DNA from: Brachyhypopomus gauderio
Taxonomy: Eukaryota > Chordata > Actinopteri > Gymnotiformes > Hypopomidae
DNA length: 64,000 nt
Assembly (NCBI RefSeq): GCF_052324685.1
Contig: NC_135220.1
Span: 6,269,843-6,333,842, forward strand
Reading direction: 5' to 3'
Below are positions 1 to 64,000 of the stretch, piece by piece (within the stretch, counting starts at the first letter, position 1; every line of letters begins with the position of its first letter). The notes beneath the pieces were generated by a model, which did not search any database, had not been told where the DNA came from, and saw nothing but the letters and a program-made list of their open reading frames with translations. The position numbers and the translations under genes were made by a program.

Positions 1-1088
1 CAACACTGCACAGTATGACACATAGTCCTGGGATATGCACAGTGATGAGGTTTCATGTTGATTGGCCAATGGTAAGTCTGTCAAATGGCCAATTAATTCA
101 AATAAAAATTAATTGGCTCATGGCGGCCATGTTTTTTGAGTGATGAGGTCATCATTGTGTGCCTTGATACAACTTGGGCCCCTGATGATGCCTGTAAAGT
201 TTGGGCTTGATGTGACTAATGGTTTCTGAGAAACAAATTTCCCCATGTTATAGCGCCCCCTATTGGACAATCGTGGCCAGCTTTGACCTGTGACCTCTGA
301 GTCATGTGCCCTAACAACTGATAAATTTTCATAAAGATAGGTCAAAGCATTGCTGAGATATAGCTGCTGAAGTAAATTTGGCCACGCCTCAGAGCTATTG
401 ATTGACATGTGACAACCAGACTGTATACCAATGTCACAGTTTTGTTGATGTTCCTTGATAATGAGATTCTTGTGAATATTTTGACACCAAGATTGTGGTG
501 ATCAGATGAAAAACCAGGGACTAGTATAAAAAAGTAGGTTTTGCATATTATGCAAATTAGCAAAAAATCTAAGTAGGCGGAGCTTAATAATTTTTGTACC
601 ATTGTTTTTGGCTTGAGCCAAGGAATCCATCAGAAGTGGAATTTTCTTTCTAGGACCTACGGTGTGGGAGATATGGGCCAAAATGCAAAAAACTGCGCTA
701 TAGCGCCACCATCAGGCCAATTTAGGCCTCTGTACTTAAGCGTGGTCCTGCAAAGAGACTACACCATTCTGCCAACTTTGGTGTTTCTGGGCCTTACGGT
801 CTAGGCTGCAGTATGCGTTTTATGCGGAGAAAAATAATAATAATAAGAAAAACCCGAGCAATTACAATAGGTTTCCCACACTACGTGTGTGAACCCTAAA
901 TATAGCCGCAAGCGGCAATTACGGGGTCCAAGCTGAGGTTTGGCAAGATTTTGCACCCACTGGCACAACATTATGTAAAGCTTTATGAAATGTACATGAA
1001 AGTATATGAAGCACGTTCGTGAATGAAGTACCTGCTCAAAAAACAGAATCTAAATGGCAGCTTTTTAAACTTATGGTGGAATACTGCC

Positions 1089-1167
1089 CAACGTTGGATT
1101 CGAACCCCCGTTGTCCACGTGCATTGTGGCTGGGAGCACATTGCTCTACCCATTGAGCTAATGGGTC
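1089..1167 (-). pseudogene. Degenerate tRNA-like sequence (SINE head or tRNA pseudogene)
   Basis: On the minus strand there is a good pol III A-box (TAGCTCAATGGGTAGAGCA) and, about 40 nt further, a B-box (GGTTCGAATCC), followed by CAACGTTGGGC. That acceptor end recalls tRNA-Lys, the source of several fish SINEs. The D-arm pairs (GCTC/GAGC), but the T-stem and acceptor stem have mismatches and the anticodon arm does not give a normal 7-nt loop. A functional tRNA is therefore unlikely. The D-arm and B-box are seen; the tRNA-Lys origin is inference. Confidence 0.55.
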
Positions 1168-2577
1168 TGACTGGATTACAGGCTCAACTCTAACTCTTTT
1201 GAGGAAAAGAATGACCTTTGATCTGCATGCATGTTCAGCATAGAAAATGAAAATATTCACAGTACAACCATTTGTGGATGGATTTGGCACAAACTTGGCA
1301 GATATCACCTCAGTGGTCTTCTGAATGTGTCTGTCCAGTTTCATAACAATCAGACATTATATAGGGGAGTTTTTGAAATATGCAGTTCATATGTCATGAC
1401 GGTACCATTGTGATGCATATGAAAAATATTAAATTGCAAGAATCTTAGAATTTGTTCCACCAGTTTTGTATTTCACATGCTGCTGGATATTATAATATGT
1501 GATTTGAGGTGATGGAGTGAAAATCCTAGGACTAGTATGAAAAGTGTAAATTATATGTATTGGATTATACACAAAAATCTGTACTTTTTTGCAAAGCACT
1601 TGCAATTACAAAGTTGTTAGTGATTTTGCATAGAATCATATGAGATCATGATTGTCCTTCTACATGAAAGCATGTAGGAGTAATTCAGGAATTTCTAGTA
1701 TAGCGCCACCTAGTGGTGCAATTCCCGTCATACTTTGATATGTATTAGAGGGTGTGTAGATGAACATAATATGTGAGTTTCATGTTGATTGGCATATGAT
1801 AAGCTTGTGAAAGGTGTACTGAAAGCTGATTGGTCGATAGCGGCGGCCATATTGGACATATGATGGTGCAGGTCAAGGACCTGTGTCATAGGTGCATATA
1901 GATGATGCGTACCAAGTTTGGAGTTATTTGGCCAATCGGTGTGGGCAGGAGAGTTTTTTGGCCGTTATAGCGCCACCTAGGTGTGCATGTCTGCCAAAAT
2001 GTATGTGCCGGTCTAGACACCCAATAGGTACATGTGTGTGAAATTTGGAGTGAATACATGAAAGTATGCCTGAGATACAGCAGAATATGTGGATTTTTGG
2101 CGAAGGAATTTTCGACGCTTGACTTCTGATGCATGTGGCCACGCCCATGTGCAGAAATGTGCACTTTGGCTCCATAACTATTAAAGTTCAGACTCTTCTG
2201 AACACCTAGATACCACATATGTGCATGTATGTGAAAAATCCATGGACTAGTACGCGCTCAAAAATGTGTGCGTATTTGCATATTATGCAAATTAGCTCGA
2301 CATGTAAGGGGCGGAGCATATAGCTTCAATGGAACTTTTTTTAGATGAGCTCATGCCTGATCAGATGCAGTTTGAATTTTATCTCTAGGACATACGGTGT
2401 AGGAGAAACACCTGTGTAAACTTTTTCATGCGTTTTTGTGCGCTATAGCGCCACCTATGGTCGGATCGGGCTGGCGTGTTGCGCCTGAGTAGCGGAGGGG
2501 AGTACTACAAGTTGGCCAAAGGAGAAGTCTGTAGGTCTTACGGTTTAGGCTGCACGACGCGTTTTAGCGGAGAAAAA

Positions 2578-2578
<1 letters not shown>

Positions 2579-2614
<36 letters not shown>
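2579..2614. repeat. (TAA)n microsatellite
   Basis: This is an uninterrupted run of about 12 TAA units within the hairpin-ended repeat. The equivalent position in the second element (about 4623-4658) carries a similar run. Confidence 0.9.
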
Positions 2615-2758
2615 CAGAACAATTACAATAGGGTTCCAGCACCGCTGGTGCTTGGACCCCTAATAAGAAGAAAAAAAAAAAAGAAGAAAAATTCGAGCAA
2701 TTACAATAGGTTTCCCACACTACGTGTGTGAACCCTAATAATAATAAGAAGAAAATAT

Positions 2759-4621
2759 AGCCGCAAGCGGCAATTACGGGGTCCAAGCACAGGGTATGGG
2801 CAGCATCTGGCACGCCTGAGATGCGTAAGCATGTGTGTGTAATCACTGGGTAGGTATGGGTGAAGCAATGTGTATATGAAACCTATAGGTAGGCCATTGC
2901 ATGTGTGTGCATGTGTAAGAAAGATGTAGGGGTAATTCAGGAAATTCTAGTATAGCGCCACCTAGTGGTGCAATTCCCGTCATACTTGAGTATGTCTTAG
3001 AGGGTGTGTAGATGAACATAATATGTGAGTTTCATGTTGATTGGCTTATGATAAGCTTGTGAAATGTGAACTGAAAGCTGATTGGTCGATAGCGGCGGCC
3101 ATATTGTACATATGATGGTGCAGGTCAAGGACCTGTGTCATAGGTGCATATAGATGATGCGTACCAAGTTTGGAGTTATTTGGCCAATCGGTGTGGGCAG
3201 GAGAGTTTTTTGGCCGTTATAGCGCCACCTAGGTGTGCATGTCTGCCAAAATGTATGTACCGGTCTAGACACCCAATAGGTACATGTGTGTGAAATTTGG
3301 AGTGAATACATGAAAGTATGCCTGAGATACAGCAGAATATGTGGATTTTTGGCGAAGGAATTTTCTACGCTTGACTTGTGATGCATGTGGCCACACCCAT
3401 GTGCAGAAATGTGCACTTTGGCTCCATAACAATTAAAGTTCAGACTCTTGTGAGCGCCTGGATACCACATATGTGCATGTATGTGAAAAATCCAGGGACT
3501 AGTACGCGCTCAAAAATTTGTGCAAATTTGCATATTATGCAAATTAGCTCGACATGTAAGGGGCGGAGCATATGGCTTCAATGGAACTTTTTTTAGATGA
3601 GCACATGCCTGATCAGGTGAAGTTTACATTTTGTCTCTAGGACATACGGTTTAGGAGAAACACCAGTTTAAACTTTTTCATGCGTTTTTGTGCACTATAG
3701 CGCCACCTATGGTCGGATCGGGCTGGCGTGTTGCGCCTGAGTAGCGGAGAGGAGTACTACAAGTTGGCCAAAGGAGAAGTATGTAGGTCTTACGGTTTAG
3801 GCTGCACAACGCGTTTTAAGGCAGAAAAAAAATTGGCATATGCAAAGCTTGTGAAAGGTGTACTGAAAGCTGATTGGTCGATAGCGGTGGCCATATTGGA
3901 CATATGATGGTGCAGATCAAGGACCTGTGTCATAGGTGCATATAGATGATGCGTACCAAGTTTGGAGTTATTTGGCCAATCGGTGTGGGCAGGAGAGTTT
4001 TTTGGCCGTTATAGCGCCACCTAGGTGTGCATGTCTGCCAAAATGCATGTGCAGGTCTAGACACCCAATAGGTACATGTGTGTGAAATTTGGAGTGAATA
4101 CATGAAAGTATGCCTGAGATACAGCAGAATATGTGGATTTTTGGCGAAGGAATTTTCGACGCTTGACTTGTGATGCATGTGGCCACGCCCATGTGCAGAA
4201 ATGTGCACTTTGGCTCCATAACTTTTAAAGTTCAGACTCTTCTGAACGTTTTGATACCACATATGTGCATGTATGTGAAAAATCCAGGGACTAGTACGCG
4301 CTCAAAAATGTGTGCAAATTTGCATATTATGCAAATTAGCTCGACATGTAAGGGGCGGAGCATATAGCTTCAATGGAACTTTTTTTAGATGAGCTCATGC
4401 CTGATCAGATGCAGTTTGAATTGTATCTCTAGGACATACGGTGTAGGAGAAACACCTGTGTAAACTTTTTCATGCGATTTTGTGCGCTATAGCGCCACCT
4501 ATGGTCGGATCGGGCTGGCGTGTTGCGCCTGAGTAGCGGAGAGGAGTACTACAAGTTGGCCAAAGGAGAAGTCTGTAGGTCTTACGGTTTAGGCTGCACA
4601 ACGCGTTTTAGCGGAGAAAAA

Positions 4622-4658
<37 letters not shown>

Positions 4659-4708
4659 CGGAACAAATACAATAGGGTTCCAGCACCTTCAGTGCTTGGA
4701 CCCCTAAA
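2759..4708 (+). mobile_element. Hairpin-ended repeat element, copy 2 (composite)
   Basis: It has the same start signature (GCCGCAAGCGGC, then ggggtccaagcac) and the same end (AGCACC-TTC-AGTGCT, then tggacccctaa) as copy 1. Inside are two copies of the body segment: one from about 2930 ending near 3825 without a terminal hairpin, and one from about 3830 with a truncated 5' end. This looks like an internal tandem duplication or a nested insertion. A (TAA)n tract lies at about 4623-4658. Confidence 0.45.
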
Positions 4709-4895
4709 AACCCGACAATTACAATAGGTTTCCCACACTACGTGTGTGAACCCTAATTAGCAGAAAGCTAAATCATTCAACTCAGAAGACCTTTTAAATA
4801 AGGAGCACAGATTTTAGCGAATCACATCAGGTTTAACATGCCTAGGAGCTCTGCTCTTTTTGCACTTTGAAATACTAACACTTATCATGATAACT

Positions 4896-4909
4896 GTTGT
4901 CATGGTGAC
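4896..4909. promoter_or_regulatory. Candidate RFX X-box in the spacer
   Basis: GTTGTCATGGTGAC fits the RFX consensus RYYRYY-N1-3-RRNRRY with a 2-nt spacer. RFX factors drive ciliary genes, and TOGARAM proteins act in cilia, so the match is plausible. It lies about 1.3 kb upstream of the promoter-like segment and could be chance. Copies are at 18296-18309, 31568-31581, 46246-46259 and 59654-59667. Confidence 0.3.
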
Positions 4910-5284
4910 TATAGATATATATTGTTCTATGATTGTTATTTTCTGTTGACATATCTATCATATATATGACCTCAGTGACCCCTTGTCTCATGCCGCTGTT
5001 TGCGTTCCGGCATTGTTTGATTTACAAATTAAGCACTGTATAGCTAATAAGTGTAATGGCAGATTTTGCAGACCGGCCTCAGGGAGGACTTCAGCACAAC
5101 ACTAAGTGCTTGTGGGTTATATTGAACATTTGTTCTTGCTTTTTGTGTTTGTTTTTGGGACTTTTGTGAGGGAAATTAAATGACAGTAATATTAGCTAAA
5201 GCATTTAAATCAACTCCAAACACTCAAATAATAAGAGAGATTTCCCACATCCTGTGTGTGTGCCCGCTAATGACACTATATGCA

Positions 5285-5612
5285 AGAGGACGTGCTGATG
5301 CTCCTACCTGAGGCTCACCATCTACACCAAAGAGACTGTGACTACTTGGCCGGGGAACAAGGACCTTAAACATTATCTGTAGAACCATCCTGCGCACCAC
5401 GGACTTGTGCTAACGGGCCGCCCAATGGAGGATGGGTTCCCTTTTGAGTCTTGGTCCTCCCAAGGTTTCTTCCTAATCCCCACCACCATAGGGAGTTTTT
5501 CCTTGCCACTGTCGCCTTGGCTTGCTCATTAGGGACCCATACGATTGTAAAGCTGCTTTGTGACATGTACTGTGAAAGCTATATAAATAAATTTGACTTT
5601 GACTATACAACA
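5285..5612 (+). mobile_element. Retroposon (LINE/SINE-type) tail repeat, U1
   Basis: It contains the widespread fish repeat core 'aaggtttcttcc...gggagtttttccttgccactgtcgcc...aaagctgctttgtgaca...gctatataaataaatttga', running to about 5605. Such sequences are usually the 3' tail of a non-LTR retroposon or a derived SINE; the exact family is not assigned. No reverse transcriptase is present. Confidence 0.55.
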
Positions 5613-6140
5613 AAAATAACTTCTATGTTTAATTTACAGTAGAACTATAATCCACATACTTCTTTGAATGGTGTATTTTTAGGCACACTGAAACAGCATA
5701 TATAATTTACTATAGCTATAAATTATTATACATCTAAGCATTCCTGCTTTTAACCTAGTAATGGTGATTATGTGTATAATTTTATGCAATGTATGATTTT
5801 TTAAAAATAGTTTGTCACTTGTACTACATCCCTATCCCACTAGTGGGCAGTATTTGACAGTGAGTTGTGTTGAGACCAGAGTGAGACCGTATGTACTCTC
5901 AGAGGGCCTAAAAATATTCTTAAAACATAAATATATATAAAATAATTTATCCAAATTTATTTTATCTACTTACAGTTTGGCAATCGACATCTAAACAATG
6001 ACAAAAATATAAGGAAATACATTATTCAACCGTGTCTATTCAATCTGTGTTGGAAGGTGAGGGGTTAAGTGGAAGCCTGTGAGCCTGTGTCTCCCCCTAT
6101 CAGGACTGTGATGCCCGCTGTTCGTTTACAGACAGCAAAA

Positions 6141-6290
6141 TTGACCAATCATGTCTTCCCTCTTAGTGGGCGGGCTTAACTGTATGATAATTTCCGCCCG
6201 CTGTTGAAACGCAGCTGTCGTTAGCGTACCACCGCTAGCTAGTTTCAATTCATTCCTTTGATGTATATATATAATATATACGGTCTCTGG
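6141..6290 (+). promoter_or_regulatory. Promoter-like segment and putative noncoding first exon, U1
   Basis: A CCAAT box (ttgaccaatc, 6141-6150) is followed by a GC box (gggcggg, 6168-6174), a GC-richer stretch with several CpGs, and 'tatatatataatatata' near 6262-6280. A reasonable donor CTG|gtatga occurs at 6288/6289, so a noncoding first exon could end there and splice to the acceptor at 6583. The transcription start cannot be fixed from sequence alone. Confidence 0.4.
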
Positions 6291-6590
6291 TATGAACCCT
6301 TTGGGTACAAGCCAGGCGGCATCAGGTTATTGTAGCAGTCTGGCTGATTTGGTGTTTTGGTTAGAAAAACTGGAAATTGTGATATCACGTGCTACTCAAC
6401 TTTGGAATGTTTGGTTTAGAATGTTTGGTTGGGAAGGTGGAATGTTTGGATTCAGTTTTGATGCTGAAAAGCTCAGAACAAGTCGAAAGACATTTTGCTC
6501 TGTGAATTACAATACATACAAATCTAACAAATCTTTCTATTTCTTCTATATCTTTCTGTCTTTCTATTCTTTCTATTTTTCAGGTGGAGA

Positions 6591-9500
6591 ATGAGTTTTT
6601 TCCCCAGGAGAACCGACCAGCCTAGGCCTAGGCAGGAACAGAACCACTTCATATACACACCAGGTTTTACCACTCATGGTGAGAAAAATACATTTTCATA
6701 TATACTGTACATAATTTTATACTTCTATGTAAGACAGTATATTAATTCTTATGAGTATGGATTTCCATAGGCTTATTCATAATAATTAAAAGTTAAATAT
6801 GTATACACATTTATATAGTAGGTTTCTAAGGTTCAGAAAAATAACCTGTATATTTATTCTACAGATGACTGTCAAGCTCTTTATTTCATGTGTACAGGAT
6901 AATATAATTAATGGAGCATGGGTTATTTCTTTGATTTCTTTGACTCAGCACAATTTTCACAAATCCCACCATGTTAACATTGTCCATGTGGCCATGGAAA
7001 AAGCAAATAAAAATAAACATTTTTAAAAAGAAACAGATTTCTAACATGACCTCACAAATTCTTAAGCATTCTCCCCACATTCTAATGACATCACATGGCA
7101 CCATAGCCCTTGTTATAATCACTTGTTCATTGGGAAACACTTACAAGACATTTGAGCCTCACTGGGAGGCGTGCTGGGTTTCACTTTACCTGCTGTGGGA
7201 TTTTCAGGTGTGCCCTACAACCCCCAAGCGACAGTGATCCACACGGATCCCTGTGGACCAGCACCCTTCCCTCACGGAAGTACGGCGGGACCCTCAGATG
7301 TCGGCTATGTTAACATGCCTGTAGAAGGACCACTCCTCACTGGTACTGTGTAACACTGAAGATTACATGCGTATTCAACAAATCAAATAACCATGCATGA
7401 TGAAGTATTTATTACATTTGTTTGTAAGGTCTGGCAGAGGTGCAGAACCATCAGCTTTCTGCACATGACCTGACCAGTAAAACATCAGTTTTATCAGAAA
7501 ATATGACATCACATATTCTTCAACATTGTAATGAATTCACATGGCACTGTAGCCCTTCTTATAAACCTGATGATCTTAACAGTACATGCTCATGCTTCCT
7601 CTGTGCCCTGCGTTGGTGTTTTGCATTTAGGCCCTGACATGGAGAGGCAGAGACACCTTGCTCAGCCCCATGTTCAAGGCAAGGTTCTGAGGCAGATGGA
7701 TCCAGTCTACCTCCAGCCTGCTGGTGGGTTCTTCATCGATAACTGTCTTCTTTCATATAGACATTGATAAGATATTTTTACTAGGCACGCGGACTGTTTT
7801 TACAAACATTTGTGAATGGGTCACTCTCAGGAGCTCAGTGAATTCCAGCGTGGAACTGTGACAGTATGCCACCTGTGCAGTAAATCCAGTCGTGAAATTT
7901 CCTCGCTCCTAAAATTCGACAGTCAGCTGTATTATAAGGAAATGGAAGTGTTTGCGATTAACAGCAACTCAGCCACTTGCTTGAATCATATTTCAGTGGC
8001 ACTTTCAGATAAAGAAACATATGCAACGTAGTACTAAGGCACTGAGAAATGTTATGGTGAGGTCATTTCTGCTAATGGCCTTATTCGCCCATGCAGGTGA
8101 AGTTGGCTCCAGCAGGTGTCCCCCACTGCCTGTGCTCACTTCACGCACGACAGTCACCTCGTCAGGACTGATGAGGCCTTCTCCACCCACCTTCACAAGG
8201 TTGCCTCCACTCCCCAAACCTGCTGGCCGAGAGCCTCTCCGTGCCTTCAGGCCTGCCAAAGGTGAGCTCACTCTTTTGCTCTCCTGGAAATGGCATCCAA
8301 ACCATTTGTTGCAGCAACAAAAAAAGTAAAAAAAATATATTTAAAAAGTAAAAACTGCTTTGAAAACCCTATAGGGGAGACCGGGTATAGTTGTAACATG
8401 GGGAGAGTTGTAACACCATCAGTTCACTCATCTGCTAGGCGGTTGTGTTTAGTATAAGGTGATAATGCTTCGAATCATTGTTATACCAGCATAGTATAAT
8501 ACTGATAATACATGTATATGGATTACAGATGTCATTTATCACTATTTTAGTACACCCCCAAACAATCTAAACAAAACATTGTCGTGCTGCTTTGCTGGCT
8601 TCTGATACCTCATCTGGACTGCTGCTAAAGCGTATATCTATTAATCTTTGTAATCTATATAACATGGCTTCTTTAAGTATTGGGTATCACCTGGCCAGCG
8701 TCAAGCAGCAGCAGTCTGTGTGATATAAGGAGTTTGTGCTTTGTACCTACTTCTGTTGGCAAGGGCAATGTGAGCTTACAAGCAAGACTAGACTTGAAAG
8801 TTTTATTGCAGTCAGTTGATTGTGCCAGCACCCCACTCCCCAGGCCTGCGCTGTTCCGATCCAGAGCTTTCCAGAACTCTCCCATAGCCACTTTTGCTCC
8901 TCACTGCCATCTGCAGATTTGATTATGAATAAAAGTTTTCTTAAATGTTATTCAAATTGCTCCTATTCATTAGCACATTTCATTTATCCACTTAATGCTA
9001 CTCTTGATATACATTTGAGCCATGCCAAAATATCGATTATTATAATCTACTATTGTTATTTAAAATGCAGTATGATCTGCAGGTCTTAATTTCATATGCT
9101 GGTCTGAAGATTGAACGTGTCCTCTACAGTTCTGCCTGTGTTTCATGTCCAGGTTCAGTGGAGCCTCCCCAGCTCCACTCTCCAGGGTGGAAGAGAGAGA
9201 GAGTGGGGAGACTTCACCGGAGCGGCAGACATCTTCAACCCTTGCTTCCAGACATATTCGAAGCAGCTAACCCCAGTGATGCTGGCAGAGGTGACTTATT
9301 GATGTTGGCTTTACTTTATGTCATTGAAATACCTGTACAAAATGTAGAATTTATAATGTTGCGTAATTTGTTTTGTGTTAAAATATTGCTAAATACGATA
9401 TTTGGGAACAAGGAGATCAGTTAGTCAGAAACTTCACTCAGGTGTCAAGTGAACGGAGCTAAACTCATGATCATGGATGCCCTTTCCCATGCAGGTTTGC

Positions 9501-12500
9501 CCAAATCCAGCCGCTTGCTGTCTGGGAACCCCCCCGGGTCTTTCCTACTGCCCTCCTACCCTCTGGCCACTCTTCCGGGAGTGCAGCTCACTCCCACTCT
9601 GCATCGTAGACGACACAAGCGAGACACGAGCCCTCGGCGCAGAGACCCGGGTCCGTGGAGGGACAGTACTGGTGAGCGCATGGCTACGTTGCTAAGAACG
9701 TGCTAGGCACACACAGTGAGGCATGGCCGGTTATTTGGGTGCCCGGTTAAGTTAAGTTCGTCTTGCACTAAGCTTGTCTTGCACTTGTTCCCACGTCAGT
9801 GGTAAAGTGATGAGCAGACCTAATTTTGTGGTGTCATACATACTACATGAATTTTATTTTAACCAAAAAATGTGCATATACTTGGATCATTTATAGTCAC
9901 CACTTGTCAAATGTACAAAATACTCATACTGATGCTCTTCATCTGACATGATTTCACTCAGTAATGGAACAGTGTCTAGCAGAGGCGACATGTGCTAGCC
10001 ATTAGCAGAGCTAGGCGGTACTGTAGTTTGGCGCTTCAGTATCTACCAGTATCAGAATTAAAATAATTTTGAATTGTGCCGAAATAATTAAATTGAATCA
10101 AATTGTATTTAAATGTAAGACTTCATGATGCAATAAACTAAAAGAATCACAACTAAGCTAAACTAAAACTGGGTCACACATTTACTGAAGCTCTGATAAA
10201 TGTCTTCCTGCTTCTGGGCTCACGGATGCCCTGCTTTCAGTTCTTCAGTACTAATTCATTGTGCTGCCATTACATGAATTGTAGCAAGATGCATATGAGA
10301 TGTTGCCGTTCTCGGTCCATCTTGCTTGAATCATATTTCAGTGGCACTTTCAGATAAAGAAACATATGCAACGTAGTACTAAGGCACTGAGAAATGTTAT
10401 GGTGAGGTAATTTCTGCTAATGGCCTTATTCGCCCATGCAGGTGAAGTTGGCTCCAGCAGGTGTCCCCCACTGCCTGTGCTCGCTTCACGCACGACAGTC
10501 ACCTCGTCAGGACTGATGAGGCCTTCTCCGCCCACATTCACAAGGTTGCCTCCACTCCCCAAACCTTCTGGCCGAGAGCCTCTCCGTGCCTTCAGGCCTG
10601 CCAAAGGTGAGCTCACTCTTTTGCTCTCCTGGAAATTGCATCCAAAATCATTTGCTGCACCAACAACAACAAAAAAAGTAAAAAAAGTATTAAAAGAGTA
10701 AAAACTGCTTTGAAAGCCCTATACTACAAACAAAAAGCCCCTGCTGATCCTCTTGTACATTGCTATGCCTGCACCCATGGACATGTTTTTCTGCACCATG
10801 AAGAAACCACTATGAAACCAGAAGTTATATTTGGGATTTTTGATGGAGTACGTGTTAATATGTATTGTGCTTTTCAGGATCTCAAGTGCAAAGCACCAGG
10901 GCAGTCCCTGCTGACGACATGTGTGAAGGAGTAGTTGGCAGAGGTTGGAATTGCTTTGCTGTTAACACTGCATTACACAACAATGTTTTATATCTAGTTC
11001 TCCATGTTGAATAATGTTTTGCAGTCAGTTTTCAAGCTGATTTGAACCAAAGTTGAGCTGGTAGCCCTAAAAGTCCTAGTCAGTTTGTTTGGGTTCTGGT
11101 ATTCCTCTCTAGATGAACTCAAACCAGGAACTCCCAGGGAGGATCCCCATGAGCATCAGATTTTACAGCCCTTCTACAAACCAGACCTCGCTCTCGCTCA
11201 GAGCTTCAGACTGCTTAGCTCTGATGACTGGTAAGTCACACCTGCAAAATTCTGAAGCATTTGGCTAGGGCAGGTTAAACAGCAAGTCATTTATGGTGTT
11301 CTGCATATATGGTATGTATGCATGTATTTAGTGAAGTTTTTTCCTCTTTGTCCCTTTTCTTGTAGCATTTTTTACTTTCAGTAGCCGATGGTTACAGTGT
11401 GTGTCTATGTCCAATATCTTCATACAGGGAGAAGAAAATTGAAGGATTGATGTCAATCCGTAGATTGGCTCAGTATCACGCTGATGTGCTTGGCAGCAGG
11501 CTTCATGATGTCTGCATTGTTCTTATTCAAGAGGTAAGCCACTATATTTGCTGACTGTGTATCTGTCTTCTGAATTCTAAAATTGGCAGCCATCAGCATG
11601 TACACATTACAGGTGATGTTGCTGACAAACTCAAGTCAGAGTTAGCATAGTACTTTGAAATTCCTTTTTTATAAAAACATTTCTCATTTAATTGAAATTC
11701 AGATGGCATATCTAACTGTAATTAGTGATTAATGTATTTAGGCCTACATAACACATTGCAGTGGTGGATTATACTTATTAAGATGGCGGTGGCAGTGTTG
11801 GATGTGGCTGAAACGAGCTGGAACGTCGTCTTTCCTGCAGGTGCTGCACCTGCGCTCTGCAGTGTCCCGCATGGCGGTGGTGTCCTTGAGGGAGTTGTAC
11901 TCCAGCCTGCAGAAAGGGATGGACCAGGAAGTGGAGGCTACAGCTAAGGTCCTCCTCCACAAAGCAGCGGAGTCCAATGGCTTCATCAGGCAGGACGTGG
12001 ACACAGCTCTGGACAGCATGGTGCAGAACTGCACCCCCATTCGGAGCATGAACGCCCTTCTTGCTGGAGGACTCTGGTCAGTTAGCATGCAGTGAGCTTT
12101 AAACTGTGGCTTTCAGATAGCAACAACAGTAACAAGAAGCTAACACAACACTGATTATGGCTGCTGTTTTTACTTCTCCATTGTTCTTTCAAAATATTGC
12201 CACGACCTATATCAATATTTTTAGTTATTTATCCTCTTAAATATTTTTTTTTATTGAGTTCCATCTCCGCTCTGCTGATCCAAACTGCCCTTCACACCAC
12301 TTAAAGAATAGGCTAGTTAGCTAGCTCACAGAGGACATACAAACATTTTCTGTTTAAAAAATACATATATACACTAACTGTTGCAAACTAAGCCATTGAA
12401 TAGAATATGATCATTTGATTGTGCACGTAGATCATACATAAGGGTATTAAGTTTCTTTATAGAAGCAAAAAGTTGTACTGTATACATTGATTGGATGGAT

Positions 12501-15500
12501 TAATAGTTATTACCTTCTTTTTTTGAATGCCCTAATTTTTTTCCTTCTGTTTTCCTCAAAAGTCATCTGAATGCTGCAGTAAGAAAGTGTACTGCTCGGC
12601 ACTTGGCTACTTTGGTAGAGAAGATTGGTGCAGAGCGAATTATTCCTGCAGTCTCCAAGTTGGCACAGGACTCTTCCCAAGAAACCAGGTTAGTATTGTG
12701 ATCAGAACGAGAATTCTACAAAGCTTATTCAATTTCCCAGATAGTAATAGATGCTGTGAGTCATGGATCCCTCACTCTCGGTTCTCTCCTGTTTTGGGGT
12801 CTGTTCCTTGTCTCAGGCGCTTGGGCCGGCGTATGCTGCTGTTCCTGTCCTCCCACCACGACTTTGATAAGATGGTGGAAAAGTACATCCCTGCCAAAGA
12901 CCTGGCAACCATCAGGGACACTGTCCTCACTCTGAAATCCAAGGTGGCGATTCATGTTTGGATACATGATGAGGATTTTTTATCCCTTTCAGCAACTATG
13001 CCCCATGTTTACTCACTAAACAAAGCTTATTCACAAAACTTCTAGGTGAAACAGACTGCAATAAAAAAACATCTAAACTGTCATGGTAGACATATATTGT
13101 AAACAAATAATAAAGTACAGGGCAGTGCGTGACACCACACATTGTATTTACAGTAGGACATGCACAGTGGTTGAGCATGGTTCAAAATGAACCGGTTTGA
13201 AACCTTTGGGATAGAATCAAAGTATGAAGCAACATGTGGACTTCAATATCATCACTCCATGTTTTGTGGTGATTCGTACGTGTGTATTCCCAGAAGAGGA
13301 CAAAGGTGTCTAGGATTCCAAGATATAAGATGCGTCAGCCTCGTCTGGAGCAGCAAGAAGCTCCAGCCGCACAGACGGATCGGCAGAACACGCAGCGAAT
13401 GAAGCGCAGCCTTAGGCACACGGTGAAGGACGTGAGCCCAGACGACGCGGCACCTCTGAAAGGTAACGGCTGACCTCGGCAAACGCTCCCCTCCTGTTTC
13501 CTGAGAACTTTACCTTACCGCTTACCTATGAACCTCCTTCTCATCAGACCTGCAGCTGAACAGTAATGTTCCAGCCCAGACTAAGACCGATGTCCTCATG
13601 GATGATTTGCCCACGAGCCCCAGCAATGCACGCACCCCCAGAAGTCCCAGCCCCCCCACGGCTGTCCCTACTAAACACTTACTGCCACGACGCAGACGAG
13701 CTCCCAGTCTGATCAGAGCACGCCCGTCCCTTTCAAACAGTTCTGGTGAGTGTTGCCTGCTCTTCAGCTTCTTCATGTGTGATCACTGCGCTTGCACGTA
13801 AATTGCTTTGCTGTTAACACTGCATTACACAACAATGTTTTAAATCTAGTTCTCCATGTTGAATAATGTTTTGCAGTTACAAGGATGTAACTTTTTTTGT
13901 TTCATGTAGTGAGCTTCACTTCACGTTACACTGCGGGACGTCTTCTGGGCACAGGAGGATTCGGCTCAGTGTATGCAGGAGTCCGCAAGGCTGATGGAAA
14001 ACAGGTGAGCATCAGCACACAATACAAGAATGATTGTGGGACCTAATTTCTATTTTAGATTGTGATTAGAACTTTGAGCTATGAGTTTTCCCTAGAGATC
14101 ATTTGTTATTCACATGGCAATCAAGTGGTCAAGTCTAATGTACCTTGACCTTTTTCCACTTTTTGAACACAAAGATCCTGATTATACAATGTGATAAGCT
14201 TGGCAATCTGTGGATGAGTATTTATCAGACTCCAGATTTATGAGTTACCCGAGAAGCTGTGGCTACCATCTGAAAGCCCTTAGATATGTTAAATATACTG
14301 TCTGTTTTGTGTAAACAACTTCACTTCCTGTGTTTTTTATGTGACCAGATCGCCATTAAATTTGTGCCAAAGTATCACGCAGAAAGGTTCATCACTGTTG
14401 TAAGTCCAATACCTTTACTTATGTAATATTGCAACAATGTTTGAAACTTTTTAGATGGGTAAAACTGTAAAGGGACTATAAACGCAAAGCTGTTAATTTT
14501 CCATTCAGTGACTCCTCACAACACGAATGGAAAACAGTTCACATTTTATATTCAGGTTTCATCTAATGATTGGTACCAATCCAGATCCCTTTCATGTTAA
14601 CCTGCTAACCATAATTCCACTATAAATCTTCAAACCCATACTAACCAAGTCTTCCTTAATTTTAGCCCGGCAATACTCGCCGTCTCCCCTTAGAGGTGGC
14701 TTTAATGGAGATGGTGTGCAAGCCACCTCGTTGTGAGCATATTGTGGAGCTCCTAGAATGGTTTGAGTGCCACAAGTGCTTCATCTTGATTCTGGAGCGA
14801 CCCGTCCCCTGCATAGACCTGTTTGACTTCTTGAACTTGCACCAACGCCAACTGCCTGAGCCACTGGCACGACGGATCATGCGTCAGGTGGTTCAGGCTG
14901 TCCTTCACTGCCATGACCGTGGAGTTCTGCATAGAGACATCAAGGGAAAGAACCTTCTGGTGAACCTGGACACCCTTGACGTCAAGTTGATCGACTTTGG
15001 CTGTGGCGATCTGCTTAAGACCGGACCCTACAGGCACTTTAGAGGTTATTCACCATAGGAATGAAATGTGCACCTCAAGTTAAAAAATGGGATCAAATTA
15101 GAGACTATTATAAACATTTTATTTTGTTATTGATGATTCTCTCTCGTTGTCTCAGGCACCATGGTATACAGCCCACCTGAATGGCAGGTTGACAGGACGT
15201 ATGAGGGCCGTCAAGCCACCATCTGGAGTCTGGGTGTGCTCCTCTACAGTATTATCTGTGGACATCTGCCCTTTGAGAAGGTGGAGGACATTGTTGAGGC
15301 ACACCTGTGCTTCAGTGGAAACCCATCCAGAGGTGAAAAGGCAGAAGCATCTTCAAGATAACTAGAAAGTCTAAATTGCAAAATGATCATTTATGTAATT
15401 ATTTAATCTGGTAATGTAATACACAACCACAGATTGATAAAATGGACTAATGAAGAATGGAGAATTGGCAATACAACATTTTGTAACCGTCTTAAAATGA

Positions 15501-15762
15501 TAAAAAGTTTTGTTCAGTCTTTTTTGTTAGTGATGGAGGTTTCTGTACAGTTCTGTCATTTATAAACTTTGAATAAGCCATTAGAACAGTCAGATCAGAA
15601 GTTTCAGATGGTAATTGATTTTCTTTCTCAACTAATCCCGTTGCTACACACACAGACTGCCGCCATCTGATAACATGGTGTCTTCAAAAGGACCCTGCAA
15701 AACGTCCTGTGCTCGAGGATGTTCTTGCACATGAGTGGTTTTTAGAAGGACTTCAGAACTAA
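6591..15762 (+). CDS. Chimeric TOG-domain / PIM-like kinase gene, copy 1 (20 coding exons)
   Basis: Coding exons: 6591-6678, 7208-7342, 7631-7723, 8097-8261, 9153-9290, 9495-9671, 10442-10606, 10878-10943, 11113-11230, 11428-11533, 11841-12076, 12563-12688, 12817-12943, 13294-13462, 13548-13745, 13910-14004, 14349-14399, 14666-15044, 15156-15332, 15656-15762. All splice phases agree; total 2916 nt, 971 aa plus stop. Residues 1-342 are Pro/Arg/Ser-rich, likely disordered. Residues about 375-575 form one TOG domain most like TOGARAM TOG3 (DDWEKKIEGL, QEVLHLRSAVSRMAVV, HHDFDKMVEKYIP), a fold that binds tubulin. Residues 581-702 are a basic Ser/Pro linker. Residues 703-971 are a full PIM-type kinase: GTGGFGSVYAG loop, Lys738, Glu761, the PIM hinge ERPVP (795-799), HRD 840-842, DFG 861-863, SPPEW. 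The start is the first ATG after the acceptor at 6583; an upstream start in another exon is possible. U1 has Gln where the other copies have Arg in 'RRLAxYHAD'. Expression as one fusion mRNA is inferred; the kinase could instead be a nested gene starting in exon 14. Confidence 0.75.
7816..7976 (+). pseudogene. Tc1-like transposase N-terminal fragment, U1
   Basis: A frame starting MGHSQELSEFQRGTV and continuing CHLCSKSSREISSLL resembles the N-terminal DNA-binding part of Tc1/mariner transposases common in fish. After about 35 residues it is degraded; 'agcaactcagccac' near the end still matches the family. No catalytic DDE region or inverted repeats are seen. It lies in the intron between coding exons 3 and 4 and abuts the start of a duplicated exon block. 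Confidence 0.75.
7977..8373 (+). repeat. Internal exon duplication, first copy (U1)
   Basis: This block of about 397 bp holds coding exon 4 (8097-8261) with its intron flanks. It is repeated at 10321-10724 around coding exon 7. Both exons are 165 bp, phase 1-1, and encode 55 residues differing at two positions (Thr/Ala in 'PVLTSRTT', Ala/Ser in 'PKPAGREP'). Equivalent first blocks are at 21377-21773, about 36046-36442, about 49327-49723 and 62735-63131. Confidence 0.9.
8371..8420. repeat. Possible short interspersed repeat at the end of the duplicated exon block
   Basis: The sequence 'aggggagaccgggtatagttgtaacatggggagagttgtaac' starts exactly where similarity between the two exon blocks ends. 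I recall similar sequence as an interspersed repeat in fish, but assign no family. It is present in U1-U5 (U2 about 21771, U3 about 36440, U4 about 49721, U5 about 63129). Confidence 0.35.
10321..10724 (+). repeat. Internal exon duplication, second copy (U1)
   Basis: Second copy of the exon-4 block, holding coding exon 7 (10442-10606). Similarity starts at 'cttgcttgaatcat' and ends at 'gccctata'. Equivalent blocks lie at 23721-24124, 38392-38795 and 51671-52082. The U4 block contains the longer CAA run. Confidence 0.9.
10949..11025 (+). repeat. 77-bp intron segment shared with the kinase intron, first copy
   Basis: From 'aattgctttgctg' to 'ttttgcagt' this segment is identical to 13801-13877 except for one base. 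Here it lies in the intron before the first TOG exon. It begins 6 bp after the end of coding exon 8. Confidence 0.9.
12953..13261 (+). repeat. Duplicated intron segment flanking the kinase cassette, left copy (U1)
   Basis: This 309-bp segment starts 10 bp after the last TOG3 exon (12943). It is repeated at 15792-16125 with about 90% or better identity by eye. Left copies in other units: 26224-26532, 40896-41204 and 54311-54619. Confidence 0.9.
13801..13877 (+). repeat. 77-bp intron segment shared with the TOG intron, second copy
   Basis: Second copy, in the intron just upstream of the exon with the kinase glycine-rich loop. Both copies recur in the other complete units; in U2 they are at 24349-24425 and 27072-27148. 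Confidence 0.9.
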
Positions 15763-15791
15763 CTCAGGTTAGACAAGGAGTATAAATGGAA

Positions 15792-16125
15792 CATGTTTGC
15801 ATACATGATGAGGATTTTTTATCCCATTCAGCCACTATGCCCCATGTTTACTCACTAAACAAAGCTTATTCACAAAACCTTTAGGTGAAACAGACTGCAA
15901 AAAAAAACCATCTAAACTGTGATGGTAGACATATATTGTAAAAAAATATTAAAGTACAGGGCAGTGCGTGGCACCATACATTGTATTTACAGTAGGGCAT
16001 GCACAGTGTAGTCCCAGACCCAGTAGTTAAAGGACAGAGCATGGTTCAAAATGAACCGGCTTGAAACCTTTGGGATATAACCAAAGTATGAAGCAACATG
16101 TGGACTTCAATATCATCACTCCATG
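15792..16125 (+). repeat. Duplicated intron segment flanking the kinase cassette, right copy (U1)
   Basis: It starts 29 bp after the kinase stop codon and ends 18 bp before the relic exon that continues the TOGARAM reading frame. It carries about 26 extra bases ('tagtcccagacccagtag...') relative to the left copy. It contains ATTAAA near 15948, a possible weak poly(A) signal for the kinase transcript. Right copies elsewhere: 29063-29396, 43741-44074 and 57150-57483. Confidence 0.9.
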
Positions 16126-16143
16126 ATGTTGATGTGGCTTTAG

Positions 16144-18032
16144 GATCTGGGTGAGATGCCTCAGGATACACAGCTCGAGGCAGGCGCTCCATCCCAGCTG
16201 TGGAGTCATGCGTACCTCCTCCTCAGTTTGCCAGCAGGTGAATATTTAAAATCAAACAACAACAAAAATCAAAACAACAACAAAAAAGTGCATCCTGATT
16301 GGAACTGCTTTGATGTTTGCAATTTTGATGGTTTTGATGTTGGTTTAATTTGATTGCAGCCTTGTTCATTTTGTGTTTCAACACTATAACCCAATCCTTG
16401 TGTTTTCTCTCTTGTGTGTGTTCAGCAAAGACAGCAGCAGAGCACACATCCTTAGCATTGCAGACAAGACGGAGTACGTCAAGCAGCTCAAGGCCCTGCT
16501 GGGTTCAAAAGACTTCAGGGAGCGCATCAAGTGCATTGATCAGCTGGTGGTCGACTGCGAAGACAACCCATATATGGTCGTGGGCAACATGTTCCCGGTA
16601 ACTCATTTGAACTGAATTGATTTTTAATGTTTTCAGCAGCTTTCAGAAGTGATCTGTATAGGGGGTCATACGTTGGAGAACATTAAATGCTGGCACATTT
16701 TAAATGCTGGCACATCACACTGCTCAGATGTGCCAGCACTGCTCAGAGACAACCTGGCCCAAGTGGTCTAGATCTTAGTCCCAGCTATAGTGGACAATCA
16801 CCTCAACTCCAAGAATAACGCCATCTACATGGCAACAATAGGTGCCATTCAAGCTCTCATCAATAACCTTGGTGGGTTCATTTCTCTCTTCACAAAACAT
16901 CTTGAAGAACACATGCCACTGGGCTTTAGAAAAACAACAACAACAATGATTGTGTTCTGTTTTACCTTTGGGGAAAAGGTTCACACAAATCGGTAAAAGA
17001 ATGTTCCTGCTCTTTGGCTAGATGTTTGTGGTGCAGATCAAATGGAAATTTCCTTTCATATTAAGGCACAGTCCAATATAAAGAGAAAAAAAAGACTGAC
17101 AGGAGATCTTGCGTTATCTGACAGCAGATTGTTAAATAATGGAGTTTACAGTGGATGTGCTTAGGCTCTTTTGTTCTGCCTAATATGCACTCAAATAATT
17201 ATGCATATGTGTTCCAAATGACCATTTGCAAACAGAGCTTTGTTCTCCTATCAGATACTGTTCATATATATTTAGTTAAAGTGTAACATTTTATGTGAAT
17301 AATTAGTTGTTTTGATAAAGCAGGACACGTTTCTAAAAAGAATTACCATACTGTAAATATTGCTGAACTTGACCAACACTGTCCTTGATCTATCTTTTTT
17401 CAGATAACACTACTTCTTCAACTGTTTTGCACAAAGGCTCGATTTCTCAGTGGAAAAGCTAAAGTGGATCTTGTTGATAAAGTTGCAGGTAAGTATACAA
17501 TATACAGTGTCTAATCTTTTGTGGTTGTGTATACAGAAATATTCTACAAATTCAAATACATTTATCAAAAAACAATTATTTCAGAAAGTCATTCCACTGA
17601 TATGCTAAGAGATGCCAGAGATAAAAAAAAAAGATAAAAGATTTACCAGAAATACTATAATTCCTATATTTATTAATAATATTTATAATATTGATAATAA
17701 TCATTCCAGAGAGTTACCATAGTTACCAAATACTGTCACTTTAATTGAATTAAATCTTTCTAGGTTAAGAAAATGCTTCTGCAATAACCCAGTACTTTCC
17801 AGGGTTGATTTATTTATCTTGTTCTTTTTATAGAGGTGGTTAGGGAACTCTACCCCTGCAAGCCACAACTGGTTGAGCAGAAGGTGCTTCCTCTGCTCTG
17901 GTACCTCCTGGGGACCTCCAGCAACAGTGGTACAGTCCACGGGAGGGGTGGAAGCGTAAGGGGGGCCACTGTCCACCTATGCCAAGCCGCAAGAGCCTAA
18001 ACGAGTTTGTGAAGAACCTCTCGATCAACTGA
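16144..18032 (+). pseudogene. Decayed TOG4 and C-terminal exons of a togaram2-like gene, U1
   Basis: Relic pieces: 16144-16211 (LGEMPQDT linker), 16426-16597 (KDFRERIKCIDQLVVDC, start of TOG4), about 16726-16871 (ILVPAIVDNHLNSKN), 17404-17488 (FCTKARFLSGKAK) and 17834-18032 (KVLPLLWYLLGTSSNSG, then LNEFVKNLSIN before TGA). Lesions: the exon expected between 16597 and 16726 is missing; TAG at 16769-16771 interrupts TOG4; the 17404 exon joins out of frame after a G-ending donor; the last exon reads to a stop after 'LCQAARA' and the C-terminal helix is in another frame. U1 reads EVV where the other copies read ELV. TOG4 would have been the second tubulin-binding-type module. Confidence 0.75.
16705..16738. 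repeat. 11-bp perfect inverted repeat at the edge of the relic TOG4 exon
   Basis: TGCTGGCACAT, a 12-nt loop, then ATGTGCCAGCA. A second direct copy of 'aatgctggcacat' lies just upstream. It sits exactly where a TOG4 exon is missing and is present in all four complete units. Confidence 0.85.
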
Positions 18033-18059
18033 GAGCTGCCAGCCAGACCTCCAGACCAA

Positions 18060-18065
18060 AATAAA
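18060..18065 (+). terminator. Canonical poly(A) signal, U1
   Basis: AATAAA lies 28 bp after the ancestral C-terminal stop (18030-18032), the expected place for the original togaram2-like 3' end. The fusion transcript could also run to it, leaving the relic TOG4 exons in its 3' UTR. Confidence 0.5.
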
Positions 18066-18154
18066 CCCCAACATGGTTTCTACTTGAAGATGGAGATGTT
18101 TGTGCATTTCTTATTGTGCCTGCACTTTAAATGAAAGAGAGAGGAAGAAAGTCA
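18066..18154. other. Short downstream sequence to the unit junction, no gene seen
   Basis: It runs from the poly(A) signal to the start of the next unit and contains a purine-rich 'gaaagagagaggaagaaagtc'. Equivalent stretches end U2, U3 and U4. Because U1 is preceded by repeat DNA instead, this end marks the true unit-to-unit junction. Confidence 0.7.
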
Positions 18155-18684
18155 AATTAGCAGAAAGCTAAATCATTCAACTCAGAAGTCCTTTTAAATA
18201 AGGAGCACAGATTTTAGCGAATCACATCAGGTTTAACATGCCTAGGAGCTCTGCTCTTTTTGCACTTTGAAATACTAACACTTATCATGATAACTGTTGT
18301 CATGGTGACTATAGATATATATTGTTCTATGATTGTTATTTTCTGTTGACATATCTATCATATATATGACCTCAGTGACCCCTTGTCTCATGCCGCTGTT
18401 TGCGTTCCGGCATTGTTTGATTTACAAATTAAGCACTGTATAGCTAATAAGTGTAATGGCAGATTTTGCAGACCGGCCTCAGGGAGGACTTCAGCACAAC
18501 ACTAAGTGCTTGTGGGTTATATTGAACATTTGTTCTTGCTTTTTGTGTTTGTTTTTGGGACTTTTGTGAGGGAAATTAAATGACAGTAATATTAGCTAAA
18601 GCATTTAAATCAACTCCAAACACTCAAATAATAAGAGAGATTTCCCACATCCTGTGTGTGTGCCCGCTAATGACACTATATGCA

Positions 18685-19012
18685 AGAGGACGTGCTGATG
18701 CTCCTACCTGAGGCTCACCATCTACACCAAAGAGACTGTGACTACTTGGCCGGGGAACAAGGACCTTAAACATTATCTGTAGAACCATCCTGCGCACCAC
18801 GGACTTGTGCTAACGGGCCGCCCAATGGAGGATGGGTTCCCTTTTGAGTCTTGGTCCTCCCAAGGTTTCTTCCTAATCCCCACCACCATAGGGAGTTTTT
18901 CCTTGCCACTGTCGCCTTGGCTTGCTCATTAGGGACCCATACGATTGTAAAGCTGCTTTGTGACATGTACTGTGAAAGCTATATAAATAAATTTGACTTT
19001 GACTATACAACA
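18685..19012 (+). mobile_element. Retroposon tail repeat, U2
   Basis: Copy of the U1 element at 5285-5612, carried by the tandem duplication rather than inserted independently. Confidence 0.55.
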
Positions 19013-19540
19013 AAAATAACTTCTATGTTTAATTTACAGTAGAACTATAATCCACATACTTCTTTGAATGGTGTATTTTTAGGCACACTGAAACAGCATA
19101 TATAATTTACTATAGCTATAAATTATTATACATCTAAGCATTCCTGCTTTTAACCTAGTAATGGTGATTATGTGTATAATTTTATGCAATGTATGATTTT
19201 TTAAAAATAGTTTGTCACTTGTACTACATCCCTATCCCACTAGTGGGCAGTATTTGACAGTGAGTTGTGTTGAGACCAGAGTGAGACCGTATGTACTCTC
19301 AGAGGGCCTAAAAATATTCTTAAAACATAAATATATATAAAATAATTTATCCAAATTTATTTTATCTACTTACAGTTTGGCAATCGACATCTAAACAATG
19401 ACAAAAATATAAGGAAATACATTATTCAACCGTGTCTATTCAATCTGTGTTGGAAGGTGAGGGGTTAAGTGGAAGCCTGTGAGCCTGTGTCTCCCCCTAT
19501 CAGGACTGTGATGCCCGCTGTTCGTTTACAGACAGCAAAA

Positions 19541-19690
19541 TTGACCAATCATGTCTTCCCTCTTAGTGGGCGGGCTTAACTGTATGATAATTTCCGCCCG
19601 CTGTTGAAACGCAGCTGTCGTTAGCGTACCACCGCTAGCTAGTTTCAATTCATTCCTTTGATGTATATATATAATATATACGGTCTCTGG
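19541..19690 (+). promoter_or_regulatory. Promoter-like segment, U2
   Basis: Same CCAAT, GC-box and TATA-rich arrangement as U1, with no visible change in these motifs. Confidence 0.4.
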
Positions 19691-19990
19691 TATGAACCCT
19701 TTGGGTACAAGCCAGGCGGCATCAGGTTATTGTAGCAGTCTGGCTGATTTGGTGTTTTGGTTAGAAAAACTGGAAATTGTGATATCACGTGCTACTCAAC
19801 TTTGGAATGTTTGGTTTAGAATGTTTGGTTGGGAAGGTGGAATGTTTGGATTCAGTTTTGATGCTGAAAAGCTCAGAACAAGTCGAAAGACATTTTGCTC
19901 TGTGAATTACAATACATACAAATCTAACAAATCTTTCTATTTCTTCTATATCTTTCTGTCTTTCTATTCTTTCTATTTTTCAGGTGGAGA

Positions 19991-22900
19991 ATGAGTTTTT
20001 TCCCCAGGAGAACCGACCAGCCTAGGCCTAGGCAGGAACAGAACCACTTCATATACACACCAGGTTTTACCACTCATGGTGAGAAAAATACATTTTCATA
20101 TATACTGTACATAATTTTATACTTCTATGTAAGACAGTATATTAATTCTTATGAGTATGGATTTCCATAGGCTTATTCATAATAATTAAAAGTTAAATAT
20201 GTATACACATTTATATAGTAGGTTTCTAAGGTTCAGAAAAATAACCTGTATATTTATTCTACAGATGACTGTCAAGCTCTTTATTTCATGTGTACAGGAT
20301 AATATAATTAATGGAGCATGGGTTATTTCTTTGATTTCTTTGACTCAGCACAATTTTCACAAATCCCACCATGTTAACATTGTCCATGTGGCCATGGAAA
20401 AAGCAAATAAAAATAAACATTTTTAAAAAGAAACAGATTTCTAACATGACCTCACAAATTCTTAAGCATTCTCCCCACATTCTAATGACATCACATGGCA
20501 CCATAGCCCTTGTTATAATCACTTGTTCATTGGGAAACACTTACAAGACATTTGAGCCTCACTGGGAGGCGTGCTGGGTTTCACTTTACCTGCTGTGGGA
20601 TTTTCAGGTGTGCCCTACAACCCCCAAGCGACAGTGATCCACACGGATCCCTGTGGACCAGCACCCTTCCCTCACGGAAGTACGGCGGGACCCTCAGATG
20701 TCGGCTATGTTAACATGCCTGTAGAAGGACCACTCCTCACTGGTACTGTGTAACACTGAAGATTACATGCGTATTCAACAAATCAAATAACCATGCATGA
20801 TGAAGTATTTATTACATTTGTTTGTAAGGTCTGGCAGAGGTGCAGAACCATCAGCTTTCTGCACATGACCTGACCAGTAAAACATCAGTTTTATCAGAAA
20901 ATATGACATCACATATTCTTCAACATTGTAATGAATTCACATGGCACTGTAGCCCTTCTTATAAACCTGATGATCTTAACAGTACATGCTCATGCTTCCT
21001 CTGTGCCCTGCGTTGGTGTTTTGCATTTAGGCCCTGACATGGAGAGGCAGAGACACCTTGCTCAGCCCCATGTTCAAGGCAAGGTTCTGAGGCAGATGGA
21101 TCCAGTCTACCTCCAGCCTGCTGGTGGGTTCTTCATCGATAACTGTCTTCTTTCATATAGACATTGATAAGATATTTTTACTAGGCACGCGGACTGTTTT
21201 TACAAACATTTGTGAATGGGTCACTCTCAGGAGCTCAGTGAATTCCAGCGTGGAACTGTGACAGTATGCCACCTGTGCAGTAAATCCAGTCGTGAAATTT
21301 CCTCGCTCCTAAAATTCGACAGTCAGCTGTATTATAAGGAAATGGAAGTGTTTGCGATTAACAGCAACTCAGCCACTTGCTTGAATCATATTTCAGTGGC
21401 ACTTTCAGATAAAGAAACATATGCAACGTAGTACTAAGGCACTGAGAAATGTTATGGTGAGGTCATTTCTGCTAATGGCCTTATTCGCCCATGCAGGTGA
21501 AGTTGGCTCCAGCAGGTGTCCCCCACTGCCTGTGCTCACTTCACGCACGACAGTCACCTCGTCAGGACTGATGAGGCCTTCTCCACCCACCTTCACAAGG
21601 TTGCCTCCACTCCCCAAACCTGCTGGCCGAGAGCCTCTCCGTGCCTTCAGGCCTGCCAAAGGTGAGCTCACTCTTTTGCTCTCCTGGAAATGGCATCCAA
21701 ACCATTTGTTGCAGCAACAAAAAAAGTAAAAAAAATATATTTAAAAAGTAAAAACTGCTTTGAAAACCCTATAGGGGAGACCGGGTATAGTTGTAACATG
21801 GGGAGAGTTGTAACACCATCAGTTCACTCATCTGCTAGGCGGTTGTGTTTAGTATAAGGTGATAATGCTTCGAATCATTGTTATACCAGCATAGTATAAT
21901 ACTGATAATACATGTATATGGATTACAGATGTCATTTATCACTATTTTAGTACACCCCCAAACAATCTAAACAAAACATTGTCGTGCTGCTTTGCTGGCT
22001 TCTGATACCTCATCTGGACTGCTGCTAAAGCGTATATCTATTAATCTTTGTAATCTATATAACATGGCTTCTTTAAGTATTGGGTATCACCTGGCCAGCG
22101 TCAAGCAGCAGCAGTCTGTGTGATATAAGGAGTTTGTGCTTTGTACCTACTTCTGTTGGCAAGGGCAATGTGAGCTTACAAGCAAGACTAGACTTGAAAG
22201 TTTTATTGCAGTCAGTTGATTGTGCCAGCACCCCACTCCCCAGGCCTGCGCTGTTCCGATCCAGAGCTTTCCAGAACTCTCCCATAGCCACTTTTGCTCC
22301 TCACTGCCATCTGCAGATTTGATTATGAATAAAAGTTTTCTTAAATGTTATTCAAATTGCTCCTATTCATTAGCACATTTCATTTATCCACTTAATGCTA
22401 CTCTTGATATACATTTGAGCCATGCCAAAATATCGATTATTATAATCTACTATTGTTATTTAAAATGCAGTATGATCTGCAGGTCTTAATTTCATATGCT
22501 GGTCTGAAGATTGAACGTGTCCTCTACAGTTCTGCCTGTGTTTCATGTCCAGGTTCAGTGGAGCCTCCCCAGCTCCACTCTCCAGGGTGGAAGAGAGAGA
22601 GAGTGGGGAGACTTCACCGGAGCGGCAGACATCTTCAACCCTTGCTTCCAGACATATTCGAAGCAGCTAACCCCAGTGATGCTGGCAGAGGTGACTTATT
22701 GATGTTGGCTTTACTTTATGTCATTGAAATACCTGTACAAAATGTAGAATTTATAATGTTGCGTAATTTGTTTTGTGTTAAAATATTGCTAAATACGATA
22801 TTTGGGAACAAGGAGATCAGTTAGTCAGAAACTTCACTCAGGTGTCAAGTGAACGGAGCTAAACTCATGATCATGGATGCCCTTTCCCATGCAGGTTTGC

Positions 22901-25900
22901 CCAAATCCAGCCGCTTGCTGTCTGGGAACCCCCCCGGGTCTTTCCTACTGCCCTCCTACCCTCTGGCCACTCTTCCGGGAGTGCAGCTCACTCCCACTCT
23001 GCATCGTAGACGACACAAGCGAGACACGAGCCCTCGGCGCAGAGACCCGGGTCCGTGGAGGGACAGTACTGGTGAGCGCATGGCTACGTTGCTAAGAACG
23101 TGCTAGGCACACACAGTGAGGCATGGCCGGTTATTTGGGTGCCCGGTTAAGTTAAGTTCGTCTTGCACTAAGCTTGTCTTGCACTTGTTCCCACGTCAGT
23201 GGTAAAGTGATGAGCAGACCTAATTTTGTGGTGTCATACATACTACATGAATTTTATTTTAACCAAAAAATGTGCATATACTTGGATCATTTATAGTCAC
23301 CACTTGTCAAATGTACAAAATACTCATACTGATGCTCTTCATCTGACATGATTTCACTCAGTAATGGAACAGTGTCTAGCAGAGGCGACATGTGCTAGCC
23401 ATTAGCAGAGCTAGGCGGTACTGTAGTTTGGCGCTTCAGTATCTACCAGTATCAGAATTAAAATAATTTTGAATTGTGCCGAAATAATTAAATTGAATCA
23501 AATTGTATTTAAATGTAAGACTTCATGATGCAATAAACTAAAAGAATCACAACTAAGCTAAACTAAAACTGGGTCACACATTTACTGAAGCTCTGATAAA
23601 TGTCTTCCTGCTTCTGGGCTCACGGATGCCCTGCTTTCAGTTCTTCAGTACTAATTCATTGTGCTGCCATTACATGAATTGTAGCAAGATGCATATGAGA
23701 TGTTGCCGTTCTCGGTCCATCTTGCTTGAATCATATTTCAGTGGCACTTTCAGATAAAGAAACATATGCAACGTAGTACTAAGGCACTGAGAAATGTTAT
23801 GGTGAGGAAATTTCTGCTAATGGCCTTATTCGCCCATGCAGGTGAAGTTGGCTCCAGCAGGTGTCCCCCACTGCCTGTGCTCGCTTCACGCACGACAGTC
23901 ACCTCGTCAGGACTGATGAGGCCTTCTCCGCCCACATTCACAAGGTTGCCTCCACTCCCCAAACCTTCTGGCCGAGAGCCTCTCCGTGCCTTCAGGCCTG
24001 CCAAAGGTGAGCTCACTCTTTTGCTCTCCTGGAAATTGCATCCAAAATCATTTGCTGCACCAACAACAACAAAAAAAGTAAAAAAAGTATTAAAAGAGTA
24101 AAAACTGCTTTGAAAGCCCTATACTACAAACAAAAAGCCCCTGCTGATCCTCTTGTACATTGCTATGCCTGCACCCATGGACATGTTTTTCTGCACCATG
24201 AAGAAACCACTATGAAACCAGAAGTTATATTTGGGATTTTTGATGGAGTACGTGTTAATATGTATTGTGCTTTTCAGGATCTCAAGTGCAAAGCACCAGG
24301 GCAGTCCCTGCTGACGACATGTGTGAAGGAGTAGTTGGCAGAGGTTGGAATTGCTTTGCTGTTAACACTGCATTACACAACAATGTTTTATATCTAGTTC
24401 TCCATGTTGAATAATGTTTTGCAGTCAGTTTTCAAGCTGATTTGAACCAAAGTTGAGCTGGTAGCCCTAAAAGTCCTAGTCAGTTTGTTTGGGTTCTGGT
24501 ATTCCTCTCTAGATGAACTCAAACCAGGAACTCCCAGGGAGGATCCCCATGAGCATCAGATTTTACAGCCCTTCTACAAACCAGACCTCGCTCTCGCTCA
24601 GAGCTTCAGACTGCTTAGCTCTGATGACTGGTAAGTCACACCTGCAAAATTCTGAAGCATTTGGCTAGGGCAGGTTAAACAGCAAGTCATTTATGGTGTT
24701 CTGCATATATGGTATGTATGCATGTATTTAGTGAAGTTTTTTCCTCTTTGTCCCTTTTCTTGTAGCATTTTTTACTTTCAGTAGCCGATGGTTACAGTGT
24801 GTGTCTATGTCCAATATCTTCATACAGGGAGAAGAAAATTGAAGGATTGATGTCAATCCGTAGATTGGCTCGGTATCACGCTGATGTGCTTGGCAGCAGG
24901 CTTCATGATGTCTGCATTGTTCTTATTCAAGAGGTAAGCCACTATATTTGCTGACTGTGTATCTGTAAATTCAGATGGCATATCTAACTGTAATTAGTGA
25001 TTAAGGTATTTAGGCCTACATAACACATTGCAGTGGTGGATTATACTTATTAAGATGGCGGTGGCAGTGTTGGATGTGGCTGAAACGAGCTGGAACGTCG
25101 TCTTTCCTGCAGGTGCTGCACCTGCGCTCTGCAGTGTCCCGCATGGCGGTGGTGTCCTTGAGGGAGTTGTACTCCAGCCTGCAGAAAGGGATGGACCAGG
25201 AAGTGGAGGCTACAGCTAAGGTCCTCCTCCACAAAGCAGCGGAGGCCAATGGCTTCATCAGGCAGGACGTGGACACAGCTCTGGACAGCATGGTGCAGAA
25301 CTGCACCCCCATTCGGAGCATGAACGCCCTTCTTGCTGGAGGACTCTGGTCAGTTAGCATGCAGTGAGCTTTAAACTGTGGCTTTCAGATAGCAACAACA
25401 GTCACAAGAAGCTAACACAACACTGATTATGGCTGCTGTTTTTACTTCTCCATTGTTCTTTCAAAATATTGCCACGACCTATATCAATATTTTTAGTTAT
25501 TTATCCTCTTAAATATTTTTTTTATTGAGTTCCATCTCCGCTCTGCTGATCCAAACTGCCCTTCACACCACTTAAAGAATAGGCTAGTTAGCTAGCTCAC
25601 AGAGGACATACAAACATTTTCTGTTTAAAAAATACATATATACACTAACTGTTGCAAACTAAGCCATTGAATAGAATATGATCATTTGATTGTGCACGTA
25701 GATCATACATAAGGGCATTAAGTTTCTTTATAGAAGCAAAAAGTTGTACTGTATACATTGATTGGATGGATTAATAGTTATTACCTTCTTTTTTTGAATG
25801 CCCTAATTTTTTTCCTTCTGTTTTCCTCAAAAGTCATCTGAATGCTGCAGTAAGAAAGTGTACTGCTCGGCACTTGGCTACTTTGGTAGAGAAGATTGGT

Positions 25901-28900
25901 GCAGAGCGAATTATTCCTGCAGTCTCCAAGTTGGCACAGGACTCTTCCCAAGAAACCAGGTTAGTATTGTGATCAGAACGAGAATTCTACAAAGCTTATT
26001 CAATTTCCCAGATAGTAATAGATGCTGTGAGTCATGGATCCCTCACTCTCGGTTCTCTCCTGTTTTGGGGTCTGTTCCTCGTCTCAGGCGCTTGGGCCGG
26101 CGTATGCTGCTGTTCCTGTCCTCCCACCACGACTTTGATAAGATGGTGGAAAAGTACATCCCTGCCAAAGACCTGGCAACCATCAGGGACACTGTCCTCA
26201 CTCTGAAATCCAAGGTGGCGATTCATGTTTGGATACATGATGAGGATTTTTTATCCCTTTCAGCAACTATGCCCCATGTTTACTCACTAAACAAAGCTTA
26301 TTCACAAAACTTCTAGGTGAAACAGACTGCAATAAAAAAACATCTAAACTGTCATGGTAGACATATATTGTAAACAAATAATAAAGTACAGGACAGTGCG
26401 TGACACCACACATTGTATTTACAGTAGGACATGCACAGTGGTTGAGCATGGTTCAAAATGAACCGGTTTGAAACCTTTGGGATAGAATCAAAGTATGAAG
26501 CAACATGTGGACTTCAATATCATCACTCCATGTTTTGTGGTGATTCGTACGTGTGTATTCCCAGAAGAGGACAAAGGTGTCTAGGATTCCAAGATATAAG
26601 ATGCGTCAGCCTCGTCTGGAGCAGCAAGAAGCTCCAGCCGCACAGACGGATCGGCAGAACACGCAGCGAATGAAGCGCAGCCTTAGGCACACGGTGAAGG
26701 ACGTGAGCCCAGACGACGCGGCACCTCTGAAAGGTAACGGCTGACCTCGGCAAACGCTCCCCTCCTGTTTCCTGAGAACTTTACCTTACCGCTTACCTAT
26801 GAACCTCCTTCTCATCAGACCTGCAGCTGAACAGTAATGTTCCAGCCCAGACTAAGACCGATGTCCTCATGGATGATTTGCCCACGAGCCCCAGCAATGC
26901 ACGCACCCCCAGAAGTCCCAGCCCCCCCACGGCTGTCCCTACTAAACACTTACTGCCACGACGCAGACGAGCTCCCAGTCTGATCAGAGCACGCCCGTCC
27001 CTTTCAAACAGTTCTGGTGAGTGTTGCCTGCTCTTCAGCTTCTTCATGTGTGATCACTGCGCTTGCACGTAAATTGCTTTGCTGTTAACACTGCATTACA
27101 CAACAATGTTTTAAATCTAGTTCTCCATGTTGAATAATGTTTTGCAGTTACAAGGATGTAACTTTTTTTGTTTCATGTAGTGAGCTTCACTTCACGTTAC
27201 ACTGCGGGACGTCTTCTGGGCACAGGAGGATTCGGCTCAGTGTATGCAGGAGTCCGCAAGGCTGATGGAAAACAGGTGAGCATCAGCACACAATACAAGA
27301 ATGATTGTGGGACCTAATTTCTATTTTAGATTGTGATTAGAACTTTGAGCTATGAGTTTTCCCTAGAGATCATTTGTTATTCACATGGCAATCAAGTGGT
27401 CAAGTCTAATGTACCTTGACCTTTTTCCACTTTTTGAACACAAAGATCCTGATTATACAATGTGATAAGCTTGGCAATCTGTGGATGAGTATTTATCAGA
27501 CTCCAGATTTATGAGTTACCCGAGAAGCTGTGGCTACCATCTGAAAGCCCTTAGATATGTTAAATATACTGTCTGTTTTGTGTAAACAACTTCACTTCCT
27601 GTGTTCTTTATGTGACCAGATCGCCATTAAATTTGTGCCAAAGTATCACGCAGAAAGGTTCATCACTGTTGTAAGTCCAATACCTTTACTTATGTAATAT
27701 TGCAACAATGTTTGGAACTTTTTAGATGGGTAAAACTGTAAAGGGACTATAAACGCAAAGCTGTTAATTTTCCATTCAGTGACTCCTCACAACACGAATG
27801 GAAAACAGTTCACATTTTAGATTCAGGTTTCATCTAATGATTGGTACCAATCCAGATCCCTTTCATGTTAACCTGCTAACCATAATTCCACTATAAATCT
27901 TCAAACCCATACTAACCAAGTCTTCCTTAATTTTAGCCCGGCAATACTCGCCGTCTCCCCTTAGAGGTGGCTTTAATGGAGATGGTGTGCAAGCCACCTC
28001 GTTGTGAGCATATTGTGGAGCTCCTAGAATGGTTTGAGTGCCACAAGTGCTTCATCTTGATTCTGGAGCGACCCGTCCCCTGCATAGACCTGTTTGACTT
28101 CTTGAACTTGCACCAACGCCAACTGCCTGAGCCACTGGCACGACGGATCATGCGTCAGGTGGTTCAGGCTGTCCTTCACTGCCATGACCGTGGAGTTCTG
28201 CATAGAGACATCAAGGGAAAGAACCTTCTGGTGAACCTGGACACCCTTGACGTCAAGTTGATCGACTTTGGCTGTGGCGATCTGCTTAAGACCGGACCCT
28301 ACAGGCACTTTAGAGGTTATTCACCATAGGAATGAAATGTGCACCTCAAGTTAAAAAATGGGATCAAATTAGAGACTATTATAAACATTTTATTTTGTTA
28401 TTGATGATTCTCTCTCGTTGTCTCAGGCACCATGGTATACAGCCCACCTGAATGGCAGGTTGACAGGACGTATGAGGGCCGTCAAGCCACCATCTGGAGT
28501 CTGGGTGTGCTCCTCTACAGTATTATCTGTGGACATCTGCCCTTTGAGAAGGTGGAGGACATTGTTGAGGCACACCTGTGCTTCAGTGGAAACCCATCCA
28601 GAGGTGAAAAGGCAGAAGCATCTTCAAGATAACTAGAAAGTCTAAATTGCAAAATGATCATTTATGTAATTATTTAATCTGGTAATGTAATACACAACCA
28701 CAGATTGATAAAATGGACTAATGAAGAATGGAGAATTGGCAATACAACATTTTGTAACCGTCTTAAAATGATAAAAAGTTTTGTTCAGTCTTTTTTGTTA
28801 GTGATGGAGGTTTCTGTACAGTTCTGTCATTTATAAACTTTGAATAAGCCATTAGAACAGTCAGATCAGAAGTTTCAGATGGTAATTGATTTTCTTTCTC

Positions 28901-29033
28901 AACTAATCTCGTTGCTACACACACAGACTGCCGCCATCTGATAACATGGTGTCTTCAAAAGGACCCTGCAAAACGTCCTGTGCTCGAGGATGTTCTTGCA
29001 CATGAGTGGTTTTTAGAAGGACTTCAGAACTAA
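19991..29033 (+). CDS. Chimeric TOG-domain / PIM-like kinase gene, copy 2
   Basis: Coding exons: 19991-20078, 20608-20742, 21031-21123, 21497-21661, 22553-22690, 22895-23071, 23842-24006, 24278-24343, 24513-24630, 24828-24933, 25113-25348, 25834-25959, 26088-26214, 26565-26733, 26819-27016, 27181-27275, 27620-27670, 27937-28315, 28427-28603, 28927-29033. The frame is open throughout (971 aa) with no lesion seen. Compared with copy 1 it has Arg in 'RRLARYHAD' and Ala instead of Ser in 'KAAEANGF' of the TOG domain. The kinase residues read the same as copy 1. Confidence 0.75.
21216..21376 (+). pseudogene. Tc1-like transposase fragment, U2
   Basis: Same fragment at the same intronic position as in U1, carried along by the tandem duplication. 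Confidence 0.75.
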
Positions 29034-29414
29034 CTCAGGTTAGACAAGGAGTATAAATGGAACATGTTTGCATACATGATGAGGATTTTTTATCCCATTC
29101 AGCCACTATGCCCCATGTTTACTCACTAAACAAAGCTTATTCACAAAACCTTAAGGTGAAACAGACTGCAAAAAAAAACCATCTAAACTGTGATGGTAGA
29201 CATATATTGTAAAAAAATATTAAAGTACAGGGCAGTGCGTGGCACCATACATTGTATTTACAGTAGGGCATGCACAGTGTAGTCCCAGACCCAGTAGTTA
29301 AAGGACAGAGCATGGTTCAAAATGAACCGGCTTGAAACCTTTGGGATAGAACCAAAGTATGAAGCAACATGTGGACTTCAATATCATCACTCCATGATGT
29401 TGATGTGGCTTTAG

Positions 29415-31304
29415 GATCTGGGTGAGATGCCTCAGGATACACAGCTCGAGGCAGGCGCTCCATCCCAGCTGTGGAGTCATGCGTACCTCCTCCTCAGTTT
29501 GCCAGCAGGTGAATATTTAAAATCAAACAACAACAAAAATCAAAACAACAACAAAAAAGTGCATCCTGATTGGAACTGCTTTGATGTTTGCAATTTTGAT
29601 GGTTTTGATGTTGGTTTTGATTTGATTGCAGCCTTGTTCATTTTGTGTTTCAACACTATAACCCAATCCTTGTGTTTTCTCTCTTGTGTGTGTTCAGCAA
29701 AGACAGCAGCAGAGCACACATCCTTAGCATTGCAGACAAGACGGAGTACGTCAAGCAGCTCAAGGCCCTGCTGGGTTCAAAAGACTTCAGGGAGCGCATC
29801 AAGTGCATTGATCAGCTGGTGGTCGACTGCGAAGACAACCCATATATGGTCGTGGGCAACATGTTCCCGGTAACTCATTTGAACTGAATTGATTTTTAAT
29901 GTTTTCAGCAGCTTTCAGAAGTGATCTGTATAGGGGGTCATACGTTGGAGAACATTAAATGCTGGCACATTTTAAATGCTGGCACATCACACTGCTCAGA
30001 TGTGCCAGCACTGCTCAGAGACAACCTGGCCCAAGTGGTCTAGATCTTAGTCCCAGCTATAGTGGACAATCACCTCAACTCCAAGAATAACGCCATCTAC
30101 ATGGCAACAATAGGTGCCATTCAAGCTCTCATCAATAACCTTGGTGGGTTCATTTCTCTCTTCACAAAACATCTTGAAGAACACATGCCACTGGGCTTTA
30201 GAAAAACAACAACAACAATGATTGTGTTCTGTTTTACCTTTGGGGAAAAGGTTCACACAAATCGGTAAAAGAATGTTCCTGCTCTTTGGCTAGATGTTTG
30301 TGGTGCAGATCAAATGGAAATTTCCTTTCATATTAAGGCACAGTCCAATATAAAGAGAAAAAAAAAGACTGACAGGAGATCTTGCGTTATCTGACAGCAG
30401 ATTGTTAAATAATGGAGTTTACAGTGGATGTGCTTAGGCTCTTTTGTTCTGCCTAATATGCACTCAAATAATTATGCATATGTGTTCCAAATGACCATTT
30501 GCAAACAGAGCTTTGTTCTCCTATCAGATACTGTTCATATATATTTAGTTAAAGTGTAACATTTTATGTGAATAATTAGTTGTTTTGATAAAGCAGGACA
30601 AGTTTCTAAAAAGAATTACCATACTGTAAATATTGCTGAACTTGACCAACACTGTCCTTGATCTATCTTTGTTCAGATAACACTACTTCTTCAACTGTTT
30701 TGCACAAAGGCTCGATTTCTCAGTGGAAAAGCTAAAGTGGATCTTGTTGATAAAGTTGCAGGTAAGTATACAATATACAGTGTCTAATCTTTTGTGGTTG
30801 TGTATACAGAAATATTCTACAAATTCAAATACATTTATCAAAAAACAATTATTTCAGAAAGTCATTCCACTGATATGCTAAGAGATGCCAGAGATAAAAA
30901 AAAAGATAAAAGATTTACCAGAAATACTATAATTCCTATATTTATTAATAATATTTATAATATTGATAATAATCATTCCAGAGAGTTACCATAGTTACCA
31001 AATACTGTCACTTTAATTGAATTAAATCTTTCTAGGTTAAGAAAATGCTTCTGCAATAACCCAGTACTTTCCAGGGTTGATTTATTTATCTTGTTCTTTT
31101 TATAGAGCTGGTTAGGGAACTCTACCCCTGCAAGCCACAACTGGTTGAGCAGAAGGTGCTTCCTCTGCTCTGGTACCTCCTGGGGACCTCCAGCAACAGT
31201 GGTACAGTCCACGGGAGGGGTGGAAGCGTAAGGGGGGCCACTGTCCACCTATGCCAAGCCGCAAGAGCCTAAACGAGTTTGTGAAGAACCTCTCGATCAA
31301 CTGA
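29415..31304 (+). pseudogene. Decayed TOG4 and C-terminal exons, U2
   Basis: Same pieces and same lesions as U1, including the in-frame TAG after 'NLAQVV'. It has one extra base in the intron before the 'KDFRER' piece ('ggttttgattt'). Confidence 0.75.
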
Positions 31305-31331
31305 GAGCTGCCAGCCAGACCTCCAGACCAA

Positions 31332-31337
31332 AATAAA
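31332..31337 (+). terminator. Canonical poly(A) signal, U2
   Basis: AATAAA at the position equivalent to U1. Confidence 0.5.
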
Positions 31338-32548
31338 CCCCAACATGGTTTCTACTTGAAGATGGAGATGTTTGTGCATTTCTTATTGTGCCTGCACTTT
31401 AAATGAAAGAGAGAGGAAGAAAGTCAAATTAGCAGAAAGCTAAATCATTAAACTCAGAAGTCCTTTTAAATAAGGAGCACAGATTTTAGCGAATCACATC
31501 AGGTTTAACATGCCTAGGAGCTCTGCTCTTTTTGCACTTTGAAATACTAACACTTATCATGATAACTGTTGTCATGGTGACTATAGATATATATTGTTCT
31601 ATGATTGTTATTTTCTGTTGACATATCTATCATATATATGACCTCAGTGACCCCTTGTCTCATGCCGCTGTTTGCGTTCCGGCATTGTTTGATTTACAAA
31701 TTAAGCACTGTATAGCTAATAAGTGTAATGGCAGATTTTGCAGACCGGCCTCAGGGAGGACTTCAGCACAACACTAAGTGCTTGTGGGTTATATTGAACA
31801 TTTGTTCTTGCTTTTTGTGTTTGTTTTTGGGACTTTTGTGAGGGAAATTAAATGACAGTAATATTAGCTAAAGCATTTAAATCAACTCCAAACACTCAAA
31901 TAATAAGAGAGATTTCCCACATCCTGTGTGTGTGCCCGCTAATGACACTATATGCCAGAGGTGGGACCAAGTCAGTGTTTTGCAAGTCTCAAGTAAGTCC
32001 AAGTCTTTATACCTCAAGTCCCGAGTCAAGTCTCAAGCAAAGACACTCAAGTCAAGTCAAGTCTCGAGTCAAGACAGGCAACAGTCAAGTCAAGTCTCAA
32101 GTCTGAAACTTAGAATTTCAAGTCCTTTCGAGTCTTTTTTTTTTTTTTTTTACCAATGTTGCAGGTATATTTTAAATGTAAATAGTAGACATGCGTTCTT
32201 TTTTAAATCTGTATTCTCCTCAAATCTTGATAAAACGTGCAACTGAAAACACGAAGTATAAAAAAATTAAAATTACACCTCTTTATTGCACAGTTCAATT
32301 TGTTAAACTTAGCTGCAAAAATATTCAATTTTCCAGAAATAAATATTATGTGAAAAAGTCATAAGTAGAACTCCATGTTCAAATAAAAAGTGCTGATATT
32401 TTCACAGTACAATACAACGAACCATAACAGCATTTTCCCTCTCTTCTCTTATCTGGTTTCTTGGAGAACATGTGTGAGTGACACAAGACAAACAAATATA
32501 AGAACTGAACAATTAACAGGAATCTGCAACTTTAGACATTTCAGTAAA

Positions 32549-32638
32549 CTATTCTGCATTGCATTTGCTGGCCAAAAGTCTGTATGTCATTTGTGCACGA
32601 TGAATGATGTCCCCATAGCTGAAAACTCGCTCCACTTT
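32549..32638 (-). pseudogene. hAT transposase C-terminal remnant
   Basis: The minus strand reads KVERVFSYGDII followed by 'MTYRLLASKCN' and a stop. This matches the conserved 'ERVFS' dimerisation motif and the 'KCN' end of hAT transposases. Only about 29 residues are recognisable, so the element cannot encode its own transposase. Confidence 0.65.
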
Positions 32639-32754
32639 TGTCAATATATTTTTTTCTCGACGTAGATGTCTTCAAATACACAATCCATGCTGAGATAGAA
32701 CTGGATATTATGATGGTGACAGAGAGAGGCTCTCTTCCCCGAGTTCAGATACAG

Positions 32755-32860
32755 AACCCAGGGTTGCCAACTCTCACGCATTGAGCGTGAGACACACGCA
32801 TTTGACCGTCTTCACACGCTCTCACGCCACACATCCGATTTCTCACGCCGGAAAAAAATC
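32755..32860. repeat. CTCACGC-rich segment inside the hAT element
   Basis: 'gggttgccaactctcacgcattgag' begins a segment with repeated 'ctcacgc' / 'acacgc' units. It includes a perfect inverted repeat CTCACGC-ATTGA-GCGTGAG (32773-32791). It may be a fragment of another repeat nested in the hAT element, but no matching far end was found. Confidence 0.4.
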
Positions 32861-33353
32861 TAGTTTATTTACCTCTGATCCACATCTATGATTCAATGAG
32901 TTACTAGTTCGCTCTGGCACCAACCACTGGCGATCGATCGATCGCGATATAATACTTAATTTGTGTCCATTTTACACCCCGCCCGGTAAAAATTTACGTT
33001 CGCCAACCCCCCATTTGATTGGTTGTGCTGCAGCTCATGCACACACACACGTACAGAGTGTGGAAAAGCAGAGGACTGGTCTGCGTCAGAAGGACGGAAA
33101 TGAAATTAATGGGGCGCACTTTATAAATATTAATATGCGTTTTAAAATTTAGATTTGGGGTAAAAAAAATGAAGTCTTTGCAAGTAAACAGGTTCAAGTC
33201 CAATTCAAGTCCCAAGTTATTGGTGTAAAAGTCCAAGTCAAGTCTAAGTCTCTGAATATTTTTTCAAGTCAAGTCAAAAGTCTTAATATTAATGACTCGA
33301 GTCTGACTCGAGTCCAAGTCATGTGACTCGAGTCCCCACCTCTGCTATATGCA

Positions 33354-33681
33354 AGAGGACGTGCTGATGCTCCTACCTGAGGCTCACCATCTACACCAAA
33401 GAGACTGTGACTACTTGGCCGGGGAACAAGGACCTTAAACATTATCTGTAGAACCATCCTGCGCACCACGGACTTGTGCTAACGGGCCGCCCAATGGAGG
33501 ATGGGTTCCCTTTTGAGTCTTGGTCCTCCCAAGGTTTCTTCCTAATCCCCACCCCCATAGGGAGTTTTTCCTTGCCACTGTCGCCTTGGCTTGCTCATTA
33601 GGGACCCATACGATTGTAAAGCTGCTTTGTGACATGTACTGTGAAAGCTATATAAATAAATTTGACTTTGACTATACAACA
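33354..33681 (+). mobile_element. Retroposon tail repeat, U3
   Basis: Copy of the U1 element with a CACC-to-CCCC change in the core near 33553. The hAT element of U3 inserted just upstream of it. Confidence 0.55.
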
Positions 33682-34209
33682 AAAATAACTTCTATGTTTA
33701 ATTTACAGTAGAACTATAATCCACATACTTCTTTGAATGGTGTATTTTTAGGCACACTGAAACAGCATATATAATTTACTATAGCTATAAATTATTATAC
33801 ATCTAAGCATTCCTGCTTTTAACCTAGTAATGGTGATTATGTGTATAATTTTATGCAATGTATGATTTTTTAAAAATAGTTTGTCACTTGTACTACATCC
33901 CTATCCCACTAGTGGGCAGTATTTGACAGTGAGTTGTGTTGAGACCAGAGTGAGACCGTATGTACTCTCAGAGGGCCTAAAAATATTCTTAAAACATAAA
34001 TATATATAAAATAATTTATCCAAATTTATTTTATCTACTTACAGTTTGGCAATCGACATCTAAACAATGACAAAAATATAAGGAAATACATTATTCAACC
34101 GTGTCTATTCAATCTGTGTTGGAAGGTGAGGGGTTAAGTGGAAGCCTGTGAGCCTGTGTCTCCCCCTATCAGGACTGTGATGCCCGCTGTTCGTTTACAG
34201 ACAGCAAAA

Positions 34210-34359
34210 TTGACCAATCATGTCTTCCCTCTTAGTGGGCGGGCTTAACTGTATGATAATTTCCGCCCGCTGTTGAAACGCAGCTGTCGTTAGCGTACCA
34301 CCGCTAGCTAGTTTCAATTCATTCCTTTGATGTATATATATAATATATACGGTCTCTGG
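34210..34359 (+). promoter_or_regulatory. Promoter-like segment, U3
   Basis: Motifs unchanged from U1. The hAT insertion ends about 870 bp upstream, so the proximal promoter is not disrupted. Confidence 0.4.
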
Positions 34360-34659
34360 TATGAACCCTTTGGGTACAAGCCAGGCGGCATCAGGTTATT
34401 GTAGCAGTCTGGCTGATTTGGTGTTTTGGTTAGAAAAACTGGAAATTGTGATATCACGTGCTACTCAACTTTGGAATGTTTGGTTTAGAATGTTTGGTTG
34501 GGAAGGTGGAATGTTTGGATTCAGTTTTGATGCTGAAAAGCTCAGAACAAGTCGAAAGACATTTTGCTCTGTGAATTACAATACATACAAATCTAACAAA
34601 TCTTTCTATTTCTTCTATATCTTTCTGTCTTTCTATTCTTTCTATTTTTCAGGTGGAGA

Positions 34660-37600
34660 ATGAGTTTTTTCCCCAGGAGAACCGACCAGCCTAGGCCTAG
34701 GCAGGAACAGAACCACTTCATATACACACCAGGTTTTACCACTCATGGTGAGAAAAATACATTTTCATATATACTGTACATAATTTTATACTTCTATGTA
34801 AGACAGTATATTAATTCTTATGAGTATGGATTTCCATAGGCTTATTCATAATAATTAAAAGTTAAATATGTATACACATTTATATAGTAGGTTTCTAAGG
34901 TTCAGAAAAATAACCTGTATATTTATTCTACAGATGACTGTCAAGCTCTTTATTTCATGTGTACAGGATAATATAATTAATGGAGCATGGGTTATTTCTT
35001 TGATTTCTTTGACTCAGCACAATTTTCATAAATCCCACCATGTTAACATTGTCCATGTGGCCATGGAAAAAGCAAATAAAAATAAACATTTTTAAAAAGA
35101 AACAGATTTCTAACATGACCTCACAAATTCTTAAGCATTCTCCCCACATTCTAATGACATCACATGGCACCATAGCCCTTGTTATAATCACTTGTTCATT
35201 GGGAAACACTTACAAGGCATTTGAGCCTCACTGGGAGGCGTGCTGGGTTTCACTTTACCTGCTGTGGGATTTTCAGGTGTGCCCTACAACCCCCAAGCGA
35301 CAGTGATCCACACGGATCCCTGTGGACCAGCACCCTTCCCTCACAGAAGTACGGCGGGACCCTCAGATGTCGGCTATGTTAACATGCCTGTAGAAGGACC
35401 ACTCCTCACTGGTACTGTGTAACACTGAAGATTACATGCGTATTCAACAAACCAAATAACCATGCATGATGAAGTATTTATTACATTTGTTTGTAAGGTC
35501 TGGCAGAGGTGCAGAACCATCAGCTTTCTGCACATGACCTGACCAGTAAAACATCAGTTTTATCAGAAAATATGACATCACATATTCTTCAACATTGTAA
35601 TGAATTCACATGGCACTGTAGCCCTTCTTATAAACCTGATGATCTTAACAGTACATGCTCATGCTTCCTCTGTGCCCTGCGTTGGTGTTTTGCATTTAGG
35701 CCCTGACATGGAGAGGCAGAGACACCTTGCTCAGCCCCATGTTCAAGGCAAGGTTCTGAGGCAGATGGATCCAGTCTACCTCCAGCCTGCTGGTGGGTTC
35801 TTCATCGATAACTGTCTTCTTTCATATAGACATTGATAAGATATTTTTACTAGGCACGCGGACTGTTTTTACAAACATTTGTGAATGGGTCACTCTCAGG
35901 AGCTCAGTGAATTCCAGCGTGGAACTGTGACAGTATGCCACCTGTGCAATAAATCCAGTCGTGAAATTTCCTCGCTCCTAAAATTCGACAGTCAGCTGTA
36001 TTATAAGGAAATGGAAGTGTTTGCGATTAACAGCAACTCAGCCACTTGCTTGAATCATATTTCAGTGGCACTTTCAGATAAAGAAACATATGCAACGTAA
36101 TACTAAGGCACTGAGAAATGTTATGGTGAGGTCATTTCTGCTAATGGCCTTATTCGCCCATGCAGGTGAAGTTGGCTCCAGCAGGTGTCCCCCACTGCCT
36201 GTGCTCACTTCACGCACGACAGTCACCTCGTCAGGACTGATGAGGCCTTCTCCACCCACCTTCACAAGGTTGCCTCCACTCCCCAAACCTGCTGGCCGAG
36301 AGCCTCTCCGTGCCTTCAGGCCTGCCAAAGGTGAGCTCACTCTTTTGCTCTCCTGGAAATGGCATCCAAACCGTTTGTTGCAGCAACAAAAAAAGTAAAA
36401 AAAAAATATTTAAAAAGAAAAAACTGCTTTGAAAACCCTATAGGGGAGACCGGGTATGGTTGTAACATGGGGAGAGTTGTAACACCATCAGTTCACTCAT
36501 CTGCTAGGCGGTTGTGTTTAGTATAAGGTGATAATGCTTCGAATCATTGTTATACCAGCATAGTATAATACTAATAATACATGTATATGGATTACAGATG
36601 TCATTTATCACTATTTTAGTACACCCCCAAACAATCTAAACAAAACATTGTCATGCTGCTTTGCTAGCTTCTGATACCTCATCTGGACTGCTGCTAAAGC
36701 ATATATCTATTAATCTTTGTAATCTATATAACATGGCTTCTTTAAGTATTGGGTATCACCTGGCCAGCGTCAAGCAGCAGCAGTCTGTGTGATCTAAGGA
36801 GTTTGTGCTTTGTACCTACTTCTGTTGGCAAGGGCAATGTGAGCTTACAAGCAAGACTAGATTTGAAAGTTTTATTGCAGTCAGTTGATTGTGCCAGCAC
36901 CCCACTCCCCAGGCCTGCGCTGTTCCGATCCAGAGCTTTCCAGAGCTCTCCCATAGCCACTTTTGCTCCTCACTGCCATCTGCAGATTTGATTATGAATA
37001 AAAGTTTTCTTAAATGTTATTCAAATTGCTCCTATTCATTAGCACATTTCGTTTATCCACTTAATGCTACTCTTGATATACATTTGAGCCATGCCAAAAT
37101 ATCGATTATCATAATCTATTATTGTTATTTAAAATGCAGTATGATCTGCAGGTCTTAATTTCATATGCTGGTCTGAAGATTGAACGTGTCCTCTACAGTT
37201 CTGCCTGTGTTTCATGTCCAGGTTCAGTGGAGCCTCCCCAGCTCCACTCTCCAGGGTGGAAGAGAGAGAGAGTGGGGAGACTTCACCGGAGCGGCAGACA
37301 TCTTCAACCCTTGCTTCCAGACATATTCGAAGCAGCTAACCCCAGTGATGCTGGCAGAGGTGACTTATTGATGTTGGCTTTACTTTATATGTCATTGAAA
37401 TACCTGTACAAAATGTAGAATTTATAATGTTGCGTAATTTGTTTTGTGTTAAAATATTGCTAAATACGATATTTGGGAACAAGGAGATCAGTTAGTCAGA
37501 AACTTCACTCAGGTGTCAAGTGAACGGAGCTAAACTCATGATCATGGATGCCCTTTCCCATGCAGGTTTGCCCAAATCCAGCCGCTTGCTGTCTGGGAAC

Positions 37601-40600
37601 CCCCCCGGGTCTTTCCTACTGCCCTCCTACCCTCTGGCCACTCTTCCGGGAGTGCAGCTCACTCCCACTCTGCATCGTAGACGACACAAGCGAGACACGA
37701 GCCCTCGGCGCAGAGACCCGGGCCCGTGGAGGGACAGTACTGGTGAGCGCATGGCTACGTTGCTAAGAACGTGCTAGGCACACACAGTGAGGCATGGCCG
37801 GTTATTTGGGTGCCCGGTTAAGTTAAGTTCGTCTTGCACTAAGCTTGTCTTGCACTTGTTCCCACGTCAGTGGTAAAGTGATGAGCAGACCTAATTTTGT
37901 GGTGTCATACATACTACATGAATTTTATTTTAACCAAAAAATGTGCATATACTTGGATCATTTATAGTCACCACTTGTCAAATGTACAAAATACTCATAC
38001 TGATGCTCTTCATCTGACATGATTTCACTCAGTAATGGAACAGTGTCTAGCAGAGGCGACATGTGCTAGCCATTAGCAGAGCTAGGCGGTACTGTAGTTT
38101 GGCGCTTCAGTATCTACCAGTATCAGAATTAAAATAATTTTGAATTGTGCCGAAATAATTAAATTGAATCAAATTGTATTTAAATGTAAGACTTCATGAT
38201 GCAATAAACTAAAAGAATCACAACTAAGCTAAACTAAAACTGGGTCACACATTTACTGAAGCTCTGATAAATGTCTTCCTGCTTCTGGGCTCACGGATGC
38301 CCTGCTTTCAGTTCCTTAGTACTAATTCATTGTGCTGCCATTACATGAATTGTAGCAAGATGCATATGAGATGTTGCCGTTCTCGGTCCATCTTGCTTGA
38401 ATCATATTTCAGTGGCACTTTCAGATAAAGAAACATATGCAACGTAGTACTAAGGCACTGAGAAATGTTATGGTGAGGTAATTTCTGCTAATGGCCTTAT
38501 TCGCCCATGCAGGTGAAGTTGGCTCCAGCAGGTGTCCCCCACTGCCTGTGCTCGCTTCACGCACGACAGTCACCTCGTCAGGACTGATGAGGCCTTCTCC
38601 GCCCACATTCACAAGGTTGCCTCCACTCCCCAAACCTTCTGGCCGAGAGCCTCTCCGTGCCTTCAGGCCTGCCAAAGGTGAGCTCACTCTTTTGCTCTCC
38701 TGGAAATTGCATCCAAAATCATTTGCTGCACCAACAACAACAAAAAAAGTTAAAAAAGTATTAAAAGAGTAAAAACTGCTTTGAAAGCCCTATACTACAA
38801 ACAAAAAGCCCCTGCTGATCCTCTTGTACATTGCTATGCCTGCACCCATGGACATGTTTTTCTGCACCATGAAGAAACCACTATGAAACCAGAAGTTATA
38901 TTTGGGATTTTTGATGGAGTACGTGTTAATATGTATTGTGCTTTTCAGGATCTCAAGTGCAAAGCACCAGGGCAGTCCCTGCTGACGACATGTGTGAAGG
39001 AGTAGTTGGCAGAGGTTGGAATTGCTTTGCTGTTAACACTGCATTACACAACAATGTTTTATATCTAGTTCTCCATGTTGAATAATGTTTTGCAGTCAGT
39101 TTTCAAGCTGATTTGAACCAAAGTTGAGCTGGTAGCCCTAAAAGTCCTAGTCAGTTTGTTTGGGTTCTGGTATTCCTCTCTAGATGAACTCAAACCAGGA
39201 ACTCCCAGGGAGGATCCCCATGAGCATCAGATTTTACAGCCCTTCTACAAACCAGACCTCGCTCTCGCTCAGAGCTTCAGACTGCTTAGCTCTGATGACT
39301 GGTAAGTCACACCTGCAAAATTCTGAAGCATTTGGCTAGGGCAGGTTAAACAGCAAGTCATTTATGGTGTTCTGCATATATGGTATGTATGCATGTATTT
39401 AGTGAAGTTTTTTCCTCTTTGTCCCTTTTCTTGTAGCATTTTTTACTTTCAGTAGCCGATGGTTACAGTGTGTGTCTATGTCCAATATCTTCATACAGGG
39501 AGAAGAAAATTGAAGGATTGATGTCAATCCGTAGATTGGCTCGGTATCACGCTGATGTGCTTGGCAGCAGGCTTCATGATGTCTGCATTGTTCTTATTCA
39601 AGAGGTAAGCCACTATATTTGCTGACTGTGTATCTGTAAATTCAGATGGCATATCTAACTGTAATTAGTGATTAAGGTATTTAGGCCTACATAACACATT
39701 GCAGTGGTGGATTATACTTATTAAGATGGCGGTGGCAGTGTTGGATGTGGCTGAAACGAGCTGGAACGTCGTCTTTCCTGCAGGTGCTGCACCTGCGCTC
39801 TGCAGTGTCCCGCATGGCGGTGGTGTCCTTGAGGGAGTTGTACTCCAGCCTGCAGAAAGGGATGGACCAGGAAGTGGAGGCTACAGCTAAGGTCCTCCTC
39901 CACAAAGCAGCGGAGGCCAATGGCTTCATCAGGCAGGACGTGGACACAGCTCTGGACAGCATGGTGCAGAACTGCACCCCCATTCGGAGCATGAACGCCC
40001 TTCTTGCTGGAGGACTCTGGTCAGTTAGCATGCAGTGAGCTTTAAACTGTGGCTTTCAGATAGCAACAACAGTCACAAGAAGCTAACACAACACTGATTA
40101 TGGCTGCTGTTTTTACTTCTCCATTGTTCTTTCAAAATATTGCCACGACCTATATCAATATTTTTAGTTATTTATCCTCTTAAATATTTTTTTTTATTGA
40201 GTTCCATCTCCGCTCTGCTGATCCAAACTGCCCTTCACACCACTTAAAGAATAGGCTAGTTAGCTAGCTCACAGAGGACATACAAACATTTTCTGTTTAA
40301 AAAATACATATATACACTAACTGTTGCAAACTAAGCCATTGAATAGAATATGATCATTTGATTGTGCACGTAGATCATACATAAGGGCATTAAGTTTCTT
40401 TATAGAAGCAAAAAGTTGTACTGTATACATTGATTGGATGGATTAATAGTTATTACCTTCTTTTTTTGAATGCCCTAATTTTTTTCCTTCTGTTTTCCTC
40501 AAAAGTCATCTGAATGCTGCAGTAAGAAAGTGTACTGCTCGGCACTTGGCTACTTTGGTAGAGAAGATTGGTGCAGAGCGAATTATTCCTGCAGTCTCCA

Positions 40601-43600
40601 AGTTGGCACAGGACTCTTCCCAAGAAACCAGGTTAGTATTGTGATCAGAACGAGAATTCTACAAAGCTTATTCAATTTCCCAGATAGTAATAGATGCTGT
40701 GAGTCATGGATCCCTCACTCTCGGTTCTCTCCTGTTTTGGGGTCTGTTCCTCGTCTCAGGCGCTTGGGCCGGCGTATGCTGCTGTTCCTGTCCTCCCACC
40801 ATGACTTTGATAAGATGGTGGAAAAGTACATCCCTGCCAAAGACCTGGCAACCATCAGGGACACTGTCCACACTCTGAAATCCAAGGTGGCGATTCATGT
40901 TTGGATACATGATGAGGATTTTTTATCCCTTTCAGCAACTATGCCCCATGTTTACTCACTAAACAAAGCTTATTCACAAAACTTCTAGGTGAAACAGACT
41001 GCAATAAAAAAACATCTAAACTGTCATGGTAGACATATATTGTAAACAAATAATAAAGTACAGGACAGTGCGTGACACCACACATTGTATTTACAGTAGG
41101 ACATGCACAGTGGTTGAGCATGGTTCAAAATGAACCGGTTTGAAACCTTTGGGATAGAATCAAAGTATGAAGCAACATGTGGACTTCAATATCATCACTC
41201 CATGTTTTGTGGTGATTCGTACGTGTGTATTCCCAGAAGAGGACAAAGGTGTCTAGGATTCCAAGATATAAGATGCGTCAGCCTCGTCTGGAGCAGCAAG
41301 AAGCTCCAGCCGCACAGACGGATCGGCAGAACACGCAGCGAATGAAGCGCAGCCTTAGGCACACGGTGAAGGACGTGAGCCCAGACGACGCGGCACCTCT
41401 GAAAGGTAACGGCTGACCTCGGCAAACGCTCCCCTCCTGTTTCCTGAGAACTTTACCTTACCGCTTACCTATGAACCTCCTTCTCATCAGACCTGCAGCT
41501 GAACAGTAATGTTCCAGCCCAGACTAAGACCGATGTCCTCATGGATGATTTGCCCACGAGCCCCAGCAATGCACGCACCCCCAGAAGTCCCGTCAAAAGT
41601 TTGATTCCCCCGCTTCATCCCAGCCCCCCCACGGCTGTCCCTACTAAACACTTACTGCCACGACGCAGACGAGCTCCCAGTCTGATCAGAGCACGCCCGT
41701 CCCTTTCAAACAGTTCTGGTGAGTGTTGCCTGCTCTTCAGCTTCTACATGTGTGATCACTGCGCTTGCACGTAAATTGCTTTGCTGTTAACACTGCATTA
41801 CACAACAATGTTTTAAATCTAGTTCTCCATGTTGAATAATGTTTTGCAGTTACAAGGATGTAACTTTTTTTGTTTCATGTAGTGAGCTTCACTTCACGTT
41901 ACACTGCGGGACGTCTTCTGGGCACAGGAGGATTCGGCTCAGTGTATGCAGGAGTCCGCAAGGCTGATGGAAAACAGGTGAGCATCAGCACACAATACAA
42001 GAATGATTGTGGGACCTAATTTCTATTTTAGATTGTGATTTCCCTAGAGATCCTTTGTTATTCACATGGCAATCAAGTGGTCAAGTCTAATGTACCTTGA
42101 CCTTTTTCCACTTTTTGAACACAAAGATCCTGATTATACAATGTGATAAGCTTGGTAATCTGTGGATGAGTATTTATCAGACTCCAGATTTATGAGTTAC
42201 CCGAGAAGCTGTGGCTACCATCTGAAAGCCCTTAGATATGTTAAATATACTGTCTGTTTTGTGTAAATAACTTCACTTCCTGTGTTTTTTATGTGACCAG
42301 ATCGCCATTAAATTTGTGCCAAAGTATCACGCAGAAAGGTTCATCACTGTTGTAAGTCCAATACCTTTACTTATGTAATATTGCAACAATGTTTGGAACT
42401 TTTTAGATGGGTAAAACTGTAAAGGGACTATAAACGCAAAGCTGTTAATTTTCCATTCAGTGACTCACAACACGAATGGAAAACAGTTCACATTTTAGAT
42501 TCAGGTTTCATCTAATGATTGGTACCAATCCAGATCCCTTTCATGTTAACCTGCTAACCATAATTCCACTATAAAACTTCAAACCCATACTAACCAAGTC
42601 TTCCTTAATTTTAGCCCGGCAATACTCGCCGTCTCCCCTTAGAGGTGGCTTTAATGGAGATGGTGTGCAAGCCACCTCGTTGTGAGCATATTGTGGAGCT
42701 CCTAGAATGGTTTGAGTGCCACAAGTGCTTCATCTTGATTCTGGAGCGACCCGTCCCCTGCATAGACCTGTTTGACTTCTTGAACTTGCACCAACGCCAA
42801 CTGCCTGAGCCACTGGCACGACGGATCATGCGTCAGGTGGTTCAGGCTGTCCTTCACTGCCATGACCGTGGAGTTCTGCATAGAGACATCAAGGGAAAGA
42901 ACCTTCTGGTGAACCTGGACACCCTTGACGTCAAGTTGATCGACTTTGGCTGTGGCGATCTGCTTAAGACCGGACCCTACAGGCACTTTAGAGGTTATTC
43001 ACCATAGGAATGAAATGTGCACCTCAAGTTAAAAAATGCGATCAAATTAGAGACTATTATAAACATTTTATTTTGTTATTGATGATTCTCTCTCGTTGTC
43101 TCAGGCACCATGGTATACAGCCCACCTGAATGGCAGGTTGACAGGACGTATGAGGGCCGTCAAGCCACCATCTGGAGTCTGGGTGTGCTCCTCTACAGTA
43201 TTATCTGTGGACATCTGCCCTTTGAGAAGGTGGAGGACATTGTTGAGGCACACCTGTGCTTCAGTGGAAACCCATCCAGAGGTGAAAAGGCAGAAGCATC
43301 TTCAAGATAACTAGAAAGTCTAAATTGCAAAATGATCATTTATGTAATTATTTAATCTGGTAATGTAATACACAACCACAGATTGATAAAATGGACTAAT
43401 GAAGAATGGAGAATTGGCAATACAACATTTTGTAACCGTCTTAAAATGATAAAAAGTTTTGTTCAGTCTTTTTTGTTAGTGATGGAGGTTTCTGTACAGT
43501 TCTGTCATTTATAAACTTTGAATAAGCCATTAGAACAGTCAGATCAGAAGTTTCAGATGGTAATTGATTTTCTTTCTCAACTAATCCCGTTGCTACACAC

Positions 43601-43711
43601 ACAGACTGCCGCCATCTGATAACATGGTGTCTTCAAAAGGACCCTGCAAAACGTCCTGTGCTCGAGGATGTTCTTGCACATGAGTGGTTTTTAGAAGGAC
43701 TTCAGAACTAA
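34660..43711 (+). CDS. Chimeric TOG-domain / PIM-like kinase gene, copy 3 (10-residue insertion in linker)
   Basis: Coding exons: 34660-34747, 35277-35411, 35700-35792, 36166-36330, 37222-37359, 37566-37742, 38513-38677, 38949-39014, 39184-39301, 39499-39604, 39784-40019, 40506-40631, 40760-40886, 41237-41405, 41491-41718, 41883-41977, 42301-42351, 42615-42993, 43105-43281, 43605-43711. Total 981 aa: exon 15 is 228 bp instead of 198 because of an in-frame 30-bp insertion adding about VKSLIPPLHP between 'TPRSP' and 'SPPTAV'. Other differences include Arg for Gly in 'FPHRSTAG' of exon 2 and His for Leu in 'DTVHTLKSK' at the end of the TOG domain. Kinase residues are unchanged. Confidence 0.75.
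35885..36045 (+). pseudogene. Tc1-like transposase fragment, U3
   Basis: Same fragment; one visible change turns Ser to Asn in 'CHLCNKSSRE'. Confidence 0.75.
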
Positions 43712-44092
43712 CTCAGGTTAGACAAGGAGTATAAATGGAACATGTTTGCATACATGATGAGGATTTTTTATCCCATTCAGCCACTATGCCCCATGTTTAC
43801 TCACTAAACAAAGCTTATTCACAAAACCTTTAGGTGAAACAGACTGCAAAAAAAAACCATCTAAACTGTGATGGTAGACATATATTGTAAAAAAATATTA
43901 AAGTACAGGGCAGTGCGTGGCACCATACATTGTATTTACAGTAGGGCATGCACAGTGTAGTCCCAGACCCAGTAGTTAAAGGACAGAGCATGGTTCAAAA
44001 TGAACCGGCTTGAAACCTTTGGGATAGAACCAAAGTATGAAGCAACATGTGGACTTCAATATCATCACTCCATGATGTTGATGTGGCTTTAG

Positions 44093-45982
44093 GATCTGGG
44101 TGAGATGCCTCAGGATACACAGCTCGAGGCAGGCGCTCCATCCCAGCTGTGGAGTCATGCGTACCTCCTCCTCAGTTTGCCAGCAGGTGAATATTTAAAA
44201 TCAAACAACAACAAAAATCAAAACAACAACAAAAAAGTGCATCCTGATTGGAACTGCTTTGATGTTTGCAATTTTGATGGTTTTGATGTTGGTTTTGATT
44301 TGATTGCAGCCTTGTTCATTTTGTGTTTCAACACTATAACCCAATCCTTGTGTTTTCTCTCTTGTGTGTGTTCAGCAAAGACAGCAGCAGAGCACACATC
44401 CTTAGCATTGCAGACAAGACGGAGTACGTCAAGCAGCTCAAGGCCCTGCTGGGTTCAAAAGACTTCAGGGAGCGCATCAAGTGCATTGATCAGCTGGTGG
44501 TCGACTGCGAAGACAACCCATATATGGTCGTGGGCAACATGTTCCCGGTAACTCATTTGAACTGAATTGATTTTTAATGTTTTCAGCAGCTTTCAGAAGT
44601 GATCTGTATAGGGGATCATACGTTGGAGAACATTAAATGCTGGCACATTTTAAATGCTGGCACATCACACTGCTCAGATGTGCCAGCACTGCTCAGAGAC
44701 AACCTGGCCCAAGTGGTCTAGATCTTAGTCCCAGCTATAGTGGACAATCACCTCAACTCCAAGAATAACGCCATCTACATGGCAACAATAGGTGCCATTC
44801 AAGCTCTCGTCAATAACCTTGGTGGGTTCATTTCTCTCTTCACAAAACATCTTGAAGAACACATGCCACTGGGCTTTAGAAAAACAACAACAACAATGAT
44901 TGTGTTCTGTTTTACCTTTGGGGAAAAGGTTCACACAAATCGGTAAAAGAATGTTCCTGCTCTTTGGCTAGATGTTTGTGGTGCAGATCAAATGGAAATT
45001 TCCTTTCATATTAAGGCACAGTCCAATATAAAGAGAAAAAAAAAGACTGACAGGAGATCTTGCGTTATCTGACAGCAGATTGTTAAATAATGGAGTTTAC
45101 AGTGGATGTGCTTAGGCTCTTTTGTTCTGCCTAATATGCACTCAAATAATTATGCATATGTGTTCCAAATGACCATTTGCAAACAGAGCTTTGTTCTCCT
45201 ATCAGATACTGTTCATATATATTTAGTTAAAGTGTAACATTTTATGTGAATAATTAGTTGTTTTGATAAAGCAGGACACGTTTCTAAAAAGAATGACCAT
45301 ACTGTAAATATTGCTGAACTTGACCAACACTGTCCTTGATCTATCTTTTTTCAGATAACACTACTTCTTCAACTGTTTTGCACAAAGGCTCGATTTCTCA
45401 GTGGAAAAGCTAAAGTGGATCTTGTTGATAAAGTTGCAGGTAAGTATACAATATACAGTGTCTAATCTTTTGTGGTTGTGTATACAGAAATATTCTACAA
45501 ATTCAAATACATTTATCAAAAAACAATTATTTCAGAAAGTCATTCCACTGATATGCTAAGAGATGCCAGAGATAAAAAAAAAGATAAAAGATTTACCAGA
45601 AATACTATAATTCCTATATTTATTAATAATATTTATAATATTGATAATAATCATTCCAGAGAGTTACCATAGTTACCAAATACTGTCACTTTAATTGAAT
45701 TAAATCTTTCTAGGTTAAGAAAATGCTTCTGCAATAACCCAGTACTTTCCAGGGTTGATTTATTTATCTTGTTCTTTTTATAGAGCTGGTTAGGGAACTC
45801 TACCCCTGCAAGCCACAACTGGTTGAGCAGAAGGTGCTTCCTCTGCTCTGGTACCTCCTGGGGACCTCCAGCAACAGTGGTACAGTCCACGGGAGGGGTG
45901 GAAGCGTAAGGGGGGCCACTGTCCACCTATGCCAAGCCGCAAGAGCCTAAACGAGTTTGTGAAGAACCTCTCGATCAACTGA
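44093..45982 (+). pseudogene. Decayed TOG4 and C-terminal exons, U3
   Basis: Same pieces and lesions as U1. One Ile-to-Val change occurs in 'IQALVNNL'. Confidence 0.75.
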
Positions 45983-46009
45983 GAGCTGCCAGCCAGACCT
46001 CCAGACCAA

Positions 46010-46015
46010 AATAAA
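46010..46015 (+). terminator. Canonical poly(A) signal, U3
   Basis: AATAAA at the position equivalent to U1. Confidence 0.5.
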
Positions 46016-46634
46016 CCCCAACATGGTTTCTACTTGAAGATGGAGATGTTTGTGCATTTCTTATTGTGCCTGCACTTTAAATGAAAGAGAGAGGAAGAAA
46101 GTCAAATTAGCAGAAAGCTAAATCATTCAACTCAGAAGTCCTTTTAAATAAGGAGCACAGATTTTAGCGAATCACATCAGGTTTAACATGCCTAGGAGCT
46201 CTGCTCTTTTTGCACTTTGAAATACTAACACTTATCATGATAACTGTTGTCATGGTGACTATAGATATATATTGTTCTATGATTGTTATTTTCTGTTGAC
46301 ATATCTATCATATATATGACCTCAGTGACCCCTTGTCTCATGCCGCTGTTTGCGTTCCGGCATTGTTTGATTTACAAATTAAGCACTGTATAGCTAATAA
46401 GTGTAATGGCAGATTTTGCAGACCGGCCTCAGGGAGGACTTCAGCACAACACTAAGTGCTTGTGGGTTATATTGAACATTTGTTCTTGCTTTTTGTGTTT
46501 GTTTTTGGGACTTTTGTGAGGGAAATTAAATGACAGTAATATTAGCTAAAGCATTTAAATCAACTCCAAACACTCAAATAATAAGAGAGATTTCCCACAT
46601 CCTGTGTGTGTGCCCGCTAATGACACTATATGCA

Positions 46635-46962
46635 AGAGGACGTGCTGATGCTCCTACCTGAGGCTCACCATCTACACCAAAGAGACTGTGACTACTTGGC
46701 CGGGGAACAAGGACCTTAAACATTATCTGTAGAACCATCCTGCGCACCACGGACTTGTGCTAACGGGCCGCCCAATGGAGGATGGGTTCCCTTTTGAGTC
46801 TTGGTCCTCCCAAGGTTTCTTCCTAATCCCCACCACCATAGGGAGTTTTTCCTTGCCACTGTCGCCTTGGCTTGCTCATTAGGGACCCATACGATTGTAA
46901 AGCTGCTTTGTGACATGTACTGTGAAAGCTATATAAATAAATTTGACTTTGACTATACAACA
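46635..46962 (+). mobile_element. Retroposon tail repeat, U4
   Basis: Copy of the U1 element carried by the tandem duplication. Confidence 0.55.
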
Positions 46963-47490
46963 AAAATAACTTCTATGTTTAATTTACAGTAGAACTATAA
47001 TCCACATACTTCTTTGAATGGTGTATTTTTAGGCACACTGAAACAGCATATATAATTTACTATAGCTATAAATTATTATACATCTAAGCATTCCTGCTTT
47101 TAACCTAGTAATGGTGATTATGTGTATAATTTTATGCAATGTATGATTTTTTAAAAATAGTTTGTCACTTGTACTACATCCCTATCCCACTAGTGGGCAG
47201 TATTTGACAGTGAGTTGTGTTGAGACCAGAGTGAGACCGTATGTACTCTCAGAGGGCCTAAAAATATTCTTAAAACACAAATATATATAAAATAATTTAT
47301 CCAAATTTATTTTATCTACTTACAGTTTGGCAATCGACATCTAAACAATGACAAAAATATAAGGAAATACATTATTCAACCGTGTCTATTCAATCTGTGT
47401 TGGAAGGTGAGGGGTTAAGTGGAAGCCTGTGAGCCTGTGTCTCCCCCTATCAGGACTGTGATGCCCGCTGTTCGTTTACAGACAGCAAAA

Positions 47491-47640
47491 TTGACCAATC
47501 ATGTCTTCCCTCTTAGTGGGCGGGCTTAACTGTATGATAATTTCCGCCCGCTGTTGAAACGCAGCTGTCGTTAGCGTACCACCGCTAGCTAGTTTCAATT
47601 CATTCCTTTGATGTATATATATAATATATACGGTCTCTGG
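47491..47640 (+). promoter_or_regulatory. Promoter-like segment, U4
   Basis: Motifs unchanged from U1. Confidence 0.4.
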
Positions 47641-47940
47641 TATGAACCCTTTGGGTACAAGCCAGGCGGCATCAGGTTATTGTAGCAGTCTGGCTGATTT
47701 GGTGTTTTGGTTAGAAAAACTGGAAATTGTGATATCACGTGCTACTCAACTTTGGAATGTTTGGTTTAGAATGTTTGGTTGGGAAGGTGGAATGTTTGGA
47801 TTCAGTTTTGATGCTGAAAAGCTCAGAACAAGTCGAAAGACATTTTGCTCTGTGAATTACAATACATACAAATCTAACAAATCTTTCTATTTCTTCTATA
47901 TCTTTCTGTCTTTCTATTCTTTCTATTTTTCAGGTGGAGA

Positions 47941-50900
47941 ATGAGTTTTTTCCCCAGGAGAACCGACCAGCCTAGGCCTAGGCAGGAACAGAACCACTTC
48001 ATATACACACCAGGTTTTACCACTCATGGTGAGAAAAATACATTTTCATATATACTGTACATAATTTTATACTTCTATGTAAGACAGTATATTAATTCTT
48101 ATGAGTATGGATTTCCATAGGCTTATTCATAATAATTAAAAGTTAAATATGTATACACATTTATATAGTAGGTTTCTAAGGTTCAGAAAAATAACCTGTA
48201 TATTTATTCTACAGATGACTGTCAAGCTCTTTATTTCATGTGTACAGGATAATATAATTAATGGAGCATGGGTTATTTCTTTGATTTCTTTGACTCAGCA
48301 CAATTTTCACAAATCCCACCATGTTAACATTGTCCATGTGGCCATGGAAAAAGCAAATAAAAATAAACATTTTTAAAAAGAAACAGATTTCTAACATGAC
48401 CTCACAAATTCTTAAGCATTCTCCCCACATTCTAATGACATCACATGGCACCATAGCCCTTGTTATAATCACTTGTTCATTGGGAAACACTTACAAGGCA
48501 TTTGAGCCTCACTGGGAGGCGTGCTGGGTTTCACTTTACCTGCTGTGGGATTTTCAGGTGTGCCCTACAACCCCCAAGCGACAGTGATCCACACGGATCC
48601 CTGTGGACCAGCACCCTTCCCTCACGGAAGTACGGCGGGACCCTCAGATGTCGGCTATGTTAACATGCCTGTAGAAGGACCACTCCTCACTGGTACTGTG
48701 TAACACTGAAGATTACATGCGTATTCAACAAACCAAATAACCATGCATGATGAAGTATTTATTACATTTGTTTGTAAGGTCTGGCAGAGGTGCAGAACCA
48801 TCAGCTTTCTGCACATGACCTGACCAGTAAAACATCAGTTTTATCAGAAAATATGACATCACATATTCTTCAACATTGTAATGAATTCACATGGCACTGT
48901 AGCCCTTCTTATAAACCTGATGATCTTAACAGTACATGCTCATGCTTCCTCTGTGCCCTGCGTTGGTGTTTTGCATTTAGGCCCTGACATGGAGAGGCAG
49001 AGACACCTTGCTCAGCCCCATGTTCAAGGCAAGGTTCTGAGGCAGATGGATCCAGTCTACCTCCAGCCTGCTGGTGGGTTCTTCATCGATAACTGTCTTC
49101 TTTCATATAGACATTGATAAGATATTTTTACTAGGCACGCGGACTGTTTTTACAAACATTTGTGAATGGGTCACTCTCAGGAGCTCAGTGAATTCCAGCG
49201 TGGAACTGTGACAGTATGCCACCTGTGCAGTAAATCCAGTCGTGAAATTTCCTCGCTCCTAAAATTCGACAGTCAGCTGTATTATAAGGAAATGGAAGTG
49301 TTTGCGATTAACAGCAACTCAGCCACTTGCTTGAATCATATTTCAGTGGCACTTTCAGATAAAGAAACATATGCAACGTAGTACTAAGGCACTGAGAAAT
49401 GTTATGGTGAGGTCATTTCTGCTAATGGCCTTATTCGCCCATGCAGGTGAAGTTGGCTCCAGCAGGTGTCCCCCACTGCCTGTGCTCACTTCACGCACGA
49501 CAGTCACCTCGTCAGGACTGATGAGGCCTTCTCCACCCACCTTCACAAGGTTGCCTCCACTCCCCAAACCTGCTGGCCGAGAGCCTCTCCGTGCCTTCAG
49601 GCCTGCCAAAGGTGAGCTCACTCTTTTGCTCTCCTGGAAATGGCATCCAAACCATTTGTTGCAGCAACAAAAAAAGTAAAAAAAAAATATTTAAAAAGTA
49701 AAAACTGCTTTGAAAACCCTATAGGGGAGACCGGGTATAGTTGTAACATGGGGAGAGTTGTAACACCATCAGTTCACTCATCTGCTAGGCGGTTGTGTTT
49801 AGTATAAGGTGATAATGCTTCGAATCATTGTTATACCAGCATAGTATAATACTGATAATACATGTATATGGATTACAGATGTCATTTATCACTATTTTAG
49901 TACACCCCCAAACAATCTAAACAAAACATTGTCATGCTGCTTTGCTGGCTTCTGATACCTCATCTGGACTGCTGCTAAAGCGTATATCTATTCATCTTTG
50001 TAATCTATATAACATGGCTTCTTTAAGTATTGGGTATCACCTGGCCAGCGTCAAGCAGCAGCAGTCTGTGTGATATAAGGAGTTTGTGCTTTGTACCTAC
50101 TTCTGTTGGCAAGGGCAATGTGAGCTTACAAGCAAGACTAGATTTGAAAGTTTTATTGCAGTCAGTTGATTGTGCCAGCACCCCACTCCCCAGGCCTGCG
50201 CTGTTCCGATCCAGAGCTTTCCAGAGCTCTCCCATAGCCACTTTTGCTCCTCACTGCCATCTGCAGATTTGATTATGAATAAAAGTTTTCTTAAATGTTA
50301 TTCAAATTGCTCCTATTCATTAGCACATTTCATTTATCCACTTAATGCTACTCTTGATATACATTTGAGCCATGCCAAAATATCGATTATTATAATCTAC
50401 TATTGTTATTTAAAATGCAGTATGATCTGCAGGTCTTAATTTCATATGCTGGTCTGAAGATTGAACGTGTCCTCTACAGTTCTGCCTGTGTTTCATGTCC
50501 AGGTTCAGTGGAGCCTCCCCAGCTCCACTCTCCAGGGTGGAAGAGAGAGAGAGTGGGGAGACTTCACCGGAGCGGCAGACATCTTCAACCCTTGCTTCCA
50601 GACATATTCGAAGCAGCTAACCCCAGTGATGCTGGCAGAGGTGACTTATTGATGTTGGCTTTACTTTATGTCATTGAAATACCTGTACAAAATGTAGAAT
50701 TTATAATGTTGCGTAATTTGTTTTGTGTTAAAATATTGCTAAATACGATATTTGGGAACAAGGAGATCAGTTAGTCAGAAACTTCACTCAGGTGTCAAGT
50801 GAACGGAGCTAAACTCATGATCATGGATGCCCTTTCCCATGCAGGTTTGCCCAAATCCAGCCGCTTGCTGTCTGGGAACCCCCCCGGGTCTTTCCTACTG

Positions 50901-53900
50901 CCCTCCTACCCTCTGGCCACTCTTCCGGGAGTGCAGCTCACTCCCACTCTGCATCGTAGACGACACAAGCGAGACACGAGCCCTCTGCGCAGAGACCCGG
51001 GTCCGTGGAGGGACAGTACTGGTGAGCGCATGGCTACGTTGCTAAGAACGTGCTAGGCACACACAGTGAGGCATGGCCGGTTATTTGGGTGCCCGGTTAA
51101 GTTAAGTTCGTCTTGCACTAAGCTTGTCTTGCACTTGTTCCCACGTCAGTGGTAAAGTGATGAGCAGACCTAATTTTGTGGTGTCATACATACTACATGA
51201 ATTTTATTTTAACCAAAAAATGTGCATATACTTGGATCATTTATAGTCACCACTTGTCAAATGTACAAAATACTCATACTGATGCTCTTCATCTGACATG
51301 ATTTCACTCAGTAATGGAACAGTGTCTAGCAGAGGCGACATGTGCTAGCCATTAGCAGAGCTAGGCGGTACTGTAGTTTGGCGCTTCAGTATCTACCAGT
51401 ATCAGAATTAAAATAATTTTGAATTGTGCCGAAATAATTAAATTGAATCAAATTGTATTTAAATGTAAGACTTCATGATGCAATAAACTAAAAGAATCAC
51501 AACTAAGCTAAACTAAAACTGGGTCACACATTTACTGAAGCTCTGATAAATGTCTTCCTGCTTCTGGGCTCACGGATGCCCTGCTTTCAGTTCTTCAGTA
51601 CTAATTCATTGTGCTGCCATTACATGAATTGTAGCAAGATGCATATGAGATGTTGCCGTTCTCGGTCCATCTTGCTTGAATCATATTTCAGTGGCACTTT
51701 CAGATAAAGAAACATATGCAACGTAGTACTAAGGCACTGAGAAATGTTATGGTGAGGTAATTTCTGCTAATGGCCTTATTCGCCCATGCAGGTGAAGTTG
51801 GCTCCAGCAGGTGTCCCCCACTGCCTGTGCTCGCTTCACGCACGACAGTCACCTCGTCAGGACTGATGAGGCCTTCTCCGCCCACATTCACAAGGTTGCC
51901 TCCACTCCCCAAACCTTCTGGCCGAGAGCCTCTCCGTGCCTTCAGGCCTGCCAAAGGTGAGCTCACTCTTTTGCTCTCCTGGAAATTGCATCCAAAATCA
52001 TTTGCTGCACCAACAACAACAACAACAACAAAAAAGTAAAAAAAGTATTAAAAGAGTAAAAACTGCTTTGAAAGCCCTATACTACAAACAAAAAGCCCCT
52101 GCTGATCCTCTTGTACATTGCTATGCCTGCACCCATGGACATGTTTTTCTGCACCATGAAGAAACCACTATGAAACCAGAAGTTATATTTGGGATTTTTG
52201 ATGGAGTACGTGTTAATATGTATTGTGCTTTTCAGGATCTCAAGTGCAAAGCACCAGGGCAGTCCCTGCTGACGACATGTGTGAAGGAGTAGTTGGCAGA
52301 GGTTGGAATTGCTTTGCTGTTAACACTGCATTACACAACAATGTTTTATATCTAGTTCTCCATGTTGAATAATGTTTTGCAGTCAGTTTTCAAGCTGATT
52401 TGAACCAAAGTTGAGCTGGTAGCCCTAAAAGTCCTAGTCAGTTTGTTTGGGTTCTGGTATTCCTCTCTAGATGAACTCAAACCAGGAACTCCCAGGAAGG
52501 ATCCCCATGAGCATCAGATTTTACAGCCCTTCTACAAACCAGACCTCGCTCTCGCTCAGAGCTTCAGACTGCTTAGCTCTGATGACTGGTAAGTCACACC
52601 TGCAAAATTCTGAAGCATATGGCTAGGGCAGGTTAAACAGCAAGTCATTTATGGTGTTCTGCATATATGGTATGTATGCATGTATTTAGTGAAGTTTTTT
52701 CCTCTTTGTCCCTTTTCTTGTAGCATTTTTTACTTTCAGTAGCCGATGGTTACAGTGTGTGTCTATGTCCAATATCTTCATACAGGGAGAAGAAAATTGA
52801 AGGATTGATGTCAATCCGTAGATTGGCTCGGTATCACGCTGATGTGCTTGGCAGCAGGCTTCATGATGTCTGCATTGTTCTTATTCAAGAGGTAAGCCAC
52901 TATATTTGCTGACTGTGTATCTGTCTTCTGAATTCTAAAATTGGCAGCCATCAGCATGTACACATTACAGGTGATGTTGCTGACAAACTCAAGTCAGAGT
53001 TAGCATAGTACTGTGAAATTCCTTTTTTATAAAAACATTTCTCATTTAATTGAAATTCAGATGGCATATCTAACTGTAATTAGTGATTAATGTATTTAGG
53101 CCTACATAACACATTGCAGTGGTGGATTATACTTATTAAGATGGCGGTGGCAGTGTTGGATGTGGCTGAAATGAGCTGGAACGTCGTCTTTCCTGCAGGT
53201 GCTGCACCTGCGCTCTGCAGTGTCCCGCATGGCGGTGGTGTCCTTGAGGGAGTTGTACTCCAGCCTGCAGAAAGGGATGGACCAGGAAGTGGAGGCTACA
53301 GCTAAGGTCCTCCTCCACAAAGCAGCGGAGTCCAATGGCTTCATCAGGCAGGACGTGGACACAGCTCTGGACAGCATGGTGCAGAACTGCACCCCCATTC
53401 GGAGCATGAACGCCCTTCTTGCTGGAGGACTCTGGTCAGTTAGCATGCAGTGAGCTTTAAACTGTGGCTTTCAGATAGCAACAACAGTAACAAGAAGCTA
53501 ACACAACACTGATTATGGCTGCTGTTTTTACTTCTCCATTGTTCTTTCAAAATATTGCCACGACCTATATCAATATTTTTAGTTATTTATCCTCTTAAAT
53601 ATTTTTTTTTATTGAGTTCCATCTCCGCTCTGCTGATCCAAACTGCCCTTCACACCACTTAAAGAATAGGCTAGTTAGCTAGCTCACAGAGGACATACAA
53701 ACATTTTCTGTTTAAAAAATACATATATACACTAACTGTTGCAAACTAAGCCATTGAATAGAATATGATCATTTGATTGTGCACGTAGATCATACATAAG
53801 GGTATTAAGTTTCTTTATAGAAGCAAAAAGTTGTACTGTATACATTGATTGGATGGATTAATAGTTATTACCTTCTTTTTTTGAATGCCCTAATTTTTTT

Positions 53901-56900
53901 CCTTCTGTTTTCCTCAAAAGTCATCTGAATGCTGCAGTAAGAAAGTGTACTGCTCGGCACTTGGCTACTTTGGTAGAGAAGATTGGTGCAGAGCGAATTA
54001 TTCCTGCAGTCTCCAAGTTGGCACAGGACTCTTCCCAAGAAACCAGGTTAGTATTGTGATCAGAACGAGAATTCTACAAAGCTTATTCAATTTCCCAGAT
54101 AGTAATAGATGCTGTGAGTCATGGATCCCTCACTCTCGGTTCTCTCCTGTTTTGGGGTCTGTTCCTTGTCTCAGGCGCTTGGGCCGGCGTATGCTGCTGT
54201 TCCTGTCCTCCCACCACGACTTTGATAAGATGGTGGAAAAGTACATCCCTGCCAAAGACCTGGCAACCATCAGGGACACTGTCCTCACTCTGAAATCCAA
54301 GGTGGCGATTCATGTTTGGATACATGATGAGGATTTTTTATCCCTTTCAGCAACTATGCCCCATGTTTACTCACTAAACAAAGCTTATTCACAAAACTTC
54401 TAGGTGAAACAGACTGCAATAAAAAAACATCTAAACTGTCATGGTAGACATATATTGTAAACAAATAATAAAGTACAGGACAGTGCGTGACACCACACAT
54501 TGTATTTACAGTAGGACATGCACAGTGGTTGAGCATGGTTCAAAATGAACCGGTTTGAAACCTTTGGGATAGAATCAAAGTATGAAGCAACATGTGGACT
54601 TCAATATCATCACTCCATGTTTTGTGGTGATTCGTACGTGTGTATTCCCAGAAGAGGACAAAGGTGTCTAGGATTCCAAGATATAAGATGCGTCAGCCTC
54701 GTCTGGAGCAGCAAGAAGCTCCAGCCGCACAGACGGATCGGCAGAACACGCAGCGAATGAAGCGCAGCCTTAGGCACACGGTGAAGGACGTGAGCCCAGA
54801 CGACGCGGCACCTCTGAAAGGTAACGGCTGACCTCGGCAAACGCTCCCCTCCTGTTTCCTGAGAACTTTACCTTACCGCTTACCTATGAACCTCCTTCTC
54901 ATCAGACCTGCAGCTGAACAGTAATGTTCCAGCCCAGACTAAGACCGATGTCCTCATGGATGATTTGCCCACGAGCCCCAGCAATGCACGCACCCCCAGA
55001 AGTCCCAGCCCCCCCACGGCTGTCCCTACTAAACACTTACTGCCACGACGCAGACGAGCTCCCAGTCTGATCAGAGCACGCCCGTCCCTTTCAAACAGTT
55101 CTGGTGAGTGTTGCCTGCTCTTCAGCTTCTTCATGTGTGATCACTGCGCTTGCACGTAAATTGCTTTGCTGTTAACACTGCATTACACAACAATGTTTTA
55201 AATCTAGTTCTCCATGTTGAATAATGTTTTGCAGTTACAAGGATGTAACTTTTTTTGTTTCATGTAGTGAGCTTCACTTCACGTTACACTGCGGGACGTC
55301 TTCTGGGCACAGGAGGATTCGGCTCAGTGTATGCAGGAGTCCGCAAGGCTGATGGAAAACAGGTGAGCATCAGCACACAATACAAGAATGATTGTGGGAC
55401 CTAATTTCTATTTTAGATTGTGATTAGAACTTTGAGCTATGAGTTTTCCCTAGAGATCATTTGTTATTCACATGGCAATCAAGTGGTCAAGTCTAATGTA
55501 CCTTGACCTTTTTCCACTTTTTGAACACAAAGATCCTGATTATACAATGTGATAAGCTTGGCAATCTGTGGATGAGTATTTATCAGACTCCAGATTTATG
55601 AGTTACCCGAGAAGCTGTGGCTACCATCTGAAAGCCCTTAGATATGTTAAATATACTGTCTGTTTTGTGTAAACAACTTCACTTCCTGTGTTCTTTATGT
55701 GACCAGATCGCCATTAAATTTGTGCCAAAGTATCACGCAGAAAGGTTCATCACTGTTGTAAGTCCAATACCTTTACTTATGTAATATTGCAACAATGTTT
55801 GGAACTTTTTAGATGGGTAAAACTGTAAAGGGACTATAAACGCAAAGCTGTTAATTTTCCATTCAGTGACTCCTCACAACACGAATGGAAAACAGTTCAC
55901 ATTTTAGATTCAGGTTTCATCTAATGATTGGTACCAATCCAGATCCCTTTCATGTTAACCTGCTAACCATAATTCCACTATAAATCTTCAAACCCATACT
56001 AACCAAGTCTTCCTTAATTTTAGCCCGGCAATACTCGCCGTCTCCCCTTAGAGGTGGCTTTAATGGAGATGGTGTGCAAGCCACCTCGTTGTGAGCATAT
56101 TGTGGAGCTCCTAGAATGGTTTGAGTGCCACAAGTGCTTCATCTTGATTCTGGAGCGACCCGTCCCCTGCATAGACCTGTTTGACTTCTTGAACTTGCAC
56201 CAACGCCAACTGCCTGAGCCACTGGCACGACGGATCATGCGTCAGGTGGTTCAGGCTGTCCTTCACTGCCATGACCGTGGAGTTCTGCATAGAGACATCA
56301 AGGGAAAGAACCTTCTGGTGAACCTGGACACCCTTGACGTCAAGTTGATCGACTTTGGCTGTGGCGATCTGCTTAAGACCGGACCCTACAGGCACTTTAG
56401 AGGTTATTCACCATAGGAATGAAATGTGCACCTCAAGTTAAAAAATGGGATCAAATTAGAGACTATTATAAACATTTTATTTTGTTATTGATGATTCTCT
56501 CTCGTTGTCTCAGGCACCATGGTATACAGCCCACCTGAATGGCAGATTGACAGGACGTATGAGGGCCGTCAAGCCACCATCTGGAGTCTGGGTGTGCTCC
56601 TCTACAGTATTATCTGTGGACATCTGCCCTTTGAGAAGGTGGAGGACATTGTTGAGGCACACCTGTGCTTCAGTGGAAACCCATCCAGAGGTGAAAAGGC
56701 AGAAGCATCTTCAAGATAACTAGAAAGTCTAAATTGCAAAATGATCATTTATGTAATTATTTAATCTGGTAATGTAATACACAACCACAGATTGATAAAA
56801 TGGACTAATGAAGAATGGAGAATTGGCAATACAACATTTTGTAACCGTCTTAAAATGATAAAAAGTTTTGTTCAGTCTTTTTTGTTAGTGATGGAGGTTT

Positions 56901-57120
56901 CTGTACAGTTCTGTCATTTATAAACTTTGAATAAGCCATTAGAACAGTCAGATCAGAAGTTTCAGATGGTAATTGATTTTCTTTCTCAACTAATCCCGTT
57001 GCTACACACACAGACTGCCGCCATCTGATAACATGGTGTCTTCAAAAGGACCCTGCAAAACGTCCTGTGCTCGAGGATGTTCTTGCACATGAGTGGTTTT
57101 TAGAAGGACTTCAGAACTAA
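47941..57120 (+). CDS. Chimeric TOG-domain / PIM-like kinase gene, copy 4
   Basis: Coding exons: 47941-48028, 48558-48692, 48981-49073, 49447-49611, 50503-50640, 50845-51021, 51792-51956, 52236-52301, 52471-52588, 52786-52891, 53199-53434, 53921-54046, 54175-54301, 54652-54820, 54906-55103, 55268-55362, 55707-55757, 56024-56402, 56514-56690, 57014-57120. Open throughout (971 aa). Private changes include Leu for Arg in 'TSPLRRD' (exon 6), Lys for Glu in 'TPRKDPH' (exon 9) and Ile for Val in 'EWQIDR' of the kinase activation-segment region. The TOG domain keeps Ser in 'KAAESNGF', as in copy 1. Confidence 0.75.
49166..49326 (+). pseudogene. Tc1-like transposase fragment, U4
   Basis: Same fragment at the same intronic position as in U1. 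Confidence 0.75.
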
Positions 57121-57501
57121 CTCAGGTTAGACAAGGAGTATAAATGGAACATGTTTGCATACATGATGAGGATTTTTTATCCCATTCAGCCACTATGCCC
57201 CATGTTTACTCACTAAACAAAGCTTATTCACAAAACCTTTAGGTGAAACAGACTGCAAAAAAAAACCATCTAAACTGTGATGGTAGACATATATTGTAAA
57301 AAAATATTAAAGTACAGGGCAGTGCGTGGCACCATACATTGTATTTACAGTAGGGCATGCACAGTGTAGTCCCAGACCCAGTAGTTAAAGGACAGAGCAT
57401 GGTTCAAAATGAACCGGCTTGAAACCTTTGGGATAGAACCAAAGTATGAAGCAACATGTGGACTTCAATATCATCACTCCATGATGTTGATGTGGCTTTA
57501 G

Positions 57502-59390
57502 GATCTGGGTGAGATGCCTCAGGATACACAGCTCGAGGCAGGCGCTCCATCCCAGCTGTGGAGTCATGCGTACCTCCTCCTCAGTTTGCCAGCAGGTGAA
57601 TATTTAAAATCAAACAACAACAAAAATCAAAACAACAACAAAAAAGTGCATCCTGATTGGAACTGCTTTGATGTTTGCAATTTTGATGGTTTTGATGTTG
57701 GTTTAATTTGATTGCAGCCTTGTTCATTTTGTGTTTCAACACTATAACCCAATCCTTGTGTTTTCTCTCTTGTGTGTGTTCAGCAAAGACAGCAGCAGAG
57801 CACACATCCTTAGCATTGCAGACAAGACGGAGTACGTCAAGCAGCTCAAGGCCCTGCTGGGTTCAAAAGACTTCAGGGAGCGCATCAAGTGCATTGATCA
57901 GCTGGTGGTCGACTGCGAAGACAACCCATATATGGTCGTGGGCAACATGTTCCCGGTAACTCATTTGAACTGAATTGATTTTTAATGTTTTCAGCAGCTT
58001 TCAGAAGTGATCTGTATAGGGGGTCATACGTTGGAGAACATTAAATGCTGGCACATTTTAAATGCTGGCACATCACACTGCTCAGATGTGCCAGCACTGC
58101 TCAGAGACAACCTGGCCCAAGTGGTCTAGATCTTAGTCCCAGCTATAGTGGACAATCACCTCAACTCCAAGAATAACGCCATCTACATGGCAACAATAGG
58201 TGCCATTCAAGCTCTCATCAATAACCTTGGTGGGTTCATTTCTCTCTTCACAAAACATCTTGAAGAACACATGCCACTAGGCTTTAGAAAAACAACAACA
58301 ACAATGATTGTGTTCTGTTTTACCTTTGGGGAAAAGGTTCACACAAATCGGTAAAAGAATGTTCCTGCTCTTTGGCTAGATGTTTGTGGTGCAGATCAAA
58401 TGGAAATTTCCTTTCATATTAAGGCACAGTCCAATATAAAGAGAAAAAAAAAGACTGACAGGAGATCTTGCGTTATCTGACAGCAGATTGTTAAATAATG
58501 GAGTTTACAGTGGATGTGCTTAGGCTCTTTTGTTCTGCCTAATATGCACTCAAATAATTATGCATATGTGTTCCAAATGACCATTTGCAAACAGAGCTTT
58601 GTTCTCCTATCAGATACTGTTCATATATATTTAGTTAAAGTGTAACATTTTATGTGAATAATTAGTTGTTTTGATAAAGCAGGACAAGTTTCTAAAAAGA
58701 ATTACCATACTGTAAATATTGCTGAACTTGACCAACACTGTCCTTGATCTATCTTTTTTCAGATAACACTACTTCTTCAACTGTTTTGCACAAAGGCTCG
58801 ATTTCTCAGTGGAAAAGCTAAAGTGGATCTTGTTGATAAAGTTGCAGGTAAGTATACAATATACAGTGTCTAATCTTTTGTGGTTGTGTATACAGAAATA
58901 TTCTACAAATTCAAATACATTTATCAAAAAACAATTATTTCAGAAAGTCATTCCACTGATATGCTAAGAGATGCCAGAGATAAAAAAAAAGATAAAAGAT
59001 TTACCAGAAATACTATAATTCCTATATTTATTAATAATATTTATAATATTGATAATAATCATTCCAGAGAGTTACCATAGTTACCAAATACTGTCACTTT
59101 AATTGAATTAAATCTTTCTAGGTTAAGAAAATGCTTCTGCAATAACCCAGTACTTTCCAGGGTTGATTTATTTATCTTGTTCTTTTTATAGAGCTGGTTA
59201 GGGAACTCTACCCCTGCAAGCCACAACTGGTTGAGCAGAAGGTGCTTCCTCTGCTCTGGTACCTCCTGGGGACCTCCAGCAACAGTGGTACAGTCCACGG
59301 GAGGGGTGGAAGCGTAAGGGGGGCCACTGTCCACCTATGCCAAGCCGCAAGAGCCTAAACGAGTTTGTGAAGAACCTCTCGATCAACTGA
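57502..59390 (+). pseudogene. Decayed TOG4 and C-terminal exons, U4
   Basis: Same pieces and lesions as U1, including the TAG after 'NLAQVV'. Confidence 0.75.
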
Positions 59391-59417
59391 GAGCTGCCAG
59401 CCAGACCTCCAGACCAA

Positions 59418-59423
59418 AATAAA
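59418..59423 (+). terminator. Canonical poly(A) signal, U4
   Basis: AATAAA at the position equivalent to U1. Confidence 0.5.
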
Positions 59424-60042
59424 CCCCAACATGGTTTCTACTTGAAGATGGAGATGTTTGTGCATTTCTTATTGTGCCTGCACTTTAAATGAAAGAGAGA
59501 GGAAGAAAGTCAAATTAGCAGAAAGCTAAATCATTCAACTCAGAAGTCCTTTTAAATAAGGAGCACAGATTTTAGCGAATCACATCAGGTTTAACATGCC
59601 TAGGAGCTCTGCTCTTTTTGCACTTTGAAATACTAACACTTATCATGATAACTGTTGTCATGGTGACTATAGATATATATTGTTCTATGATTGTTATTTT
59701 CTGTTGACATATCTATCATATATATGACCTCAGTGACCCCTTGTCTCATGCCGCTGTTTGCGTTCCGGCATTGTTTGATTTACAAATTAAGCACTGTATA
59801 GCTAATAAGTGTAATGGCAGATTTTGCAGACCGGCCTCAGGGAGGACTTCAGCACAACACTAAGTGCTTGTGGGTTATATTGAACATTTGTTCTTGCTTT
59901 TTGTGTTTGTTTTTGGGACTTTTGTGAGGGAAATTAAATGACAGTAATATTAGCTAAAGCATTTAAATCAACTCCAAACACTCAAATAATAAGAGAGATT
60001 TCCCACATCCTGTGTGTGTGCCCGCTAATGACACTATATGCA

Positions 60043-60370
60043 AGAGGACGTGCTGATGCTCCTACCTGAGGCTCACCATCTACACCAAAGAGACTGTGAC
60101 TACTTGGCCGGGGAACAAGGACCTTAAACATTATCTGTAGAACCATCCTGCGCACCACGGACTTGTGCTAACGGGCCGCCCAATGGAGGATGGGTTCCCT
60201 TTTGAGTCTTGGTCCTCCCAAGGTTTCTTCCTAATCCCCACCACCATAGGGAGTTTTTCCTTGCCACTGTCGCCTTGGCTTGCTCATTAGGGACCCATAC
60301 GATTGTAAAGCTGCTTTGTGACATGTACTGTGAAAGCTATATAAATAAATTTGACTTTGACTATACAACA
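60043..60370 (+). mobile_element. Retroposon tail repeat, U5
   Basis: Copy of the U1 element carried by the tandem duplication. Confidence 0.55.
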
Positions 60371-60898
60371 AAAATAACTTCTATGTTTAATTTACAGTAG
60401 AACTATAATCCACATACTTCTTTGAATGGTGTATTTTTAGGCACACTGAAACAGCATATATAATTTACTATAGCTATAAATTATTATACATCTAAGCATT
60501 CCTGCTTTTAACCTAGTAATGGTGATTATGTGTATAATTTTATGCAATGTATGATTTTTTAAAAATAGTTTGTCACTTGTACTACATCCCTATCCCACTA
60601 GTGGGCAGTATTTGACAGTGAGTTGTGTTGAGACCAGAGTGAGACCGTATGTACTCTCAGAGGGCCTAAAAATATTCTTAAAACATAAATATATATAAAA
60701 TATTTTATCCAAATTTATTTGATCTACTTACAGTTTGGCAATCGACATCTAAACAATGACAAAAATATAAGGAAATACATTATTCAACCGTGTCTATTCA
60801 ATCTGTGTTGGAAGGTGAGGGGTTAAGTGGAAGCCTGTGAGCCTGTGTCTCCCCCTATCAGGACTGTGATGCCCGCTGTTCGTTTACAGACAGCAAAA

Positions 60899-61048
60899 TT
60901 GACCAATCATGTCTTCCCTCTTAGTGGGCGGGCTTAACTGTATGATAATTTCCGCCCGCTGTTGAAACGCAGCTGTCGTTAGCGTACCACCGCTAGCTAG
61001 TTTCAATTCATTCCTTTGATGTATATATATAATATATACGGTCTCTGG
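60899..61048 (+). promoter_or_regulatory. Promoter-like segment, U5
   Basis: Motifs unchanged from U1. This copy is followed by the partial gene of U5. Confidence 0.4.
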
Positions 61049-61348
61049 TATGAACCCTTTGGGTACAAGCCAGGCGGCATCAGGTTATTGTAGCAGTCTG
61101 GCTGATTTGGTGTTTTGGTTAGAAAAACTGGAAATTGTGATATCACGTGCTACTCAACTTTGGAATGTTTGGTTTAGAATGTTTGGTTGGGAAGGTGGAA
61201 TGTTTGGATTCAGTTTTGATGCTGAAAAGCTCAGAACAAGTCGAAAGACATTTTGCTCTGTGAATTACAATACATACAAATCTAACAAATCTTTCTATTT
61301 CTTCTATATCTTTCTGTCTTTCTATTCTTTCTATTTTTCAGGTGGAGA

Positions 61349-64000
61349 ATGAGTTTTTTCCCCAGGAGAACCGACCAGCCTAGGCCTAGGCAGGAACAGA
61401 ACCACTTCATATACACACCAGGTTTTACCACTCATGGTGAGAAAAATACATTTTCATATATACTGTACATAATTTTATACTTCTATGTAAGACAGTATAT
61501 TAATTCTTATGAGTATGGATTTCCATAGGCTTATTCATAATAATTAAAAGTTAAATATGTATACACATTTATATAGTAGGTTTCTAAGGTTCAGAAAAAT
61601 AACCTGTATATTTATTCTACAGATGACTGTCAAGCTCTTTATTTCATGTGTACAGGATAATATAATTAATGGAGCATGGGTTATTTCTTTGATTTCTTTG
61701 ACTCAGCACAATTTTCACAAATCCCACCATGTTAACATTGTCCATGTGGCCATGGAAAAAGCAAATAAAAATAAACATTTTTAAAAAGAAACAGATTTCT
61801 AACATGACCTCACAAATTCTTAAGCATTCTCCCCACATTCTAATGACATCACATGGCACCATAGCCCTTGTTATAATCACTTGTTCATTGGGAAACACTT
61901 ACAAGGCATTTGAGCCTCACTGGGAGGCGTGCTGGGTTTCACTTTACCTGCTGTGGGATTTTCAGGTGTGCCCTACAACCCCCAAGCGACAGTGATCCAC
62001 ACGGATCCCTGTGGACCAGCACCCTTCCCTCACGGAAGTACGGCGGGACCCTCAGATGTCGGCTATGTTAACATGCCTGTAGAAGGACCACTCCTCACTG
62101 GTACTGTGTAACACTGAAGATTACATGCGTATTCAACAAACCAAATAACCATGCATGATGAAGTATTTATTACATTTGTTTGTAAGGTCTGGCAGAGGTG
62201 CAGAACCATCAGCTTTCTGCACATGACCTGACCAGTAAAACATCAGTTTTATCAGAAAATATGACATCACATATTCTTCAACATTGTAATGAATTCACAT
62301 GGCACTGTAGCCCTTCTTATAAACCTGATGATCTTAACAGTACATGCTCATGCTTCCTCTGTGCCCTGCGTTGGTGTTTTGCATTTAGGCCCTGACATGG
62401 AGAGGCAGAGACACCTTGCTCAGCCCCATGTTCAAGGCAAGGTTCTGAGGCAGATGGATCCAGTCTACCTCCAGCCTGCTGGTGGGTTCTTCATCGATAA
62501 CTGTCTTCTTTCATATAGACATTGATAAGATATTTTTACTAGGCACGCGGACTGTTTTTACAAACATTTGTGAATGGGTCACTCTCAGGAGCTCAGTGAA
62601 TTCCAGCGTGGAACTGTGACAGTATGCCACCTGTGCAGTAAATCCAGTCGTGAAATTTCCTCGCTCCTAAAATTCGACAGTCAGCTGTATTATAAGGAAA
62701 TGGAAGTGTTTGCGATTAACAGCAACTCAGCCACTTGCTTGAATCATATTTCAGTGGCACTTTCAGATAAAGAAACATATGCAACGTAGTACTAAGGCAC
62801 TGAGAAATGTTATGGTGAGGTCATTTCTGCTAATGGCCTTATTCGCCCATGCAGGTGAAGTTGGCTCCAGCAGGTGTCCCCCACTGCCTGTGCTCACTTC
62901 ACGCACGACAGTCACCTCGTCAGGACTGATGAGGCCTTCTCCACCCACCTTCACAAGGTTGCCTCCACTCCCCAAACCTGCTGGCCGAGAGCCTCTCCGT
63001 GCCTTCAGGCCTGCCAAAGGTGAGCTCACTCTTTTGCTCTCCTGGAAATGGCATCCAAACCATTTGTTGCAGCAACAAAAAAAGTAAAAAAAATATATTT
63101 AAAAAGTAAAAACTGCTTTGAAAACCCTATAGGGGAGACCGGGTATAGTTGTAACATGGGGAGAGTTGTAACACCATCAGTTCACTCATCTGCTAGGCGG
63201 TTGTGTTTAGTATAAGGTGATAATGCTTCGAATCATTGTTATACCAGCATAGTATAATACTGATAATACATGTATATGGATTACAGATGTCATTTATCAC
63301 TATTTTAGTACACCCCCAAACAATCTAAACAAAACATTGTCGTGCTGCTTTGCTGGCTTCTGATACCTCATCTGGACTGCTGCTAAAGCGTATATCTATT
63401 AATCTTTGTAATCTATATAACATGGCTTCTTTAAGTATTGGGTATCACCTGGCCAGCGTCAAGCAGCAGCAGTCTGTGTGATATAAGGAGTTTGTGCTTT
63501 GTACCTACTTCTGTTGGCAAGGGCAATGTGAGCTTACAAGCAAGACTAGACTTGAAAGTTTTATTGCAGTCAGTTGATTGTGCCAGCACCCCACTCCCCA
63601 GGCCTGCGCTGTTCCGATCCAGAGCTTTCCAGAACTCTCCCATAGCCACTTTTGCTCCTCACTGCCATCTGCAGATTTGATTATGAATAAAAGTTTTCTT
63701 AAATGTTATTCAAATTGCTCCTATTCATTAGCACATTTCATTTATCCACTTAATGCTACTGTTGATATACATTTGAGCCATGCCAAAATATCGATTATTA
63801 TAATCTACTATTGTTATTTAAAATGCAGTATGATCTGCAGGTCTTAATTTCATATGCTGGTCTGAAGATTGAACGTGTCCTCTACAGTTCTGCCTGTGTT
63901 TCATGTCCAGGTTCAGTGGAGCCTCCCCAGCTCCACTCTCCAGGGTGGAAGAGAGAGAGAGTGGGGAGACTTCACCGGAGCGGCAGACATCTTCAACCCT
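61349..64000 (+). CDS. Chimeric TOG-domain / PIM-like kinase gene, copy 5 (5' part only)
   Basis: Coding exons visible: 61349-61436, 61966-62100, 62389-62481, 62855-63019 and 63911-64000. The last is cut by the window end at its 90th of an expected 138 bases. Only the Pro/Arg-rich N-terminal region is covered, so whether this copy keeps the TOG and kinase parts cannot be told here. Confidence 0.7.
62574..62734 (+). pseudogene. Tc1-like transposase fragment, U5
   Basis: Same fragment at the same intronic position as in U1. Confidence 0.75.

Follow-up and report, generated by a model that had tools for sequence, protein, structure and literature searches.

A probable TOG-PIM kinase chimera, amplified in tandem, in Brachyhypopomus gauderio

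Does a single gene of Brachyhypopomus gauderio join a TOG domain to a PIM-type kinase? The question arises from a sequence-only reading of the window (the whole stretch of 64,000 nucleotides analysed here), which joined twenty exons in consistent phase from MSFFPRR through a TOG domain to a kinase. That chain is borne out. The gene (6591-15762, + strand) has 20 exons encoding 971 aa in one frame, with all junctions in phase, no internal stops, 19/19 introns of the GT-AG type, and a TAA stop codon at 15760-15762 (Table 1). In the product, Pfam places CLASP_N at residues 380-518 (1.5e-8) and Pkinase at residues 709-965 (3.3e-53). The same chain of exons, with a single cassette exon of 33 aa added, makes up P0003, a predicted protein of 1004 aa in public databases. 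Because P0003 was predicted independently of our gene model, the fused chain is not a product of chance, bearing in mind that the gene models underlying predicted database proteins favour open frames. We are highly confident that the fused reading frame is real.

Table 1. Features of the fusion gene (unit 1) and of the array, in window positions
Feature	Position	Strand	Basis
Exon 1: start codon and leader MSFFPRRTDQ; common to leader-PIM and TOG-TOG genes of B. gauderio	6591..6678	+	
Exon 2: leader	7208..7342	+	
Optional cassette exon, present in P0003; ends approximate	7429..7526	+	read off sequence
Exon 3: leader	7631..7723	+	
Exon 4: piece of the long TOGARAM1 linker, present again as exon 7	8097..8261	+	tblastn
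Exon 5: TOGARAM1-linker-like (SVEPLQLHSPGWKRE)	9153..9290	+	by reading; not among tblastn matches listed
Exon 6: TOGARAM1 linker	9495..9671	+	tblastn
Exon 7: copy of exon 4	10442..10606	+	tblastn
Exon 8: TOGARAM1 linker (GSQVQSTRA..EGVVGR)	10878..10943	+	tblastn
Intron stretch ahead of TOG3; second copy ahead of kinase (98.7%)	10949..11025	+	
Exons 9-13: TOG3 domain	11113..12943	+	Pfam, tblastn, tree
Individual exons 9-13	11113-11230, 11428-11533, 11841-12076, 12563-12688, 12817-12943	+	
R: intron stretch 3' of TOG3; second copy 3' of kinase stop (87.7%)	12953..13261	+	
Exon 14: TOGARAM1 pre-TOG3 linker, not from kinase	13294..13462	+	tblastn
Exon 15: TOGARAM1 pre-TOG3 linker, ends in phase 1	13548..13745	+	tblastn
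Copy of pre-TOG3 intron stretch, here 5' of kinase	13801..13877	+	
Exon 16: kinase glycine loop (GTGGFGSV)	13910..14004	+	
Exon 17: kinase ATP lysine (AIK)	14349..14399	+	
Exon 18: kinase alpha-C Glu, PIM-like hinge ERPVP, HRD, DFG	14666..15044	+	
Exon 19: kinase PPEW segment and C-lobe	15156..15332	+	
Exon 20: kinase C-terminus and stop	15656..15762	+	
R': post-TOG3 intron stretch, copy 2	15792..16125	+	
TOG4 exons of TOGARAM1, decayed	16147..18032	+	
Unit 2: from exon 1 through the TOG4 relic; last base of kinase stop codon, 29033	19991..31304	+	
Unit 3: from exon 1 through the TOG4 relic; last base of kinase stop codon, 43711	34660..45982	+	
Unit 4: from exon 1 through the TOG4 relic; last base of kinase stop codon, 57120	47941..59390	+	
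Unit 5: cut within exon 5 by window end	61349..64000	+	

The gene is not alone, a point that the sequence-only reading missed. It recurs in tandem across the window at a spacing of 13-15 kb, in four units that are complete and a fifth that is partial, with exon 1 starting at 6591, 19991, 34660, 47941 and 61349. All four complete units have intact frames, that of unit 3 accommodating an in-frame 30-bp insertion in exon 15. The units are mostly more than 99% identical (41/6103 intron sites are variable), and since they are therefore very young, the four intact frames tell us little about selection.

The parent of the TOG part is TOGARAM1 (crescerin, FAM179B; P0014 in B. gauderio), from which linker pieces and TOG3 are kept. 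By tblastn, exons 9, 10, 11 and 13 are 81-92% identical to the TOG3 of B. gauderio TOGARAM1; exon 12 is lower (62%) because its alignment spans an 11-residue gap and overruns the exon, the window TOG3 having lost 11 residues (GRLLSGAKDVT). In a TOG3 tree (quick search), the window family groups with B. gauderio TOGARAM1 at 98% SH-aLRT. The fusion differs from its parent in lacking TOG1, TOG2 (neither has a tblastn match within the unit) and a working TOG4, in the rearranged order of its linker, in its new leader, and in ending with a kinase; four TOG domains in two pairs, as in a TOGARAM1 ortholog, are thus not present. Exons 1-3 have no TOGARAM1 match by tblastn and also lie outside the PIM kinase domain. 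Residues 1-580, which include the TOG part, have no match in the PDB at E 0.001. The splice donor of exon 8 (GTTGGA) appears weak.

Where, then, does TOGARAM1 end and the kinase begin? The sequence-only reading set the boundary at the join of 12943 to 13294 and took exons 14-15 as a kinase linker. The in-frame splice at that join is confirmed, but the boundary is not there. Both exons match the TOGARAM1 linker upstream of TOG3 (P0014 residues 807-938, at 67% and 69% identity in alignments that contain gaps, that of exon 14 also overrunning the exon), which rules them out as kinase parts. As they are TOGARAM1's own pre-TOG3 linker, the deciding junction is that of exon 15 to exon 16 (13745/13910).

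Beyond this junction lies a complete PIM-like kinase whose Lys, Glu, HRD and DFG are intact, as had been claimed. Its best relative in the PDB is PIM-1 (262 bits, E 3e-77), followed by PIM-2 at 238 bits, with the best non-PIM kinase at 135 bits (among the best 60 of 2554 matches). The ERPxP hinge is a hallmark of PIM kinases; the window kinase has LERPVP, 5/5 fusions have LERPxP, and ERPxP is also found in the aligned PIM-1. The G-loop, AIK, alpha-C, ERPxP, HRDxKxxN, DFG and PPEW are likewise retained in 5/5 fusions. The fusion thus shares with fish pim-1/2/3-like proteins the full kinase domain, hinge and catalytic motifs, while their N-terminal exon is replaced in the fusion by the leader and TOGARAM1 parts. 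When four B. gauderio PIM-like proteins were used as tblastn queries, the unit matched in the kinase exons and in exons 1-2 of the leader, and nothing in it corresponded to a PIM N-terminal exon; within the unit the kinase thus has no first exon to itself.

The window kinase is 85-86% identical to each of the other four fusion kinases. Across the five, 1/63 conserved sites vary as against 58/196 other sites (p = 2e-7; conserved meaning 0.9 or more, with 10 gap-consensus columns dropped; 1/67 and 60/202 with these kept), and the kinase sites are strongly constrained. Some of the divergence may predate fusion. In the kinase tree (PIM-like rows only, quick search, the chosen outgroup rows not forming one side of a branch) the window kinase is nested among B. 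gauderio PIM-like genes at 99%, and its branching relative to the leader-PIM group and to two pairs (P0001 with P0002, P0005 with P0011) is compatible with one entry of PIM or with several.

The evidence for constraint on the TOG part is weaker than for the kinase. The window TOG3 differs from that of TOGARAM1 at 5/131 conserved and 17/107 other sites (p = 0.0015), whereas over eight pooled fusion TOG3 copies the contrast is not significant (28/131 and 35/107, p = 0.056 at the 0.9 cut; 14/73 and 49/165, p = 0.11 at the 0.97 cut). The window copy keeps a Trp (DDW) that is found in 100% of 98 outgroup TOG3s and that we take to be the tubulin-binding TOG feature of the first intra-HEAT loop.

The introns bear on the place that the kinase occupies. 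A duplicated TOGARAM1 fragment (linker pieces and TOG3) stands behind leader exons 1-3, and the five PIM exons occupy the position expected for a second copy of TOG3. We identify this slot because the introns flanking the kinase match those around TOG3, at 98.7% over 77 bp upstream and 87.7% over 334 aligned positions downstream (R/R'). The kinase is entered in phase 1, as is TOG3, and its own stop codon cuts off TOG4. The TOG4 exons beyond are broken in 4/4 units (in unit 1 by an in-frame stop at 16769, a VFDAFK exon without a match, and frame breaks in the first and last exons), as expected if the end of the kinase is the real end of the protein.

A search for single predicted proteins with both domains, which had been suggested as a check, yielded five among 247 screened (P0001, P0002, P0003, P0005 and P0011), but none from a species other than B. 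gauderio among the matches listed. Related arrangements in B. gauderio are TOG-TOG, TOG-TOG-PIM and leader-PIM. The leader is matched in B. gauderio proteins only (8 matches, 12 candidates). That the sequence-only reading knew of no described TOG-PIM fusion agrees with our recognising none among the papers listed under related terms in the open-licence PubMed Central literature. Among named systems, the catfish Sec16-PIM proteins (P0103, P0016) likewise combine a PIM-like kinase with part of an unrelated helical-repeat protein, but the partner is the Sec16 TPR domain and the kinase falls outside the B. gauderio clade. Ictalurus proteins P0008 and P0009 likewise carry tandem TOG3 repeats from TOGARAM1, but have no kinase, and the tree nests them with Ictalurus TOGARAM1, which rules out the same event in favour of an independent one.

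Might the locus instead yield two products? On this view, transcripts of the TOG part alone would stop in the intron that follows exon 13, and the kinase would have a transcript of its own, driven by a promoter in 12944-13293 and read from an internal Met of exon 14; the fused frame would be unused and kept by ancestry. Two AATAAA motifs between exons 13 and 14 (13060 and 13109) could end transcripts ahead of the kinase, exon 14 holds an in-frame Met (YKMRQ), and B. gauderio has both TOG-only proteins (P0004 and P0006, which stop soon after the linker start) and kinases without a TOG domain (P0121 and P0125). However, exons 14-15 are TOGARAM1 linker and not a kinase first exon, and the intron that would house the promoter is mostly a copy of sequence also lying 3' of the kinase, is CpG-poor (0.40) and, by our reading, is spliced over by the database models of nine proteins (P0001-P0007, P0010, P0013). 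We regard two products as unlikely.

Similarly improbable, in our judgement, is that a chimera without function, either a pseudogene or a passenger of an amplifying segment, was recently multiplied by segmental duplication, the intact frames reflecting youth and not use. The near-identity of the units, the non-significant TOG3 constraint over all fusions, and the joining of one leader to parts of several genes, which suggests loose shuffling, would fit such a history. Yet the window kinase differs by about 14% from each of the other four fusion kinases, and all five have kept their catalytic motifs, with changes that avoid conserved sites; the frame-breaking changes detected in the window units lie 3' of the kinase stop. 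An assembly or annotation artefact, with repeats collapsed or mis-joined, is very improbable: tandem repeats of high identity are generally hard to assemble, but TOG and kinase are adjacent in 4/4 units, are adjacent again with different sequence in proteins from contigs of 25.3, 49.9 and 33.8 Mb, and at one junction between units there is an insertion that has an 8-bp target-site duplication.

We therefore favour a genuine chimeric protein-coding gene of B. gauderio, amplified in tandem, and consider this account probable as a whole. The leader's promoter would give one transcript comprising leader, linker pieces, TOG3, linker and kinase, and we think it likely that the fusion protein is translated. 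Given translation, it is quite likely that the kinase would be active; PIM kinases are active without activation-loop phosphorylation, and this one would share that independence.

Whether the product, if made, would be targeted to microtubules or cilia is evenly balanced. The TOGARAM1 linker region binds microtubules and CEP104. In published work (PMC12170345), TOG3 of TOGARAM1 on its own failed to promote polymerisation, either of TOG3 and TOG4 could be spared in rescue because the two were redundant, and affinity for microtubules was increased by the linker. A kinase placed on microtubules is thus plausible. TOG3 and linker would tie the kinase to microtubules or TOGARAM1 partners, and in cells with cilia or flagella the tethered kinase may phosphorylate proteins of the axoneme or tip. 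Binding to ARMC9 depends on TOG2 and should be lost.

In light of these findings, what might the family be for? The mouse t complex offers an analogy, and no more than that, in Smok/Tcr, a multicopy kinase that is fused with another gene and acts on the sperm flagellum but has no shared ancestry with TOG-PIM. B. gauderio has an X1X1X2X2/X1X2Y sex-chromosome system (PMC3833772). A speculative and rather unlikely possibility is that B. gauderio has a young chimera family in which a single leader, probably together with its promoter, was set before pieces of the ciliary genes TOGARAM1 and CEP164 and of a PIM kinase, and that TOG-PIM was amplified for a role in sperm flagella or the germ line, where the kinase would be placed on axonemal microtubules and would be selected for dosage or even distort transmission. 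If translated, the fusion would bring together a ciliary TOG domain and a PIM-type kinase, a new combination, reached through the placing of a kinase in a repeated-TOG slot. The locus would then offer a clean case of recent vertebrate exon shuffling, with the parent gene, the related arrangements and the decaying TOG4 all within what appears to be a single species. It would also let nature's own experiment show if a PIM kinase can be redirected to microtubules, and what led to the amplification of the product.

At the DNA level, the TOG3-PIM fusion and its open frame are real. The exon chain proposed by the sequence-only reading is present: the 20 exons (6591-15762), joined by script, encode 971 residues with zero internal stops, all 19 introns start with GT and end with AG, and phases match at every junction. 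Pfam places CLASP_N at residues 380-518 and Pkinase at 709-965 of the product, and the kinase has PIM-1 as its top PDB match (262 bits, vs 135 bits for the best non-PIM kinase among the best 60 of 2554 matches). Since AATAAA occurs twice between exons 13 and 14, TOG-only transcripts from this gene are possible on sequence grounds. Separately, read-through beyond the exon 19 donor gives a short tail and a stop (see table), a possible truncated kinase form.

With B. gauderio TOGARAM1 (P0014) as tblastn query, exons 4, 6, 7, 8, 9-13, 14 and 15 were matched; exon 5 resembles TOGARAM1 by reading of the sequence. Exons 14-15 had been called a kinase linker, an assignment ruled out by their match to P0014 residues 807-938. 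In TOGARAM1 this stretch lies directly upstream of TOG3, with ELTPG next, and in the window gene it lies downstream of TOG3 and upstream of the kinase; the two exons are thus TOGARAM1 linker, not kinase, and the TOG/kinase boundary is corrected accordingly. Moreover, 77 bp of the pre-kinase intron are 98.7% identical to the pre-TOG3 intron, and a ~330-bp stretch beginning ~10 bp past the last TOG3 exon recurs ~30 bp past the kinase stop (87.7% identical). The simplest reading of this arrangement would be a block duplication with PIM in the second TOG3 slot: we infer an order of events in which the linker-TOG3 block would have been duplicated, the PIM exons coming to occupy the slot of the second TOG3 by entry in the same phase 1. 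Exon 4, with its flanks, was also duplicated (as exon 7), giving the window gene a second proline-rich linker piece. Related proteins with TOG-TOG-PIM (P0001, P0002) and TOG-TOG (P0004, P0006) architectures look like further products of the same process.

Past the kinase stop, the remaining TOGARAM1 exons are recognisable yet broken. The first TOG4 relic exon matches TOGARAM1 in two frames, a stop follows LAQVV, and the last relic exon has a frame break close to its end, all three being identical in the four complete units of the array described below. The VFDAFK exon of TOG4 had no match downstream of the kinase stop by tblastn and pattern search.

Features of the window in and around the TOG3-PIM units
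Feature	Position	Details
~0.9-kb repeats adjoining the array, within 1-4754	1666-2581, 2919-3833, 3832-4757	94-95% alike
Exon 1 copies	6591, 19991, 34660, 47941, 61349	spacing 13.3-14.7 kb; fifth unit cut off by window end
Exon 4	8097-8261	
Exon 7, duplicate of exon 4	10442-10606	94.6% over 405 bp, flanks included
AATAAA	13060, 13109	
Read-through beyond exon 19 donor	15333-15361	GEKAEASSR, then stop; C-terminus identical to that of kinase-only P0125
TOGARAM1 exon relics	16147-18032	
Element between units 2 and 3, presumably hAT-like	31948-33352	ends CAGAGGTGGG/CCCACCTCTG at 31956-33344; 8-bp target duplication CTATATGC

The locus is not the single gene first described, as exon 1 recurs along the window in a tandem array whose units are mostly >99% alike in self-comparison. 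None of the four complete units has a broken frame or a lost splice dinucleotide; exon 15 of unit 3 carries 30 additional bases, in frame. Excluding gapped columns, 9/2916 coding sites vary among these units (kinase 1/809, TOG3 5/713), with 41/6103 intron and 10/2334 downstream sites. The array is young, and therefore intact frames by themselves prove little.

Constraint on the kinase is seen among the five fusions in the databases, where gene models favour open frames: their kinases vary at 1/63 sites conserved at ≥0.9 vs 58/196 other sites (p = 2e-7), conservation being scored in 101 outside PIM proteins with 10 gap-consensus columns dropped (1/67 vs 60/202, p = 6e-8, with these kept). Each of the remaining four fusion kinases shares 85-86% identity with that of the window, and catalytic motifs are retained in all five. 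Among nine B. gauderio kinases, 12 residues are unique to the window kinase; of these, 1 lies at a site conserved at ≥0.7 (110 such sites) and 11 at the remaining 159. Part of the kinase divergence may predate capture. For TOG3 the sequence evidence is mixed. Across eight fusion copies the contrast is not significant at a conservation cut of 0.9 (28/131 vs 35/107, p = 0.056) or 0.97 (14/73 vs 49/165, p = 0.11); the window TOG3 differs from that of TOGARAM1 at 5/131 conserved vs 17/107 other sites (p = 0.0015, bins pooled at 0.9 after inspection). The residues GRLLSGAKDVT are missing from the window TOG3, and likewise from the first TOG in both P0001 and P0002.

A search of ~5.8 billion proteins with the window product (lengths covered ~534-1700 residues; 8000 candidates scored, 653 at E ≤0.001) found, among the best 120 matches listed, "uncharacterized" B. 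gauderio proteins as closest named relatives, and Electrophorus electricus with TOGARAM1 and no fusion. The predicted protein P0003 is 97% identical over the whole product and contains all of its parts, with an additional 33-residue cassette separating exons 2 and 3; 46 sequences belong to the P0003 cluster, not all necessarily from separate genes. Of 247 proteins screened, 112 matched TOG3, 133 PIM and five both: among the matches listed, four named B. gauderio proteins (P0001, P0002, P0005, P0011) and the window's own P0003. In quick trees with SH-aLRT support only, B. gauderio TOG3 copies group with TOGARAM1 of that species (98%), next to Electrophorus (95%; 38 rows), and fusion kinases fall within a B. 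gauderio PIM-like clade, as one group or several (99% for the clade; 36 rows, chosen outgroup rows not on one side of any branch). Ictalurus P0008 and P0009, with four and three tandem TOG3 repeats detected, cluster with Ictalurus TOGARAM1 and are therefore an independent event. In other catfish proteins (P0103, P0016, P0149, P0162, P0202) a PIM-like kinase is joined to a Sec16 TPR domain, called in the last three by listed PF12931 only.

Leader exons 1-2 also occur in B. gauderio TOG proteins (P0246 and others) and kinase-only proteins (both in P0125, exon 1 only in P0121). P0125 residues 1-80 retrieved eight proteins including itself, all B. gauderio (12 candidates, lengths ~206-656 residues). 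Leader repeats are joined to Q/Y-rich sequence in P0241, which has zero Pfam matches, and P0242, and these proteins may be the leader's source. In B. gauderio P0247 the leader precedes the N-terminal part of the centriole protein CEP164 (residues 120-178; PDB 7nwj, E 1.6e-23).

What might such a protein do? PIM kinases need no activation step. Of the TOGARAM1 parts, linker pieces and TOG3 remain in the fusion, and TOG1, TOG2 and TOG4 are missing; the addition is a kinase bearing the PIM catalytic motifs. From the properties of the TOGARAM1 linker and TOG3 and the parts kept, a fusion kinase needing no activation step would be expected to be tethered weakly to microtubules or via CEP104. As described in one study of reconstituted systems, the TOGARAM1 linker increases microtubule affinity and binds CEP104, TOG2 binds ARMC9, TOG3 and TOG4 are redundant in rescue, and isolated TOG3 did not promote polymerisation in earlier work cited there (PMC12170345). 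Drosophila Togaram is placed at the sperm neck in another report (PMC13104979), so that sperm is a sensible tissue for the fusion; an X1X1X2X2/X1X2Y sex system is described for B. gauderio in a third (PMC3833772). A chimeric gene arising through duplication and exon shuffling is a known kind of event; what is new here is the pairing of these domains, the proposed origin by slot swap and the amplification.
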